Shown piece after piece: positions 1-64,000 of a stretch of DNA of 64,000 nt. The notes under the pieces are model-generated. The model did not search any database. It was not told the origin of the DNA and saw only the letters and a program-made list of their open reading frames with translations. Position numbers and translations under genes: made by a program. Within the stretch, counting starts at the first letter, position 1; each line of letters begins with the position of its first letter. The DNA is from Candidatus Zhuqueibacterota bacterium (GTDB lineage Bacteria > Zhuqueibacterota > Zhuqueibacteria > Residuimicrobiales > Krinioviventaceae): assembly GCA_016934825.1 (NCBI GenBank), contig JAFGSB010000084.1:1-64000 (forward strand), given 5' to 3'.

Positions 1-247
1 AAATTTCAAATCAATAATTTTTATATTGTTATGAAAGTTTATGATGAAAAATTTTCCGACTCCCGGTATTCAGTTGACCGGATCGAAAGAAAAAGTATGG
101 TCAATACAGAAAAATAGAAAATCCATAATGAATTCCCCGCGTCAATGTGTTTTTGTCTCATTAATTAGGAGCAAGAATTTGTATTATGGTGTTGACATGC
201 CTTATACAGTCCGGTCAATAATTTTTAACTGAATAATAAAACCATAT

Positions 248-281
248 AAAAAAAAGGGGTCGGCATGAATTGCCAACCCCT
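248..281 (-). terminator. Rho-independent terminator after tRNA-Pro
   Basis: Read on the minus strand, a GC-rich stem (AGGGGTTGGCA paired with TGCCGACCCCT around a short ATTCA loop) is followed at once by a run of eight T. It lies a few bases beyond the tRNA 3' end, so it probably ends the transcript that carries the upstream membrane-protein gene and the tRNA. Confidence 0.8.
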
Positions 282-284
282 CAT

Positions 285-360
<76 letters not shown>

Positions 361-370
361 AAATTTTTGA

Positions 371-868
371 TTAGAAAATACTGAAAATTCCAAGCGAGGT
401 TAATGTAACAATTGTTGCGGACATAATCAAGCCAAAAATTACGGCAAGTGTGGATTTCCAAAATTTTATTCCAAACAGGAATGCCGCAAGACTCCCCGTC
501 CATGCGCCGGTCACAGGCAGCGGAATTCCGACAAAAATAACAAGACCCCAAAATTCATATTTTTCAATCATTTTACCCTTTTTCCTGGTACGGGCAAATA
601 TCCAGTTGAAAAAACGGTCAAAAACCGGGTAGCGTGATAATAATTTGTATATTTTATCAAAAAATAATAATAACGGGAATACCGGTATCAAATTACCGAT
701 GATCGCAAAAAAAACGGCAGCCGGTACGGATAATCCACCGCCAATTGGGGGTCCGGCCAGTGCCCACGGTATGGCCCCGCGTAATTCAGCTATCGGCAAA
801 GTGGCAATGATCACCGTAACCAGTTCTTTCGGCATCGAAGAGAAAAAGTGTGCAATATGTTCTACCAT
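371..868 (-). CDS. Small multidrug export family membrane protein (COG2426)
   Basis: This 165-residue protein is strongly hydrophobic, with membrane segments near residues 16-39, 48-70, 106-134 and 139-162. The early ELRGAIP motif and the late PLPVTGAWTG motif are typical of the COG2426/Sm_multidrug_ex family. The family is named for export of small molecules, but I know of no firmly established substrate. The start is supported by GGAG five bases upstream of the ATG. The gene immediately precedes tRNA-Pro in the direction of transcription. Family placement is fairly sure; the transport role is only the family name. Confidence 0.8.
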   Translation of the reverse strand: MVEHIAHFFSSMPKELVTVIIATLPIAELRGAIPWALAGPPIGGGLSVPAAVFFAIIGNLIPVFPLLLFFDKIYKLLSRYPVFDRFFNWIFARTRKKGKMIEKYEFWGLVIFVGIPLPVTGAWTGSLAAFLFGIKFWKSTLAVIFGLIMSATIVTLTSLGIFSIF

Positions 869-902
869 TCATTCTCCATAAAATATAAGGTATATGTAAT
901 AT

Positions 903-1586
903 TTACCATGTAAAACTTCTGAAAACAAGTTTGATAAACCTGAATGTGTCCCCGAACAAATTTATGGAACTAAATTCGTTGCCGTATTTTGTTTCAATGG
1001 GGATTTCTTTGATTTTGCACCGGCATTTCCCCAACCTGAGAATCATTTCTGATTCGAATTGAAATCCTTGTTCGGAAAATATATCGGGATCGATACAATC
1101 GAGCCGAAAGGCCCGGTATCCGCACTGGCTGTCATGAATTCGTATATTACCCGCACACAGGGAAACGATTATGGATGTAATACCGTTGCTTAAAATTCGA
1201 TGCAACGGCATCCGGTTCGTTCTGTTTTGCCGGTTTCCCAGCAAAAGATCAACTTTATTATTTCTGATCTGCCGGAGAAAATCAGAAATATAACGAGGCT
1301 GGTGCTGACCGTCGCCATCCAGTGTAATGACCCATTTATAACCGGCTTTTTTAGCATATTTTAATCCGGTTAACAGTGCCGCACCTTTTCCCATATTGTG
1401 TGCATGTTCAATAATATGTACAGACAGTTTCCTGATAATGTTTCCGGTGCTGTCTGTAGAGCCGTCGTTCATGACGACAATATTATGATTATCGATATAT
1501 TTGGATAATTCAAAGACCAGTTTTTCTATATTATCTGCTTCATTAAAAACGGGAATGAGGATCAGAACATCATTTATTTTATTCAT
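903..1586 (-). CDS. Family 2 glycosyltransferase (dolichol-phosphate-sugar synthase type)
   Basis: The 227-residue protein is a single GT-A domain. Residues 8-16 carry the opening IPVFNEADN motif, NDGSTDSTG is at 40-48 and the LDGDGQHQP metal/nucleotide motif is at 89-97. SQCGYRAF at 153-160 is typical of the DPM1-like branch. There is no membrane segment, so it would act at the cytoplasmic face, transferring a sugar from a nucleotide donor, most likely to a polyprenyl phosphate. Donor and acceptor cannot be read from sequence. It is followed by the membrane-protein gene at 371-868 with a 34-base gap. Confidence 0.85.
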   Translation of the reverse strand: MNKINDVLILIPVFNEADNIEKLVFELSKYIDNHNIVVMNDGSTDSTGNIIRKLSVHIIEHAHNMGKGAALLTGLKYAKKAGYKWVITLDGDGQHQPRYISDFLRQIRNNKVDLLLGNRQNRTNRMPLHRILSNGITSIIVSLCAGNIRIHDSQCGYRAFRLDCIDPDIFSEQGFQFESEMILRLGKCRCKIKEIPIETKYGNEFSSINLFGDTFRFIKLVFRSFTW

Positions 1587-1656
1587 ATTTTCCCGTATCT
1601 AAAGAATATTAATAATATTTATTGCTTACGCCGATATAGAATTCAGGATATGTGTT

Positions 1657-2196
1657 TTATTTCAATCTTTTAAAAATATTAAATCCGAATTTTGTTTCCA
1701 CAATATCGCTTGTGGAATTGACCTGGAGTTTTAAAATAGCGTTTTCAATGTTGGCCGGAAAATCGCCTTTATTAAAATAGCCCAGATCTCCGCCTTTGGA
1801 AGCGCTCGGTGAAATAGATTTTGATTTTGCCAATTCGGAAAAATCTTTGCCGGTCTTGATCTGTTTCAATATATCCTCGGCTTCCGCTCTGGTTTTTACC
1901 AAAATATGCAGCGCCCTGTAATCACCTTTGAGGGCATCCGGTCTGACGTTGGTTAACGATTCCTTCCAAATCCAGCCGGTTATTTGCACACGGACCCAAT
2001 TATCCTGTTCCTGCATTACCGTCATTTCCGTTCCCTCAAGTAACGAACCTATTTTTTTGCCGCTTGGCACCAAACGTAAATTTTCCTCGGGGACCTTTAC
2101 ATACATTCTGGATGAAATTCCCTGCGCATTCAGGTCAAGAGTACTCATAATCCAAATCAAGGCCAGAACAATTGAAAATATTTTTAAAAATCTCAT
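1657..2196 (-). CDS. Secreted SH3-domain / parvulin-type peptidyl-prolyl isomerase
   Basis: Residues 1-25 form a signal peptide ending in LNAQ. Residues about 31-82 are a bacterial SH3-like domain (NLRLVPSGKKIG, WVRVQITGWIW). Residues about 92-179 are a PpiC/rotamase domain with the usual ALHILVKTRAEAE start, FSELAKSKSISPSASKGGDLGYF core and ETKFGFNIFK end. The family catalyses cis-trans proline isomerisation during folding of exported proteins, here in the periplasm. At 179 residues it is much shorter than SurA or PrsA, with no separate chaperone domain. The SH3 domain may tether it to the cell wall or to a partner. Confidence 0.82.
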   Translation of the reverse strand: MRFLKIFSIVLALIWIMSTLDLNAQGISSRMYVKVPEENLRLVPSGKKIGSLLEGTEMTVMQEQDNWVRVQITGWIWKESLTNVRPDALKGDYRALHILVKTRAEAEDILKQIKTGKDFSELAKSKSISPSASKGGDLGYFNKGDFPANIENAILKLQVNSTSDIVETKFGFNIFKRLK

Positions 2197-2331
2197 CGAA
2201 TCACAAACCTCCAGTTTTCATGTATTACCTTAATTTTTAAAATATACTAAATATTTTATAAATAATCACTTTATATTTTCAGATTTCATAATTACCGGTA
2301 TATAGAATACAAAGCAAACTTAAATTATTAG

Positions 2332-3387
2332 TCACTCCCGCCAGTTTTCGACATATTCAACAATGACATCCGCGATATTTGACTCGGGAATTTTCTTAAT
2401 GACACGGCCCTTTTTAAATATTACCGCACTGTGTTTGCCGCAGGCCACGCCGATATCGGCTTCTTTCGCCTCGCCGGGACCGTTAACAACACAGCCCATA
2501 ATTGCAACAGTCAACCGTTTTTGCATATTGGCAAGCCTTTTTTCAACTTCATTGACAATCGGAACCAGATCAACCTCCGTTCGGCCGCAGGTCGGACATG
2601 AAATGATATTCACACCTTTGTGGTATAAATCCAGGTTTTTTAAAATTTCGAAACCGACAACCACTTCATCTACCGGGTCGCCGGTCAAGGAAACGCGCAG
2701 CGTATCCCCGATGCCTTCATATAATAAAATTCCTAATCCAACGGCGGATTTGATTGTCCCGGAACGTAACGTACCGGCTTCGGTTACGCCGATATGCAGC
2801 GGAACATCCGTTTGCTCAGAAACAATCCGGTACGCGTGGATTGTTTTCAATACATCGGACGATTTCAGGGATAAAACGAGATGTTCGGCGCCGAATTCCC
2901 GGCATAGTTCGATGTTGTTCAATCCGCTTTTTACCAGGGCGTTGACGGTTGCGCCTCCCTCCTCTTTTAGAATAGATTTTTCAACGGAACCGGAGTTGAC
3001 GCCAACACGGATCGGAATTTTGTACGCCGCTGCCTTTTTTACAACTTGCCGGACCCGTTCACGACTGCCGATGTTTCCGGGATTGATCCGAATTTTATCG
3101 GCCCCTGCGTCAATTGAGCCAAGCGCCAGTTTGTAATCAAAATGAATATCGGCAACAAGCGGACAGTTCACCTGTTTTTTAATTTGCTCGAACGCCCGCA
3201 CTGATTCTTCATCCGGAACGGCCAGACGAACAATCTGACAGCCAGCCGCAACAAGCCGGTTAATCTGTTCCAGCGTCGATGATATATCGGTGGTTTTGGT
3301 ATTGGTCATCGATTGCACCGAAACAGACTCACCGCCTCCTACAGGGACATGGCCTACGAATATCTTTTTTGTGATCTTTCTGGTCAA
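2332..3387 (-). CDS. ispG: 4-hydroxy-3-methylbut-2-enyl diphosphate synthase (IspG/GcpE)
   Basis: IspG is the sixth step of the MEP isoprenoid pathway; it reduces cyclic MEcPP to HMBPP with a [4Fe-4S] cluster. The TIM-barrel half opens with VSVQSMTNTKT and contains ADIHFDYKLAL and KIRINPGNIG. The cluster ligands are visible: Cys264 and Cys267 in SCPTCGR, Cys299 in MGCVVNGPGEA, with Glu306 as the fourth ligand position. At 351 residues it is the short bacterial form without the plant insert. The start codon is TTG; no in-frame ATG lies between it and the upstream stop, and the usual N-terminus is complete from here. Confidence 0.96.
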   Translation of the reverse strand: MTRKITKKIFVGHVPVGGGESVSVQSMTNTKTTDISSTLEQINRLVAAGCQIVRLAVPDEESVRAFEQIKKQVNCPLVADIHFDYKLALGSIDAGADKIRINPGNIGSRERVRQVVKKAAAYKIPIRVGVNSGSVEKSILKEEGGATVNALVKSGLNNIELCREFGAEHLVLSLKSSDVLKTIHAYRIVSEQTDVPLHIGVTEAGTLRSGTIKSAVGLGILLYEGIGDTLRVSLTGDPVDEVVVGFEILKNLDLYHKGVNIISCPTCGRTEVDLVPIVNEVEKRLANMQKRLTVAIMGCVVNGPGEAKEADIGVACGKHSAVIFKKGRVIKKIPESNIADVIVEYVENWRE

Positions 3388-3534
3388 ATTATTACTTTTT
3401 AAATATTAAAATCATAAATGTAGATAATTTATTAAGAAAATCAAGAGATTTCTGGCGTGTAAAACAAATCAGAGTGACACGGACGCTCATTCACCATAAC
3501 AATATATATAATCCCCGGTCTCGCTTTTTAATAA

Positions 3535-4722
3535 TCAAATAATCCCCATGATTTGACCCACTTTTCCAAATGCGACCAATAATTTATCCAGGTCTTTTTT
3601 ATCATGAGCGGCGGAAATCTGCACCCGGATTCGCGCCAGCCCTTTGGGAACAACCGGATAACTGAATCCGATGACATAAATACCCTCTTTTAATAAGGCA
3701 TCCGCCATCTGGTGAGCGATTTTCTCGTCGTATAACATAACTGCTACGATGGGATGTACGCCCGATTTAATGTCAAATCCCAATCCGGCCATTCTCTCAC
3801 GGAAATATTTGGTATTCTCCTCCAGTTTGTCCCGCAATTCTGTAGTTTCAGATATCATATCGATAACTGTTATGGTTGCGGCGACTATTGCAGGAGCCAG
3901 CGAATTGGAAAATAAATACGGCCGGCTTTTTTGCCGCAGAAATTCGATGAGTTCCTTTCTACCGGATACACAGCCTCCGGATGCGCCGCCAAGCGCTTTA
4001 CCAAAAGTTGTCGTGACAAGGTCGATGCGCCCCATTACATCGCAGTATTCCGTTACGCCACGTCCGGTTTTACCCATAAATCCCGTCGCGTGACAGTCAT
4101 CGACCATGACCAGAGCATCATATCTCTCGGCCAGATCACAAATTTTTTGTAACGGGGCAATATCGCCGTCCATTGAAAAGACTCCGTCCGTCGCAATGAC
4201 GCGGTATTTCAGACCGGAAGTCTCTTTGAGTTTATTTTCCAGGTCCGGCATGTCGCAATGCTGGTAAATAAAACGCTGCGCTTTGGTCAAACGTATACCG
4301 TCAATAATCGAAGCATGGTTTAGTGCATCCGTAATAATGGCGCAATCTCGATCAAATAAGGGTTCAAAAACACCGCCGTTGGCGTCGAAACAGGCCGCGT
4401 ACAGAATCGTATCCTCCGTTCCCAGGAACTGTGACATTTTACGTTCCAGTTGCTTATGAATATCCTGGGTGCCGCATATAAACCGGACCGACGATAAACC
4501 GAAACCCCATTCATCCAGTGCTTTTTTCGCGGCGGCGATCACTTTCGGATGCCCGGACAAACCAAGATAATTATTGGCACAAAAGTTCAATACCTCCTGG
4601 CCGGATTTTACTTTGATCTGAGCACCCTGCGGACCGACGATTATTCTTTCATCTTTATATAAACCGGCTTTCCGAATTTCCTCTAATTGCTGTTGGAGAT
4701 CGGTTTTAATTTGACCAAACAT
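3535..4722 (-). CDS. kbl: Glycine C-acetyltransferase (2-amino-3-ketobutyrate CoA ligase)
   Basis: This is a PLP enzyme of the alpha-oxoamine synthase family, 395 residues, close to the 398 of the E. coli enzyme. The PLP lysine is Lys242 in [13 protein letters not shown]; the aspartate/histidine pair is in [20 protein letters not shown] and [10 protein letters not shown] are typical of Kbl. It cleaves 2-amino-3-ketobutyrate with CoA to glycine and acetyl-CoA, completing threonine breakdown begun by Tdh. The tdh gene lies just upstream on the same strand, but a 742-residue surface-protein gene separates the two, an unusual arrangement for this pair. Confidence 0.94.
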
Positions 4723-4752
4723 GGAGCCTCCATATTAATTTTGATTAAACCA

Positions 4753-6981
4753 TCACTTTATATAGAGCATTTTTCTGACGGCCTGAAAATCATCGGCCGT
4801 AATTTTACACAAATAAACGCCGGAAGGATACGGGGATGCATCCCAGGTAAACGTATAGTTACCGGCTGAAAGAGATTGAGTATTCAGTTTTTCGATTAAT
4901 TGACCCGACATGTTATAAACACGCAGTTCGATATAACATGTTTTGGAAAGTCCGAATCGAATACAAGTATTTGAATTAAAAGGATTTGGGAAATTGGGTG
5001 ACAAATAAAATTTATCGGGTATTTCCGAGTCGATATCGGAAATCAGTGTCGGATTACTAACTTTAATAAAATCTTCTTTTATTTTGGTATCGTTGCCGCC
5101 GGGACCCGTAACAGTCAATGAAACATTAAAAGTATCCGCTTTTTCATAGATATGGATTGGATTTTGTGCTGAACTCATATTACCGTCTCCAAAATCCCAT
5201 AACCATTCTGTTATCGCACCGGTTGACTGATCGGTAAAATGAACAGTAAGCGGTTTTAAACCCTCTGTTGCGTCAGCAGTAAATTCCGCAACGGGAGAAT
5301 TCTCATATACATAAACAGTAGCGGTTTTCATATCAGAACCACCCGGCCCGGTAACTTCAAGGGTGACGGCAAAGTTACCGGAAGTCTGGTACGTATGTGT
5401 CGGATCATGTTGAGTGCTGTTATAACCGTCGCCGAAATCCCAGAACCTGGATGTTATATCGCCGGTTGAATTGTCCTGAAAAAAAACTTCCAGGGGTGCG
5501 GTACCTTCCTGTGGTTCAAAATCGAATAAAGCTACAGGAGGTAAATATTCTTTGCTATCTATAAGAACTATATAATTACTTTTTGCGCCAGAGGCTTCAT
5601 GCGCTAAATTTCCTCCCAAAGTAATACTACCTGCGGAAACTTCTTTTTTCCATAGGCCCAAAGGGCTTGCCTCATCGGAAACCTGTATTTGTCTGTTTGT
5701 ATTTTGAAAATTTTGTAAAAGCCAATCCGGAAAAGTAACGGCCCGGTGGTCGTAGGCAACATATACTATCGCATCATTCTGTAAATGAAGGGTAATAAAC
5801 GAATTACTTGAATTCTTTTTATCGTCATTAGCTGTTTTTAACCAGATCAGATTTTTTAACGTATCCGGTATATTTGTTATATAGTAATTACGGTCGATAT
5901 AATAATTGTCCCCCTCTTTTAAATATGCAAGTTCATAATTTACCGGTGTTATTATCGATACATTTTCTACAACTTGATCCGTAAAACGATAGGCGGTAAC
6001 TGAAAATAACTCCGGTTTCAGGCAATTGGGCATATTTTGATAAGTTAACCAGTGCCCCATATCAACACTGAATCCCATCCATAATATCATATGTCCCGGT
6101 GTAAAATGGACCGGATCGTCGTTTAAAATCATATATAACTCATTTGTATAACAATATGGGTAAATATCTTCAAAACCATCCGTTTTGATATTATGCTGTT
6201 TTGTAAACTCGACGCCTATTGCCGCCTGTGGGGCGCTTTCACCGGACCCGCGCCCGATCGCCTGTGAGGGGGCCTGCTGTAAATTCATCATGATTTTTAC
6301 TGCCTGGTCAATATCTGAACCGCTTTGTAGTTCGAACCTTGCAATATAAGGCTGGTTAAAGTGATTTGTAAATTCTGCGGCTCCGTCATTCAATAAAAGT
6401 TCATTCAGCTTTGCGTATGTAATCGGATTATAACCGAAATTTTCAGTAACAATGTCCACCGTGGTTTTTACTTCATAAGCGTAAATTGAAACATTATCAA
6501 TTGTATGAAAAATTAAATCATACTCTAATTTATTTCCCAACGAAACCGAACAACCCATCCAAATTGTACCGCTTGCATCTGAATGCAACATAAAATCCGG
6601 TGTAACGATTACCCCAAGTGTTTTAGAATTACAATATGAAGTCACATCAACCCAGCCTTCATCGCTATGTACAGAATGACCGTTGATCATAATAGCGGAA
6701 TAAAAATCATCATCCGAGGATAGACTTGCAATAACTTTGGCAGGAATTTGATTTAAAAAAAAGTCAATAATTGTACTTCCATCATCCGGCCATCCGTCAC
6801 AATATATGTTGAATTTGTAAACAAAAGGCTGGGTAAACGAAGATTTGAACTCATCGGGCAGCATATCATCCAATTGTGATTTTGTAATTTGCTGATGATT
6901 TAAAGGATAGAAATCATTTGAGAACGCATTAATAAAAAGAAGCAATACTAAAATTACCAAAAAATTTAATTTGTGACCCAT
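4753..6981 (-). CDS. Secreted PKD-domain surface protein with C-terminal sorting domain
   Basis: A signal peptide covers residues 1-21. Residues about 30-175 and 177-355 are two diverged copies of one unrecognised domain (compare SFTQPFVYKF with HFNQPYIARF, and GTIWMGCSVSLG with MILWMGFSVDMG). Residues about 375-485 resemble the golvesin/CBM-like module found behind secreted polysaccharide-active proteins (IVYVAYDHRAVTFPDWL). Two PKD domains follow (about 491-570 and 572-651), each with WDFGDG. Residues 654-742 are the FlgD-like sorting domain (FPNPFNSNT, then PSGVY and a basic end) used by type-IX-like secretion. No enzyme motif was seen. It is probably a surface adhesin or carbohydrate-binding protein. 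Confidence 0.8.
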   Translation of the reverse strand: MGHKLNFLVILVLLLFINAFSNDFYPLNHQQITKSQLDDMLPDEFKSSFTQPFVYKFNIYCDGWPDDGSTIIDFFLNQIPAKVIASLSSDDDFYSAIMINGHSVHSDEGWVDVTSYCNSKTLGVIVTPDFMLHSDASGTIWMGCSVSLGNKLEYDLIFHTIDNVSIYAYEVKTTVDIVTENFGYNPITYAKLNELLLNDGAAEFTNHFNQPYIARFELQSGSDIDQAVKIMMNLQQAPSQAIGRGSGESAPQAAIGVEFTKQHNIKTDGFEDIYPYCYTNELYMILNDDPVHFTPGHMILWMGFSVDMGHWLTYQNMPNCLKPELFSVTAYRFTDQVVENVSIITPVNYELAYLKEGDNYYIDRNYYITNIPDTLKNLIWLKTANDDKKNSSNSFITLHLQNDAIVYVAYDHRAVTFPDWLLQNFQNTNRQIQVSDEASPLGLWKKEVSAGSITLGGNLAHEASGAKSNYIVLIDSKEYLPPVALFDFEPQEGTAPLEVFFQDNSTGDITSRFWDFGDGYNSTQHDPTHTYQTSGNFAVTLEVTGPGGSDMKTATVYVYENSPVAEFTADATEGLKPLTVHFTDQSTGAITEWLWDFGDGNMSSAQNPIHIYEKADTFNVSLTVTGPGGNDTKIKEDFIKVSNPTLISDIDSEIPDKFYLSPNFPNPFNSNTCIRFGLSKTCYIELRVYNMSGQLIEKLNTQSLSAGNYTFTWDASPYPSGVYLCKITADDFQAVRKMLYIK

Positions 6982-7156
6982 CTTCTTCTCCTTTTGTAGT
7001 ATGAGCGGATCAGTTTTCAGTATTTGTCGAATGAGAGATTAAGAAATATAATCAATCGTCAATACATTATTCATATTCAAAACCTGACAGCGACCTGGAT
7101 TCAAGTGTCCTGTATATGATACAAATTAAAAAATTAAATATACTGATATTATTCAA

Positions 7157-8188
7157 TTAATCTAATTCAAGTATTACTTTACCGGAATTGCCTGACAGCA
7201 TGACTTCAAATCCTTTCTGAAAATCAGTGAAAGCAAATTTGTGGGTCAGTACGGGTGAAATATCCAGTCCGCTTTGCAGCATGGTTTCCATTTTATACCA
7301 GGTTTCGAACATTTCCCGGCCATAAATGCCCTTGATTGTCAAACCTTTAAAAATGATCTGTTCCCAGTCTATGAGGGCGCGGCCCGGCAATATTCCCAGA
7401 AGCGCAATACGTCCGCCGTGGTACATATTCTCCAGCATCGACTCAAAAGCAATGGGATTACCGGACATTTCCAGTCCAATGTCAAAACCGATCATACCCA
7501 GCTCTTTACGGCAATTTTCTATTGTTGTCCGATTGATGTTAATGGCACGTGTTGCCCCCATTTTTTTAGCAAGCTCGAGCCTGTAATCGTTGATATCGGT
7601 GATAACCACATTCCGGGCGCCCACATGCCGGGCTATTGCTACGCTGATCAACCCAATCGGACCGGCGCCGGTGATCAGCACATCTTCACCAACGAGATCG
7701 AATGACAGGGCCGAATGTGTGGCATTTCCGTACGGATCAAAATAGGCGGCCGTTTCATCCGGGATGTTGGCGCTTAATCTCCAGGCATTGGAAGACGGTA
7801 AACAAAGATATTCCGCAAAACAGCCGTCTCGGTTAACGCCGATGCCGATCGTATTTGTGCACAAGTGCCTCCTCCCCGCTCTGCAGCTTCGGCAGACGCC
7901 GCAAACAATATGACCTTCCCCGGATACTCTGTCACCCACGTGGTAACGTGTGACATTTTGACCTTTATCCACCACCTCTCCGACAAACTCATGACCGATG
8001 ATCATCGGGGTTTTAATTGTTCGTTGCGCCCATTCATCCCATTTATAAATATGGACATCCGTACCGCATATAGCTGTTTTTTTTATTTTGACCAGTAAAT
8101 CCGTGTTGCCGATTTCCGGTATTGGAACCTGTTCAAGCCAAAGCCCCGGTTCTTTAACTTTTTTAACCAAAGCTTTCATTTTTTCCAT
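7157..8188 (-). CDS. tdh: L-threonine 3-dehydrogenase
   Basis: This is a zinc-dependent medium-chain dehydrogenase, 343 residues. The catalytic zinc site is Cys41 in [12 protein letters not shown] plus His66-Glu67 in GHEFVG. The structural zinc cysteines are 96, 99, 102 and 110. The NAD site is [25 protein letters not shown] separates Tdh from other alcohol dehydrogenases. It oxidises threonine to 2-amino-3-ketobutyrate, which Kbl (3535-4722) cleaves. The fourth codon is also ATG and matches the usual family N-terminus (MKAL), so the true start may be nine bases further in; neither has a strong ribosome site. Confidence 0.94.
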
Positions 8189-8404
8189 TTGATTTGCCCT
8201 GTTTTTTTAAATAAGAACATACTGTTTTCCCGCGAATTATTCTTTAGCTATGTTTTATAAAAAATAATTCTATAATAATGTGACAGATCAGGAGATGATT
8301 TATTAAATATTTGATTTTTAAAAGTATCAGGTAATGTTTGCTGGTAATCCCGAATATTTAAAAAAGCAGAATCTGATATAATAGTTCGGAAGATCATTAT
8401 TTTC

Positions 8405-9235
8405 TCATATCAATACAGAACGGTACCAAAATGTGTTATAAAAATTCCGATATTTTTTTTCTTCTCCGACACGTGAAGCAAAATAACCGTAATGATTGTT
8501 AAAATTTGTCCAGTCATTATTTTTTAATGAATTATTGTAAGCACCTTTATTTCCAGCGGTTACGGTTATGGATTGAATCGGGACTTTTTGTTCCCAAATA
8601 CTGATCAGTGAATCGTTTCTTTGTTCATGGAAGATCAGACTGCCGGATGTTATAACCGGCAGATCTGCCGGAGTTAAAGAAGTCAATTTATATGTTGCTT
8701 TGGATTCAGGTAATGAAGGATACCAGAATTTTTCTCCCGGTAGATGAACCCGGTCCTGCTCGATACAACAGTTTTTTTGCACGGAATATCTATTTGAATG
8801 GCCGGGTGAATCGACAGGATGTTTGCCGGCTATTACACCCTGATACCAGATTTGAATATTTTGTGGAAACAGGGATTTTGGCAAATGAATTTTATATAAA
8901 TTAACAGGATTTATATCATTGACATTGGATGAGAATTCGATTTGAGCAAATTTATCACGGGGAATGATTTCATAACTTAACTGTTGATTGCCGACCCGTA
9001 TCTTTTCGATTTGTAACGACTGGTGCAGGAAAAAATAAACGGAATTGGTTTGTTCCCGGTATTCTATTTTTAATGTATCTTTGGCAATTATTCTGTGATC
9101 GTCTGGAATGAGTTTGATCTGAAGATTATGCGAGCAGATATCGGTTAAAATTTTTTCAGGTGATTTTTTACAGCTAAGAAAAAACAGCAAAACATATGCT
9201 AAAACTACGAATAAAATACGTGATATTTTGAGCAT
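8405..9235 (-). CDS. Lipoprotein with M1-peptidase N-terminal domain only
   Basis: The 276-residue protein has a lipobox ending LSC near residue 22. The rest resembles the N-terminal beta-sandwich of M1 aminopeptidases (DTLKIEYRE, VYFFLHQSLQIEKIRVG, KFWYPSLPESKATYKL, ITVTAGNKGAY). The catalytic domain with HExxH is absent; the frame stops at TGA soon after. Downstream, another frame stays open for about 37 codons beyond an AT-rich stretch, so the gene may be a decayed remnant; it may also be a natural stand-alone domain. Membrane-anchored if expressed. Function unknown. Confidence 0.6.
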   Translation of the reverse strand: MLKISRILFVVLAYVLLFFLSCKKSPEKILTDICSHNLQIKLIPDDHRIIAKDTLKIEYREQTNSVYFFLHQSLQIEKIRVGNQQLSYEIIPRDKFAQIEFSSNVNDINPVNLYKIHLPKSLFPQNIQIWYQGVIAGKHPVDSPGHSNRYSVQKNCCIEQDRVHLPGEKFWYPSLPESKATYKLTSLTPADLPVITSGSLIFHEQRNDSLISIWEQKVPIQSITVTAGNKGAYNNSLKNNDWTNFNNHYGYFASRVGEEKKYRNFYNTFWYRSVLI

Positions 9236-9400
9236 TATTTTACTCCGAATAAAAGTGATGATATTAAAATATAAATAATAGCCCCTTAATAGTCAAGAAT
9301 TATGATTGTAAAGCAGAAACGAAAAAATTTAATTTGTAAATGTGAAATAATAGTATTAAATTTAAAATTAAATTTTTATAATTATTTTAATATCCAATAA

Positions 9401-9576
9401 CACCCGTGTCCGGTTAACCCGGACGCGATACCCGTAACATATTATATTATTAACTTTTTCGGATATGAATTCATTAATTGATTTGTTTGAAGAAATTAAA
9501 TTTTAAAATTATATAACTTGATTTTTTGACTTGTAAACCGGATCAGGCAGCGGTGTCCGTTAACCGGACACCAGTG
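9401..9576. repeat. MITE-like mobile repeat, copy A
   Basis: This 176-base element is nearly the reverse complement of copy B at 59756-59935. Shared blocks include CGTAACATATTAT, TTTTCGGATATGA, TTCATTAATTGAT and TAAACCGGATCAGGCAGCGG. The ends are inverted repeats of the form CAC..GTGTCCGGTTAA, and each end is itself a small palindrome around GTTAAC. The flanks are ATCCAATAA and AACCAATAA, a 9-base target duplication with one mismatch. There is no coding frame. It fills most of the 372-base spacer before the FeoA-like gene; its right end supplies the last in-frame stop before that gene. Confidence 0.9.
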
Positions 9577-9607
9577 AACCAATAATAAAATTTTTGATAA
9601 TATACAT

Positions 9608-9844
9608 TTGGAAACGACTCTCGACAAGACAATATCATCACAAACAGTGGTCATTGTGCGAATCAATGCGGGCAAAGGGCTCGGTAACCGACTGGCCAAT
9701 ATGGGACTTCATATTGGCGATTCCATAAAAATAGTACGCAGCGGACAATTTGGGGGCCCCATTATTATTTCAATAAATAATACGGAATTTGCCATCGGAA
9801 GGGGCATTGCAAATAAAATAATCGTTAGTCTGGAACCATTTTAA
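9608..9844 (+). CDS. FeoA-domain protein
   Basis: This small 78-residue cytoplasmic protein has the FeoA/SH3-like fold signature: VVIVRINAGKGLGNRLANMGL, then GDSIKIVRSGQFGGPIIISI and a last strand. FeoA partners the ferrous-iron transporter FeoB, but no feoB is in this window. The start is TTG, chosen because no ATG exists in frame between it and the TGA that overlaps the end of the MITE; METTLDK also matches normal FeoA starts. There is no clear ribosome site. The next gene, 58 bases on, is the TM1266-like regulator, which hints at an iron or FeS-hydrogenase role. Confidence 0.8.
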   Translation: METTLDKTISSQTVVIVRINAGKGLGNRLANMGLHIGDSIKIVRSGQFGGPIIISINNTEFAIGRGIANKIIVSLEPF

Positions 9845-9902
9845 ACCACAGTATTCATGAATCTAAAATGGAGGGACTTGATCCTGACATTAAGGAGGAA
9901 AA

Positions 9903-10163
9903 ATGACAACTCTACAAAACCTCAGAATCGGCGTTGTGGCTATCATTAACCAGGACCCAAACGACGCTTACAAAACCATCAATGATATCCTTCATAATTA
10001 CTCTTCTATCATTAAAGGAAGGTTGGGGCTTCCCTACAAGGAACGTAATCTGGGCATTATCACGCTTATTGTTGAAGGTGATACGGACCAGATCGGGGCG
10101 ATGACCGGTAAAATCGGACAAATCGCTAATGTAACCGTGAAAACAGTATTCGCAAAAACTTAG
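9903..10163 (+). CDS. TM1266-like iron-only hydrogenase system regulator
   Basis: An 86-residue ACT-like protein. NDILHNYSSIIKGRLGLPYKERNLGIITLIVEG followed by GAMTGKIGQIANVTVKTVFAK is the pattern of the TM1266 family, usually found beside the [FeFe]-hydrogenase maturases HydE, HydF and HydG. None of those, and no catalytic hydrogenase, is in the window. A strong AAGGAGG lies four bases before the ATG, the best ribosome site in this area. Regulation by small-ligand binding is the family guess and has not been shown here. Confidence 0.8.
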   Translation: MTTLQNLRIGVVAIINQDPNDAYKTINDILHNYSSIIKGRLGLPYKERNLGIITLIVEGDTDQIGAMTGKIGQIANVTVKTVFAKT

Positions 10164-10266
10164 CGCAATTAACGTTTCGACAATTTTTTTATACAATTCC
10201 CGAATATTTTACATAATTATTTTATCCGTACATACCGTAAATTTTAAGATAAAGGAAATAAAACTA

Positions 10267-12642
10267 ATGAAACGGTTATATTTTATTCTCATTTCGCTAT
10301 TCATCACTTCAGTTACCTATGCCGGAACAATATCGGGCACGGTTACAAACTTGAATGAAAATACAATCATAAAAAATGTCAATATTAACTTATCAAACCG
10401 ACGGACCGGCACGACCACCAATACCGATGGATTTTACAGTTTCAAAAATTTAACAGCCGGACATTATGAAATCACTTTTTCCCATATTGGATTCAGGACG
10501 GAAACACGGACAGTTGATATCGGAGAAAACCAGAGTATAATACTGGATATAACTCTTGAACCAATCGCTGTTCCCCTGAATGAAATTGTTGTAACCAGTA
10601 CACGGTATGAAAAACAGCTCAAGGATGTGTCCGCACCATTTACTGTCGTTCGAAAGGAAAAAATTGAACAAACAGTTCCCCAGGATGCCGCCAGGGTATT
10701 AAGTTCTGAACCGGGTATTTCACTTGCGCGTGACGGGATATGGGGAACCCATGTGAACATCCGCGGTCTGAGCCGCTCCAATATAGTTATGCTTGTTGAC
10801 GGCAACCGGATCGATACGGCAACGGACCTGGCAGCCGGTTTGTCCATGGTGGACGTAAACGACATTGAAAGAATTGAGGTTTTAAAAGGCGCCGCCTCAT
10901 CTTTATACGGTACCGGAGCTGTGGGCGGTGTTGTAAATATCATTACACAGCAACCATGGTTTGATGATACCCCCTATCTCAAAGTTAATCTTGCCGGTGA
11001 ATACGGTTCGGTGAACCATGGCGGTAACGGTCATTTTTTGGTGCAAAGCGGTGCATCAAACTGGTATGTTAGTTTGAGCGGTATGACGCGAAAAGCCCAA
11101 AATACCAGAACTCCGGAAGGTGAAATACCGAACAGCCAGTTTCAGGATGAGAATATTTCCGCAAAAGCCGGGGTCCGCTTATTACAAAACCAGGAGATCA
11201 ACTTAAATTATCAGCGTTTCTATGCACAGGATGTCGGTATACCGGGCGGTTATCCGTTGTTTCCCGATATCGCTCACGTCACTTACCCTGAGGAAAAAAG
11301 AGAGATGATAAGCGTGCAATACATAATCCGGAATGTATCTCCCCTTATCTCTAAAATCTCTTTTAAATATTTTAACCAAAACATTTTACGTGATGTAGAA
11401 AATATACCGGGCCAGGTAAAAAATGTGCCGGCCGTAAATGGTCAGCCAGCAAAAAGGATCAACGTTTTGAGCGTTACTCCCCGGGCAACTCACAAAACCA
11501 ACGGCGTCCAACTGCAAACGGACTGGATTTTGTTTAAAAATCAGCATGTAATCGCAGGTATGGATGCCTGGCAAAAGGACCTGGACAGCCGCAGGGAAAA
11601 AAATCTCCGTATTGATGTATTGAGCCCTGCAGACGGTTCGGTAAAAAGTGTAATAAATCAGGTTATCGGGGAACGGCCTTTGCCTGTGGCTTACTATCGC
11701 AGTATCGGTATCTACCTGCAGGATGAATTTAATATAAGAAAAAAATTAACCGTAACTGTGGGCGGAAGGTACGACAGAATTGATGTTGAAAATGAAAAAA
11801 CACTTAATCCAATCTATCAAATAACAAATGGAGTACGGGACGATTCTCCCGCAACGCAAACAATTTTATGGGAAAAGAATAAATCACACGATTATTCCTG
11901 GAGCGGTAATTTGGGAATATTATACCGTATCAATAAAAATTACGATCTGACCTTATCTCTGGGTAAATCCTTTCGTTCTCCTTTTATTGAGGAAAGATTT
12001 CAATATATTGATTTGGGCAATGTGGTCAAGATCGGGGACCCGCATTTGAGGCCCGAACAGGGCTTGTTCAGTGATCTGGGGTTGAAAATCCGGTCTGGTG
12101 ATTTTACTTTTACGGGTAACGTATTTTATAATCAATTAAAGGATCTTGTTATCGAAACACCGACAACTTTTGAAGGACGCGACGCCCTCATTAACTCGAA
12201 TGTCGGTAAAGCGGTACTATATGGTTCTGATCTTGGAACCATGTTTAAAATATCCGGAAAGCTTCAGGTCTATGCCAACGCCGGTTATGTTAATGGGCAG
12301 GATACATATAATAATGTTCCCCTGCCGCTGATTGCCCCGTTAAACGGAAAACTGGGGGTTGCCGGCAATCTTTATAAATTTTTTAATTATGATCTGTCGG
12401 TCACCTTTTTCGCACAGCAGAATCGAATCGCAGACTGGGAATTTAAAACTCCGGGCTATGCTTATATTGATTTCTATTTGTCGACTATACCTTTAAAATT
12501 ATTATCATTTAACAGCCAGTTAATTATGGGAATCGAAAATTTAACTGACCGCGCGTATCGTAATCATCTGTCAACAAATCGCGGCAATGTTACCATTGAA
12601 CCTGGCAGAAATATTAAACTTCGCTGGAAAATCAGTTATTAA
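10267..12642 (+). CDS. TonB-dependent outer-membrane receptor
   Basis: 791 residues. Signal peptide 1-20; carboxypeptidase-regulatory-like domain about 21-100 (ISGTVTNLN, TNTDGFYSFKNLTAGHYEI); TonB-box-like EIVVTSTRYEK at 106-116; plug about 120-230 (VNIRGLSRSNIVMLVDGNR, ASSLYGTGAVGGVVNI); then a beta-barrel ending in an aromatic residue (WKISY). The plug most resembles cobalamin/heme/siderophore receptors. Its place after FeoA-like and TM1266-like genes favours iron or a metal complex, but the ligand is unproven. The 103-base upstream spacer shows no riboswitch that I recognise. Confidence 0.9.
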   Translation: MKRLYFILISLFITSVTYAGTISGTVTNLNENTIIKNVNINLSNRRTGTTTNTDGFYSFKNLTAGHYEITFSHIGFRTETRTVDIGENQSIILDITLEPIAVPLNEIVVTSTRYEKQLKDVSAPFTVVRKEKIEQTVPQDAARVLSSEPGISLARDGIWGTHVNIRGLSRSNIVMLVDGNRIDTATDLAAGLSMVDVNDIERIEVLKGAASSLYGTGAVGGVVNIITQQPWFDDTPYLKVNLAGEYGSVNHGGNGHFLVQSGASNWYVSLSGMTRKAQNTRTPEGEIPNSQFQDENISAKAGVRLLQNQEINLNYQRFYAQDVGIPGGYPLFPDIAHVTYPEEKREMISVQYIIRNVSPLISKISFKYFNQNILRDVENIPGQVKNVPAVNGQPAKRINVLSVTPRATHKTNGVQLQTDWILFKNQHVIAGMDAWQKDLDSRREKNLRIDVLSPADGSVKSVINQVIGERPLPVAYYRSIGIYLQDEFNIRKKLTVTVGGRYDRIDVENEKTLNPIYQITNGVRDDSPATQTILWEKNKSHDYSWSGNLGILYRINKNYDLTLSLGKSFRSPFIEERFQYIDLGNVVKIGDPHLRPEQGLFSDLGLKIRSGDFTFTGNVFYNQLKDLVIETPTTFEGRDALINSNVGKAVLYGSDLGTMFKISGKLQVYANAGYVNGQDTYNNVPLPLIAPLNGKLGVAGNLYKFFNYDLSVTFFAQQNRIADWEFKTPGYAYIDFYLSTIPLKLLSFNSQLIMGIENLTDRAYRNHLSTNRGNVTIEPGRNIKLRWKISY

Positions 12643-12645
12643 ATG

Positions 12646-12679
12646 AAAAAGCCCCCGTTTGATGTTTACGGGGGCTTTA
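12646..12679. terminator. Bidirectional terminator between convergent genes
   Basis: A perfect GCCCCCG/CGGGGGC stem with flanking AAAAA on one side and TTTATTTAT on the other gives a GC stem plus T-rich tail in both directions. It lies between the stop of the TonB receptor (plus) and the stop of the cytochrome gene (minus). Confidence 0.9.
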
Positions 12680-12680
12680 T

Positions 12681-13808
12681 TTATGGAATGTCAAGCAGAG
12701 TTGTATTAATTATTTTCACTTTGGTATAGCGGGGATCCAAAATCATCAATTCACTTAACAGCGGCGGGGGTGCTATATAATAGGCCAGTGAAGCTCTAAT
12801 TGATTTGATATATTCTGCCGGAATCTGATATTTTATCGTTCTTTCTTCTTCCGGCATTAATCTGGAATCAAACCTCTCGCCAACGGCTTTCCATGGAAGT
12901 ATTGGCGCCCTACCGTTACTATCCTCCAATAATTTCATAAAGACGGCCTGCGGATCATCTTTTATGGGATTCGATAGATAGTTTTTCCATATCGTATTAT
13001 TCAATTCATCAATGCCTTCAACAGTTAAAATAACCATTCTTAACGGAGAAGCACTTGGCAAACCATGCCCGACTGACGAGTTTTTAATTTTTATTGTAAC
13101 CAGCAAATAATGATTTTCCCGGCTTGTATCAACCTCCATCGAGACACAATTTGTAAGAATCTCATCATTGTAACCGCCAAAAAATTGATGGCTGTATATA
13201 TTGTCACGAATTTTTCCGAGAGCGGCGGTTTTACCACTGACCGAGGGTAAATGACAATCCTGACATGTAATATTTTGTTTATAATATGAACTGTTTTTCC
13301 ATTCTTCCTCCAGGTCAATAAAAGTAATGCCATGAGGGGAATCCTGATTGGTATGACACGCCAGACAGAATTTCGGATCATTCAAATCATCGGAGTATTG
13401 GGACTGGTGGTTAATCGCAACGGCATCTTTAAAGGGACCGAATTTGATATTACCGTGTACAAGTTTAAAATTTGCCTCATCTCCCTTTGTTACAAGTTCT
13501 GTCGCGTGACAAAAGTCGCACGATATACCTTCCCGGCTTAATTTTTGAGCTGAATTATCGGAAAGATTCAGAGAATATATCGGTTCATGACATTTTTTGC
13601 ACGTGTTTACGTCTGATGGTGCATGGTCTCGCAGCATTGCTTTATACAGCGGGCTGTCAATTTCCGATGATAAGGCATGACGGGATTGCTGCCATTGTTT
13701 ATAGGTTTGGGTATGACAACTTTTACATTTTTCGCTTGATGAAAAATCCTGCGTAAAACATAATTCCGTAAAAATAATGATCCCTAAAAATGCTTTCAAA
13801 AAATCCAT
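12681..13808 (-). CDS. Pentaheme cytochrome c (cytochrome c554-like)
   Basis: 375 residues with a short N-terminal signal (to about residue 20). Five CxxCH heme sites are at 28-32, 70-74, 97-101, 148-152 and 182-186 (CKSCH, CKKCH, CDFCH, CLACH, CQDCH); extra histidines such as in SRHALS and NHQSQ may be distal ligands. Residues about 200-375 are a beta-rich domain without hemes. The N-terminal half fits the cytochrome c554 family. It is a periplasmic electron carrier; the partner is unknown. It is third in an apparent operon with the DUF6132 gene and the FAD-dependent reductase. Confidence 0.87.
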   Translation of the reverse strand: MDFLKAFLGIIIFTELCFTQDFSSSEKCKSCHTQTYKQWQQSRHALSSEIDSPLYKAMLRDHAPSDVNTCKKCHEPIYSLNLSDNSAQKLSREGISCDFCHATELVTKGDEANFKLVHGNIKFGPFKDAVAINHQSQYSDDLNDPKFCLACHTNQDSPHGITFIDLEEEWKNSSYYKQNITCQDCHLPSVSGKTAALGKIRDNIYSHQFFGGYNDEILTNCVSMEVDTSRENHYLLVTIKIKNSSVGHGLPSASPLRMVILTVEGIDELNNTIWKNYLSNPIKDDPQAVFMKLLEDSNGRAPILPWKAVGERFDSRLMPEEERTIKYQIPAEYIKSIRASLAYYIAPPPLLSELMILDPRYTKVKIINTTLLDIP

Positions 13809-13829
13809 TTATCCCTCGTTTTTAAAACA

Positions 13830-14027
13830 TTACTTTTTTTCAATTGATTTTTGTGAGGATGGCAAAGTTAACAGTAATCCCATACCTGCTCCATATATAA
13901 GACTGATATAGGGATTTCCGGTAATCGGACATGTTCCTGTTTTACATCCGATAAAGTAGTAATATCCGAATCCTAAAATTCCCCCTACGATTGTTCCCAA
14001 CATTATTTTTAATATATTTTTCTTCAT
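13830..14027 (-). CDS. DUF6132 family small membrane protein
   Basis: A 65-residue protein with two hydrophobic segments (about 5-27 and 42-56) separated by the family signature IGCKTGTCPITGNPYISLIYG. The two cysteines in that loop are conserved in the family as I know it. Its function is not known. Its ATG overlaps the stop of the upstream flavoprotein gene (ATGA), so translation is probably coupled. The cytochrome gene follows after 21 bases. Confidence 0.8.
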   Translation of the reverse strand: MKKNILKIMLGTIVGGILGFGYYYFIGCKTGTCPITGNPYISLIYGAGMGLLLTLPSSQKSIEKK

Positions 14028-15403
14028 TTTTTTTCCTTTATATTTTTTAATGCAACATTTCCGGCAACCGCGATCGGATCCCAGACATTGGTTATCAGAG
14101 GTGTATATCCAAAGTCCAGAAAAGCCAGATCATTGACCGAAAGACGCGATGAAATTGCTGTGGCTAAAATATTCAAACGCAGTCCGGCATCACCGGAACC
14201 GGCGATCTGGGCGCCCAGCAGTCTGCCGGACCGGGAATCCGTGATAAGACCAACCGTAACCGGGCTGTTGTCCTTAATATATTCCGGTTTTCCGCTGTGA
14301 GTAATAACCGTAATAACAGGTGCGAAACCGGCATTTTGAGCTTCCTGAAACGATAATCCGGTTTTACCCATTTCAAAACCAAATACTTTGATCATCACAG
14401 TTCCGAGAGCGCCGGGGAAAATTTCCCTGCCTCCCGCACTGTTGTTTCCGGCAATTCTTCCCTGCCTGGAGGCAATTCCGGCCAGGGGAAGCCAGGCGGG
14501 TTTGTTAGTTATGAGTTGATTGGTTTCGGCGCAGTCACCTGCGGCAAAAATATCCAGCCGGCGGGTCTGCATATATTGATTGACTTTTATCGCTCCTGTT
14601 GAACCAATGGGGATACCGGCATTTTGTGCCAGTGCTATATCGGGAGCGATTCCCGCGGAAACAAGAATTATGTCGGCAGCGGATGCCGTATCTGCATTGT
14701 TTAATTGTATTTGATGAACATTATTATTTTGTACATTCAGTTTTTTGATCGTATCACCGCAAATCAGCCTGATACCCTTCGATTTTATAAGGTTAACTAA
14801 TGGGTCCGAAATTTCGGGAATAAAATCAGGAAAAAGTCGCGCCGATTTTTCGATCAGTATAACATTTAATCCTCTTAACAAAAAAGCTTCGGCCATTTCG
14901 ATACCGATATATCCGCCGCCGATAATTATTGCATTTTGAGGATTATCTTCCCGAATAAAATTATTTATCTTTTCCGCATCAGAAAAATTTCGCAGGGTGA
15001 AAATGTTTTTTGCCCGTACATTCAGTTCTTCAGGTACTATCGGTTTGGCGCCGACGGCGATGATAAGCTTGTCATATTTTATGCTGTCGGTGGTTCCCGT
15101 ATTTACATTTTGTGTTAACAATAGCTTTGAGAACGTATCAATGGCCGTTACGAGAATTCCGGTTTTCACTTCGAATCCCCTCTTTTCTCTGACACTTTCC
15201 GGTGAATAACCGGATAATTTCTGTGCAGGAACCTGTCCCGATATCAGGTATGGAAATCCGCATGAGGCGTAACCGGTAAAACCGGTTTTTTCCAGAACAA
15301 CGACATCCAATTCCGGATTCATCCTTTTTGCCCGGCCGGCCGCGCTCAGACCGGAATCATTTCCTCCGATCACAACGATTTTTTTCTTTTGTGGTTTATA
15401 CAA
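14024..15403 (-). CDS. FAD-dependent pyridine nucleotide-disulfide oxidoreductase (CoA-disulfide reductase/NADH oxidase type)
   Basis: 459 residues. FAD site VVIGGNDSGLSAAGRA at 10-25; redox cysteine Cys48 in YASCGFPYLISG; NAD(P)H site IIIGGGYIGIEMAEAF near 160; second FAD motif IFAAGDCAE near 290; C-terminal dimerisation domain. The single cysteine in that loop places it with CoA-disulfide reductases, NADH oxidases/peroxidases and persulfide reductases. I cannot separate these by eye. The extended C-terminal rhodanese of some persulfide reductases is absent. It is the first gene of the DUF6132-cytochrome c operon. Confidence 0.85.
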   Translation of the reverse strand: MYKPQKKKIVVIGGNDSGLSAAGRAKRMNPELDVVVLEKTGFTGYASCGFPYLISGQVPAQKLSGYSPESVREKRGFEVKTGILVTAIDTFSKLLLTQNVNTGTTDSIKYDKLIIAVGAKPIVPEELNVRAKNIFTLRNFSDAEKINNFIREDNPQNAIIIGGGYIGIEMAEAFLLRGLNVILIEKSARLFPDFIPEISDPLVNLIKSKGIRLICGDTIKKLNVQNNNVHQIQLNNADTASAADIILVSAGIAPDIALAQNAGIPIGSTGAIKVNQYMQTRRLDIFAAGDCAETNQLITNKPAWLPLAGIASRQGRIAGNNSAGGREIFPGALGTVMIKVFGFEMGKTGLSFQEAQNAGFAPVITVITHSGKPEYIKDNSPVTVGLITDSRSGRLLGAQIAGSGDAGLRLNILATAISSRLSVNDLAFLDFGYTPLITNVWDPIAVAGNVALKNIKEKK

Positions 15404-15469
15404 ATAATAGCAGGTTTAATAATATTACATATGAGTGAATTATAATAAATCCTTTGGATGATAAATTAA

Positions 15470-15490
15470 AGGCAAGTACAAAACTTGCCT
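15470..15490 (-). terminator. Hairpin after the fmdB-like gene, likely terminator
   Basis: AGGCAAGT and ACTTGCCT form a perfect 8-base stem around a 5-base loop, followed on the minus strand by TTTAATTT. It lies 77 bases beyond the FmdB-like stop, in the 163-base spacer before the flavoprotein operon. The T tract is weak. A second, smaller stem (ACAGGC/GCCTGT at 15537-15553) lies nearer the stop. Confidence 0.5.
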
Positions 15491-15566
15491 CAATAAAATA
15501 AAAATCGAATGCTTTAAAATCAAGATATAATTCTAAACAGGCACCCTGCCTGTAACGTCAGATTCC

Positions 15567-15776
15567 TCAGCCGAAGCCGCCCGAGCCGCAGGAAGAACCG
15601 CCCGATGAGGAATATGATGCTGTATCGCCCCCGCAGGATGCAAAAGCCGAAAACATTTTTTCCGGTTTTGGTGATCCGCATGAAGGACATTTTAAATTCT
15701 CGCCCGTATCGCCCACTTTTTGGAACTCTTCGAAAACGTAACCGCATTGTTTACATTTGTATTCATAAATTGGCAT
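15567..15776 (-). CDS. FmdB-type zinc ribbon protein
   Basis: A 69-residue protein. [12 protein letters not shown] and LKCPSCGS supply a four-cysteine zinc site (Cys8, Cys11, Cys30, Cys33), the standard FmdB/CxxC_CxxC_SSSS layout. The tail is rich in serine and glycine with a few cysteines, as usual in the family. Members are thought to be regulatory or metal-linked, but no role is established. It stands alone with hairpins downstream. Confidence 0.9.
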
Positions 15777-16011
15777 TTACTTCAATTCTCCTTTTCAGCG
15801 TTATTGGTTTTACTCTTTTCTTCCACCGGAAGATCACAGGAATTCGACATTCAGGTTGGCACCCCCAATTTGGGGAGAATAAATTTTTGTAATAAAATCC
15901 AAAACACTATAAATAATATTAAACCGACATTATCCACATTATACTCCTAACTTGGTTATACATTAATTTGATGCGTGATACATCAAAAGTATTCAAAAAA
16001 TTTGCAAATTC

Positions 16012-16260
16012 CTAATCAAATAAGCGATTAAAGCGGCTGACAACCGGCCCCATCGTATTCACGCCGACGTGTCTACCTGGCTGTGGTTGCCTCACACTTA
16101 AAGTTGGTCGTTTTCCGGCAACAGGAAAAGATTTGTTTCCCTGGACCCCTGGCAACTTTGTCCGTCCCGGCCGGTTCGGGTCTTGCGCCCTGCTGAAAAC
16201 AGTCAAACATGGCACATAATTAACAAAGCCCGGCGTTGCCGAGCCGGGCTTTGTTGTTTT
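16012..16260 (+). other. GC-rich spacer with nested inverted repeats; candidate structured RNA
   Basis: The 560-base spacer 15777-16336 holds no gene I trust. Its right half is much more GC-rich than neighbouring spacers and contains concentric pairings: AACCGGCC (16042-16049) with GGCCGGTT (16169-16176), inside that AAAGTTG (16100-16106) with CAACTTT (16153-16159), and inside that TTTTCC (16111-16116) with GGAAAA (16124-16129). A strong terminator-like hairpin follows on the plus strand. On the minus strand the same bases hold an 88-codon open frame rich in Pro, Arg and Gly that I do not recognise. No known RNA family fits by eye. Confidence 0.4.
16222..16260 (+). terminator. Strong hairpin terminator, plus strand
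   Basis: AACAAAGCCCGGC pairs perfectly with GCCGGGCTTTGTT (13 base pairs) around an 8-base loop, then TGTTTT on the plus strand. No plus-strand gene precedes it, which is the main reason to suspect a transcript from 16012 onward. On the minus strand the tail is less T-rich. Confidence 0.7.
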
Positions 16261-16265
16261 ATCTG

Positions 16266-16310
16266 AAAAACTGGACAACCAAGGATTTACCCGTTGGCTG
16301 TCCGGTTTTT
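16266..16310 (-). terminator. Terminator of the beta-helix protein gene
   Basis: CTGGACAACCAA pairs with TTGGCTGTCCGG (one A-C mismatch, one G-T pair). Flanking A5 and T5 runs give a T tail on both strands. It lies 27 bases past the stop of the 16337-19750 gene and so should end that minus-strand transcript. It may also back up the plus-strand hairpin just before it. Confidence 0.75.
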
Positions 16311-16336
16311 ACAAAGTGGAATATATTTTTTATGAC

Positions 16337-19300
16337 TTATCGCATCAACAGCATCTTGCGCGATACGATATAATCCCGGTAACTGGTTCTGTAAAAATAC
16401 ATTCCGGATGCGACCTGGCGGCCATAAGCGTCCCTGCCCCGCCAGGTGACCGAATGTTGTCCGGATTCAACCTGACTGTTTATCAATGTCGTGACTTTGC
16501 GGCCCTGAATATCGAATACAGTTATTTCCACGTGGTCCGCCTCCGGGACGTCGTATTTGATAAGCGTTTCCGGGTTAAAGGGATTGGGATAGTTGGCGTA
16601 AACGGCAAATTTGTCCACAGTTTTTTCCGTAATATCTTCCGCATTTTCTTTGCCGATGTTCGGGTCCGGCAATTCCGCCTGCTCTCCCATGGCCGTTTTC
16701 ATCATGTACACCCATTCGTCGTTCGGAAAATCCGCTTCCAGTTTGTTTCTCGCGGCAAGCGCGGCCGGCGTATCCTCTTTTTGGAAATAATTGACCATCC
16801 ATGTGTCATACAAGGCCTTTTTGGCAAGCATTGTTTTGGGAAATTTCGTTTCGAGGATGGAATACATTTTCAGGGCGTCGTCGAACCGGCCGGACAGGTG
16901 CAGATGTTCGGCATACAGTTCGCGGGCCTTGCCGCCGACTATGCCTGAATTGGCGTTCATAACTGAGGTGAAAAACGGAAATACGCTGTTATCTTTGGTT
17001 TCCGCCCGGTGATAACACATGTCGATAAATGTCAATGCCAGCCAGGAAGCATGGTCGTCCGGATAATTGGTTACAATAGATTTGAACGTGTTAACGGCGG
17101 AAGCATATTCCTTTTGCCGCATCTTTTCGCGACCGCCGGCAAGCAATTCCCTTGCCCTCGGGTCGCCGGTCAACATGTTATCATTCGGTTCCTTCGCTAT
17201 CGCTTTTTCCATATAACCGGCTGTATTTACATTCCCATATACATTGGTATGGTCGTCCCAATAATTATATTGGGCCAAAACTTCCAGGCTTTGTAATGAA
17301 TAGACATGATAATTGGTATTGTTTTCAAAATGGTTGGCGGAGGGACAACCATAATTCCACCAACCCAATGTCGGGAGAGAATTACTGTCAATATAAATCC
17401 CATGATTGCCGTTGTCGTATATCCAGTTTTGCCCATAATTGGTATCGCTAAACAGATCGAAATGTGAGCCGTAATAGCAGGCAATCCCGTGGCCGTCATT
17501 TTGATAGATATTGTTACGATAAACATAGGGGTACGAAGCAAACAGGTAAATGCCCAAATCCGACGAATCATAGATATCATTATACGAAATTTCAATTTTG
17601 TCTAAACAACTATACAGGTAGACATTTCTGCTGGCGTTTGCATAACTGTCATTACTTTCCACATAAAATGTCGAAATTGGGTATGAAAATTGGATGCCGT
17701 AGATGTTGTTCCGAAAAATATTATCTTCCACCGTTACCGCGGATGCCGCGGTGCCATTATAAGCATAAAATCCATACATATTATTGTGCAGCTCACAATT
17801 TTGGATTGTCGGCCCCGCCTGGTTGATATAAACGCCGTATGTGGCATGCTGAATATCGCAATACTTTACAATACAGGCCGCGTCAACGCTGGAGTTTAAA
17901 AATTTCAAACCGCCCCAGATGCCGGAAACGGAATTGAAGGTGATCTCATTACCGTCTGTCCCTTCGGCTATGAGCGTACCTTCAATGTTGATGCTGTTTG
18001 AGTGAGGAATACTCACCGCCGTACCGGGCTCGATGGTCAGGGTTATGCCGGAGGGGACGGTGACATTACCGGTGAGGGTGTGAGTGCCGGACCATGTTTG
18101 ATCGTAAGGCAGTGTTCCAGCAGTAGTTAATGGTTTTGGTGTCGGGTTAGGTAGATATGTTTTTTTAGTGTAATTGAAACGGCCTTTTGCTGGAATACTT
18201 TGTGTTAATGATGTTCCATAAGAGTATTTACAACCCAAAGCTGGCCAGGAATAACTTGAGGATGGAAGGAAATCAGGTCTGGCAGAATAATAATATGACA
18301 CATCCTTTAGCTCGCAGGCATTACCATCTGAGGGATAATAGGCAACTGAATTATGGATTATCCCTAAAGTATAATTTTCTTTATAACCAAATCTGTCTGT
18401 AATTGGACCATGATCATAAGTAAAGTAAGGGGCATATAATGGTTCTACATATTTAATATTTCCAAGTGTTGACCAATATTCCATTTTTTTAAAATCTACA
18501 TTATTTTCTGTGGCCCAATTCCTTACAAAAGTATTATAAAATCCATTGGCGCCATGAGCATCATCAGAGCCAATTGTTTCCACAATATTGTGTTCAAATA
18601 AATGCCCAAATGGCCATTTTGCATGTAAATCAAGATCCCGGTATGTAGGTGGGGATCCAGTGGAATGTTGTTCACAAGAATAATTAAAAGTCCATACATT
18701 GCAATTTGAACCGGCCACAGCTATCATTGAATGCCTTAAACAGCGAAAAATATTGTTTTCAACCAAGCAATTGGTAGTACTGGATTCCAAAGAGACTCCA
18801 TAACCCCAGCCACCACCGCAATAATCCATAGCTTCGTGGAAATAACAACCTGTTATTTCCAAATGAGAACTTCTCGTAACTGCTAAATGACTTCTTGAAG
18901 GTTTGTAAGATTCAACTCCTCTAACCCAGCAATTTACCGCATTATTAAATTTTATATTATAATAATAATCATCAGCTTTCTCATTAGGAGTTCTCTTTAT
19001 TTTCAAATTTTCAATGCCAATATTTCGAATTGGCGTAATTTTACGAACTCTCATTGGACGACCATCACCATCCAAATCTTTATAATTCATATTCGCTTCA
19101 TCTTTTATTTCCAGATAGTCGCCGTTAGCATCAGTACCCATATTCTCAATTTTTGTTATTTGCCCAACTATCTCCAGCTCAGATTCTGGAAGTGGTGGAT
19201 CCTTTCGAAAATCATAATTATACACATAAAAATGAATCCAATCTCCGGTTGACCAAGTGCCCGAAGCCGGATATATCCTTTTATCACCTTTATCAAAATT

Positions 19301-19750
19301 TTCTTCCAGATCAATCCAACTCCCTTCAATACCATATAAATTAAAACAATGACTATTTTTCATGTTTCTGAAAACCAGGTTTGTACGGTCTGAACCTGCC
19401 CCCTGAAAAACAATATTCCGGTACTCATGTGTTAATGTAATGGGATCATCCAGATAAAACGTTCCTTCCGGGAAATAAATAATCGCCAAACCATCCGTTT
19501 GATCTACATGGTATTTAGCATCGGCAATTGCTGCTGCTAATTCCGTATCCGTATCACCATTTGTGCCCGTGACGACAAAGGCCTCTGCCGGGGTTGTTGT
19601 GCTCATATCCTGAAGTAATCCTGCCACATTCCAGGTTTGTTGATAAGATGAAGGAATATGACCTACGCCATTGTATAATGTTTGGGCTTGAATAAACGAT
19701 ATAAACATTAAGAAAATCAAAATAATTAATACAAAACGATTGGTTTTCAT
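16337..19750 (-). CDS. Secreted beta-helix (pectate-lyase-fold) protein with TPR region and sorting domain
   Basis: 1137 residues. Signal peptide 1-22. Residues about 55-450 begin as a pectate-lyase-3-like beta-helix (DGLAIIYFPEGTFYLDDPI, FQGAGSDRTNLVF). Residues about 530-840 are a second right-handed helix (LTIEPGTAVSIPHSN, then many NN.YG turns). A TPR-like region is at about 855-1030 (AREKM.QKEYASAV, FDDALKMYSILETKFP). The end, from about 1047, is the FlgD-like sorting domain (NYPNPFNPET, ending RKMLLMR). It is probably a surface polysaccharide-active or polysaccharide-binding protein. Base composition changes sharply inside the gene near 18100-18180. Confidence 0.82.
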   Translation of the reverse strand: MKTNRFVLIILIFLMFISFIQAQTLYNGVGHIPSSYQQTWNVAGLLQDMSTTTPAEAFVVTGTNGDTDTELAAAIADAKYHVDQTDGLAIIYFPEGTFYLDDPITLTHEYRNIVFQGAGSDRTNLVFRNMKNSHCFNLYGIEGSWIDLEENFDKGDKRIYPASGTWSTGDWIHFYVYNYDFRKDPPLPESELEIVGQITKIENMGTDANGDYLEIKDEANMNYKDLDGDGRPMRVRKITPIRNIGIENLKIKRTPNEKADDYYYNIKFNNAVNCWVRGVESYKPSRSHLAVTRSSHLEITGCYFHEAMDYCGGGWGYGVSLESSTTNCLVENNIFRCLRHSMIAVAGSNCNVWTFNYSCEQHSTGSPPTYRDLDLHAKWPFGHLFEHNIVETIGSDDAHGANGFYNTFVRNWATENNVDFKKMEYWSTLGNIKYVEPLYAPYFTYDHGPITDRFGYKENYTLGIIHNSVAYYPSDGNACELKDVSYYYSARPDFLPSSSYSWPALGCKYSYGTSLTQSIPAKGRFNYTKKTYLPNPTPKPLTTAGTLPYDQTWSGTHTLTGNVTVPSGITLTIEPGTAVSIPHSNSINIEGTLIAEGTDGNEITFNSVSGIWGGLKFLNSSVDAACIVKYCDIQHATYGVYINQAGPTIQNCELHNNMYGFYAYNGTAASAVTVEDNIFRNNIYGIQFSYPISTFYVESNDSYANASRNVYLYSCLDKIEISYNDIYDSSDLGIYLFASYPYVYRNNIYQNDGHGIACYYGSHFDLFSDTNYGQNWIYDNGNHGIYIDSNSLPTLGWWNYGCPSANHFENNTNYHVYSLQSLEVLAQYNYWDDHTNVYGNVNTAGYMEKAIAKEPNDNMLTGDPRARELLAGGREKMRQKEYASAVNTFKSIVTNYPDDHASWLALTFIDMCYHRAETKDNSVFPFFTSVMNANSGIVGGKARELYAEHLHLSGRFDDALKMYSILETKFPKTMLAKKALYDTWMVNYFQKEDTPAALAARNKLEADFPNDEWVYMMKTAMGEQAELPDPNIGKENAEDITEKTVDKFAVYANYPNPFNPETLIKYDVPEADHVEITVFDIQGRKVTTLINSQVESGQHSVTWRGRDAYGRQVASGMYFYRTSYRDYIVSRKMLLMR

Positions 19751-19779
19751 AATTTTATCTCCTTGCTTAATGGTACACG

Positions 19780-20448
19780 TTAAAAAGAATAAACAAAAAA
19801 TAACTGGAAACTATCGATTTTCCCCTTCATGCTTATTCCAGCAATATTTTCTGTAGTGGATAAAGCCCTGGAGTATTTTGGTATTAATGCAATTCTTTTA
19901 AAAGATATCTTGAAACCTATGTGAAAGTTTTTTGACCAGGGTATATAAGGCTCATCGACCAGAAAATAATCAAAATCCCTGTCCGCATCATTTTTAATTT
20001 CGGTCACTTTTGTGTTTTTAACTCGCGTGTGATCTTTGATTGGTATCAAAAGACTATAGCCTGCATGTATACTCGTAGAAAAGTTATCATTGACATCAAT
20101 TGTGTAACCAATTTGTAATGGTATTTCAACAAAAGAAAGATTGATTTGAAAGTCTCCGCTCCAAATCCAGTTGGCATCTTCTTTGTGAATTGACGATGGC
20201 CAGGTCCGATTTTTTATTAAAATTCTTTTGTTATTATATATTAAGCCGGCGCCAATGAATCCGTCAAATGATTTAATTGGATAATAATCAAGTCCGATCC
20301 CTATTGAAGGCCCTATTCTACTTTCACAGCTTTCATTGCGAAATTGTGATTGATTGATTCCGATTTCACCATATTTCAATGTTCTGGCGCTGCCGGATAC
20401 AGCCATGATTAAGATCATCATACCCGGAATAAATAATGATTTATTCAT
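19780..20448 (-). CDS. Outer-membrane beta-barrel protein (PorT/OMP_b-brl type)
   Basis: A 222-residue protein with a signal peptide ending near SGSA. Alternating beta-strands follow (IGPSIGIGLDYYPIK, GFIGAGLIYN, VEIPLQIGYTI, SIHAGYSLLIP, HIGFKISFKRIALIPKYS), and the last residues FFVYSF give the C-terminal aromatic typical of barrels. It resembles the small PorT-like barrel group by layout; no specific role is visible. It is followed 29 bases later by the beta-helix gene in the same direction, so the two may share a transcript. Confidence 0.65.
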   Translation of the reverse strand: MNKSLFIPGMMILIMAVSGSARTLKYGEIGINQSQFRNESCESRIGPSIGIGLDYYPIKSFDGFIGAGLIYNNKRILIKNRTWPSSIHKEDANWIWSGDFQINLSFVEIPLQIGYTIDVNDNFSTSIHAGYSLLIPIKDHTRVKNTKVTEIKNDADRDFDYFLVDEPYIPWSKNFHIGFKISFKRIALIPKYSRALSTTENIAGISMKGKIDSFQLFFVYSF

Positions 20449-21046
20449 TTTGATTTCTCCTTTGAATTATCAAGCATTAATTTGATTTTACATATCACGG
20501 CGGTTTAAAAATCAAATTCCTTAAATACATGTTAACACCCCAAACATATTAAAATAAATACAAAATAGAAATTGAATTTATCGATTTTGTTCAAGCGACA
20601 TATTCTCATAAATCAAAATGAATTGAAACATCATTTAAAAATATCGTTTACCAGAATTCCTATATCCCATCCCGTGTTCCCCAAAATTAACCGATCTGCG
20701 CCGGTGAAAAAAATGAATTGTATGTGTTGTACTTTGCCGTGACTTGTTCATCATAGCTGCCCCGTGCCGCCCCATACAAAATGAAAATAAAATATATTTT
20801 TATAAATGTCAAGTAAAATTTTAAAAATTAATGAATTTTCACGGGGGGGGGGTAAATTTTATTAAAATCGTAATATTTATAAATAGACTGGGTGAATAAA
20901 TTTTATACAAAATGTCAAGTCAATATACGGGTGCAAAAATTATGGGCTGTCAGGTATCTGCGTGTATCGGCGTTCATCGAGCAAAGCGGGCGGTCAAGGT
21001 ATCAACCGCAGATCAACGCACCGACGCCCCGGAGTATATCAAACCC

Positions 21047-21145
21047 ATGTGTAGTCCACCTTTTATAATAGCTATAATGCCCATCCTTGTTCCCGAATCA
21101 ATAATTACGAATAATTTTAACTGTATCCACGGGTGGACTACACAT
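21047..21145. repeat. 99-base unit bounded by perfect 14-base inverted repeats
   Basis: ATGTGTAGTCCACC at 21047-21060 and GGTGGACTACACAT at 21132-21145 are exact reverse complements around a 71-base AT-rich centre. I see no target duplication and no second copy in this window, so it could be a miniature element or a long hairpin. Confidence 0.6.
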
Positions 21146-21265
21146 TGAGCAACACCAGTTAATATCGGTTATTTCCAAAACAGAGGTTTGGAGAAAATTG
21201 CGTTGCGGATCAGAAATTCGCAACGAGGGAAATAAAAGTATTCAAAAATTTTGAATATTCCCCCC

Positions 21266-21300
21266 AAAAAAAACGAACCCGGATGTCAAAGGTTCGCTTT
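21266..21300 (-). terminator. Terminator of the slipin gene
   Basis: On the minus strand GCGAACC and GGTTCG pair around an 11-base loop, followed by eight T. It lies 25 bases past the slipin stop. Confidence 0.85.
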
Positions 21301-21324
21301 TAAGTTAGCTCAATATTTACCTAT

Positions 21325-22074
21325 TTATTTAGTTAGTTTTCCTTTGATAAACGGTTCAAACAAATCAATAGGTATCGGGAAAATTGTTGTCGAATTGTTT
21401 TCCGATGCAATTTCAGATAGTGTTTGTAAATATCTTAGCTGCAATGCTTCGGGATGTTTAGAAATAACTGCCGCTGCTTTGGCCAGGGTTTCCGATGCCT
21501 GATATTCACCCTGGGCATGAATAACTTTGGCGCGTCTTTCTCTTTCCGCCTCCGCTTGCTTTGCCATGGCCCGCTGCATATCCGGGGGAAGGTCCACATG
21601 TTTTACTTCTACGGAAACGACTTTAATGCCCCATGGATCGGTATGCTCGTCGATGATTTTTTGTAACTCCTGGTTGATTTTATCCCGCTGTGCCAGTAGT
21701 TCATCCAGTTCAGCCTGGCCCAGGATACTTCGGAGCGTTGTTTGCGCCAGTTGTGATGTTGCATACAGATAGTCTTCAACTTCCACAATGGCCTTACTCG
21801 GTTCCAGCACCCGGTATAATATAACAGCATTGACTTTAATAGAAACGTTATCTTTAGAAATGACATCCTGTGTCGGGACATCGAGGGTAATAATCCTGAG
21901 GCTGACTTTCACTACACGGTCAACAAGTGGAATAATAAAAAAGATACCCGGACCTTTATCTCCGATCAATCGTCCTAAACGGAAAACAACACCGCGTTCA
22001 TATTCCCGGAAAATCTTGATGGCGCTTGTAAGTAATATTATACCAAGGACTATCAGAACAATTAATGGCTGCAT
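21325..22074 (-). CDS. Slipin (SPFH/band 7 stomatin-like membrane protein)
   Basis: 249 residues. An N-terminal membrane anchor (about 4-20) is followed by the band 7 domain ([68 protein letters not shown]) and a coiled, Glu/Arg/Ala-rich segment ([15 protein letters not shown]). Slipins form membrane-bound oligomers and are usually encoded next to an NfeD protease, as here: nfeD lies 31 bases upstream on the same strand. The likely role is membrane microdomain or membrane-protein quality control; the substrate is unknown. Confidence 0.93.
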
Positions 22075-22105
22075 ATTTTACCTCCTTATTTGGCGTTTAA
22101 AAAAT

Positions 22106-23425
22106 TTATACCAATTTTTGAGTATATTTTTCTACCACCAGTTCAAGACCATTAACAGCTTTAACTTTAATTTTATCTCCTTTTTTAATCACATCGGACG
22201 AAACGACATGCCATATTTCTCCGTGTACTTTAACATCGCCATCCGGTTTAATCGGAGTGATCGCGACGCCAATTTCACCAACAAGACCTTCACGACCCGT
22301 AGTGGGTTGCGCCAGGCGCGCCTTAACCGCCATACTCACCGCGAAAACAAAAAATGCAGCGGTAGCAAGTGCCACAGTTAATGCGATTTTCCAATCTACC
22401 CGCACGGGAAATCCCGGCGCCTGGTCGAACAGCATAATGGAACCCAAAAACATGGAAACAATTCCGCCGATTGTTAATATTCCGAAACTTGTCACTTTGA
22501 CCTCCAACACAAATAACACAATTGCGAACAAAATGAGCAGTATGCCTGCTGTTCTGACGGGTAAAGTTTGCAGAGCAAAAAATGCCAGTATCAAAAAGAT
22601 ACCGCCGATCACACCCGGCAATATTGAACCCGGATTTGATAATTCAAAAAATATACCGTAAATACCCAGCATGAGTAATATATAAGCGATTGTCGGGTTT
22701 GATATCCTGTTTAAAATTTTATGGCGCCAGTTCATTTCGATTAATACGACCCGGGCGTTTTTGGTGTGTAATGTTTTGGTCTGGTTATCTTCAAGGTTGA
22801 TGGTTTTGCCGTCTATTGAAGCCAAAAGACTGTCCTGGGAAGGCGCAATCAAATCGATTACATTTATTTTCAACGCCTCCTCTTCATTTATCGAATCGCT
22901 CACCCGAACAGCCTGTTCCGCCCAGTCCGCATTACGTCCGTGTTTTTCAGCAATACCGCGTATCCATGTCGAGGCGTAATTGGTTACTTTTTCCCCCATT
23001 ACTTTGGAGGTGTCCTGCTGGCCGCCGATTCCCACAGGATGAGCGGCGCCAATATTTGTACCCTCAGCCATGGCGGCAACATGACAGGCCAGCGTAATAA
23101 ATACTCCGGCGGAAACGGCGCCTGAACCGCTTGGCGCAATGTACATCACGACCGGTACTTTGGACGTAAAAATAGCTTTCACTATATCTTTCGTTGACTG
23201 TAACAAACCGCCCGGCGTATCCATCTGGATAAGGAGACATTCATAATTCCCCTTTTCAGCTCTTTCAATATTATCTATGATATATTTGGCTGAAATAGGA
23301 TTTATATCTCCGTCTATTATGATTTTTAACACGGTTCCGCTTTCGGCGTGTAACAAAGCGGAATAATAAAATGTTATAATTGTTAGTATAAGTAAGATAT
23401 GATTCTTTTTCATTTGATCACTCAA
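22106..23425 (-). CDS. NfeD-family membrane serine protease
   Basis: 439 residues with three parts. A signal/anchor is followed by a ClpP/crotonase-fold protease domain (LIQMDTPGGLLQSTKDIVKAI, then PSGSGAVSAGVFI with the likely catalytic Ser, and GTNIGAAHPVG). There are about four or five membrane helices (near 235-375). The C-terminal OB-like NfeD domain (GREGLVGEIGVAITPIKPDG, VHGEIWHVVS) ends the protein. This is the long NfeD1b type that partners slipin. The family cleaves hydrophobic C-terminal segments of slipins. It is cotranscribed with the slipin gene. Confidence 0.93.
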   Translation of the reverse strand: MSDQMKKNHILLILTIITFYYSALLHAESGTVLKIIIDGDINPISAKYIIDNIERAEKGNYECLLIQMDTPGGLLQSTKDIVKAIFTSKVPVVMYIAPSGSGAVSAGVFITLACHVAAMAEGTNIGAAHPVGIGGQQDTSKVMGEKVTNYASTWIRGIAEKHGRNADWAEQAVRVSDSINEEEALKINVIDLIAPSQDSLLASIDGKTINLEDNQTKTLHTKNARVVLIEMNWRHKILNRISNPTIAYILLMLGIYGIFFELSNPGSILPGVIGGIFLILAFFALQTLPVRTAGILLILFAIVLFVLEVKVTSFGILTIGGIVSMFLGSIMLFDQAPGFPVRVDWKIALTVALATAAFFVFAVSMAVKARLAQPTTGREGLVGEIGVAITPIKPDGDVKVHGEIWHVVSSDVIKKGDKIKVKAVNGLELVVEKYTQKLV

Positions 23426-23670
23426 TTATATTGAAACTTGAATATTAAAAGAACAAGACAGATCACTCTTTTATAAAATAAAATATGAAACCGGCAATTG
23501 AAATGCAATTTAATTATTGAACAATTTTTAAAATGTTTGGTATCTGTATAATATTACTGTTTTTTATCTCTTTTTATTTCATATAATTTAAAGAAAAATG
23601 TAACGTGATCAATATTTCATAACAATATTTAACTTGACATTTAGTTAATATTTTAACAAATTTTACATAG

Positions 23671-23849
23671 ATAATCCCTGTATTCAGGTGTTTAGCAAAA
23701 AAGAACCAACACCTATAATTTGGGAGCTTAGCTCTGAAAGTGTATTACAGGCCTCCTTTGCGAGAAGTAGAGGACGTAAAAAACGGTCAGGCGGTGCCCA
23801 CTGTGACGGAAGGGTTCTTTTAACGCTTCACCTGATACAGGGATTTTTT
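23671..23849 (+). ncRNA. ssrS: Candidate 6S RNA (SsrS-like)
   Basis: A 179-base unit with paired ends: AATCCCTGTAT and CAGGTG near the 5' side pair with CACCTG and ATACAGGGATT at the 3' side, followed by a T run. Inside, AAGAACC pairs with GGGTTCTT, and the middle is large and loosely paired. Closing stem, internal stem, open centre and length all fit 6S RNA, which binds housekeeping RNA polymerase. A TTGACA lies about 32 bases upstream (23634-23639), but a matching -10 is not clear. It ends over the stop codon of the opposing comM gene. The alternative is another structured RNA of unknown family. Confidence 0.55.
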
Positions 23850-25386
23850 AATTGAACACGCCGATTCTATCCAAACTTCTATATTGTATTGCCTCGCTCA
23901 CAAATTCCGGCCTTATTTTTTCAGCCCCTTCAAGATCGGCTATTGTTCGGGAAACTTTTAAAATCCTGTCATAAGCTCGGGCCGACAAGCCAAGTTTTGT
24001 AATGGCCATCTTTAATAGTTCATGACCCTGTTCATCAACCAGACAATACCGTCGTATTTCCTTTGAGTTCATTCGGGCATTACAATACAAATGGAGACTA
24101 TCTTTAAAACGGTCCAACTGAATGTGCCGGGCTTTTTCCACCCGTTCCCTTATCGACCGTGAGGTCTCACCGGTTTCTTTACTGCTCAGTTCCTTATATT
24201 TCACTGAAGGTACTTCAATATGTATGTCAATCCTGTCCAAAAGCGGACCGGATATGCGGGACAGATACCTTTGTATGGCCGGAATGGAACAGGTACATTC
24301 CTTATTCGGATCGGTATAATACCCGCACGGGCAGGGATTCATGGCTGCCGCCAGCATAAATTCCGCCGGATAAGTTAACGATAACGCCGCCCTGGAAATG
24401 GTCACATGGCCGTCCTCCAGCGGCTGGCGCATCACTTCAAGAACATTTTTTTTGAATTCGGGCAATTCATCCAGAAAGAGAACACCGTGATGGGCCAGGC
24501 TGACCTCGCCCGGTTTCGGTATGTTGCCCCCTCCTATTAACCCGGCGTCGCTGATCGTATGGTGGGGAGACCGAAACGGCCGGGTTGCGACCAGTGCTTT
24601 ATTCGCCGGCAGCAAACCGGCAACGGAATGAATTTTGGTTGTCTCCAGCGCTTCCTCGAGCGTCATATCCGGTAAAATTGTGGGTATTCGTTTGGACAGC
24701 ATTGTTTTTCCCGATCCGGGCGGTCCGATCATAATGATATTATGACCGCCGGCGGCGGCCACTTCCAGGGCGCGTTTGACATGCTCCTGGCCCTTTACGT
24801 CCTGAAAATCAAACTGGTAGTCCCGGTGCCGGGAAAAAATTTCATGCAGATCTACTGTAAATGGTGTATAGCTGTCATCACCATTTAAAAAATTAACCGC
24901 GTCGTTCAATGATTTGACCGGAATGACCTCAAGGTCCCTGGCCATGGCGGCTTCACGGGCGTTTTCCTCGGGTATAATAATTCCCCGGATATTGTTTTTG
25001 ACAACCTCGGTCGCGATTGAAAGCGAACCGGTGATCGGTCTCAGACTGCCGTCCAGGCTGAGTTCGCCAAGTAAAAGATAATCGTTTAACCGGTCCGGTA
25101 ATATGATGCCGGAGCCGACAAGAATTCCCACCGCAATTGGCAGGTCAAATGCGGAGCCCTCCTTTTTTATATCGGCAGGTGCCAGATTGACAGTGATTTT
25201 TTTGATCGGGAAACGAAATCCTGAATTTTTAATGGCCGCCTGAACACGAAAATTTGATTCTTTAACTGCGCCCTCAGGAAGTCCAACCGTAAAAAAACGC
25301 GGCAGCGAGCCCTCTAGATGAACTTCAACTTTAACAATATAAGCGTTTATGCCCAAAACCGAACCGCTCAGGACCTTTGCTAACAT
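23848..25386 (-). CDS. comM: YifB/ComM family Mg-chelatase-like AAA+ ATPase
   Basis: 512 residues, the normal length. The N-terminal Lon-like/ChlI_2 domain (about 1-170: [25 protein letters not shown]) is followed by a Mg-chelatase AAA+ core with Walker [11 protein letters not shown], Walker [11 protein letters not shown] and the family motif [10 protein letters not shown]-terminal helical domain ends in [10 protein letters not shown]. ComM proteins are helicases that extend branch migration during natural transformation. The N-terminus is complete from the ATG at 25386. Confidence 0.95.
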
Positions 25387-25530
25387 AAATTAACCGTTCA
25401 ATTAATTTATTTTATATTTTACAGGGTCAGAAAAATTTTAGCTCCCCTTGAGTTATGTATTATTATTTTAAATAAGGTAAAATTAATAATGAAATAAGCA
25501 AGAATTATTTTCAAAATGGCAAGATAATAA

Positions 25531-25560
25531 TAAAAATAACGATTATCACGTTATTGTATA
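25531..25560 (-). terminator. Weak AT-rich hairpin after the 14-gene operon
   Basis: AATAACG and CGTTATT pair around a 7-base loop. On the minus strand the stem is followed by TTTATTATTATC. It lies about 60 bases past the last gene of the operon. The stem is short and AT-rich, so efficient termination is uncertain. Confidence 0.35.
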
Positions 25561-25616
25561 ATAGTATTTATTATTACGGAATATTGTTGTTGTTGGAAGG
25601 AAATAACGGAGCAATT

Positions 25617-28600
25617 TCATTCATACCGCAAAGCGGGAATCAGGTTGGTTTTCAATGAAGATCGGGCCGCAATATAAATCCATAAAAAGCCGAAAATAAA
25701 TAAAAACAGGACAGCGAGTACAATTGAAAAATAGGGTACAGATATACCGGGAGTGAAAAAAACCGGTAAGATAGAGATCAATGCCGAAACCGTTCCCGTT
25801 AGCAGGCCGGCAATCAGAAGAAAAATATGTTCGGACAATAACAATCTCATAATTGACTGACGACTGAAACCGACAGCGCTTAATAATGCCATCTCCCCCC
25901 GTCTTTCCAGAATATTTCTGAAAACAATAATTCCCAGACCAATACTTCCTAAAATTAAACCCAGTCCGCCCAGGGACAGGAAAATAGATAGATATGTATT
26001 TTCGACTTTGTTGAATTCAGCCAGTCTGACATAAGACGGGATCAATTCGAGACCGAAATTCTGCATAATAAAGGTTAAATGTTTTTCAAATATTTGCTGG
26101 TTCTCTTTCGGTACGTCCGCTAAAAACACATTATAACCGCCGGCGGAAGGAAACTGATCGATAAATAAATTCTCCGCGATCAACACATGCCCCTGAAATA
26201 TCGAATTTACCAGTCCGGCTATCAAAACCAGTTTCAACGGCTGCCCGTTTTCGTTTATATAATTAAGAGTATCACCTACGGCTTTTCCCAGGCCCCAGAT
26301 TATGACAGTTTCATCCGCTATGGCCGGAATGACATTGTCCGCATATTTCTTATTCAATTCAAGCCAGATATGTGATTTATCAATATTCCCGATTGTTTTG
26401 CTGAATGTGAACGCCCCCCTTTTGTCCAATTCTGCCGGATCGAGTCCCAGAATTGCCGGCTGTCTGACACGATTCAAGTTCAAACAACTGGCATCGTCGC
26501 CGGATTTTCTGCGCATTTGGACAAAATCGGCATTCTCAAATTCTTCAGTATCCAGTTCAAAAAATTTACGGCCTTTTTGACTGTTAAGGTCATATAAAAC
26601 CGGCGAAACGGTTTCCCCCCAGAAGGCAAATCCCCCGGTGCCGGATTCTCTTTTTTCCGCATGCAGAAGGCTGCCCTGCCGGTTGGCGCCGACGCCGATC
26701 ACTATAAATATCCCGCACGCCAGCAAGCCGATAATCGCCAGACTTCTTTTCCGGTTCCTGGAGTTGTTTCGAACGCCTAATCCGGATAGATTGAGTGAGC
26801 TGACATCCGTCTTTCGGGAAACACGAATTAAAATGAGATAAGAGCTACAGAGCCCGGCAATCAATAATAAAGATCCGGCGCCGAAAAAAACCGCAGAGGC
26901 TTCATGGCCCCGGCCGGGATCGGTAGTAATCAAAATAATAAAAACACCAACAAGACTAATCAGCGTTGTTAAAATGGCAATGTTGATCTTTTTCCTGGAA
27001 AGAGAATCATGGTATCTGCTTTGCGCCTGCTGCAGATCAACGATGGATTTTAGTGACTGCCTTTGAATGACCAGCCCGATTGCGATAAAAATAATAAAAA
27101 TACCTGCAGCGAACCCGATGAGCAGAGTCACCGGAACAATATGTAAAGTTAATGAAGACGTGCCGACAGCCCCCCGCCACAAAGAGCCAAGTCCGAAAAG
27201 GACAATCTGATTATACAATATGCCGAACATGATACCCAGTAACGAACCGACAACGGCAATAATAAAAATCTCTCCCAGGTATAATTTTTTGACTTGTCCG
27301 GTCTTGTATCCGACAGCGAGCAACAATCCTGTTTCGTTTGCGCGTTTTTCAATTCCCAAAATATATAGTAGACCGGTCAGTATTAACGCCGATACGATGA
27401 TAAAAAAGCTCAAACCGAGGAATAGCTGGCCAAAGTCGACAGCTTCTTTAGTGGCAATCAACCCCTCTTCGAGTACCGGCCGGAATACCAGACCAACCGA
27501 AGCGGGTTTCAGGTTGTTGAGTATTGCCGATTGAATTGATTCAGGATTTATACTACTGACAGGAAATCGGATAGCAGTTAATTTACCAAAACGATTTTCC
27601 CACAAATTTTGCGCTGTTAACAATGAAATATACGCTTTTGGCGTTCCACGATAGGTGTCCCAGTATTTTTCATCCTTTTGCCGTATTTTGTCCAGATCAA
27701 TGGGTATTCCCGGGTCCCAATCACGGCAGTTATCGGCATCCGCAAGCCCGGGAAATCCGGGCATCAGATGTTTATCCGCAGTTCGTCCCATGATAGGGAC
27801 AATTGCGGCTATTTTTAATGATGTGGATTTTTCCAATAATTGCCTTGCCGGCCCGGGTACATAATAATCGATACGGATCGTATCGCCTGTTTTGGCGCTC
27901 AAATCATCGGCAAGCCATTGATTTATAATAATTTGATCTTCTTTTAAATTTTTGTGAACAATGGGTTCACCCGGTGCGGAAATGAATGAATACGGTGTGG
28001 TTTTGCCGTCAACTTTGAATTGGTTGACAAAATATGTCAATATTTTTTTGAATTCAAGCCCTGTTTCATCAACGGCGGCTACAACGGCGGGTTCCAAAAA
28101 AATCCGGTCGGATGTCAATTCAAATGTCTTGAATTCCGGCAGTTCTGTAAATTTCAACCCGGCATCGGCCAGTTTGAAACTATGGTCTAAAAATTGTTCC
28201 AACATATTGATTGTCAGTGATTTATCTTTATTGTCGGCGACAAGCAATATATTGGCCCGGTTGTCCATATCCATGGTTTCGGATAAAAATGAAGCGGATA
28301 GAAAGACATTATACGGCGGGATCTGGTTTGTTTTCAAACTGAACCGGCCGAAATGCTTGTCCTGTATAATGGCTTTGATCGTCACGCGCAGTGCAACAGA
28401 TTTTTGGATATCGCGGGCAAAAGGGGCGTCAAGCGGAAAAAAATCGACAGAATTGATGCGCAGTAACAGATTATCGTTTACTTTTAGTCCCATTTTCAGG
28501 GCCAGCCGGTTATTTATGACGGCCTGGTTATCTTTTATCTGCTGAACCGGGACATTTTCAGGCGAAAGATCCCAGAAATTATTTTCAATACCCAATATTT

Positions 28601-28922
28601 GCACATTATTCAGCCGTGATTGTCCCCCTCCGGCAACAGCAATGCCATTCAGATTCAAAACTGATGCGCTTTTTACCTGTAAATCTTTTGCGATTTCTTT
28701 TGCAAGTTCCACCCTGAAATAACGGTCACCTGATGATATTGCGAATTTTGTTTTTCCAAGGCGGTCGAGGGTCATCTTTTCAAGGCTAAATCGTACGGAA
28801 TCGCCCACAATTAATGCGCCGATCAGTATTCCGGTACCGATGACGGTCCCCAAAATAACGGGTAAATGCTGGGTCCTGAAATAGAATAATAAACTGTTTT
28901 TTAATAATTTAAAAAAACTCAT
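25617..28922 (-). CDS. Large FtsX/MacB-type ABC transporter permease
   Basis: 1101 residues. An N-terminal membrane helix (about 19-42) is followed by a long periplasmic domain, a block of helices around 490-680 (two FtsX-type sets), a second periplasmic stretch (about 740-960) and a last three-helix FtsX block ending ARSSLKTNLIPALRYE. Thus two FtsX units are fused in one chain, as in YbbP-like permeases, so one gene could form the whole channel with the ATPase at 28935-29615. These proteins drive mechanical work on periplasmic or outer-membrane lipoproteins. It is last in the redox operon, 12 bases after the ATPase gene. Confidence 0.85.
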   Translation of the reverse strand: MSFFKLLKNSLLFYFRTQHLPVILGTVIGTGILIGALIVGDSVRFSLEKMTLDRLGKTKFAISSGDRYFRVELAKEIAKDLQVKSASVLNLNGIAVAGGGQSRLNNVQILGIENNFWDLSPENVPVQQIKDNQAVINNRLALKMGLKVNDNLLLRINSVDFFPLDAPFARDIQKSVALRVTIKAIIQDKHFGRFSLKTNQIPPYNVFLSASFLSETMDMDNRANILLVADNKDKSLTINMLEQFLDHSFKLADAGLKFTELPEFKTFELTSDRIFLEPAVVAAVDETGLEFKKILTYFVNQFKVDGKTTPYSFISAPGEPIVHKNLKEDQIIINQWLADDLSAKTGDTIRIDYYVPGPARQLLEKSTSLKIAAIVPIMGRTADKHLMPGFPGLADADNCRDWDPGIPIDLDKIRQKDEKYWDTYRGTPKAYISLLTAQNLWENRFGKLTAIRFPVSSINPESIQSAILNNLKPASVGLVFRPVLEEGLIATKEAVDFGQLFLGLSFFIIVSALILTGLLYILGIEKRANETGLLLAVGYKTGQVKKLYLGEIFIIAVVGSLLGIMFGILYNQIVLFGLGSLWRGAVGTSSLTLHIVPVTLLIGFAAGIFIIFIAIGLVIQRQSLKSIVDLQQAQSRYHDSLSRKKINIAILTTLISLVGVFIILITTDPGRGHEASAVFFGAGSLLLIAGLCSSYLILIRVSRKTDVSSLNLSGLGVRNNSRNRKRSLAIIGLLACGIFIVIGVGANRQGSLLHAEKRESGTGGFAFWGETVSPVLYDLNSQKGRKFFELDTEEFENADFVQMRRKSGDDASCLNLNRVRQPAILGLDPAELDKRGAFTFSKTIGNIDKSHIWLELNKKYADNVIPAIADETVIIWGLGKAVGDTLNYINENGQPLKLVLIAGLVNSIFQGHVLIAENLFIDQFPSAGGYNVFLADVPKENQQIFEKHLTFIMQNFGLELIPSYVRLAEFNKVENTYLSIFLSLGGLGLILGSIGLGIIVFRNILERRGEMALLSAVGFSRQSIMRLLLSEHIFLLIAGLLTGTVSALISILPVFFTPGISVPYFSIVLAVLFLFIFGFLWIYIAARSSLKTNLIPALRYE

Positions 28923-28934
28923 AAATTTAATTGA

Positions 28935-29615
28935 TCATTCTTTAATGAGTTGACCGTTCTGCAAACGGTAAATCGTTTCCATTTTTTTGGCCAGTTCCAT
29001 AGAATGCGTAACCATAATCAGTGCAATTTTTTCATCCCTGTTCAATTCCACCAGCAGTTGAACAAGATTTAAAGCCGTCTGCGAATCGAGGGAACCGGTA
29101 GGTTCGTCGGCCAAAAGTAAAGAAGGTCGATTGATCAGCGCACGTATTACTGCAACACGCTGACATTCGCCGCCTGATAATTGTCCGGGCCGGTATTCTT
29201 TTCTTGCGGATAAACCCACTTTATCAAGCAGATGGTTGGCCCGTGCCGTTGCTCCGGCCATATCCGGGTTTTGTTGCGCTAATACGGGCACAAGAACGTT
29301 TTCCAGAACCGAACATTGCGGCAGGAGATGATGCAGTTGAAAAATAAAACCGATTTCCCGGTTACGAAGCATTGATGTTTCATTGGAACTTATCGAAGTT
29401 ACATCCTTTTCTTCAAGTAATACTTTACCTGAAGTCGGGCGATCCAACGTGCCTATTATATTCAATAAAGTGCTTTTACCTGAACCGGAAGGTCCGACAA
29501 CGGCGATGGATTCACCGGCATCCACTCGCAATGAAATATCATTCAAGACAAGTAACCCCTCTGGATTAACCGGAGTCGAATAGTACTTGATCAAATTATT
29601 GACTTTAAGTAACAA
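28935..29615 (-). CDS. LolD/MacB-type ABC transporter ATP-binding protein
   Basis: 226 residues. Walker A GPSGSGKST, Q-loop GFIFQLHHLLPQ, signature LSGGECQRVAV, Walker B LLLADEPTGSLD and the switch histidine in MVTHS are all intact. FQ.H.LLP and EPTGSLD are typical of the LolD/MacB subfamily that pairs with FtsX-type permeases. The start is TTG, three bases after the stop of the glycosyltransferase gene, with an AGGGA upstream. It energises the 1101-residue permease encoded next. Confidence 0.93.
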   Translation of the reverse strand: MLLKVNNLIKYYSTPVNPEGLLVLNDISLRVDAGESIAVVGPSGSGKSTLLNIIGTLDRPTSGKVLLEEKDVTSISSNETSMLRNREIGFIFQLHHLLPQCSVLENVLVPVLAQQNPDMAGATARANHLLDKVGLSARKEYRPGQLSGGECQRVAVIRALINRPSLLLADEPTGSLDSQTALNLVQLLVELNRDEKIALIMVTHSMELAKKMETIYRLQNGQLIKE

Positions 29616-29618
29616 TTT

Positions 29619-30935
29619 TTATTTCCCTGGTTTGAGATTATTTGAAAGTATTTTTTCATAAACGTTGACCATATCAGCGGCCATTTTTTGTATACTAAAA
29701 AAATCATGCACGCTTTTAGCGCCCGATTCGCCGTATTTTCTGGCTCTATCGGGATTTAAAAGCAGTGTTTCAAGTGCGTCGGCCAGATTTTCGGGAGTAT
29801 TACGTTTATAAATAACACCCCCCCCTGTTTTTTCGATTATTTCCGGAAAAGCGCCGACATCGGGTTGTACGACAGGTATTCCTGTCGCGAATGCCTCAAG
29901 CAGATAGGTGCCGAATGCTTCACCTGCCGGAACCGGTACGGATAGAACGGATATGGATTTTAAAAACTCTTTCCGGTGGTTTTGATCAAATTCATGGAAA
30001 ATTCTGACATCTGCATATACATTTGATTCTTTTAAACGTCCCTGTATGTGTTTGATAAATTCCCCGTCATCAGCGGTATAACCACCTGTTATATAGAGTT
30101 TTAAATTGTTAAATCGTTCTTGTCTTTTCAGGATCAGAAACGCGTCCACCAGTATATCCAAGCCCTGTGACCGGTTCATTCTGGACAAAAATCCGATAAC
30201 AGGCGGATCAAAGGACAGGTCATTTTGTACGAAAACAGAAAGATCTATACCGATATGAACCGTATCGATTTTTGTTTCAGAAACAGACATTTTTTCCCGC
30301 ATCACTTTGGCATAGTAATTACTGACCGGGGTAAAAGACGCAACATCGGCGGCTTTTTCGGCCATTAAATGCCAGACCCGTTCCTGATATTCCGGTTCCA
30401 TGGGATCGATCCACTGGTTTTCATCCTGCAGGGAACACACAATCGGCGTACCTAATTCTTTTTTTATTTTACCGGCCAAACCAAGCAGTAACGCATTTGA
30501 CAGATGGATTATATCGGGCCTGGAATGTTCCTTTAACCAGTGCACCAGGTGTTCAAGCTCGGTTGACTGATTGCCCTCTTCGCCTTTTAACATGGAAATT
30601 GTCATATCTTCAAGCCCGACGGCGCTTGTCGATCCGGCTTTGTGAGCGGCAATATTTAACAAAAACCTGGAGTCGAACAAACGTTCCACCCAAACCGGGG
30701 CTTTTCGATAAATCGGCAATACCTGTTTTAAATAAGTATTGATCGCACCGTAAAAAACCGGTGTATCTCCGTATAATTTCGAATGCGGATCATCGATATT
30801 CAGCGGCAGATACATCGGCACGATTGATACATCATGTCCCAAATCGCGCAGTGCCTCAACCAGGGTATTATCCCGCATACAATTCTGGCAGTAAAATGTA
30901 GTACCCGATCCCGGAATGATGTGAACAATTTTCAT
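29619..30935 (-). CDS. Family 4 glycosyltransferase
   Basis: 438 residues in the GT-B fold. The N-terminal domain starts KIVHIIPGSGTTFYCQNCMRDN, a cysteine pair that marks one particular GT4 subgroup. The C-terminal donor domain has VIGFLSRMNRSQGLDILVDAF and the donor motif GEAFGTYLLEAFATGIPVV. It is cytoplasmic and uses a nucleotide sugar; donor and acceptor are unknown. Its ATG overlaps the stop of the propeller lipoprotein gene by four bases (ATGA), and the ABC ATPase follows after three, so it belongs to the redox operon. Confidence 0.87.
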   Translation of the reverse strand: MKIVHIIPGSGTTFYCQNCMRDNTLVEALRDLGHDVSIVPMYLPLNIDDPHSKLYGDTPVFYGAINTYLKQVLPIYRKAPVWVERLFDSRFLLNIAAHKAGSTSAVGLEDMTISMLKGEEGNQSTELEHLVHWLKEHSRPDIIHLSNALLLGLAGKIKKELGTPIVCSLQDENQWIDPMEPEYQERVWHLMAEKAADVASFTPVSNYYAKVMREKMSVSETKIDTVHIGIDLSVFVQNDLSFDPPVIGFLSRMNRSQGLDILVDAFLILKRQERFNNLKLYITGGYTADDGEFIKHIQGRLKESNVYADVRIFHEFDQNHRKEFLKSISVLSVPVPAGEAFGTYLLEAFATGIPVVQPDVGAFPEIIEKTGGGVIYKRNTPENLADALETLLLNPDRARKYGESGAKSVHDFFSIQKMAADMVNVYEKILSNNLKPGK

Positions 30936-32092
30936 AATTCAGCTCCGAAAACGTATAAACTGCCGTCTTCAGCGCCTATAGCGATAATTCCGTCAGCAAC
31001 AGCAGGTGAACCGGTGATGGCACTGCCGATCTCGTAGGACCATATTTTTTCACCGTTCAGCAGATTTATCATATACAGGTTACCATCTCCGGACCCGACA
31101 ATGACTTTATTGTCACAAATCACCGGCGAACTGTCCACTTCCCCGAGCGTGCGAAACATCCAGATCGCCTGCCCCGTTTCCCTGTCCACACAATGGACAT
31201 AATCATCCCGGGAACCCGCAACAACTCTTTTGTCATCCACGGCCGGAGATGAGAAGAACGGCGCGCCGTTTGTTTCATTCCCGTATTCCCAAATGACAGC
31301 ATTCGTCTGCAAATCAATACAGATTAGTTTATCATCATAATTCCCTAAATAAGCACAATCTTCGACAAGCGCGGCTGAACCGGCTATATAGGATTCGGTA
31401 TTGACAGCGGCCAGTTGCTTTCCTGTTTCAGTAGACAGCACATATAGATTGGCATCGCAGCCGCCAAATATGACACGATGACCGTCGGTTGCAGGGGCGC
31501 CGTTGATAAAACTTTCCGTCTCAAAACTCCATATTTTTTTACCGGTTTTCATATCCACGCAGTGCATGACATTATCATAACTGCCCACAAGGACACGGGT
31601 TGGTTGGCCCTCATGACCGACGACAATATTTGCCGAACCCATAATCCTGTCCTCCGTTTCGTATTTCCAGAGCAGTTGTCCGTTAACGGCGTTAACGGCA
31701 TATAAAAAACCGTCCATGGAGCCTGCAATTAGCGTTTGATTATAAACAACCGGGGGGGCCTCAACGGCATCTTCGGTCAAATAACTCCACACTTTGCTGC
31801 CGGTATTTCTATTCAATGCGTAAATAAAACCGTCACTGGAGCCAAAATACACCATACTGTCCTGGATGACCGGTGAGGATTTGATTTCATCATCTGTTTT
31901 AAAAGACCACAGTAAGTTGAGTAGATCCGGAAGGGTGCAACGGGCTGTGCCGGACAGCCGGGTATCTCCCCTGAACAGGTTCCAGTCATACTGTGAAGAT
32001 TGTATACTCTTAAGAGAATTGTTTTGCTCACCAGTACAACTGAAGAAAAATAAAATAATAAATAATAAAATTAACCTGATAATATATTTCAT
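30932..32092 (-). CDS. PQQ-like beta-propeller lipoprotein
   Basis: 386 residues with a lipobox ending FFSC near residue 19. The mature part begins YDWNLFRGDTRLSG and then runs through about seven or eight blades, each with a turn of the type YALNRNTGSKVWSY, YAVNAVNGQLLWKY, HCVDMKTGKKIWSF, HCVDRETGQAIWMF and YMINLLNGEKIWSY. This is the BamB-like PQQ repeat. I see no PQQ-dehydrogenase catalytic Asp/Glu pair or adjacent cysteine pair, so a bound cofactor is not implied. It is periplasmic and lipid-anchored. It overlaps genes on both sides by four bases. Confidence 0.87.
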   Translation of the reverse strand: MKYIIRLILLFIILFFFSCTGEQNNSLKSIQSSQYDWNLFRGDTRLSGTARCTLPDLLNLLWSFKTDDEIKSSPVIQDSMVYFGSSDGFIYALNRNTGSKVWSYLTEDAVEAPPVVYNQTLIAGSMDGFLYAVNAVNGQLLWKYETEDRIMGSANIVVGHEGQPTRVLVGSYDNVMHCVDMKTGKKIWSFETESFINGAPATDGHRVIFGGCDANLYVLSTETGKQLAAVNTESYIAGSAALVEDCAYLGNYDDKLICIDLQTNAVIWEYGNETNGAPFFSSPAVDDKRVVAGSRDDYVHCVDRETGQAIWMFRTLGEVDSSPVICDNKVIVGSGDGNLYMINLLNGEKIWSYEIGSAITGSPAVADGIIAIGAEDGSLYVFGAEL

Positions 32093-33663
32093 AATTCCTT
32101 TTCACTTTTAAATGAAAGTGCTCCGGTCGGACAGGCCTGCACACAAAGGTCAGCAACCTGCTTTAGTCCTTTGGATAATGTTTTATCAAACGGGACCTTG
32201 ATTTGTACGTTAAATCCTCTGCCGATAAATGTGAGGCCTAATTTTTCCTTTGCTCTTTCGGTTATTTGCACACATAATCCGCATTTGATACATTTACCGG
32301 TTTCATAGATAACACTGGAATGCTGGTCAATTATTTCAACACTTTTCCGATTAATATTGGCATAACGCTTCTGGTCGGCTCCGTATTCATCCGCATAAAG
32401 ACGCAGTTTACAGGTATCCGGTTTACGGCAGTCGCAATGCAAACATCGTGAGGCTTCGTTTACGGCTTCCTTTGCCCTGTAATCTCCGGAACTGTTTTGC
32501 GGCAGGATTCGTTTTCGATCGGAAGCCTGTGTCAACAATTGATCCAGGTCTTTCTGTTCCATTTTGCCGATCGAGGAATTGAACCGGGAGTTTTCACCGT
32601 TCAGTTGTTCGCCGTTTAAAAATTGATTTACAGAAATAGCGATCATTTTACCGTGCGCGGCGCTCCGTACAGCCATTTTGCTTTCCCGGATCGCGCTGCC
32701 GCCGGAAAATATACCGGTTTGGCTCGTGGTCATGGTTTTAGGATCAACAACAAATCCTTTTTGAGTGAATTCTATGCCATATAGGGCCGCAAGTTTATCA
32801 TCAATAACACCGGTTGTCAGAACAATAGCTTCATACTTTTTTTTCAGTTCGGAAACGAATATGTTCCTGCCGATTGTTATCTGCAATTTAAAAATCGCGC
32901 CAAGACTTTTTATAATATTGATCTCGGCGTCCAGAACACAATGGGGTAATTCTGCCGGGTCCACACCGTAGCGCAGCATCCCTCCCGCTTTACTGTTTTT
33001 ATCGTAAATATCACACTTGTGTCCATATTGAAGTAAATAATACGCCGCGGACAGGCCTGCCGGTCCCGACCCGACGATCGCGACTTTTTTGCCTGAGGAT
33101 TTCGCCCGTTCCGGTATAAATTGTTTTGCCTGCTCGAGATCAGCGTCGGCCGAGTATCGTTTCAGCAGGCAAATGGAAACCGCATCATCGATCTTTGCCC
33201 TGTTGCAGACTTTTTCACATGGCGCGGAACAGATACGACCCAGTACGGCCGGGAGGGCGATGTCTCGTTTTACGGTTTGTATGGCGCTTAACAGATCGCC
33301 TTCCTCAATTTGCCGGATCATCAGCGGTATATTCATGTGCGCCGGGCATCCTTTTTGACACGGCGCCTGACAATCACCGATATGTTCGCTTAATAGTAAC
33401 TCCAGAGCGTCTTTACGGGCTTCGCGCACCCTGTCGTTGTCCGTTTCAATGATCATATTATCCTGTACAAGTGCCGAACAGGAAGGCAGCAGCCTGCCGC
33501 TGTTTTTCTCTTCGACCACGCAGATCATACAGGACGTAAAAGGCTCCAGTCCTTCAAGGTAACACATGGTCGGAATAAAAATATCCAGCTCTCTGGCAAT
33601 CTGTAAAATTGTCTTATCGGGCTCCGCCTGTACTTTAATATTGTTTATCTGAATTTCAGGCAT
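32089..33663 (-). CDS. NuoG/GltD hybrid FeS-flavoprotein lacking the NAD(P)H domain
   Basis: 524 residues. [2Fe-2S] domain of NuoG type (Cys34, 45, 48, 62), then the His-Cys cluster (His93, Cys98, 102, 106). A GltD-like part follows with a second cysteine set (145, 149, 153), FAD site VGSGPAGLSAAYY (197-209) and the C-terminal FAD piece TGIFSGGSAI (316-325). The normal second Rossmann fold for NADPH is missing: only about 28 residues join the two FAD pieces. C-terminal FeS segments have Cys407-418, Cys458, 461, 464 and Cys507, 511. It resembles StnC/NfnB-type subunits of flavin-based bifurcation complexes without their NADP(H) site. Its partner is the NuoEF fusion directly upstream. Confidence 0.82.
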   Translation of the reverse strand: MPEIQINNIKVQAEPDKTILQIARELDIFIPTMCYLEGLEPFTSCMICVVEEKNSGRLLPSCSALVQDNMIIETDNDRVREARKDALELLLSEHIGDCQAPCQKGCPAHMNIPLMIRQIEEGDLLSAIQTVKRDIALPAVLGRICSAPCEKVCNRAKIDDAVSICLLKRYSADADLEQAKQFIPERAKSSGKKVAIVGSGPAGLSAAYYLLQYGHKCDIYDKNSKAGGMLRYGVDPAELPHCVLDAEINIIKSLGAIFKLQITIGRNIFVSELKKKYEAIVLTTGVIDDKLAALYGIEFTQKGFVVDPKTMTTSQTGIFSGGSAIRESKMAVRSAAHGKMIAISVNQFLNGEQLNGENSRFNSSIGKMEQKDLDQLLTQASDRKRILPQNSSGDYRAKEAVNEASRCLHCDCRKPDTCKLRLYADEYGADQKRYANINRKSVEIIDQHSSVIYETGKCIKCGLCVQITERAKEKLGLTFIGRGFNVQIKVPFDKTLSKGLKQVADLCVQACPTGALSFKSEKEL

Positions 33664-36012
33664 TTATATTACCTCAACGGCGTTTACGGGGCAAACCTGT
33701 CGGCAGGTGTCGCACTTTATGCATATATCCGGGTTTATTTTATGTTGTTCGTAAGGCTTAAAATCAATGGCATGAACCGGACAGTTTTGCGCGCAAATTG
33801 TACAGCCGATACATTCATCCGTGATAGAATATTTGATGAGCGCCTTACACTTTTTCGCACGGCAGATGCCGTTAATATGTTCCTCATATTCATGCCGGAA
33901 ATACCGCAAAGTGGTCAAAACAGGATTGGGTGCGGTTTTTCCCAAACCGCAGAGACTGCCCTGTTTCGTTTTGATTGCCAGGTATTCAAGATCATCAATA
34001 TCTTTTTGCACTCCGTTACCCTCGCACAGCCTGTCCAGAATGTCCAGCATGCGCCGGGTGCCGATCCGGCAAAATGTACATTTTCCGCAGGACTGGTCCT
34101 GGGTAAAGCTCAAAAAATAACGGGCAATGTCCACCATACAGTCGTTTTCATCCATCACCAGCAGACCGCCTGAACCCATCATCGCGCCGACATCATTCAA
34201 AGCCTCGAAATCGATTCCGGTATCGGCAAGTTCAGCGGGAACACAACCACCGGATGGACCGCCAATCTGTACGGCCTTGAACCGCCTGCCGCCGGCAATT
34301 CCGCCGCCGATATCTTCTACAATCTGCCGTATGGTTATCCCCATTGGGACTTCAATGAGTCCTCCCCGGGCGATTTTTCCGGCCAACGCGAATACCTTGG
34401 TGCCTTTGCTTTTTTCCGTACCCAGACCGGCAAATTTATCGGGTCCGTTGCGAAATATCCAGGGTATCAGGGAAAAGGTTTCCGTATTGTTCACAAGGGT
34501 CGGTTTTCCCCACAATCCTTTTTCCGCGGGAAACGGCGGCCTTATTTTGGGCATGCCTCTTTTCCCTTCTATCGACGCGATCAATGCGGTTTCCTCACCG
34601 CATACAAATGCGCCCGCGCCCTCTTTTACTTTTACGTCAAAAGAAAATCCGCTGTTCAAAATATTGTCACCCAGCAATCCGGATTGCCGGCATATATCAA
34701 GAGCTTCATTGACCCGTTTAACGGCCAGCGGATATTCGGCGCGTATGTAAAAATATCCTGTTTTCGCGCCGATTGCAAAAGCGGCAATGACAAGTCCTTC
34801 AATGATGCGGAACGGGTAAGATTCCAGCAGCATTCGATCCATAAACGCGCCGGGATCCCCTTCATCGCCGTTGCAAATAATAATTTTGTCGCCGTTATTA
34901 TTGTTTCTGACAATATCCCATTTTTTCCAGGCCGGAAATCCGGCTCCTCCCCTGCCACGCAATCCGCTTTCCTTAACAGAGGTAATAATCTGTTCCGGGG
35001 ACAGTTCCGTCAAACATTTTTTCAGCGCGGTAAAACCGCCGCGCTCACGGTATTCTTCCAAATCAATCGGATCGATCACTCCGGAAAGTTCCGTCGCAAT
35101 ATGCACCTGCGAACCTAAAAATGATGTGACCGGTTTATCACGGGTATCAAGCGGATAACGTTTCATCTCTCCGCCTGAACTGTCCGTTAAAACATTATGT
35201 ATAAAATGATTGATGTTATGAGTAACGGCAAAAAAACCTTTCGGTCTGAAATGCCGTCTGACGATATCATTGATTTCTTCCGCCTGCACATTCGAATAAA
35301 ATACGGGTTCTTTGCCCGGTAATGTTATTTCCAGCAGAGGCGTCTGGTGGCACATACCCACGCAACCGACACGTTTTACGGGAATCTGGATATGATTATC
35401 TATTAGGGTTTTTATTAACTCCTCCCGCACTTTGCCGCTCCCGCTGGCGACACAGCATGATCCCAGACCGATACGTATTTCACCGTTCACATTACTGAGC
35501 GGCTGTTCGGCCTTTTGGGGTTTGTGAGCGGTCTTTTGCGCGTATTTTTGAAAATCGTGAATAATTTGCGGAACGGTTTCAGGCTGAACATGACCATAGG
35601 TGATACCGTCAATCTGGACGACCGGGGCAAGTGTGCAGCAGCCCAAACACGAAACTTTGTGCAGGGTAAACTGTTTCAGCGGATCGGTATCATTGTTTTC
35701 CTGAATGTTGAGATTCCGCATGAATGAATCATAAACCCGTTCGGCGCCTTTGACATGACAGGCCGTACCGATACATATATTTATACCGTGCGCGCCAACC
35801 GGTTTATGCCGGAACTGGGTGTAAAAAGTCGATACCCCGGTAATGGATGCGGGTGTAATATCGGAAATTTCACAAACTCGCTGTAAAGCTTTTTCAGGTA
35901 AATATTTGTACCTGGATTGTATCGCCTGTAATATGGGTATGACCGAATCGGCGCCGGCGCCGATATCTTTTATAATAAAATCAATCTCGTTTAAATTTAT
36001 ATCCTGTTCCAT
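33664..36012 (-). CDS. NuoE-NuoF fusion with C-terminal ferredoxin (HydB/HndC/StnB type)
   Basis: 782 residues. Residues about 1-150 are NuoE with [2Fe-2S] ligands Cys80, 85, 122, 126. Residues about 180-250 are a second thioredoxin-like [2Fe-2S] domain (SCCVASGSG, Cys217, Cys221). Residues about 300-720 are NuoF: FMN/NADH motif GRGGAGFPAW (353-362), CNGDEGDPGAF, SLBB region and [4Fe-4S] set QSCGKCTFCRIGT. Residues 734-782 are a two-cluster ferredoxin (CIGCTICAQNCP, CIKCDTCRQVCP). It oxidises or reduces NAD(H) through FMN. HydB/HndC-like proteins carry all these parts except NuoE, which is usually separate. It abuts the hybrid flavoprotein gene with no gap. Confidence 0.92.
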   Translation of the reverse strand: MEQDINLNEIDFIIKDIGAGADSVIPILQAIQSRYKYLPEKALQRVCEISDITPASITGVSTFYTQFRHKPVGAHGINICIGTACHVKGAERVYDSFMRNLNIQENNDTDPLKQFTLHKVSCLGCCTLAPVVQIDGITYGHVQPETVPQIIHDFQKYAQKTAHKPQKAEQPLSNVNGEIRIGLGSCCVASGSGKVREELIKTLIDNHIQIPVKRVGCVGMCHQTPLLEITLPGKEPVFYSNVQAEEINDIVRRHFRPKGFFAVTHNINHFIHNVLTDSSGGEMKRYPLDTRDKPVTSFLGSQVHIATELSGVIDPIDLEEYRERGGFTALKKCLTELSPEQIITSVKESGLRGRGGAGFPAWKKWDIVRNNNNGDKIIICNGDEGDPGAFMDRMLLESYPFRIIEGLVIAAFAIGAKTGYFYIRAEYPLAVKRVNEALDICRQSGLLGDNILNSGFSFDVKVKEGAGAFVCGEETALIASIEGKRGMPKIRPPFPAEKGLWGKPTLVNNTETFSLIPWIFRNGPDKFAGLGTEKSKGTKVFALAGKIARGGLIEVPMGITIRQIVEDIGGGIAGGRRFKAVQIGGPSGGCVPAELADTGIDFEALNDVGAMMGSGGLLVMDENDCMVDIARYFLSFTQDQSCGKCTFCRIGTRRMLDILDRLCEGNGVQKDIDDLEYLAIKTKQGSLCGLGKTAPNPVLTTLRYFRHEYEEHINGICRAKKCKALIKYSITDECIGCTICAQNCPVHAIDFKPYEQHKINPDICIKCDTCRQVCPVNAVEVI

Positions 36013-36018
36013 ATAAAG

Positions 36019-37710
36019 CTATTTTTCACCTATACAATAAAGATTATCACTGCCGCGTATAAATATTTTTTTGTCCGCAAAAACCGGAATCGTCGAAACA
36101 TCTTCACCCAATTGTGCCGTATTGACCAGTGAGAATGTTTTGTCGGCTTTGAATATCTGCATATTGCCGTACAAATCCATAAGGTAGACATTTTCACCGA
36201 CCAAAATCGGTGAAGAATAAAACCCATTGTCAAAATCATGTAGCCAGTATACCGATCCGGTTTTCGCGTCAAGACAGGTCACAGCGCCATACCCGGACGA
36301 CAAAATCAAATATTCTTTTGTCGCGACCGGACTGGAGGCGTCGGGTAGATCGTCTTCATGTTCCCAGATAATCTCCGGCGTATCGCCGAGCTGGATGGCG
36401 GCCAGAATGGCATTTTCATTTGCGGCATATACTATACCGTCGGCGTATGCAGGTGACGATGCCACTTCTCCGCCCATACAATCCACACGCCACAATTCGT
36501 TTCCGGTTTTGGGATCGTAAGAAACCACAAAGGGATTGGCGCTCAAAATCAGTTCCATCCTTTTGCCGGTATTCACCAGGATTGGCGATGACCAGGTAAT
36601 GCCCATATCTCTCTGTACCTGCCAGACCGTTTTTCCGGTTGCGGCATCAAGTCCCATAACCGATGCGCCGTTACCATGATCATACTGGATGAGCAGCAGT
36701 CCCCGGTCTACAATCAGTGACGATGAATGACCATAATGATTATCCGGAACACCCAGATTTTTGCCCCAGATTTTATTTCCCCCGACATCGAAACATACCA
36801 GGTTACCGGTGGCAAAGACAGCATAGACATAACTTCCGTCGACCGCCATTGTCGGAGCGGCATACCCGGTATCTTCGGTTACATCCGGGCGTTCGGAGGG
36901 TGAACCGGGAATACCGGTTACCTGTCTTTGCCATATAATTTGACCGGAATTGTCGTCAAAGCAGTACACCTCTTCCGTGTTTTCGTCGGCGCCGGAAAGA
37001 AAAATTTTATTGTCCCAGAAAACGGGAGAATTAAAACCCGGTTTGGGTACCGGCGTTTTCCAGAGGATATTGACGCCGGATTCGCCATCCCATGTTTGCG
37101 GAACATTACTGTAGGCGGCATAGCCGATAGTGTACGGCCCCCGGAAATACGGCCAGTTCTTCAGAATATCCTTTTCATCGGGAACTTTATATTTTTTCAC
37201 CTGCTGTCTCTCAAAAGAGGCGGCTGACATTTCCTTTTGGGTCAGCAAGGCCAGAGCTACCGTTACAGATAAAACGATGATACCTGAGAACATAACCCAT
37301 TTTTGCGACAGCAGACGGTTTTCCCAGGTATCGGTTACGGGCTGCGGGAGTTCAGGCGTCTTTTGTTTGAGCTCACTCATTAATTTCAGGCAAACGAACA
37401 GAACGACAATCCCGGCAAACAGGATATACCCGCCGAAATTGATCTGCCATTGCTTGGTAAAATAAGCTTTACGGGCCAGCAAATCCAGGGAGCGTATCTG
37501 CTGGCGCAGAACGTCATCGTTCGGATTGGTATCGAGGTCCGCGTACAGTTTTGTCAGGGCCGGGCTGTTCAGGGGATCGTTGGATTTGAGTTGAAAATAA
37601 TTTAAAATGAAAAAGACACAAACCAGTAATGAAAAAATAGCGGCCAATACGGCAGTTCTTTTTAACATATTATATACAGCTAATTTATTATTTACTTTGT
37701 CGTTATTCAA
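36019..37710 (-). CDS. Membrane-anchored PQQ-like beta-propeller protein
   Basis: 563 residues. Hydrophobic helices lie near 16-37, 84-105 and 132-154, with a small hydrophilic loop between the first two. From about 185 the motif NWPYFRGPYTIGYAAYSN opens a PQQ-type propeller (VYCFDDNSGQIIWQR, GLDAATGKTVWQVQ, SYDPKTGNELWRVD, CLDAKTGSVYWLHDF). It should sit in the cytoplasmic membrane with the propeller in the periplasm. The start is TTG with AAGGAG nine bases upstream; the gene overlaps the end of the polyferredoxin gene by eight bases. Confidence 0.83.
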   Translation of the reverse strand: MNNDKVNNKLAVYNMLKRTAVLAAIFSLLVCVFFILNYFQLKSNDPLNSPALTKLYADLDTNPNDDVLRQQIRSLDLLARKAYFTKQWQINFGGYILFAGIVVLFVCLKLMSELKQKTPELPQPVTDTWENRLLSQKWVMFSGIIVLSVTVALALLTQKEMSAASFERQQVKKYKVPDEKDILKNWPYFRGPYTIGYAAYSNVPQTWDGESGVNILWKTPVPKPGFNSPVFWDNKIFLSGADENTEEVYCFDDNSGQIIWQRQVTGIPGSPSERPDVTEDTGYAAPTMAVDGSYVYAVFATGNLVCFDVGGNKIWGKNLGVPDNHYGHSSSLIVDRGLLLIQYDHGNGASVMGLDAATGKTVWQVQRDMGITWSSPILVNTGKRMELILSANPFVVSYDPKTGNELWRVDCMGGEVASSPAYADGIVYAANENAILAAIQLGDTPEIIWEHEDDLPDASSPVATKEYLILSSGYGAVTCLDAKTGSVYWLHDFDNGFYSSPILVGENVYLMDLYGNMQIFKADKTFSLVNTAQLGEDVSTIPVFADKKIFIRGSDNLYCIGEK

Positions 37711-38998
37711 GTAAAGACACTCCTTTTAATTCCAGCAGGCGTTCATGTTCTTTCGGACAATATTTGAAACAGCGTCCGCAGCTCAGACAGGCCCCTTTAT
37801 CGGGTTCATAGTCCAAACGTCGCCGCCATAATGTCAGATTTATTAATTTACTCATAATCACTACGGCTAAAAATGCGCCCAAAATCCACGACCCGGTTTT
37901 GAACCGTGATTGAACAAGAGCCGCCCGGTTGTATAATTCCGCGGTCGGCATTCCGGTTCCCCGAAAGGCCTCACTGAATTCGGTGGTGATTGTTGTCTGA
38001 CCGGTATCTTCCAGTCTGATTTGCTCCGCCACCTTAACAATATAATGATTTCGTGATAAAGGTACGGATAATTTTGAAAAAGCCCATCCGCCGGTTACTA
38101 TCATCAACGGCAGTAACAATAACAACAATATTAATTGACGTTTCCCTTTATCCGGTTCACCGGGATATCTTTCCGGCGTCGGTGTGTTAATGGCGTCGAA
38201 CGGGCATGAATCAGCGCATAAATGGCATTGAATACATTCGTCGGGTGTAATGGTCACATGACGTTTGGAAAGAACAGACGCCCATTTTAAAAGTACTCCG
38301 TACGGACATAAAAACCGGCAGTACGGCCTGGCAATAAATACACCTAAAAGTAAAACAGCCGTGCTGAAAATGAACATATTTTGATTGAACCCGAATCTGA
38401 AAAAGCCGATAAACGGATCATAACGGCAAATTAAAAATTCCGCCCCGGTAGCAGCAAACAGTACAGCCAGCCCCAGATACAGATACGGAATCAAACCCAG
38501 GACATGATTTAATCTGTTCGACTGTTTTTGCGGTTTGAGAATAACCAGATCCTGGATGGCCCCTAACGGACAAACACCGGCGCAAAAAGTCCTGCCGAAA
38601 AATAACGCGAAAATTAACGGCAGGGTAAAAAAGGCAATCACGACCAGCGGAACGACATAAGTTTTGTCAAAGAATGCCAGACTTATATTTTGTATCGAAC
38701 CGATTGCGCAAACACATCCTTTTCGGAAAAATCCGAAATATATTAAAGAAAAGATCATCAGGGAAAATATATATTTTCTGGACCTTTTTTTCAGGGCGAA
38801 ATACGATGATAAAAAAAGCGCAATTAACAGTACCGCGACATCCACGTATTCCCAGGAAACGGAACGGGGATAGGTTTTTACCGGCCCCGGCTGTGTATAG
38901 CCGGATTCAAAATCCGGTTTGGGAAACCGCTGAATCTGCGGATATGACTCTGTAATGAAGATAAAAATTAATAATATGAAAAGTATATTTTTTTTCAA
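37703..38998 (-). CDS. NapH/NosR-like membrane polyferredoxin
   Basis: 431 residues. A signal-like N-terminus (1-20) is followed by about six further membrane helices. Two FC..(V/L)CPxG motifs (GRTFCAGVCPLGAIQD at 136-150, ARPYCRFLCPYG at 223-234) and an earlier GCVCAIGS are the hallmark of the NapH/NosR/CcoG group. [4Fe-4S] ligands are at Cys255, 258, 261, 265 and Cys404, 407, 410, 414. The FMN-binding domain of NosR is absent. It should pass electrons between a quinone or cytoplasmic donor and periplasmic ferredoxin. The start is TTG, with GGAGAC eight bases upstream inside the end of the previous gene. Confidence 0.85.
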   Translation of the reverse strand: MKKNILFILLIFIFITESYPQIQRFPKPDFESGYTQPGPVKTYPRSVSWEYVDVAVLLIALFLSSYFALKKRSRKYIFSLMIFSLIYFGFFRKGCVCAIGSIQNISLAFFDKTYVVPLVVIAFFTLPLIFALFFGRTFCAGVCPLGAIQDLVILKPQKQSNRLNHVLGLIPYLYLGLAVLFAATGAEFLICRYDPFIGFFRFGFNQNMFIFSTAVLLLGVFIARPYCRFLCPYGVLLKWASVLSKRHVTITPDECIQCHLCADSCPFDAINTPTPERYPGEPDKGKRQLILLLLLLPLMIVTGGWAFSKLSVPLSRNHYIVKVAEQIRLEDTGQTTITTEFSEAFRGTGMPTAELYNRAALVQSRFKTGSWILGAFLAVVIMSKLINLTLWRRRLDYEPDKGACLSCGRCFKYCPKEHERLLELKGVSLLE

Positions 38999-39604
38999 TC
39001 AAACGTCTCCGCTTTCTGATGTGGCTGTCGGACTTTCTCTTACTTCACCTCTGAATAGATAAGGATTGTCGGCAGGAACACGCACCCAGGCGTCAGCCGG
39101 ACAATTTAATGCTATGTTACATTCGTTACAGTTTACACAAATATCATGGCGCACCTGTAAAAAGAGGGAACCGTTGCCGAAGGAACCGCATCCCTTGACA
39201 CATTTGGCGCAGCCTATACATAATTTCTCATCGATGGTATATTCAAAATAGGGATTTTCGACAAAAGTTCTTTTAATGGCGTTAGTCGGGCATAACTGGC
39301 TTTCCGCCGCGGTGTCCAGCCTTTTTGTTCCGGGTTGATGGTAACCGCCGCATAATTTGCAATAACCGCACATGGCATACGCGTGAACACACTTGACCGC
39401 CGAGGGATAAAGCACACAATTTATGGCGCATTTTTCACATTGGATACATTTATCCGGGTCGATCTGCCAGACCATATCACCCTTTGTCGATCTGGTGATG
39501 GTAAAACCCGCAATCCCGCCCAGGGCAAGGGCCGCGGTCGTATTCAACCCGTTTTTGATAAAACTTCTTCTGTCATGATATTTTGGGGATTTATCTTCAG
39601 GCAT
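38999..39604 (-). CDS. NapG-like periplasmic ferredoxin with Tat-type leader
   Basis: 201 residues. The N-terminus has DRRSFIK (residues 11-17) followed by a hydrophobic stretch, a Tat export signal. Cysteines fall into four [4Fe-4S] sets: 53/56/59/63, 72/79/82/85/105, 129/132/135/139 and 156/159/162/168, some shared between sets as in eight-cysteine ferredoxins. NapG has the same number of clusters and pairs with NapH, whose relative is the next gene with no gap. The likely role is an electron wire on the periplasmic face. GAGGA lies six bases before the ATG. Confidence 0.87.
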   Translation of the reverse strand: MPEDKSPKYHDRRSFIKNGLNTTAALALGGIAGFTITRSTKGDMVWQIDPDKCIQCEKCAINCVLYPSAVKCVHAYAMCGYCKLCGGYHQPGTKRLDTAAESQLCPTNAIKRTFVENPYFEYTIDEKLCIGCAKCVKGCGSFGNGSLFLQVRHDICVNCNECNIALNCPADAWVRVPADNPYLFRGEVRESPTATSESGDV

Positions 39605-39643
39605 TTTATCCTCGAATAATCTGAAATTCGATATTATGTTTAC

Positions 39644-39853
39644 CTATTGCCGGCTGGCAGACCGTATCAACGGACAGTCTTTCGATTCGGAGCAATTTGA
39701 ACAGAGGCCCTGGTTCAGACATTCATTTCCGAAAGACCGCATATTTCTTTTCCTGAACAACAAAATACCCGTGATCACAGCCAGCACGGCGATCATTAAA
39801 TTACGCAAAACCGTGTATAAAAAGTCACGCCGTGTTAATATTTCTTTTACCAT
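39644..39853 (-). CDS. 69-residue membrane-anchored four-cysteine protein
   Basis: Residues 7-12 are TRRDFL, a Tat-like motif, followed by one membrane helix (about 17-34). The short tail has Cys45, 51, 54 and 60 in a C-x5-C-x2-C-x5-C pattern (ECLNQGLCSNC, KDCP) that could hold an FeS cluster or zinc. I do not recognise a named family. It lies between the NHL-propeller gene (two bases away) and the NapG-like gene (39 bases), so it is very likely part of the same electron-transfer assembly. AGG precedes the ATG. Confidence 0.75.
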   Translation of the reverse strand: MVKEILTRRDFLYTVLRNLMIAVLAVITGILLFRKRNMRSFGNECLNQGLCSNCSESKDCPLIRSASRQ

Positions 39854-39855
39854 CT

Positions 39856-40854
39856 TTAAACCTGCCGATCATTTGTTTTTTGAAATATCCTGACACAGCC
39901 CGCTTTAGGATCGAGCACATAAATCAGCCCGTCCGCATCGGCGGCTAAATCGAGGCCCACAGTTCCACGTGTAAAAAGTTTCGGCGGTGCGACTACGGAC
40001 ACAAATTCGCCGATCCGGTTATGAACCTTTACACGTTCCAGTCCTTTTTCGCTGGTCACAAACGAACCGTCCGGCAGTAATGCGATATGGGAAGGATTGC
40101 AGCATCCGCTGAATCCCTCAAGCCGCATGGATGCCGTGCCCCAAAAAGACCGCAGATCGCCGTTCGGATTATAATTTTCAAGCGACTGTCGACCCGGATT
40201 GACGACCCAGATAAATCCATCGGGATCAATAGCGACATCGAAATAGGGGCTGGGAACGATAAAACCCGGTATGTCCCGCGCCTCGTCTTTATCGCCGATC
40301 CTGTTCAACAGTGTTCCGGATTTATCGTAACGCAATACAATCTGTTTACCGGCATCGGCGACGTATACGTTTTCGGGGGAAGCGGCAATGGATGTGATAT
40401 AGGAATTTTCTTCCAAAGGCTCCCAGCCTGCTGTTCTTTTTCCGGTGAAATCATAGACCTCAACATGGTTTAATATACCGAGATAAATGGTAAATTTTTT
40501 ATCCACAGCAATACAATTGGCGGAAGCCGGCAGGCTGAAAGAAGAGTGAACCGCACCCTCGGCATCAAAAATTATCACACTGCTGTCGCCGGTAACATAT
40601 AATTGTTTGAGACTGTCAACCGCAATACCGTAATTATTTTTCAAACCGGTGTTTATTTTTTTAATTTCACTGTAATGGATCAGATTAGCGGGTATGTCCA
40701 GAAAAGCTTCAATATTGTATTCATAAGGATTTTCGCTCTCGGTAACCTGTTTTCTGCTTAGTGAACGATACCCTAAAAAGGTCAATCCGGCGGCGATCAC
40801 GATAATAATAAATCCGGATAAAATATTTTTAACACTATTCGATTTATTATTCAT
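39856..40854 (-). CDS. Membrane-anchored NHL-type beta-propeller protein
   Basis: 332 residues from the ATG at 40854, chosen over a TTG four codons earlier because GAGGTG lies five bases before the ATG and overlaps the upstream stop. One N-terminal membrane helix (about 10-29) is followed by NHL-like blades (GIAVDSLKQLYVTGD, VAIDPDGFIWVVNPG, LDLAADADGLIYVLDP). A distinctive block reads GFSGCCNPSHIALLPDG then TSEKGLERVKV; the adjacent cysteine pair and histidine could be a metal or redox site. It differs from the PQQ-like propellers around it. Periplasmic orientation is likely. Confidence 0.8.
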   Translation of the reverse strand: MNNKSNSVKNILSGFIIIVIAAGLTFLGYRSLSRKQVTESENPYEYNIEAFLDIPANLIHYSEIKKINTGLKNNYGIAVDSLKQLYVTGDSSVIIFDAEGAVHSSFSLPASANCIAVDKKFTIYLGILNHVEVYDFTGKRTAGWEPLEENSYITSIAASPENVYVADAGKQIVLRYDKSGTLLNRIGDKDEARDIPGFIVPSPYFDVAIDPDGFIWVVNPGRQSLENYNPNGDLRSFWGTASMRLEGFSGCCNPSHIALLPDGSFVTSEKGLERVKVHNRIGEFVSVVAPPKLFTRGTVGLDLAADADGLIYVLDPKAGCVRIFQKTNDRQV

Positions 40855-40862
40855 GTAACACC

Positions 40863-42278
40863 TCAAATTTCAATACAAACCATTTTTTTGGAATCACGAA
40901 GCAGCATTCTTTTGTTGGCAACGGCAAGGGGTCCCCATGCGTCGGTGCCGTCAAGAATTTTTACTTTTGCCAGTTCTTTGTACTCATCCGTACTGGCCTG
41001 AATAACCGTCAGTACACCTTCATCACTCAAAATAAAAAATTTGTTATCAACCATAATAAAAGGACCCAAACCGAACCGGTTGGTTTTACCGCTTGTCCAG
41101 ACAAATTGAGTAATGTCGTCCGGATCACAGCAAACATATTGATTTCGCATCGGTCCGGCGTCTTTGGGAAGCACACAGAACAAATGACCCTGATACAGGA
41201 TGGGTGTCTGCTGTTCCGACGCCAGGCCGTCCTTGGGTGCTATTTTTTGTAACGTTTGCAGATTATATATGCCGTTGGCATATTCTAATTGAAACATCAT
41301 TGAACCGGCGCCATATCCCGCGGTAACAAAAATTTTTCCGTCTTCGAGGAAAACGGGCGAAGGCGCAATGACGTTCTGGTTCCAGTCCGGTGATTCCCAC
41401 AAAATTTGTCCGATATCTTCACCTTCCGCTGAAATACCGACTATCCCCCCTATCGCGCAATAGACATACATTTTTTTGCCGTTAAAAGTCCACGGCATAA
41501 TCGAAGAGTGGGACATTTGCCAGTTATTCGGATTCGGGGTTTGCCAGGCAATCTCTCCGGTCCGGCAGTTGACGGCAATAATCAGTGATGTGCCGCCCGG
41601 GGCAATGACGGCTACCGAATCCTCAAGTAACGGGCATTGGCCGGTATACCAGAGCGGAACCGTTGTATTGTAATCCTGCACCAGGTCAATTCCCCATCTG
41701 AAATTCCCGGAATCGGCGTCAACACACATGACATGGCATTGCGGTCCGATCGTAACGACGTACCTGTCATTGACGGCAGGTATAGTACGCGACATACCGT
41801 GATTTCTTTTCATGGGATTGTTATACCATCGCCGCCAGATATCTTTTCCGTCTCCCAGTGATAAACAACGCAGGGCATCGGCGCGGTTAATTTCATCATA
41901 ATCCATTATATAGACACGGCCGTTATATATCGCCGGGCCGGCATGCCCCTCACCCAGATCAACAGACCATAATATTTGCGGACCGGAATCTCCCCATTTC
42001 AAATCAACATGTTCGTTGCTTTTATTATCAAAGTTGATTCCCCGGAAACGCGGCCACTGTCCAATTATATCTGCGGCGATACCGTCAAATCTTTCAAAAA
42101 ATTCCCCGATATTTACCTGCGAAACCAGACTTTTTAAATTTTCCGGCTGGTTGTCCATACCGGGTATACTTTCCGTAAAATGACTGGTGGGATCATAAAA
42201 AAACCATCGGCCCATTATTGCTATGGCAGCAAAAATTAAGGATATGAAAATGATTTTGGAAATGAATCTATAATTCAT
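40863..42278 (-). CDS. Membrane-anchored PQQ-like beta-propeller protein
   Basis: 471 residues. One N-terminal membrane anchor (about 7-26) precedes a short linker and then QWPRFRGINFDNKSNEHVD, which opens the propeller. Blade motifs include LRCLSLGDGKDIWRRW, VMCVDADSGNFRWGID and IIAVNCRTGEIAWQTP. Features that recur in this group are PGGTS and GAGSMMFQL. There is no enzymatic motif. It is periplasmic, held at the inner membrane. No clear ribosome site precedes the ATG. The gene is separated by 91 bases from the previous propeller gene, the widest gap in the operon. Confidence 0.83.
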   Translation of the reverse strand: MNYRFISKIIFISLIFAAIAIMGRWFFYDPTSHFTESIPGMDNQPENLKSLVSQVNIGEFFERFDGIAADIIGQWPRFRGINFDNKSNEHVDLKWGDSGPQILWSVDLGEGHAGPAIYNGRVYIMDYDEINRADALRCLSLGDGKDIWRRWYNNPMKRNHGMSRTIPAVNDRYVVTIGPQCHVMCVDADSGNFRWGIDLVQDYNTTVPLWYTGQCPLLEDSVAVIAPGGTSLIIAVNCRTGEIAWQTPNPNNWQMSHSSIMPWTFNGKKMYVYCAIGGIVGISAEGEDIGQILWESPDWNQNVIAPSPVFLEDGKIFVTAGYGAGSMMFQLEYANGIYNLQTLQKIAPKDGLASEQQTPILYQGHLFCVLPKDAGPMRNQYVCCDPDDITQFVWTSGKTNRFGLGPFIMVDNKFFILSDEGVLTVIQASTDEYKELAKVKILDGTDAWGPLAVANKRMLLRDSKKMVCIEI

Positions 42279-42369
42279 TTAAACAATAAAATTTTAGTAC
42301 AGCGCAGAATAAATAATTAAATTTTAATTTAGTATATATAACTCACGAAAGCAAACTTTAAATAACGGG

Positions 42370-43635
42370 TTATTTTGCTTTTATCGAATACGCCATCAGG
42401 AAATCGTCGTTACGAACATACAAAACGCCGTTGGATATTGACGGATGTGCCCAGTACGGACTTTTTCCCAGAGGTACCCGGAATGAACTGACAATGTCAA
42501 ATTTTTCCGGCGTTGCTTTGACCAGTGCAAGATTACCCTTTTTTTCTTCGTAACAATACAGCATCCCGTCGGCGTAGATGGTTGAACCCTTGCAAAACCA
42601 GGATTCTTCATACATTACTTTTCCGGTTTCCCAATTCAGGCAAACCCAGTTGCCGTCTTTATTATTCAGCCAATTGGCGCCGTATAAATAACCGTCCACA
42701 ATGATTACACCGCCGATATGCACATCCAGAGTATTATCCGTCCATTTTTTGATTATTTTTGTCCCGTCGGCAGACAGGTCAAACCTGGCGCAGCCCCAAT
42801 CATAACCGGCAGTGATATAAATACTTCCGTTATAATAGACCGGTGAATTGGGATTGATGGACTTGTTATTGGGCAAAATATTATCATACTTTTCATTCCA
42901 GACAATTTTGCCGGTCTTGGCATCGATTCCGACAAAGGATTTTTCGACCATTGCCGCGATTATTTTCTTACCGCCGCGTTCTACAAGAATAGAGGAAGAA
43001 TAATTTGATTTATCGCTCAATCCCTTACTTGTCCAGATGGTTTCGCCGGTAAGTTTATTCAATGCGACTATCGTAGCGTTCGGACCGCCCGGAGTACAAT
43101 ATAAATAATTTCCGTCGATGAGTATGGATTCGGAAATGCCCCAGTTAGAGTATTCGCCTTTAAATTTCTCAACAACATGAATTGTCCAGTTCTGTTTGCC
43201 GGTTTTCAGATCAAAACAGGCAAGCTGTCCCATGCCGCTCATGACATAAATTCGATCGCCATCGATGGTCGGTGTGGTACGCGGATCGGGATAAGAATTC
43301 TTCCAGGCGTCGCCATATAGTTTTTGCCATATTATTTTACCGTCAAGGGTAATCGCGGACAGGTATTCTTTCTTTTCTTTCATGCCTGTTGTATAAATAA
43401 CTCCGTTCACAATTGCTGCGGAAGAATTCCCCGCGCCTATGCCGTCCAGGGACCATAATAATTTTGGCCCGTTTTCGGGCCACAATTTTAAAAGTCCTGT
43501 TTCCGCGGATTTACCGTCCCTGTTCAATCCGCGAAATTGCGGCCAGTCGGCGGCGGACGCATCGATAATCGGAATTAATATCTGTATACAAATAAACAGT
43601 ATAATATATTTGGTAATTTTTATTTTGATGTTCAT
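42370..43635 (-). CDS. Exported PQQ-like beta-propeller protein (paralog of the next gene upstream)
   Basis: 421 residues with a signal peptide ending IDASA near residue 28. The mature part starts DWPQFRGLNRDGKSAETGLL and follows the common PQQ-like propeller layout (ACFDLKTGKQNWTI, VALNKLTGETIWTSKG, VGIDAKTGKIVWNEK, VCLNWETGKVMYEES). It aligns along its full length with the protein of 43663-44883 (shared NPNSP, TPGGPNA, NWGISES/EWGVAES, YWAHP/HWAHP), so the two arose by tandem duplication. AGAGGA lies just before the ATG. Probably soluble in the periplasm. Confidence 0.85.
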   Translation of the reverse strand: MNIKIKITKYIILFICIQILIPIIDASAADWPQFRGLNRDGKSAETGLLKLWPENGPKLLWSLDGIGAGNSSAAIVNGVIYTTGMKEKKEYLSAITLDGKIIWQKLYGDAWKNSYPDPRTTPTIDGDRIYVMSGMGQLACFDLKTGKQNWTIHVVEKFKGEYSNWGISESILIDGNYLYCTPGGPNATIVALNKLTGETIWTSKGLSDKSNYSSSILVERGGKKIIAAMVEKSFVGIDAKTGKIVWNEKYDNILPNNKSINPNSPVYYNGSIYITAGYDWGCARFDLSADGTKIIKKWTDNTLDVHIGGVIIVDGYLYGANWLNNKDGNWVCLNWETGKVMYEESWFCKGSTIYADGMLYCYEEKKGNLALVKATPEKFDIVSSFRVPLGKSPYWAHPSISNGVLYVRNDDFLMAYSIKAK

Positions 43636-43662
43636 ATAATCCTCTTTTTTAGTGATTATTCG

Positions 43663-44883
43663 TTATTGTGAAATTGAATAAACCATCAGGGCATCGCCAT
43701 GACGCACATATAATCTGCCGTCATGAATGACCGGGTGCGCCCAGTGCTGCGATGTTCCTTTTCTGATCCTGAAAACACTGATGACATTTAATTTTTCCGG
43801 GTCGGGTTTGACCAGCGCCATTTCGCCTTTTTCCGAATAACAGTAAAGCAGTCCATCGGCGAATATTACATTACCCTTGCCAAGCTCGCGGGATTTGTAT
43901 GTGCTTTCACCGGTTTTCCAGTTCAGACAAGTCCAATCCCTGTACTTGTCTCCCGATCCGTAAATAAAACCATCATGTTCTATAAATGCTCCGATTTTGC
44001 TGTCCTGTAATGTGTTTGTCCATATTTCTTTCACGCTTTTACCGTCATTTGACAACTGCAGCATCACTCCGCCGGTTCCATAACCGCTGGTGCAGTATAC
44101 GAACCCGTTCTTATAATAAGGCGAATTCGGATTAATATTATATTCGGTCAAATGCGTGTGTGACCAGTAATACTCGCCTGTATCGGCATTTAAACAGACT
44201 ATGGATTTATATGCCATGGTTAGTAACAAGCGGTTATTATTATGATTAACAATGATCGGGGAACAATACGCGGAAGGTTCACTAAAGCCCTTACTTTTCC
44301 AGACAACTTTTCCGGTCAATCGATCAAGAGCGGCGATTCCCGCGTTAGGCCCCCCGGGGGTTATGATCACACGATCTCCGTCCACCAGTGGCGATTCGGC
44401 CACCCCCCATTCAATATTTTTACCGCCGAAAGTTTTAAAATAGTCGACGGACCAGATTTTATTACCCGTATTGGAATCAAAACAATAAATAATACCAAAA
44501 CCGCTGACCAGGTACACATGTTTCCCCACAACAGTCGGCGCGGATCGGGACCCGGGATAACTGAGCGTCCACTCGGGTCCGTAGGGTTTTTTCCATAATA
44601 ATGTTCCCGCCAAATCAAATGCGAATAAACTTCCGTTACCTTTTTCAGCTCCGGTGACATATATTTTATTATCGGTTACCGCCACGGATGAATAGCCGTC
44701 TCCCAGACCCTCAAAATCCCATAACAGCTCGGGGCCATCCGCCGGCCATGATTTCAATAAATTTTTTTCGGAGTATTTGCCGTTACGATCAGGACCCCGC
44801 CATTGTGAATCGACGGCCCCGTATACAAACGCTACAAATAAACACTGTATAATGAGTGTGTTAAACATTTTCTTTTGTCTCAC
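43663..44883 (-). CDS. Exported PQQ-like beta-propeller protein, first gene of the redox operon
   Basis: 406 residues with a signal peptide ending near VYGA (residue 23). QWRGPDRNGKYSEKNLLKSWP opens the propeller, followed by blade turns such as YCFDSNTGNKIWSV, AALDRLTGKVVWKS, VCLNADTGEYYWSH and TCLNWKTGESTYKS. The start is GTG: GGAAGGAG sits six bases upstream of it, whereas the in-frame ATG five codons later would be too far away. No PQQ-enzyme residues seen. The 173-base spacer before it carries a 19-base palindrome. Confidence 0.85.
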   Translation of the reverse strand: MRQKKMFNTLIIQCLFVAFVYGAVDSQWRGPDRNGKYSEKNLLKSWPADGPELLWDFEGLGDGYSSVAVTDNKIYVTGAEKGNGSLFAFDLAGTLLWKKPYGPEWTLSYPGSRSAPTVVGKHVYLVSGFGIIYCFDSNTGNKIWSVDYFKTFGGKNIEWGVAESPLVDGDRVIITPGGPNAGIAALDRLTGKVVWKSKGFSEPSAYCSPIIVNHNNNRLLLTMAYKSIVCLNADTGEYYWSHTHLTEYNINPNSPYYKNGFVYCTSGYGTGGVMLQLSNDGKSVKEIWTNTLQDSKIGAFIEHDGFIYGSGDKYRDWTCLNWKTGESTYKSRELGKGNVIFADGLLYCYSEKGEMALVKPDPEKLNVISVFRIRKGTSQHWAHPVIHDGRLYVRHGDALMVYSISQ

Positions 44884-44942
44884 ATTGTGCTCCTTCCCGT
44901 TTCAACATTTATTGAACTGAATATCAGAGCCTTTATATTAAG

Positions 44943-44961
44943 CATTTTTATGATAAAAATG
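44943..44961. promoter_or_regulatory. 19-base palindrome upstream of the redox operon
   Basis: CATTTTTAT-G-ATAAAAATG is a perfect 9+1+9 palindrome, 60 bases before the GTG start of the first operon gene. A second, looser inverted repeat (ATCGAAT at 44979-44985 with ATTCGAT at 44998-45004) lies further upstream. Both could be operator sites of a dimeric regulator. AT-rich spacers produce such palindromes by chance, and I cannot identify clear promoter boxes. Confidence 0.35.
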
Positions 44962-45056
44962 TATATAAATTTGGGATTATCGAATGTTTGCAGAAAAATT
45001 CGATATGTATTTTTATTTGGTATTAATAAAACATAAAAACAGATAACACGATCCCG

Positions 45057-46430
45057 CTATATTATACTCTTTGCAATTAAAAGCTGGTTTTGAACCGATT
45101 CGGGACCGGTTCCCCCGGATATATTTCTTTTATGAATTGATTCATACGGATCGAATAAGGTATATACATCATTATCAAATAACGGGGAAAAATCCTGATA
45201 GGACTCCAAACTCAAATCTTTTAACGATACTTTATTCTTTTCAGCGTGAGCAACAATTGATCCGACAACGCTGTGGGCCTTGCGAAACGGCAATCCCTTT
45301 CCGACCAGGTAATCCGCAAGGTCTGTTGCGTACAGCGACGGATCAACGGCGTTTTTCATGTTTTGAGCATTGACGGTAAATGTTTCACATACGCCCTTCA
45401 GGATTTTGAGTGACATTATAGTTTGTTCAAGCGAATCGAATACCGGTTCTTTATCTTCCTGCAGATCCCGTACATAGGCTGTCGGGATCCCTTTCATCAA
45501 TGTCATTCCGGAAACATGATTTCCGATTACACGGGCAGATTTCCCGCGGATCAATTCGAGCGAATCCGGATTTTTCTTTTGCGGCATCATGCTGCTGCCG
45601 GTGGCAAATTTTTCATGTATATCAATAAAACGGAAAGCCTCTGAGGACCAGATAATCAGGTCCTCGGCGGTTCTCGATAAATGCAGCATGATCTGGGCAC
45701 AAATATACAGTAATTCAAGCACAAAATCCCGGTCAGAAGTGGCGTCGTAGCTGTTTTCCGTCGGGGCGTCAAAGCCGAGTTCCTCGGCGAGTTTGATACG
45801 ATTTATATCAAAAGCGGCCCCGGCAATGGCGCCGGAACCGAGCGGCATTTTATTCATCCGGTTCCGGGCGGCCGACAGCCTTTCCCTGTCCCTCTGTAAC
45901 TGGAAAAACAGACTCAGCACATAAAACGCGAATGAAACGGGCTGGGCCTGGCGTAAATGGGTCTGGCCCGGGAAAACAGTTTTTACATGTTTCTGTGCCA
46001 GATCAACCAGTATGGTTTGCAGAGACTTTACCGAATCCGTCAGATCATCGATCCCGGATCGCAGATATATTCGCAGGTCGGTGACAACCTGGTCGTTCCT
46101 GCTTCGTCCGGTATGGATTTTTGCTCCGGTATCGCCCAATCGTTCGGTCAACCATCTTTCGTTGGCGGAATGTATATCTTCATCCGTATTTTTGAAATGT
46201 AATTTACCCGCATAAAAATCGGATTTAATGTTATCCAAAGTACTGCATACCCTGGCCGCTTCTTCCTGTGTGTACACGCCGACGCCGGTCAGCGCGTTTG
46301 CCCAGGCTTTGTTTACCGCGATATCAGCGTCAAAAAGCTTTTGATCAAAACCGATGGAAGAACTGAATTCTTCCATCAGCGAAGCGGTTTGTTGGCTGAA
46401 CCGGCCGCTCCAGATTTTGGATTTTGTCAT
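45057..46430 (-). CDS. argH: Argininosuccinate lyase
   Basis: 457 residues, standard length. It splits argininosuccinate into arginine and fumarate, the last step of arginine synthesis. The fumarase-superfamily signature SSMMPQKKNPD is intact and contains the catalytic serine loop. The N-terminal SKIWSGRFSQ and the THLRQAQPVSFAFY helix match ArgH. It is encoded six bases after argG on the same strand, so the two final arginine enzymes are cotranscribed. Confidence 0.97.
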   Translation of the reverse strand: MTKSKIWSGRFSQQTASLMEEFSSSIGFDQKLFDADIAVNKAWANALTGVGVYTQEEAARVCSTLDNIKSDFYAGKLHFKNTDEDIHSANERWLTERLGDTGAKIHTGRSRNDQVVTDLRIYLRSGIDDLTDSVKSLQTILVDLAQKHVKTVFPGQTHLRQAQPVSFAFYVLSLFFQLQRDRERLSAARNRMNKMPLGSGAIAGAAFDINRIKLAEELGFDAPTENSYDATSDRDFVLELLYICAQIMLHLSRTAEDLIIWSSEAFRFIDIHEKFATGSSMMPQKKNPDSLELIRGKSARVIGNHVSGMTLMKGIPTAYVRDLQEDKEPVFDSLEQTIMSLKILKGVCETFTVNAQNMKNAVDPSLYATDLADYLVGKGLPFRKAHSVVGSIVAHAEKNKVSLKDLSLESYQDFSPLFDNDVYTLFDPYESIHKRNISGGTGPESVQNQLLIAKSII

Positions 46431-46436
46431 AATATT

Positions 46437-47708
46437 TTAGTCCCTCTTGAATATGGTATAATCGGGTTCGGAATATCCGGGTCTTTTGCCCCAGTCTATT
46501 TCGACAAGGGCTCTGACTTTCAGGGGCAGCCCGAACAGGTTAATGAAACCTTTTGCATCGGTCTGGTCGTAGACATCTTCTTTGCCGAAGGTAGCCAACT
46601 CTTCACGATACAATGAATAAGGAGATTTTACTCCCGCCGATAAGACATTGCCCTTGTACAGTTTAAACCGTACCGCGCCGGTGACATGGTTCTGGGTGGC
46701 TTCGACAAAAGCGTCAAGCGCATGACGTAAAGGTGTAAACCAGGCGCCGTTATATACCAGTTCGGCATATTTCGGAGCGAGCATCTCTTTAAAATGCATG
46801 GTTTCCCGGTCAAGCACGAGACTTTCCAGTTCCTGGTGCGCCCGATATAAAATAGTACCGGCCGGCGTTTCGTAAACCCCGCGTGATTTCATGCCGACCA
46901 GCCGATTTTCAACCAGGTCGACACGGCCGATGGCATTATTGCCGCCGATTTCATTCAACAGTTGAATGAGAGGAACGGGTTCCATTCTCGTTCCGTTTAC
47001 CGCGATGGGAACGCCTTTTAAGAATTCAACCTCTATGGTGGTCGGTTTATCCGGCGCTTCCTGTGGAGATTTGGTCAGGACAAACATATCATCTTTCGGG
47101 GCGTTCCAGGGATTTTCCAGGTCGCCGCCCTCGTGGCTGATATGCCAGATATTGCGGTCATTACTGTATATTTTTTCCTTTGTGGCCGTTATGGGAATAT
47201 TCTTTTCTTTGGCATACGCTATGGCGTCTTCCCGGGAACGAATATCCCATTCACGCCAGGGAGCGATCACTTTTAATTTGGGATTAAATGCTTTATATGT
47301 TAACTCAAAACGGACCTGGTCGTTACCTTTACCCGTGCAGCCGTGAGCCACGGCGTCGGCGCCCTCGGCCGATGCAATTTCAACCTGACGTTTCGCGATG
47401 ATGGGCCGGGCGAAGGATGTTCCCAGTAAATATTTTTCTTCATATACGGCGCCGGCTTTCAGAGTCGGCCAGATAAATTCCTCGACAAACGGTTTTCGTA
47501 AATCTTCGATATAACATTTACTGGCGCCGGTGGCGATAGCCTTTTCTTCCAGACCGTCCAGCTCCTGGCCCTGTCCGAGGTCTGCCGCAAAAGCGATAAC
47601 TTCGCAATTGTAATTCTCCTTGAGCCACGGTATAATGATTGACGTATCCAGTCCCCCGGAATAAGCCAATACGACTTTTTTGACTTCTTGCTGCATTTTA
47701 ATCTCCAC
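46437..47708 (-). CDS. argG: Argininosuccinate synthase
   Basis: 423 residues. It joins citrulline and aspartate using ATP. The PP-loop [19 protein letters not shown] is present near the N-terminus, with [15 protein letters not shown] and the ArgG motif [14 protein letters not shown]. The fifth codon is a second ATG (MQQEVKK), closer to common family starts, so the N-terminus may be four residues shorter. No other arginine genes are adjacent apart from argH. Confidence 0.97.
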
Positions 47709-47747
47709 AAATTAAGTTAAATAAACTGTAACATATTACTAATATAA

Positions 47748-49592
47748 TTATTCACCGTGAACGGTATCTTTTTCACCGGGATGAAAAAATTCTCTGATTT
47801 GTTCGGCCAACCTGGGCGATATTCCCTCAACGGCGGACAATTCCGCGGCAGTTGCCGACCTTATTTTTTTAAGGGAACCCAAGGTTTTTAACAGTTGGGT
47901 ACGCCGACCGGGTCCGACGCCCGGTATCTCATCCAAAATGGATAACAGGGTCCGCTTTTTTCGCAGAGACCTGTGGTATGTCACGGCAAAACGGTGCGAT
48001 TCATCCCGGACGCGCTGTAATAGTTTCAGGGCCGCTGAATCACGGCGTATGTTCTGCGCTTCCTGAATTCCCGGGACAAAAACCTCATCAAGGCGTTTGG
48101 CCAGCGCGATGACCTGTTGATCGTTGATGTGTAATTTCTTGAGCGCTTCTGTCGCTGCCGATAATTGACCCTTGCCGCCGTCGATCAGGATCAAATCCGG
48201 CAGGGCTTTATTTTCTTTTTGGATGCGGGAATACCTTCTATAAACTACTTCATGCATCATGACAAAATCATCCGGTGTCTCCTTGATGCGGATTTTAAAT
48301 CGCCGATACTCGGATTTGGCCGACTTGCCGTTAATAAAACAAACCATAGAGGCCACCGGATTTGTTCCCTGAATATTGGAAATATCAAAACCTTCAATTC
48401 GTTTCGGGATCTGTTTTAAATTCAGGGCTTCCTGCAGGGCTTTGACCGAACCGGCGATAATGTCTTTTGCCTGCTGCTTTTGCAGCAAAAGTTCATCCAA
48501 TAGCAGTTGCGCGTTTTTGTTGCACATTTTTAACAGCCTGGATTTTTCTCCCTGCTGCGGAAACAAAATTTTCACTTTATTTTCAGATTTTTGTTCAAGC
48601 CAGTTCGATAAAATTATCCTGTCACTCAAAAGGGCCGGTACAATTATTTCCGGTGGAATAAAGTCTGCTTTTAAATAATATTGTTTCATAAATGAATTTG
48701 TTACGGATGCAATATCCTCATCCCTGACACCGTTAAGATAAAAATGCAGCCGTCCGATAATTTTGCCGTCCCTGACTTTAAAGACCGCGCAGCATGCGTC
48801 ATTATTATTCAACGCGGCGGCGATTATATCCCGGTCGGCCATTGTGGGATCAAGCACTTTTTGCCGCTGCCTGAATATTTCAATCGCTTTCAGTTGATCG
48901 CGCAGCCGGGCGGCCTGTTCAAACTTGAGCTCAGTAGCCAGTTTTTTCATCCTCAGCGAAATATCCTGCTCCACTTTTTGCGTGTGACCCTGGATAAAAT
49001 CCACAACGAATTCTATGACCTTGTTGTATTCTTCATGTGAAACGTAATTTTCGCAGGGACCGTGACATCGTTTAATATGGTAATTCAAACATACTTTATA
49101 TTTTTTATTTTTGGTGTTTTCCGTAGTCAATAAATAATTACATGAACGAACGGGAAAAATCCGTTTCACCGTTTTGAGAATTTCCCGCATCGAATAAACA
49201 TCCGTATACGGGCCAAAATACCGGGAACCGTCCCGGATAATTTTGCGTGTGGGAAAAATCCGCGGATAAGGTTCGTTGGTCACACGGATATAAGGAAAAC
49301 TTTTGTCATCCTTCAGGTTAATATTATAACGGGGTTTGTTTTCCTTAACCAGGTTGGCTTCGAGTATCAATGCCTCAACTTCCGAATCGGTCACGATCGT
49401 TTCAATATCAGAAATTCGTGAAACAAGACGAACCAGTTTCGGTTCCAGGTTTCTGCTTTCCTGGAAATAGGACCGCACCCGGTTGCGTAAAATTTTGGCT
49501 TTGCCGATATATAAAATCTCCCCGGATTTATCCTTGAACAAATAAATACCGGGCTTTTTCGGTATATTAGCCAGTTTGTCTTCGAGTTCCAA
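47748..49592 (-). CDS. uvrC: Excinuclease ABC subunit C
   Basis: 614 residues. The GIY-YIG nuclease domain is at the N-terminus (KPGIYLFKDKSGEILYIGKAK), a UVR motif near 205-240 (LRMKKLATELKFEQAARLRDQL), the RNase-H-like C-terminal nuclease with LILIDGGKGQLSAA and the aspartate of RIEGFDISNIQG, and a final helix-hairpin-helix pair (EIPGVGPGRRTQLL). It makes both incisions in nucleotide excision repair. A four-cysteine cluster pattern (Cys148-Cys177 region) is also present. Confidence 0.96.
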   Translation of the reverse strand: MELEDKLANIPKKPGIYLFKDKSGEILYIGKAKILRNRVRSYFQESRNLEPKLVRLVSRISDIETIVTDSEVEALILEANLVKENKPRYNINLKDDKSFPYIRVTNEPYPRIFPTRKIIRDGSRYFGPYTDVYSMREILKTVKRIFPVRSCNYLLTTENTKNKKYKVCLNYHIKRCHGPCENYVSHEEYNKVIEFVVDFIQGHTQKVEQDISLRMKKLATELKFEQAARLRDQLKAIEIFRQRQKVLDPTMADRDIIAAALNNNDACCAVFKVRDGKIIGRLHFYLNGVRDEDIASVTNSFMKQYYLKADFIPPEIIVPALLSDRIILSNWLEQKSENKVKILFPQQGEKSRLLKMCNKNAQLLLDELLLQKQQAKDIIAGSVKALQEALNLKQIPKRIEGFDISNIQGTNPVASMVCFINGKSAKSEYRRFKIRIKETPDDFVMMHEVVYRRYSRIQKENKALPDLILIDGGKGQLSAATEALKKLHINDQQVIALAKRLDEVFVPGIQEAQNIRRDSAALKLLQRVRDESHRFAVTYHRSLRKKRTLLSILDEIPGVGPGRRTQLLKTLGSLKKIRSATAAELSAVEGISPRLAEQIREFFHPGEKDTVHGE

Positions 49593-49617
49593 CCTTTATG
49601 TCCCGTTCAATTTTGTT

Positions 49618-50112
49618 TCAAAATTTTTCCCAATGTATTACCTGCTCAAGGGGACGCTTATTTTTTGCCCCCTGCCGATCGAGCCGATAACCAACGGGAA
49701 TCAATGCAATTAATTTATAGCGGTCAGGGACTTTGAGCATTATATTTACATTTTGTGCATAACCTTTTTTATCGCCAGCCACCCAGCAAGCTCCGAGACC
49801 CAAACCGGTTGCAGCCAAAAGAATATTTTCTACTGTGGCGCAGCCGTCTTCGAGATAGTACTTTGTATCCTCACAAAAAACAACGATACAGGCAGGGGCA
49901 TTCTGGATAAACTGACCGTAATCCGTCAGGGCCGCGATATTACTTTTGGTCTCGTCATTTGTAATTATGACAAATTCCCACGGCTGCTTATTATGCGCCG
50001 ATGGTGCTCTCCGACCCGCGTCGACAAGTTTTTCCAACACATCTTTAGGGACCGATCTGTCCTGGTATTTTCGAACGCAGGTTCTGGTATTAATTGCGTC
50101 AAATAAATCCAT
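49618..50112 (-). CDS. Nitroreductase family FMN protein
   Basis: 164 residues, a short nitroreductase. RTCVRKYQDRSVPKD at the start and RRAPSAHNKQPWEFVII give the FMN phosphate and ring contacts; GLGACWVAGDKK is the family GxGxCW motif. It would be a cytoplasmic NAD(P)H-dependent FMN reductase of unknown substrate. It lies between uvrC and the ClpX-like gene, each separated by spacers, and a terminator stands upstream of it. Confidence 0.87.
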   Translation of the reverse strand: MDLFDAINTRTCVRKYQDRSVPKDVLEKLVDAGRRAPSAHNKQPWEFVIITNDETKSNIAALTDYGQFIQNAPACIVVFCEDTKYYLEDGCATVENILLAATGLGLGACWVAGDKKGYAQNVNIMLKVPDRYKLIALIPVGYRLDRQGAKNKRPLEQVIHWEKF

Positions 50113-50157
50113 TTTATATTCCTGAAAGTTAATAAAAAATTCTTAAAAATACATAAT

Positions 50158-50194
50158 AAAAAAGGCCGTCTCAGAGATATTGAGACGACCTTAA
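50158..50194 (-). terminator. Terminator of the ClpX-like gene
   Basis: On the minus strand AAGGTCGTCTCA pairs with TGAGACGGCCTT (one mismatch) around ATATCTC, followed by a run of T. It lies 26 bases past the stop at 50220. Confidence 0.9.
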
Positions 50195-50219
50195 ATATAT
50201 AAAAAATATCTAATCGATG

Positions 50220-51751
50220 TTATTTTTTTTCATAGGTCTTTTTAATCAACTCTTCAAGACGCTTTTTGGGTTCGAGTACAATTTGTTCATCTACGGTGAA
50301 TTCCGCACAACCAAGTAATCGTAATCCATATTCATAATCGCGCAGCATGTTGTTGCACTCTTCTTCAAGGGTAATATCTCTATCATCCGCCTGTTTTTTT
50401 AATAATTTTACCGCCTCGTCGGTAAATACAATGATAATTCCGTTAGTAACCAGAAATCTTTTCTGGAATTTTTTAATATAGTAATTGGTAATGATTTTAT
50501 CCAGTTCTTCCAGAGGACGATTGATCATTCCGGAGGTGATTTTCAATTCTTTGATGTCCGTATCCGGCAGCATTTTTTCGAATTTCAGCATGATCCTGTC
50601 GACAACGCTGACGAGTCCCCTTGCGCCCGTTTGTTCGTGGTATGCCATTTCGGCAATTTTTTTCAATGCGTCATCTTCAAAATCGATGGAAACATCATAA
50701 GCTTTGAAATCGCGTTTTTTACCCTGAATGACCGTGCTGTTCGGATTACTTAAAATCCTGTATAAACCGTCAACATCGAGTGAATTTAATGTCACAACTA
50801 CCGGCAGACGGCCGATAAATTCGGATTCAAATCCAAATTTGATCAGGTCTTCCGTGCGGACGTTTTTTAATACTTCAACGGTATCTTCCGCATCTTCAAT
50901 TTCTTCACTATTGGCCTGAAATCCGATAGGCTGCTGATTTAACCGCCTGAGAATTATGTCGCCTAATTGAAAAAACGCGCCGCTCATGACAAAGAGAATG
51001 TTTTTTGTATTAATTTTTTTTCGCGTCACTTTGCCGGTACGCTGGGCTTCCATGGCGGCTTCCATTTGCGCCGCAAGGTCGTGCGGGGTTTTCAGGTCGA
51101 CTTCGGCTTCTTCCATAAGTTTTAACAAATTTCTCTGCACACCGCTGCGGGAAACATCGGGGCCGTAACCATTACCGCTGGAAGCGATCTTGTCAATCTC
51201 ATCCAGATAAATGATTCCGTATTCGGCCAGTGAAATATCACCGTTCGCCTCATGTACCAGACCCCGTACCAGGTCCTCGACATCGCCGCCTACATATCCC
51301 GTTTCGCTAAACTTTGTCGCATCCCCTTTTACAAACGGAACGCCAATCTTTTTCGCAATTAATTTGATTAAATATGTTTTACCCACACCGGTCGGGCCGA
51401 TCATCAATACATTGCTTTTGATATTTCCCACCAATTCATCCTCGGCGGGCAGGGTTTTTCATATTTCATTCTGTTAAAATGAGTGCATATTTTTGTCGCT
51501 AAAACCTCCAGCGCTTCATCCTGACCGACAACATATTTTTTTAAATAACGCTCCAGCTCGGTTGGTTTTAAATCAAAATTTATATGTGATTTTTCTTTTT
51601 TCTTTTCACCTTGTTCTCCGGGTTCCGAACCGATTGAATTCGGTTCCGGAGGGATAATTACATTTTTACCATATTTTTCCTTCAAAAACTCGGCAACATC
51701 TTTTTGCAATTCTTCAGGTGTGGGTATTTTACTGTTTTCTATTTTCGACAT
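50220..51751 (-). pseudogene. ClpX-like AAA+ unfoldase without zinc domain, interrupted by a one-base frameshift
   Basis: Two overlapping frames carry one protein. The N-terminal piece (51404-51751) runs to CTHFNRMKYEK and then goes out of frame. The second piece (50220 to about 51457) resumes as TLPAEDELVGNIKSNV with Walker A GPTGVGKT, pore loop GYVGGDVED, Walker B IIYLDEIDKI, and TGARGL. The break is in an A5 run on the minus strand (51455-51459); one extra A restores one frame of about 510 codons. The zinc-binding N-domain of true ClpX is absent, and the C-terminus has an extra coiled segment. It may be a sequencing error, a recent mutation or programmed slippage. No second clpX is in the window. 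Confidence 0.75.
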
Positions 51752-51930
51752 GATTACCTCAAATCATACAACATAATTTATTACTTAAACTAAAATCGTG
51801 CAACATCTGTTCCAAATAAAAATCTATCTATATTATACATTAATTATATATTTTTATTGAAATTAACCATTAACTTACTTAAAAATCGAATCCTGCCATT
51901 ATGTCAGCAATCAGGATAATAAGGCAGACA

Positions 51931-52782
51931 TTAATCAAATACAAGACTCGCGTCAAAATTTACGGCGGAATGTGTTATAGCGCCGGTGGAAATAAAATCA
52001 ACGCCCGTGTCCGCAATTTGTTTTATATTTTTCAGGGTAATATTCCCGGACGCTTCAAGGGGAATCCGGCCGTTAACCAGTCCGACACACTCGGAAATGA
52101 GCTCTACATTCATATTATCCAGCATAATACGGTCGACATTCAACCTCAGCGCCTCTTTTACTTCCGCGATCGATTTTGTTTCAACTTCGATAGCCGCGGT
52201 AAAATGATTTTTTTCCATATAATCACGACAATTTGTCACGGCTTTTGTAATACTTCCCGCTGTGGTAATATGGTTTTCTTTAATAAGAAACATATCATAA
52301 AGGCCGATTCGATGATTCCCGCATCCTCCGCATTTCACGGCATATTTTTCCAGGGTTCGCCAACCCGGTGTAGTTTTACGAGTATCCAGTATTTTAGTTT
52401 CCGTGTTTTTTATTTGTTGACTGAATGTAAACGCAAGAGTTGCGATGCCGGATAACCGTCCCAAAAAATTAAGAGCGGTTCTTTCGGCGCTCAATATGGC
52501 ATGTGCCGGACCATGCAGTAAAAGCAGGATATCCGCAGGTTCGACCCGGTCTCCGTCCTTTACTTTTGGCGTAAATTGAATGGCCGGGTCCAAAAATTTA
52601 AAAACCTGTATAGCAATATCAAGTCCTGAAACAATTCCGGATTGTTTGGCAATAATACGGGCGCTCACATTTGCCGATTTGGCGTTCATTGCCTGAGTGG
52701 TGATATCGCCGCGATGTCCTAAATCTTCTTCAAGCGCGTTCTCGATTAATAGTTGTGCACTGTTCAGGATCGTGTTATCCAT
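51931..52782 (-). CDS. nadC: Nicotinate-nucleotide pyrophosphorylase (carboxylating)
   Basis: 284 residues from the ATG at 52782. The open frame extends 41 codons further upstream, but that part overlaps the TPR gene and does not match NadC, whereas MDNTILNSAQLLIENALEEDLG is a normal start. It converts quinolinate and PRPP to nicotinate mononucleotide. Motifs: LNFLGRLSGIATLAF, LDTRKTTPGWR, KCGGCGNHRIGLYDMFLIKENHI and LEASGNITL. The start overlaps the end of the TPR gene by eight bases. Confidence 0.95.
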   Translation of the reverse strand: MDNTILNSAQLLIENALEEDLGHRGDITTQAMNAKSANVSARIIAKQSGIVSGLDIAIQVFKFLDPAIQFTPKVKDGDRVEPADILLLLHGPAHAILSAERTALNFLGRLSGIATLAFTFSQQIKNTETKILDTRKTTPGWRTLEKYAVKCGGCGNHRIGLYDMFLIKENHITTAGSITKAVTNCRDYMEKNHFTAAIEVETKSIAEVKEALRLNVDRIMLDNMNVELISECVGLVNGRIPLEASGNITLKNIKQIADTGVDFISTGAITHSAVNFDASLVFD

Positions 52783-55700
52783 CAAAACTTTTGTTTTCCA
52801 TTTCTTGTTGAATTTCAATAATTCTTGCGTTTGCGGCTCTGCCGATGTTATCGGTCGCCCCCCGCTCGCGAACCACCTGTTGCAGGAGTTCAATCGCTTT
52901 ATCAAAATTTCCGAGTTTACGGTAACTCAGACCGGCTTCATACAAAGCGGTCACACCCCATGGTAATTTTGTCGGTTTACTCAATAATTTTACTTTTAAA
53001 AATTCTATGATTGCCTGTGCGGTTTCTCCTTTATCCGCATAACACTTTGCTATCCAGTACTGCACTTCCGGTTCTTCGTCGGCGGAAACAAGCGGTTTTA
53101 CCTGCTTTAACTGATTAATGGCCCTCTCATAATCCTTCAGTTCATATAAAAGGACTCCGATTTTTACCTTTTTTTCCAAAATATCGGAATTATCCGGGTA
53201 AAGATCAATATATTCACGGATCTGGGCAATCGCCTTGTCCTTCAACCGGAATTCATCATACGATTTAATGAGCATATTCATCGCCTGGGCATGTAAAATT
53301 CCGGGCTTTTGATATTTCAACACATTTTCGCAGGCGGATATACACTGTGACAATAACCGGTTTTCGTAGTAAAAATCAGCCAGATTCAGGTACGCTGATG
53401 CCAGAATATCCGGGTCTTTATATTTTTCGGGGATTTTGGTCAGAATTTTTAACGCATCATCCGGTTTGCCGGTGATCACATACATTCGCGCAAGCCCCAG
53501 TTCTCCCTGTGCCCCTTCGGGGATTTCATCATACTTTTTGATCAGATTTTTGAACGATTTTTCAGCCTGTTCAAAATCCTTTTGCTTGATGAAATACATT
53601 CCTTCTTCATACAGGAACAGGGCTTCAAAATTTTGCGCGTCAAATCTTTTAGAAAAATCGTCGGCCATAGTTTTGGCGCGGCTTAAATTTCCCAGTTTAT
53701 AATCGCAGAGGACCTCCCGCGCATTGGCGTGTACGGCAAGATCGCCGGTCAATTCCGATTTTATGCCGTTGTATTTTACCCGCGCCTCCTGGTACAATCC
53801 CTGATCGTAATATATATCTGCCGATTTGACCCTGGCTATCTGTGCGAGCGTATCGGCAGGATAATTTTTGATCAACTCCTCGAAATGACCAACGGCGACA
53901 TCCCTGTTGTTCAATTGCATCGCCAGTTCACCCATGGCCAGTAACGCCTGCGGTTGATATTTTTTTAATTTGCTGGTATAAATATAGTCACGATATGCCT
54001 GCATTGCATTAAGGGGATTGGCCGCGTTTTGACTTTTTAACTGCGCGGATAACCACAATAATTCCTCATCATTTTCCTGATCAAGGTACAACGGTTTTAA
54101 TTCTTCCGGGATGGGCGGAATTTCTTTTTTTAAGATAGATTCCGCTTTTTCATGTTTCCCCTGCCCGATCAATATATTAATATGCTTTGTTTTTATTGCG
54201 ATGGCCCGGTTCGAATAATAATAATTTGACGAAATATTTTCATAAACCGCAAGCGCTTTGTCGTTTTCGCCCTTTTCCAGGTAAATGTCGGCAAGTAAAA
54301 TTTTGGAATCCAGAATAGTGGCATTATGATTCAATTTTATTGATTTTGTCAATAAAACAACCGCGCTGTCGGTTTCGCCCAACCTGTGTAAAATTTGCGC
54401 GTCAAGTTGCAGAGCCCGCGCGTAAATAACATCCCCGGCCGGTTTTGACAGGATTTCACTGCAGACGAGCCCCGCTTTTTGCAGTTTCAACCAGTTTGTG
54501 GAATCGGCATTGCCGGCGACGATCTCCCGCACAAGCCTGACATTCAAAACATTTCGCATACTGTCATATTCGGATTCCCGTGGAAAATCCAACAAAGCGG
54601 TTTCCAGTATCTGAATTTTTTCACCCGGGTTCGTAATATTAATTAGACTGGTATTGACGGCCTGGAATTTCGCCCAATGCGTCCATTTCGATGAAGCGTA
54701 ATTACTCTGTAACTGGGAAACGGTTTGATTCAGAGTGTCGATATGTGAGGCTGTTTTTAACGGCTGATTTTCCAAAAAATATTTTTCCGCCAAGGCCGAA
54801 TGGCACCGCGCTCGTAAATAGTACAATTCATCTTTATTTAACTGTTCATTGGTATCCGCTAAAAACGCCTGTTTTATCAGAGAAAGCGCGCGTTCATAAT
54901 TATGGAAAATATTAATTTCTGTTTTAATCCACTCTAAAAGCTTTTGCGGTCCGGAAATGTTTGAAAAATTTGGGATGAACAGCTCATTAAAAGATTTTTG
55001 GATTTGTTCCGGGCTTGCCGGGACGATTTTTTTCAAAATATTCAACCGGTTTTCCACATTTTCATAATTATCTGCGCCGGGAAATAAATTTAAATATCGT
55101 TGATATCCCATAATCGCCTGCGGAATATTATTTTCCACCTCCCAGGAGCGGGCAATATTCAACTGGGCGTCGTCAACAAGCCGGCTTTTGGGTGAAATCG
55201 TGGATATTGAGGCGTAACTGTTTCTCGCACCTGCCGGGTCATGCAGATACTTTTCCTGTATAGACCCCAGAGCGAACAATGTTTCATCTTTAAATAAACC
55301 CGTTTGATCGTTATAAAGGTTTTCCTGCAGTACATGAACGGCTTCAAGTGATTCTCCTTCTTCGCACAGCAGATAAGCGTAATGCTGCAGACTTTTATGT
55401 TTTATAACGGGATTGGGACATGCTGTATCGGCAACAATGGCGCTGAAATGAACAATGGCCTGTTTATTTTTTCCCGATTTACGGTTCATAAATCCTTTGC
55501 GGAATTCCAGGGCACATTGATAGTTTAACGGCAGTTCCGGTTTGCTGCACTGATTATATCTCCGCAGCGCCGCATCAAAATCACCGGCCAAATATGAATT
55601 GTCACCCGATATCATCAGCAAACGGTTTTTAAAATCGCCTCGTAAATCTTTTGCGACCAGGTTTGCGACCAGTTCATTTGATTTTGCATACATACCCTGC

Positions 55701-56488
55701 CGTTGCTGGGAAACAGCCAATTCGACGGCGGCCTTTCCGACAATATCATTGACAAATCCGCTTTTTACAATTACGGTCAGTAAACTATCGGATTTATGAA
55801 ATCGTCCTGATTGCGCATACAATTGCGATTTTAACAAATTGGCTTTCAGGGCAACGTTATCCTGGACCTGGCTGCCGGTAATTTTATTTAACTCGTTAAA
55901 TGCCGGGGTCAATTGACCCTGCCGGCCCTGAATTTCCGCTAACAGTAAATACGCTTCAAATCGTAACGGATGAGTTGAAAAATTTTCCGTTATAAAATTA
56001 ACCGCGTCAAGCGCCCTGGTAAAATCGGCTAATTCTAAATATGTCTGCGCCGCCCTGAGTTGCGCTTCAGGAACAAGATTGCTTTTCGGGGTGAATAACT
56101 TTAAACGCTCAAAAGTAAGGGCGGAGTTTATATAATCCTGTAATTTGAATAATATCAGGGCCCTGTTAAATAACGCCTGATCGGTCAATGAGGACTGAGG
56201 ATATTTTAACAAAAGGTCCAGGTATGTTTTGGCCGCCCTGTTTAGACTATCCGATTTCTCAAAACTTAACGCGGCGTTAAAAAATGCCTGCGGAGCATTA
56301 ATGCTGGTTGGAAAGTTTTCGGTAAATTTCATATATTGCTGGGCCGCGAGATCATACATCCCTTTATCGAATAACTGCAATGCGAACTGAAAATCCTGCT
56401 CTTCCTGTATGATATTTTGCTGGGCATATACATGTGTACTAAAGACAATAACCGTAAACATTAAAAATATTTTATTGATTCCTGACAC
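52775..56488 (-). CDS. Exported 1237-residue TPR-repeat protein
   Basis: A signal peptide (1-22, ending VYAQ) is followed by helical TPR repeats over almost the whole length. Early examples are FDKGMYDLAAQQYMKFTENFP and AAKTYLDLLLKYPQSSLTDQAL; later ones include FEQAEKSFKNLIKKYDEIPEGAQGELGLARM and FDKAIELLQQVVRERGATDNIGRAA. The pattern of xxAxFxxA.....YP is that of YbgF/BamD-type outer-membrane TPR proteins. No catalytic domain. The start GTG shares its G with the uvrD stop (TAGTG). It is a possible scaffold for envelope assembly. Confidence 0.78.
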   Translation of the reverse strand: MSGINKIFLMFTVIVFSTHVYAQQNIIQEEQDFQFALQLFDKGMYDLAAQQYMKFTENFPTSINAPQAFFNAALSFEKSDSLNRAAKTYLDLLLKYPQSSLTDQALFNRALILFKLQDYINSALTFERLKLFTPKSNLVPEAQLRAAQTYLELADFTRALDAVNFITENFSTHPLRFEAYLLLAEIQGRQGQLTPAFNELNKITGSQVQDNVALKANLLKSQLYAQSGRFHKSDSLLTVIVKSGFVNDIVGKAAVELAVSQQRQGMYAKSNELVANLVAKDLRGDFKNRLLMISGDNSYLAGDFDAALRRYNQCSKPELPLNYQCALEFRKGFMNRKSGKNKQAIVHFSAIVADTACPNPVIKHKSLQHYAYLLCEEGESLEAVHVLQENLYNDQTGLFKDETLFALGSIQEKYLHDPAGARNSYASISTISPKSRLVDDAQLNIARSWEVENNIPQAIMGYQRYLNLFPGADNYENVENRLNILKKIVPASPEQIQKSFNELFIPNFSNISGPQKLLEWIKTEINIFHNYERALSLIKQAFLADTNEQLNKDELYYLRARCHSALAEKYFLENQPLKTASHIDTLNQTVSQLQSNYASSKWTHWAKFQAVNTSLINITNPGEKIQILETALLDFPRESEYDSMRNVLNVRLVREIVAGNADSTNWLKLQKAGLVCSEILSKPAGDVIYARALQLDAQILHRLGETDSAVVLLTKSIKLNHNATILDSKILLADIYLEKGENDKALAVYENISSNYYYSNRAIAIKTKHINILIGQGKHEKAESILKKEIPPIPEELKPLYLDQENDEELLWLSAQLKSQNAANPLNAMQAYRDYIYTSKLKKYQPQALLAMGELAMQLNNRDVAVGHFEELIKNYPADTLAQIARVKSADIYYDQGLYQEARVKYNGIKSELTGDLAVHANAREVLCDYKLGNLSRAKTMADDFSKRFDAQNFEALFLYEEGMYFIKQKDFEQAEKSFKNLIKKYDEIPEGAQGELGLARMYVITGKPDDALKILTKIPEKYKDPDILASAYLNLADFYYENRLLSQCISACENVLKYQKPGILHAQAMNMLIKSYDEFRLKDKAIAQIREYIDLYPDNSDILEKKVKIGVLLYELKDYERAINQLKQVKPLVSADEEPEVQYWIAKCYADKGETAQAIIEFLKVKLLSKPTKLPWGVTALYEAGLSYRKLGNFDKAIELLQQVVRERGATDNIGRAANARIIEIQQEMENKSFDG

Positions 56489-58677
56489 TATAATATCTCC
56501 AATTTAGCATAAGGTAATACAAGTCTTTTTTCCCCGACGGTATCGAATAAAACCAAAAGTTTTACACCATACCGGTTATCAATTTTTAAAATGACCCCCT
56601 TGCCGAATAACTGGTGCTTAACTCTCATACCGACATGGTACTCTTTATATTCCTGTGATTCATTTTCATAATCCGGCATGGAATTTGGATTGTCAAACAA
56701 TTGCGGACGCCGGATTTGATGTGATTTCACGCTTTTGCTCATAACCGATTCGATAAACCGGGTATCCAGTTCATTCAAAAACCGGGATTTGACCTGGGCG
56801 GGATTTTCACTGAATTTTCTCCGGTTTTTTGCCCATGTTAAATAAAGTTTGTCCTTTGCGCGTGTAGCGCCGACATAAAATAGCCGCCGCTCTTCTTCCA
56901 GTGCGAAAGGATCGTCACTCATTCTGGACAGGGGAAATAATCCATCTTCCAGTCCCGTTATAAAAACAACCGGAAATTCAAGCCCCTTGGCGGCGTGTAA
57001 TGTCATTAAGGTTACGGCATTCTTTTTGTCATCCCAACTGTCAATATCCGTCGTCAGGGAAACATGCTGTAAAAATTCTTCCAGGGTGGTGCCGCTGGTA
57101 GAATGGGAAAAATCAACGATAGCCACCAATAGTTCGCGTATGTTTTCAGCCCTGGTCTGGGATTCCACCGACGTATCTTCTTTAAACTGTTTTAAAATTC
57201 CGGTTTCTTCAATAAGCGACGACGCGATTTCGGCAGGTGATAATTCTTTCCGCAGGGAGCGGTACTTTTTGAGTAATTTATAAAATGAAGTCACTCTCTT
57301 TGCCGTTGGCTCCTGTATACCCGGCACGGAGGAGGCTTTGGAGAGCGTTTTAAATAATGTTTTATTGTTTTCCTGAGCAAAAGTTTGCAGTTTATTCACC
57401 GTAACATCCCCGATCCCGCGCAGGGGATAATTAATAATTCTTTTTAAACTGATCGTATCGGCGGGATTTACCAGGACTTTTAAATAGGCAAGAACATCTT
57501 TGACTTCTTTGCGTTCATAGAATTTTACACCGCCGACAATAACATACGGTATTCCATCCGCACGCAGCGAGTCTTCCAGAACGCGTGACTGGGCGTTGGT
57601 TCGATACAAAACAGCAAAATCATAAAACCGCCTGTCGGCTTTTCTGAATTCGATTCCGATCTGGTTAACCACATAACGGGCCTCTTCGCGTTCATCAAAA
57701 ACCGTCATTAAAGTTACGGTCTCTCCAACCGGTCTGTCCGTCCATAATTTCTTTGCATGACGTTTAATATTATTTTTAATCACCGAATGCGCAGCCGATA
57801 AGATATTTTGAGTAGACCGGTAATTTTGTTCGAGCCGAAATTTAGCGCAATTCGGATAATCGGCTTCAAATTCTAAAATATTGCGAACGTCTGCGCCGCG
57901 CCATCGATAAATCGATTGATCATCATCCCCCACAACACAAATATTTTTCCTTTTTTCCGCTAACAAATGTAATACTTCATATTGTGCCCGATTGGTATCC
58001 TGATATTCATCAACAAGCAAATAATTAAATTTATTCTGGTAATTTTCCTTAACATCGGGATACTGCTGAAAAAGATGAATGGGTTTTATCAGCAGGTCAT
58101 CGAAATCCATTGCGTTTAACACTATTAAACGTTTTTCATATTCAATATATACTTTGGCGGCAACCTCGTCGACCGGATTACCTGCCTGTTCGGTTAATTG
58201 CTGCGGCGATATCATCGCGTTTTTGGCCGCGCTGATCTTGTAACTGATCATTTTGGGAGACAGGTTTTGTATGGATAATTTGAGATCGCCCATAATTATT
58301 TTTATCAGGGTTAACTGGTCATCGACATCATATATTGAAAAATTGCTGTTATATCCGATTTTTTCGCCTTCGCGTCGTAACAATCTGGCAAAGAGTGAAT
58401 GAAATGTACCGATCCACATTCCGGCAAGCATTTCCGGTATAAGCTTTTGAATTCTTTCCCGCATTTCCGCAGCGGCTTTATTGGTAAAGGTCATTGCCAG
58501 TATTTGGTATGGAGCCGCTTTCTTTTCAGATAATATATGCGCAATACGGTATGTTAACACACGGGTTTTGCCGCTTCCTGCACCGGCTAAAATAAGCACC
58601 GGACCGTCAATATGACAGACGGCTTTGCGCTGCTCCTCATTTAAATCAGTGTATATCCACTGCAGATCATTTTTCAC
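56488..58677 (-). CDS. pcrA: UvrD/PcrA-type DNA helicase
   Basis: 729 residues, superfamily 1A. All helicase motifs are visible: LNEEQRKAV (Q motif), GAGSGKTRVL (I), DEYQDTN (II), GDDDQSIYRWRGA (III), QNYRST (IV), MTLHAAKGLEFPVVFI (V) and YVGATRAKDKLYL (VI). The C-terminal Tudor-like piece (VGMRVKHQLFGKGVILKI) is typical of PcrA. It unwinds DNA 3' to 5' in repair and clears RecA or stalled polymerase. The gene overlaps mltG by 11 bases upstream. Confidence 0.95.
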   Translation of the reverse strand: MKNDLQWIYTDLNEEQRKAVCHIDGPVLILAGAGSGKTRVLTYRIAHILSEKKAAPYQILAMTFTNKAAAEMRERIQKLIPEMLAGMWIGTFHSLFARLLRREGEKIGYNSNFSIYDVDDQLTLIKIIMGDLKLSIQNLSPKMISYKISAAKNAMISPQQLTEQAGNPVDEVAAKVYIEYEKRLIVLNAMDFDDLLIKPIHLFQQYPDVKENYQNKFNYLLVDEYQDTNRAQYEVLHLLAEKRKNICVVGDDDQSIYRWRGADVRNILEFEADYPNCAKFRLEQNYRSTQNILSAAHSVIKNNIKRHAKKLWTDRPVGETVTLMTVFDEREEARYVVNQIGIEFRKADRRFYDFAVLYRTNAQSRVLEDSLRADGIPYVIVGGVKFYERKEVKDVLAYLKVLVNPADTISLKRIINYPLRGIGDVTVNKLQTFAQENNKTLFKTLSKASSVPGIQEPTAKRVTSFYKLLKKYRSLRKELSPAEIASSLIEETGILKQFKEDTSVESQTRAENIRELLVAIVDFSHSTSGTTLEEFLQHVSLTTDIDSWDDKKNAVTLMTLHAAKGLEFPVVFITGLEDGLFPLSRMSDDPFALEEERRLFYVGATRAKDKLYLTWAKNRRKFSENPAQVKSRFLNELDTRFIESVMSKSVKSHQIRRPQLFDNPNSMPDYENESQEYKEYHVGMRVKHQLFGKGVILKIDNRYGVKLLVLFDTVGEKRLVLPYAKLEIL

Positions 58678-59728
58678 TGTTGTATGTTCCTTTTAATCTT
58701 TTATCCCGCGCAACCTGGATTCTTATTCGGTCAAATTTCTTCTTGGCGTTTATATGATCGCGTAATGATTGACTGAATATGTGCCCTCCCGTTCCGTCTG
58801 CTACCATATAGTAAAATTGGGTTTGCGCCGGACTAACGGCGGCGTAAATAGCCTTAACGCCCGGATTATTGATCGGACCGGGCGGAAGGCCGGAATATTT
58901 GTATGTGTTGTACGGCGAATCAATTTCCAGGTCTTTATTCAATAATCTCCGGGGATTATCGGGAATAATATATTGTATTGTCGGATCCGCCTGTAACAGC
59001 ATACCGGCTTTAAGACGATTGTGATATACCGATGAAATATATACCATTTCACTGTCAATGATGGCCTCGCCTTCAATAATCGAAGCCAGTGTTAAAATTT
59101 GATTCAGGTCAAAATTATACCGCTTTCCCCGCTCGATCAGGGTATCATTGACATTTTTAAAAAATTGCTGCACCAGTTCATCGATGACCTGTTGTTCCCT
59201 GGTGCCGTACGGAAAATTATAGGTCTCGGGATATAAATATCCCTCCAAAGATGTGGAATGTATTGCAAATGTTTTGATTAAAGTCGTATCATGAACCAGT
59301 TTTATAAATTTTAGTGAGTCGATGTTTAACTTTTTTTTCAGCAAAGACGCGATTTTACGTGAATCCACACCTTCCGGTATCGTCACCTTGATGTAACTTT
59401 GCGGGCCTTCGATCAGGGTTCTGAGAACGTTATAATTCGAACTATTGAGCGGCAACGAAAACTTGCCGGCCCTGATTTTTTGTGTTTTACCAGTCAATTT
59501 TGCCGCAAGGACCAGATTTTTTGAACTCGCGACGACCCCCTGTGTTTCCAGTCGTTCGGCAACATTTATAAATGATTCTCCCCAATCGATGATAAAATTA
59601 ACTTGATCCTGTTTTGCAGAAAAACCAAAAGGCCAGTAAAACAAGTATAAATAGATACAGCAAAAGAATATAATAAAACCTGTTATTAAAAAAAAGGATA
59701 AATATTTCGTATTTATTTTCGCATTCAT
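58667..59728 (-). CDS. mltG: Endolytic murein transglycosylase MltG
   Basis: 353 residues. One N-terminal membrane helix (about 10-32) is followed by the LysM-like half and the YceG domain. The catalytic glutamate lies in ILTLASIIEGEAIIDSEM, followed by YHNRLKAGMLLQADPTIQY and GLPPGPINNPGVKAI, all standard MltG motifs. It cleaves glycan strands near their synthesis site in the periplasm. MITE copy B lies directly upstream and could separate it from its promoter. Confidence 0.95.
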   Translation of the reverse strand: MNAKINTKYLSFFLITGFIIFFCCIYLYLFYWPFGFSAKQDQVNFIIDWGESFINVAERLETQGVVASSKNLVLAAKLTGKTQKIRAGKFSLPLNSSNYNVLRTLIEGPQSYIKVTIPEGVDSRKIASLLKKKLNIDSLKFIKLVHDTTLIKTFAIHSTSLEGYLYPETYNFPYGTREQQVIDELVQQFFKNVNDTLIERGKRYNFDLNQILTLASIIEGEAIIDSEMVYISSVYHNRLKAGMLLQADPTIQYIIPDNPRRLLNKDLEIDSPYNTYKYSGLPPGPINNPGVKAIYAAVSPAQTQFYYMVADGTGGHIFSQSLRDHINAKKKFDRIRIQVARDKRLKGTYNSEK

Positions 59729-59755
59729 ATAAATTATATATCAGTTATGTAATAT

Positions 59756-59935
59756 CACTGGTGTCCGATTAACGGACACCGCTGCCTGATCCGGTTTACA
59801 TTTTCAATAAAATCAAGCTAAAAAATTGGAAAAATTTATTTTTTTCAAACATATCAATTAATGAAATCATATCCGAAAACGTTAATACAATAATATGTTA
59901 CGAGTGTTGCGTCCGGGTTTAACCGGACACTAGTG
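59756..59935. repeat. MITE-like mobile repeat, copy B
   Basis: 180 bases, inverted relative to copy A at 9401-9576. The ends are CACTGGTGTCCGATTAA and, reading in from the other side, CACTAGTGTCCGGTTAA; each is followed by a partner that makes a local palindrome around TTAA. The flanks are identical 9-mers, ATGTAATAT at 59747-59755 and 59936-59944, a perfect target duplication. No open frame or transposase. The element end contributes the TAG stop of the CPBP protease gene. Confidence 0.93.
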
Positions 59936-60706
59936 ATGTAATATTATCATTAGATCATATATCGCATGGGTATAGGCAATAACTCCGAATCCGCGCAGTT
60001 TATATAACACGCATAACAACAAACCCATAAAGAATCTGTAAAAGGCGCTGATTATGGTAAAATTTTCACCGCCAAGGTAATGACTCCAAGAAAACAGTAT
60101 TGAAGAGAACAATGCAGCGGCAAGATAGGCCATATACGGACGAACCTTTAATAAAATCAAGGTATATGCTGAAATCCCGAAAAACAGCACACGAAAAACA
60201 AGTTCTTCGTAAAATCCGGCCCCCAATGACAGCATAATTCCGACATCCTTGACCTCTTTAATATTTATAATCAAAAACAATATTTGCGTAAATTTGGATG
60301 AAATATATCCAATAATTACAGCATATAATCCGCTTTCCAATATGATCCATAAGAAATATTTAAGGTTTAACTTTTTAAAATTCTTTTCTCGAAGATAAAA
60401 TATGATTGTAACAATGACAATAATCAACAGACCGAAAGCAAAAGGTCCGTGAATCCCCATTAAATCGAGTAATTCTTTAAAAATGATATCGGAAAAATTA
60501 CGAACATAATATAACTCGTAATTACCAACAAACAATGTCATGATTTCATAGGCTAACAGGAGTGGAATCGTACTTAACACACCATATAAAGGAGTACGGC
60601 TTGTCAGCAAATAACCCGACCGCGCAAAAATTCTGTCGACATAAAAAAATTTCAGTATTTTTTGGGTAATTTTTGGCGCATCAAATTCTTTCTTCAAATC
60701 AATCAT
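59930..60706 (-). CDS. CPBP-family intramembrane metalloprotease
   Basis: 258 residues with about six or seven membrane helices. The EExxxR motif (GFYEELVFRVLFFG, near 168-180) and the later histidine motif SILFSWSHYLGG give the paired active-site residues of the CPBP (Abi/RCE1-like) family. Substrate unknown. The last codons come from the target duplication and the end of MITE copy B, which supplies the TAG stop. The original C-terminus may therefore have been longer or different. Confidence 0.83.
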   Translation of the reverse strand: MIDLKKEFDAPKITQKILKFFYVDRIFARSGYLLTSRTPLYGVLSTIPLLLAYEIMTLFVGNYELYYVRNFSDIIFKELLDLMGIHGPFAFGLLIIVIVTIIFYLREKNFKKLNLKYFLWIILESGLYAVIIGYISSKFTQILFLIINIKEVKDVGIMLSLGAGFYEELVFRVLFFGISAYTLILLKVRPYMAYLAAALFSSILFSWSHYLGGENFTIISAFYRFFMGLLLCVLYKLRGFGVIAYTHAIYDLMIILHH

Positions 60707-60719
60707 AGTATAATTACTT

Positions 60720-62435
60720 TTAAATTGTATTCCTTTTTTGCCAAGCTCGAAATGAATCGAGTGTCATGGTGTTAATTATGTCTTGTTTCCGGGCCCAGCC
60801 GCGTCTGGCGGTAGCGACACCCAGTTCCATCATCGGTAAATGATTCGGATGATGTGTGTCGGTATTAATCGAAAGTTTAACGCCGTTGTCAATTGCCTTT
60901 TTGATATTTATATCCGACAAGTCAAGGCGGTCCCAATATGAATTGACTTCCAGCGCCGTACCGGTTTCAGCGGCATGTTTTATAATTTCATTCATATCGA
61001 CAGCAAAACCATCGCGTCTGGAGATCAAACGGCCCGTCGGATGACCAATCACATCGACATAGGGATTATGTATGGCCGCCAATGTCCGTTTGGTTGGCTC
61101 GGTTTCGAAGGCGCTGTGTATGGATGAGATAACAAAATCCAGTTTTTTCAGAATATTATCGGAAAAATCCAGATCACCGTTCGGCAAAATATCCACTTCG
61201 CACCCGGCAAGAATATGGAACCCTTTGTTTTGCCGGTTTAACTCGTTTATTTCTTCTATTTGCTGATAAAGCCTGTCTTCGTTCAGCCCGTTCGCGTAAA
61301 ACGCGCTTTTTGAATGGTCGCAAATTGCCATAAAAGTATAGCCGAAGGTCCGAACAATTTCAGACATTTCTTTTATACCAAGCTGTCCGTCGCTGTACGT
61401 GGAATGTATATGTAAATCGGATTTTATATCATCAATAGTTACCAGGTCAGGCAAAGTCCTGGCCAGCGCCGCTTCAATTTCGCCCCTGTCCTCCCTTAAT
61501 TCCGGGGATATCCAGTCCATACCGAGCAGTTTATAAATATCTTCCTCCTCTTCGCCGCCGATTTTCCGGTCGCCGTCGTAAATACCGTACTCATTTATTT
61601 TAAGGCCATGGTTTTTAGCGATGCCTCGTAAACGGATGTTGTGGGCCTGGGAACCCGTAAAATACTGTAAAGCCGCGCCGTAACTCTCCTTTTTGACCAC
61701 TCTCAGATCAACCTGGATCCGGTCATTTAAAATGATACTCGCTTTTGTATCCCCGGCGCCCAGCACCTGGGTAACATTCGGCATTTTCACGAATATTTGC
61801 ACCAGTTCCGGACCGTTATCCGATTCCGCCAAAATATCGATATCATGTACCGTTTCACGCCCCCTTCTTGTTGAACCGGCATGGGACAACCGCTTTAATA
61901 TGGACCCTGCGTTTTCCTTTAAATAGGATTTTATCCCGTCGATTACGGGCAGGGCAATACCAATGGAAATCCGTTCCTGCGACGTTTTCAGTAATTCAAG
62001 ACCTTTGCTTATTTTTGCTATTTTTTTATCCCCCATTCCCGGCAGTTCAGCTAATTTGCCGTTTCGGATGGCTTTTTCGAGATCGTCCAGGGTTTCAACA
62101 CCCAGTTTTTTATAAGCCAGCGCCGCTGTTTTTGGGCCAAAATTCTGTATACTTAATAACAGAAACAGGTCTTTCGGGATTTGTTTGAGCAATTCTTCAT
62201 ATTGACTAATTTTATTGTTAAGCAAATAGTCTTCAATTTTGCCCTGCAAAGCCTTGCCGATACCGGGCAACTCTCCCAGCTTACCCTGTTTCCATATATC
62301 CTCGATATCGGACGTTAAATCGGCAAGCAAACGCGCCGCATTTCTGTAAGCATTGACTTTAAAGGGCACTTCTCCCTTGAATTCAAGGATATCGGCCATC
62401 CTGAAAAATATTTCTGAAATTTCCTGATTTTTCAT
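60720..62435 (-). CDS. polX: DNA polymerase/3'-5' exonuclease PolX
   Basis: 571 residues from the ATG at 62435, preceded by GGAG; the frame extends 14 codons further, but those do not match the family. Domains: 8-kDa/helix-hairpin-helix start (FFRMADILEFKGEVPFKVNAYRNAA), pol-beta-like palm with DIDILAES and IQVDLRVV, and a C-terminal PHP phosphoesterase (LHIHSTYSDGQ, CDHS, GCEVDIL, SSIHSAF, IGHPTGR, NTDTHH). PolX works in base-excision repair. The usual palm carboxylates appear intact. Confidence 0.95.
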   Translation of the reverse strand: MKNQEISEIFFRMADILEFKGEVPFKVNAYRNAARLLADLTSDIEDIWKQGKLGELPGIGKALQGKIEDYLLNNKISQYEELLKQIPKDLFLLLSIQNFGPKTAALAYKKLGVETLDDLEKAIRNGKLAELPGMGDKKIAKISKGLELLKTSQERISIGIALPVIDGIKSYLKENAGSILKRLSHAGSTRRGRETVHDIDILAESDNGPELVQIFVKMPNVTQVLGAGDTKASIILNDRIQVDLRVVKKESYGAALQYFTGSQAHNIRLRGIAKNHGLKINEYGIYDGDRKIGGEEEEDIYKLLGMDWISPELREDRGEIEAALARTLPDLVTIDDIKSDLHIHSTYSDGQLGIKEMSEIVRTFGYTFMAICDHSKSAFYANGLNEDRLYQQIEEINELNRQNKGFHILAGCEVDILPNGDLDFSDNILKKLDFVISSIHSAFETEPTKRTLAAIHNPYVDVIGHPTGRLISRRDGFAVDMNEIIKHAAETGTALEVNSYWDRLDLSDINIKKAIDNGVKLSINTDTHHPNHLPMMELGVATARRGWARKQDIINTMTLDSFRAWQKRNTI

Positions 62436-62560
62436 CAAATCTCCAAAATCGAAAATTAAATATAGAATAATTGTCATGAATAATCAATAAGTATTTGAGA
62501 ATAATTTGGGCGGGAGATATTTATTGTACAATAAAGAATATCTGTTTAAAAAACAGATAA

Positions 62561-63004
62561 TTATACATTACCATTCAGGTAATTGAGTAAATATTGTAAA
62601 CCCTCAATATAACTGTTCAGACCCTTTCCGGAAATTTGTTGAATACAGACCTCTTTTGTTACGGAAATTTTTCGGAAATCTTCCCTTTTATATATATCGG
62701 ATAAATGAACTTCCACGGCCGGCAGTTGGATTCCGGTAATTGCATCACGCAGGGCGTAGCTGTAATGCGTAAAAGCGCCCGGATTTATGACGATCCCGTC
62801 GGCCCATTTACGATTTTCATGTAAAAAATCAATTAACCGGCCTTCGTGATTCGATTGTATTATTTTGATCTTTATCTTTTTTTCAGCCGCCAATTCGGTA
62901 ATTCGCTGATTCACATCATCCAAAGTTAAGCGGCCATAGATGTCCGGTTCTCTTTCCCCCAGTAAATTCAAATTCGGTCCGTGTATAATCAATATTTTAT
63001 GCAT
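62561..63004 (-). CDS. aroQ: Type II 3-dehydroquinate dehydratase
   Basis: 147 residues. [19 protein letters not shown] at the start includes the active-site tyrosine loop; [30 protein letters not shown] and [12 protein letters not shown] complete the site. It removes water from 3-dehydroquinate, the third step of the shikimate pathway. The enzyme for the previous step, aroB, lies 21 bases upstream on the same strand. Confidence 0.96.
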
Positions 63005-63025
63005 AGTACACCGTTACGGTTTGAT

Positions 63026-64000
63026 TTATTTGGAATAAGCCAATACAAAACGGACTGCATCTTGTATATTTTTTTTGGAAACATTGCGCGTTAACATTGC
63101 TTGTCCGATATCTTTGAGCAATACCCATAATTGCCCCTCCCGTGAGCGTTTTTTATCTCTTTGCATGGCATTTATTATTTGTTCTACGGAGATATTCTGG
63201 GGAACAGGTGCCGGATTTAACCTGTCAATTATCGATAACATCTGCTGCGCTTTGGACATCGGAAGCAGATTTTCCAGGGTGGAAAGATGAATCGCTCCGC
63301 GCATACCGTGCAATACGGCTTCTCCGTGTAAAAAAGTATCATAATGTGTTGCGGCTTCCAGGCCGTGGCCGATTGTGTGGCCGAAATTCAATGTGGCGCG
63401 GATACCGGATTCTTTTTCATCCTGTTCGACAATACGAGCTTTAATTGAACAACAGGCGGTTAAAACCTGCTCAAGCAGCGGTATGTTTTTCAGTCCAATA
63501 ATTTCTGCTAAATTATTATCCAGTAAATCAAAAAAAGAGCTGTCTTTTATAAAGCTATACTTTAAGACTTCAGCCAAACCCGCATATATTTCGCGAGTTG
63601 GAAGCGTTCGTAAAACCAGCGGATCAATTAAAACAAATTCGGGTTGATAAAATGAACCGATCAGGTTTTTGCCCAGCGCATGGTTAATGCCCACTTTGCC
63701 GCCGACACTGCTGTCAACCTGGCTCAAAATAGTGGTCGGTACCTGGACAAATTTTATTCCGCGCATAAACGTTGAAGCGATAAATCCTGCCAAATCTCCG
63801 ACTACTCCACCTCCAAAAGCGATAATTGCGGAATGCCGGGTCGCGTTCATTTCCAGCAGTTTCGTATATAAATAATTAGCGGTATCAAGCGATTTTGATT
63901 GTTCCCCCGCCGGGACTTGAAACGTTTTTTGAGCAAGATCCGGTAATTTTTCCCGGATCCAGGGATTGTACAGGCCGTAAACATTCTCATCGGTTATGAT
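63026..64000 (-). CDS. aroB: 3-dehydroquinate synthase, 5' end cut by the window edge
   Basis: 325 codons are inside the window. The reading frame continues past the ATG at 63850 to the last base (IITDENVYGLYN, then GEQSKSLDTAN), so that ATG is internal and the true start is outside the window. NAD and substrate motifs: AFGGGVVGDLAGF, QVPTTILSQVDSSVGGKVGIN, AEVLKY and NFGHTIGHGLEA. It converts DAHP to 3-dehydroquinate, using NAD and a divalent metal. Confidence 0.96.
   Translation of the reverse strand: MITDENVYGLYNPWIREKLPDLAQKTFQVPAGEQSKSLDTANYLYTKLLEMNATRHSAIIAFGGGVVGDLAGFIASTFMRGIKFVQVPTTILSQVDSSVGGKVGINHALGKNLIGSFYQPEFVLIDPLVLRTLPTREIYAGLAEVLKYSFIKDSSFFDLLDNNLAEIIGLKNIPLLEQVLTACCSIKARIVEQDEKESGIRATLNFGHTIGHGLEAATHYDTFLHGEAVLHGMRGAIHLSTLENLLPMSKAQQMLSIIDRLNPAPVPQNISVEQIINAMQRDKKRSREGQLWVLLKDIGQAMLTRNVSKKNIQDAVRFVLAYSK

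Follow-up and report, generated by a model that had tools for sequence, protein, structure and literature searches.

The 64,000-nucleotide stretch of DNA analysed here (the window) carries on its minus strand a gene for a truncated StnC/NfnA-type BfuA subunit, with a reading frame free of stops, and directly upstream of it a gene for a fused NuoE-NuoF protein (the fused core). Both belong to a longer run of genes for membrane-bound and exported proteins (Table 1). In the truncated subunit, Pfam places Fer2_4 at residues 3-76, Fer4_20 at 98-178 and an FAD Rossmann fold from residue 192.

Table 1 Genes of the cluster and features of the truncated subunit, with positions in the window
Feature	Position	Strand	Remarks
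Glycosyltransferase, ABC ATPase and FtsX-like permease	25617-30935	minus	Frequent end of the cluster
Propeller lipoprotein	30932-32092	minus	Immediately downstream of truncated BfuA, 4-base overlap
Truncated StnC/NfnA-type BfuA subunit ("GltD-del")	32089-33663	minus	524 aa
NuoG-type [4Fe-4S] cluster I, C-terminal	32116-32304	minus	C458/C461/C464/C511; cluster II Cys gone except C507
CxxCxCx5C cluster motif	32410-32445	minus	C407/C410/C412/C418; 89/89, C418 88/89
Closing FAD piece, aa 317-352	32608-32715	minus	GIFSGGS; S323 in place of the GGD Asp
Junction, aa 286-316	32716-32808	minus	Site of the missing ~149-residue NADP(H) Rossmann domain
First FAD-binding piece, aa 192-285	32809-33090	minus	GSGPAGLSAA; E238 at the StnC R239 position
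GltD-like domain with two [4Fe-4S] sites, aa 98-178	33130-33372	minus	Pfam Fer4_20; H94 just ahead; ligands 89/89, K168 85/89
NuoG-type [2Fe-2S] domain, N-terminal, aa 1-76	33436-33663	minus	Pfam Fer2_4; C34/C45/C48/C62; Cys 89/89
Fused NuoE-NuoF (BfuC-BfuB / StnA-StnB-like)	33664-36012	minus	782 aa; C-terminal 2x[4Fe-4S]
Membrane-anchored PQQ-type beta-propeller	36019-37710	minus	3 predicted TM segments; cluster-conserved
NapH/NosR-like membrane protein	37703-38998	minus	Two CxxxCP and two [4Fe-4S] motifs; possible partner in electron transfer
Exported ferredoxin (Tat RR)	38999-39604	minus	16 strongly conserved Cys, room for 4x[4Fe-4S]; NapG/NrfC-like layout
Anchored NHL-repeat protein	39856-40866	minus	Cluster-conserved
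Anchored PQQ_2 propeller	40863-42278	minus	Cluster-conserved
Two exported PQQ_2 propellers	42370-44883	minus	Conservation less strict

The preliminary description of this sequence had proposed a GltD-like flavoprotein without its NAD(P)H-binding domain, and Pfam, glycine motifs, alignment spacing and structure prediction all agree with it. The Pfam model Pyr_redox_2 aligned over only the first 31 of its 291 positions, indicating that the pyridine-nucleotide part is absent. The protein has a single GxGxxG-type motif, at residue 198, and of the two Rossmann folds that mark GltD/NfnB proteins (FAD and NADPH) the FAD fold alone is present. The top NCBIfam model, PRK12814 (657 aa), matched far under its cut-off in two pieces, the better covering residues 4-286. 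The closest PDB relatives were A subunits from bifurcating complexes of the Stn/Nfn type, which gave separate matches flanking their NADP(H) domain. The AlphaFold (AF2) model of the window protein (pLDDT 93.2, pTM 0.89) had 9bov_A, 8oh5_C and 9n5u_A as its top three Foldseek matches (TMq 0.88, 0.86 and 0.88), and NfnB, GltD and DPD reached only TMq ~0.45. The model thus has the fold of the StnC-type structures except for a clean loss of the NADP(H) Rossmann domain.

We aligned 89 truncated proteins with 16 genomic full-length relatives and StnC. The spacing from G285 to F319 was 13-48 residues (mode 34) in the truncated proteins versus 181-187 in the genomic full-length relatives; from this difference, about 149 residues are missing, so that the deletion proposed earlier is real but larger than the ~130 residues first estimated. 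It was found in 89/89 truncated-family members and in 0/16 genomic full-length relatives. A diverged but complete second Rossmann domain was not found in the alignment: none of the 89 members has a second nucleotide-binding glycine motif past residue 230, and the full-length relatives keep the second domain. Without an NADP(H) domain, here or in any of the 89, Stn/Nfn transhydrogenase activity is excluded, as the preliminary description had held for a simple NADPH transhydrogenase. Past the junction, the alignment rows resemble what comes after the NADP(H) domain in the full-length relatives, a similarity which suggests that the domain was excised between two similar "A-x-G" strand ends.

The deletion is not unique to this assembly. 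A single scan of GTDB genomes matched 340 relatives, of which 80 loci were kept by similarity to the query, a sample therefore weighted toward its relatives; all 80 share the deletion. By record title they come from Aminicenantes, KSB1, Planctomycetota, Kiritimatiellae/Lentisphaerota, Bacteroidota, Cloacimonadota and others, and truncated homologs with the deletion also occur in genomes related to the window source. Nearly all of the genomes compared are MAGs. The truncated form was found in 12 of 149 sampled Planctomycetota genomes (2 of the 12 being seeds) and in 1 of 148 sampled Bacteroidota genomes (the seed). In 25 of the 148 Bacteroidota genomes the matching open frames were 657-821 aa long, and all of those fetched retain the domain. 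No PRK12814 member above the curated cut-off was found in the phylum of the window. In a tree built with the junction columns removed, a single branch (SH-aLRT 100) parted 43 truncated from 17 full-length rows. The domain was apparently lost once, anciently, and the truncated form is now in several bacterial phyla, a single origin that holds within the query-weighted sample.

The deletion is accompanied by a selective pattern of retained and relaxed residues. The [2Fe-2S] ligands, H94/C98/C102/C106, C145/C149/C153, C407/C410/C412 and C458/C461/C464/C511 are invariant among the 89 members, and C418 (88/89) and K168 (85/89) nearly so. K168 aligns with StnC K170 and E238 with StnC R239 (numbering checked against PMC10482914); K170 is a ligand of the cluster adjoining the FAD in StnC (PMC10482914). 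The ligands of the GltD-like domain would split into H94/C98/C102/C153 and an FAD-proximal set, C106/C145/C149/K168. The FAD motifs are likewise kept, GxGPxG at 98-100% and GxGPxG, PGG, the G of ATG and FxGG together at 94-100%. The earlier statement that both FAD pieces look intact thus stands for GxGPxG, the ribose acid, PGG, ATG and F(A)GG, but not for the residues on the isoalloxazine side, whose relaxation it had missed. The N5-side Arg (StnC R239, NfnB R201) is present in 15/89 truncated versus 17/17 full-length proteins and is Glu (E238) in the window, and its aromatic neighbour is gone along with it; the Asp of GGD is present in 35/89 versus 17/17 and is Ser (S323) in the window. In StnC, the R239A variant is nearly inactive (PMC10482914).

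The electron path of StnC runs FAD-C7-C6-C5-C4-C3-B1-FMN, with C1 and C2 off the path; the cluster nearest the FAD is used solely for exchange with it, and the off-path clusters matter only in assembly (PMC10482914). By elimination from this path, the truncated family would have retained the on-path clusters, and its losses (C-terminal cluster II and the FdhF-like part) would be confined to off-path ones. Cluster II is also absent in T. sibiricus NfnA and in 12/17 full-length rows. As a separate observation, C507, the last cysteine of cluster II (region aa 454-516), is present in 85/89 truncated versus 5/17 full-length proteins. The pattern of kept and released residues points to a flavin that has kept its link to the clusters while being released from NADP(H). 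Judging occupancy from the ligands and the binding motif, we consider it likely that the window protein binds FAD. The earlier proposal that Fe-S clusters are the sole exchange route of the FAD goes beyond these data; the exposed FAD face once used by NADPH may now contact a quinone, some other small molecule or a membrane protein.

The best PDB relatives of the fused core were 9bov_B, StnB (8oh5_B) and 9n5u_B. Its FMN/NAD site, GRGGxG with N381/D383/E384/D386, is conserved in 52/52 members, with E384 and D386 corresponding to StnB E184 and D186; the proposal that NAD(H) chemistry is left to the NuoF-like partner is upheld by these residues. Also conserved in 52/52 are C642/645/648/688 (B1 cluster), C734-C774 (the C-terminal ferredoxin-type clusters) and the BfuC [2Fe-2S] site, C80/85/122/126. 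In the thioredoxin-like N-terminal [2Fe-2S] site of BfuB, C187 and C217 are found in 52/52, C186 in 39/52 and C221 in 38/52. The 13 members with a variant motif have S for C186, mostly with C at 182, and one cluster of the core may thus differ in them. From its sequence, the pair very probably has a Bfu-type core as defined by Schut 2022 (PMC9304861), with BfuC and BfuB fused, a fusion left out of the preliminary description, as was the conserved membrane and periplasmic Fe-S module described below.

Upstream and downstream of the pair, one gene order recurs with minor changes in KSB1, Aminicenantes, Kiritimatiellae and Bacteroidota: propellers, NHL-repeat protein, Tat Fe-S protein, NapH/NosR-like protein, propeller, fused core, truncated BfuA, propeller lipoprotein, glycosyltransferase, ABC and FtsX. 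Where the flank reaches 7.5 kb or more upstream (44 loci), the NapH/NosR-like gene is present in 36 cases and the Tat Fe-S gene in 31. The NapH/NosR-like protein has C95, C97, both CxxxCP and both [4Fe-4S] motifs in 39/39 members. It scored 46.9 bits (E 2e-12) against TIGR02163 (NapH/MauN), below the family cut-off of 213, and the layout of its cysteines is NapH/NosR-like; its predicted structure is modest (pLDDT 75), Foldseek found no solved relative in the PDB, and by sequence the ferredoxin part alone matches a solved structure. The Tat Fe-S protein has 17 Cys, 16 of which are kept in 34-35 of 35. A search of the cluster proteins for the haem motif CxxCH returned only one match, which lies inside a [4Fe-4S] motif of the NapH/NosR-like protein. 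Two further residue patterns lie in the anchored proteins. In the propeller at 40863-42278, C138/C215/C468 are conserved in 34/34 and H160/H182/H257/C383 in 33/34, a Cys/His set that suggests binding of a metal or cofactor; the NHL-repeat protein has a vicinal pair, C255-C256, in 36/36.

The membrane gene and the truncated subunit also co-occur. Across 60 related genomes, 10 have both, 3 the truncated subunit only, 1 the membrane gene only and 46 neither (Fisher p 4e-8, a value that overstates independence because the genomes are related). The one membrane-only genome has a contig break at the fused core, just before the expected place of the truncated gene. Two of the three truncated-only cases (L028 and L029) have contigs that end within the fused core, and genome G040 has the truncated subunit without a NapH/NosR-like gene. 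A check of seven more genomes placed the membrane gene at a distance from the pair in five, and in the other two, those of L066 and L103, no NapH/NosR homolog was found. On a contig from a Caldithrix-labelled MAG (L027, positions 1-1833; contig shared with L041), the Tat Fe-S gene is directly followed by a fused-core fragment with the membrane gene missing, either a real loss or a misassembly.

The explanation that we favour is that the truncated BfuA is the electron-input/output arm of a Bfu (HydABC/StnABC-like) complex, in which the sites for FMN, NAD(H) and ferredoxin would all lie in the fused BfuC-BfuB. Enzymes of this family couple NAD(H), ferredoxin and a third substrate tightly in one reaction (PMC9304861). 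The truncated arm would retain the StnC wire B1-C3-C4-C5-C6-C7-FAD, minus the domain that brings the FAD to NADP(H), and the FAD would be a flavin terminus exchanging electrons with another third partner. The leading candidate for it is the NapH/NosR-like protein three genes upstream, through its cytoplasmic [4Fe-4S] part; on gene order and co-occurrence, we give this assignment even odds. From there, electrons could go on to quinone, to the exported 4x[4Fe-4S] protein or to both. The likely direction is confurcation into the membrane, with NADH and reduced ferredoxin oxidised at the core and electrons passing through the wire and the FAD to a membrane acceptor (menaquinone), the reverse direction being less likely. 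The potentials of the three are ~-280 mV for NADH, ~-500 mV for reduced ferredoxin and -74 mV for menaquinone (PMC9304861). As a whole, this explanation, in which we infer FAD occupancy, bifurcation, complex formation, direction and acceptor, has a probability of roughly 0.5. We hold more tentatively, at somewhat less than even odds, that it describes a widespread and so far undescribed Bfu type, in which NADH and reduced ferredoxin would feed a domain-stripped FAD arm, the NapH/NosR-like protein and then an exported 4x[4Fe-4S] carrier and beta-propellers, tying confurcation to periplasmic redox.

The pair also occurs in a second setting. In L076 (265-7326) and L111 (7647-16118), the fused core and truncated BfuA are followed by genes for a NifS-like cysteine desulfurase, an ArsF-like protein and an ArsG-like (DsbD_2) membrane protein, the last a candidate alternative membrane partner for the same BfuA arm. 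This placement away from the membrane genes of the window would also fit an FAD that serves another cytoplasmic substrate (a quinone head group, flavodoxin, thiol carrier or metabolite), with the membrane module separate and merely co-inherited, as would the L066 and L103 genomes. However, NapH/NosR co-occurs with the pair even when unlinked, as in the L111 genome, which has a NapH/NosR-like cluster on a different contig, and the cluster has no conserved substrate-specific enzyme; we regard this alternative as rather unlikely.

The relaxed N5-side Arg and GGD Asp could instead mean that the FAD is unbound or redox-dead, the GltD-like half being a structural remnant and electrons leaving the NuoG-like wire from an Fe-S cluster to the next subunit; StnC itself has off-path clusters needed just for assembly (PMC10482914). 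Such a remnant, present in several phyla, would be expected to erode as the off-path cluster II did, but the FAD motifs are 94-100% kept and the FAD-proximal ligands C106/C145/C149/K168 persist in 85-89 of 89, which makes this reading unlikely, and somewhat less probable than that of another substrate. Domain fission is frequent among redox enzymes, and a separate subunit might bring the NADP(H) domain in trans, leaving a transhydrogenase; no conserved gene within the cluster encodes a Rossmann NAD(P) domain, however, and the N5-side Arg required in StnC has been lost with its aromatic neighbour, so that this is very improbable. An assembly or gene-calling artefact, or a frameshift, is ruled out for practical purposes, as the junction recurs in all 89 proteins, which represent many genomes and many studies.

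Taken together, a bifurcation-type enzyme has shed its third-substrate domain and kept the entire wire to the flavin, and hence its third substrate must have changed. In Schut 2022, 17 BfuB clades have no third substrate assigned to them (PMC9304861), and for the truncated BfuA the conserved cluster supplies testable partner candidates. If the membrane link of the favoured explanation is true, it would be a new route by which anaerobes spend NADH and ferredoxin on the cell envelope. Our search of the open-access literature found no paper on the truncated BfuA or its gene cluster, which is conserved and apparently undescribed.

Among known systems, the closest are StnC of Sporomusa ovata StnABC (8oh5) and NfnA of NfnABC (9bov, 9n5u; Nfn-Bfu Type 1), which share the N-terminal [2Fe-2S] domain, HxxxCxxxCxxxCP, CxxCxCx5C, GltD-type clusters with a Lys ligand, the FAD motif, the NuoG-type C-terminal cluster and a StnB-like partner core. 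Unlike them, the truncated family has lost the NADP(H) Rossmann domain, has relaxed the N5-side Arg and the GGD Asp, and has neither an FdhF-like C-terminal domain nor cluster II (which T. sibiricus NfnA also lacks); in addition, BfuC and BfuB are fused, and NapH/NosR-like and Tat Fe-S genes are linked. The PRK12814/NF009454-like proteins of Bacteroidota (~655 aa; L141-L151 and L156) share the layout except for the missing domain, which they keep, and no StnB-like neighbour was found for them within the fetched flanks. HdrA of heterodisulfide reductase is a precedent for a thioredoxin-reductase-type FAD exchanging electrons with Fe-S clusters (PMC9012536), but it has its own inserted ferredoxin domain, bifurcates at the FAD and belongs to another sequence family. 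The periplasm-feeding NapGH, NrfC and NosR modules likewise place a NapH-like membrane protein beside a Tat-exported 4x[4Fe-4S] protein; the proteins of the present cluster fall outside those families by curated cut-off, and here the module is coupled to a Bfu-type pair and beta-propellers.
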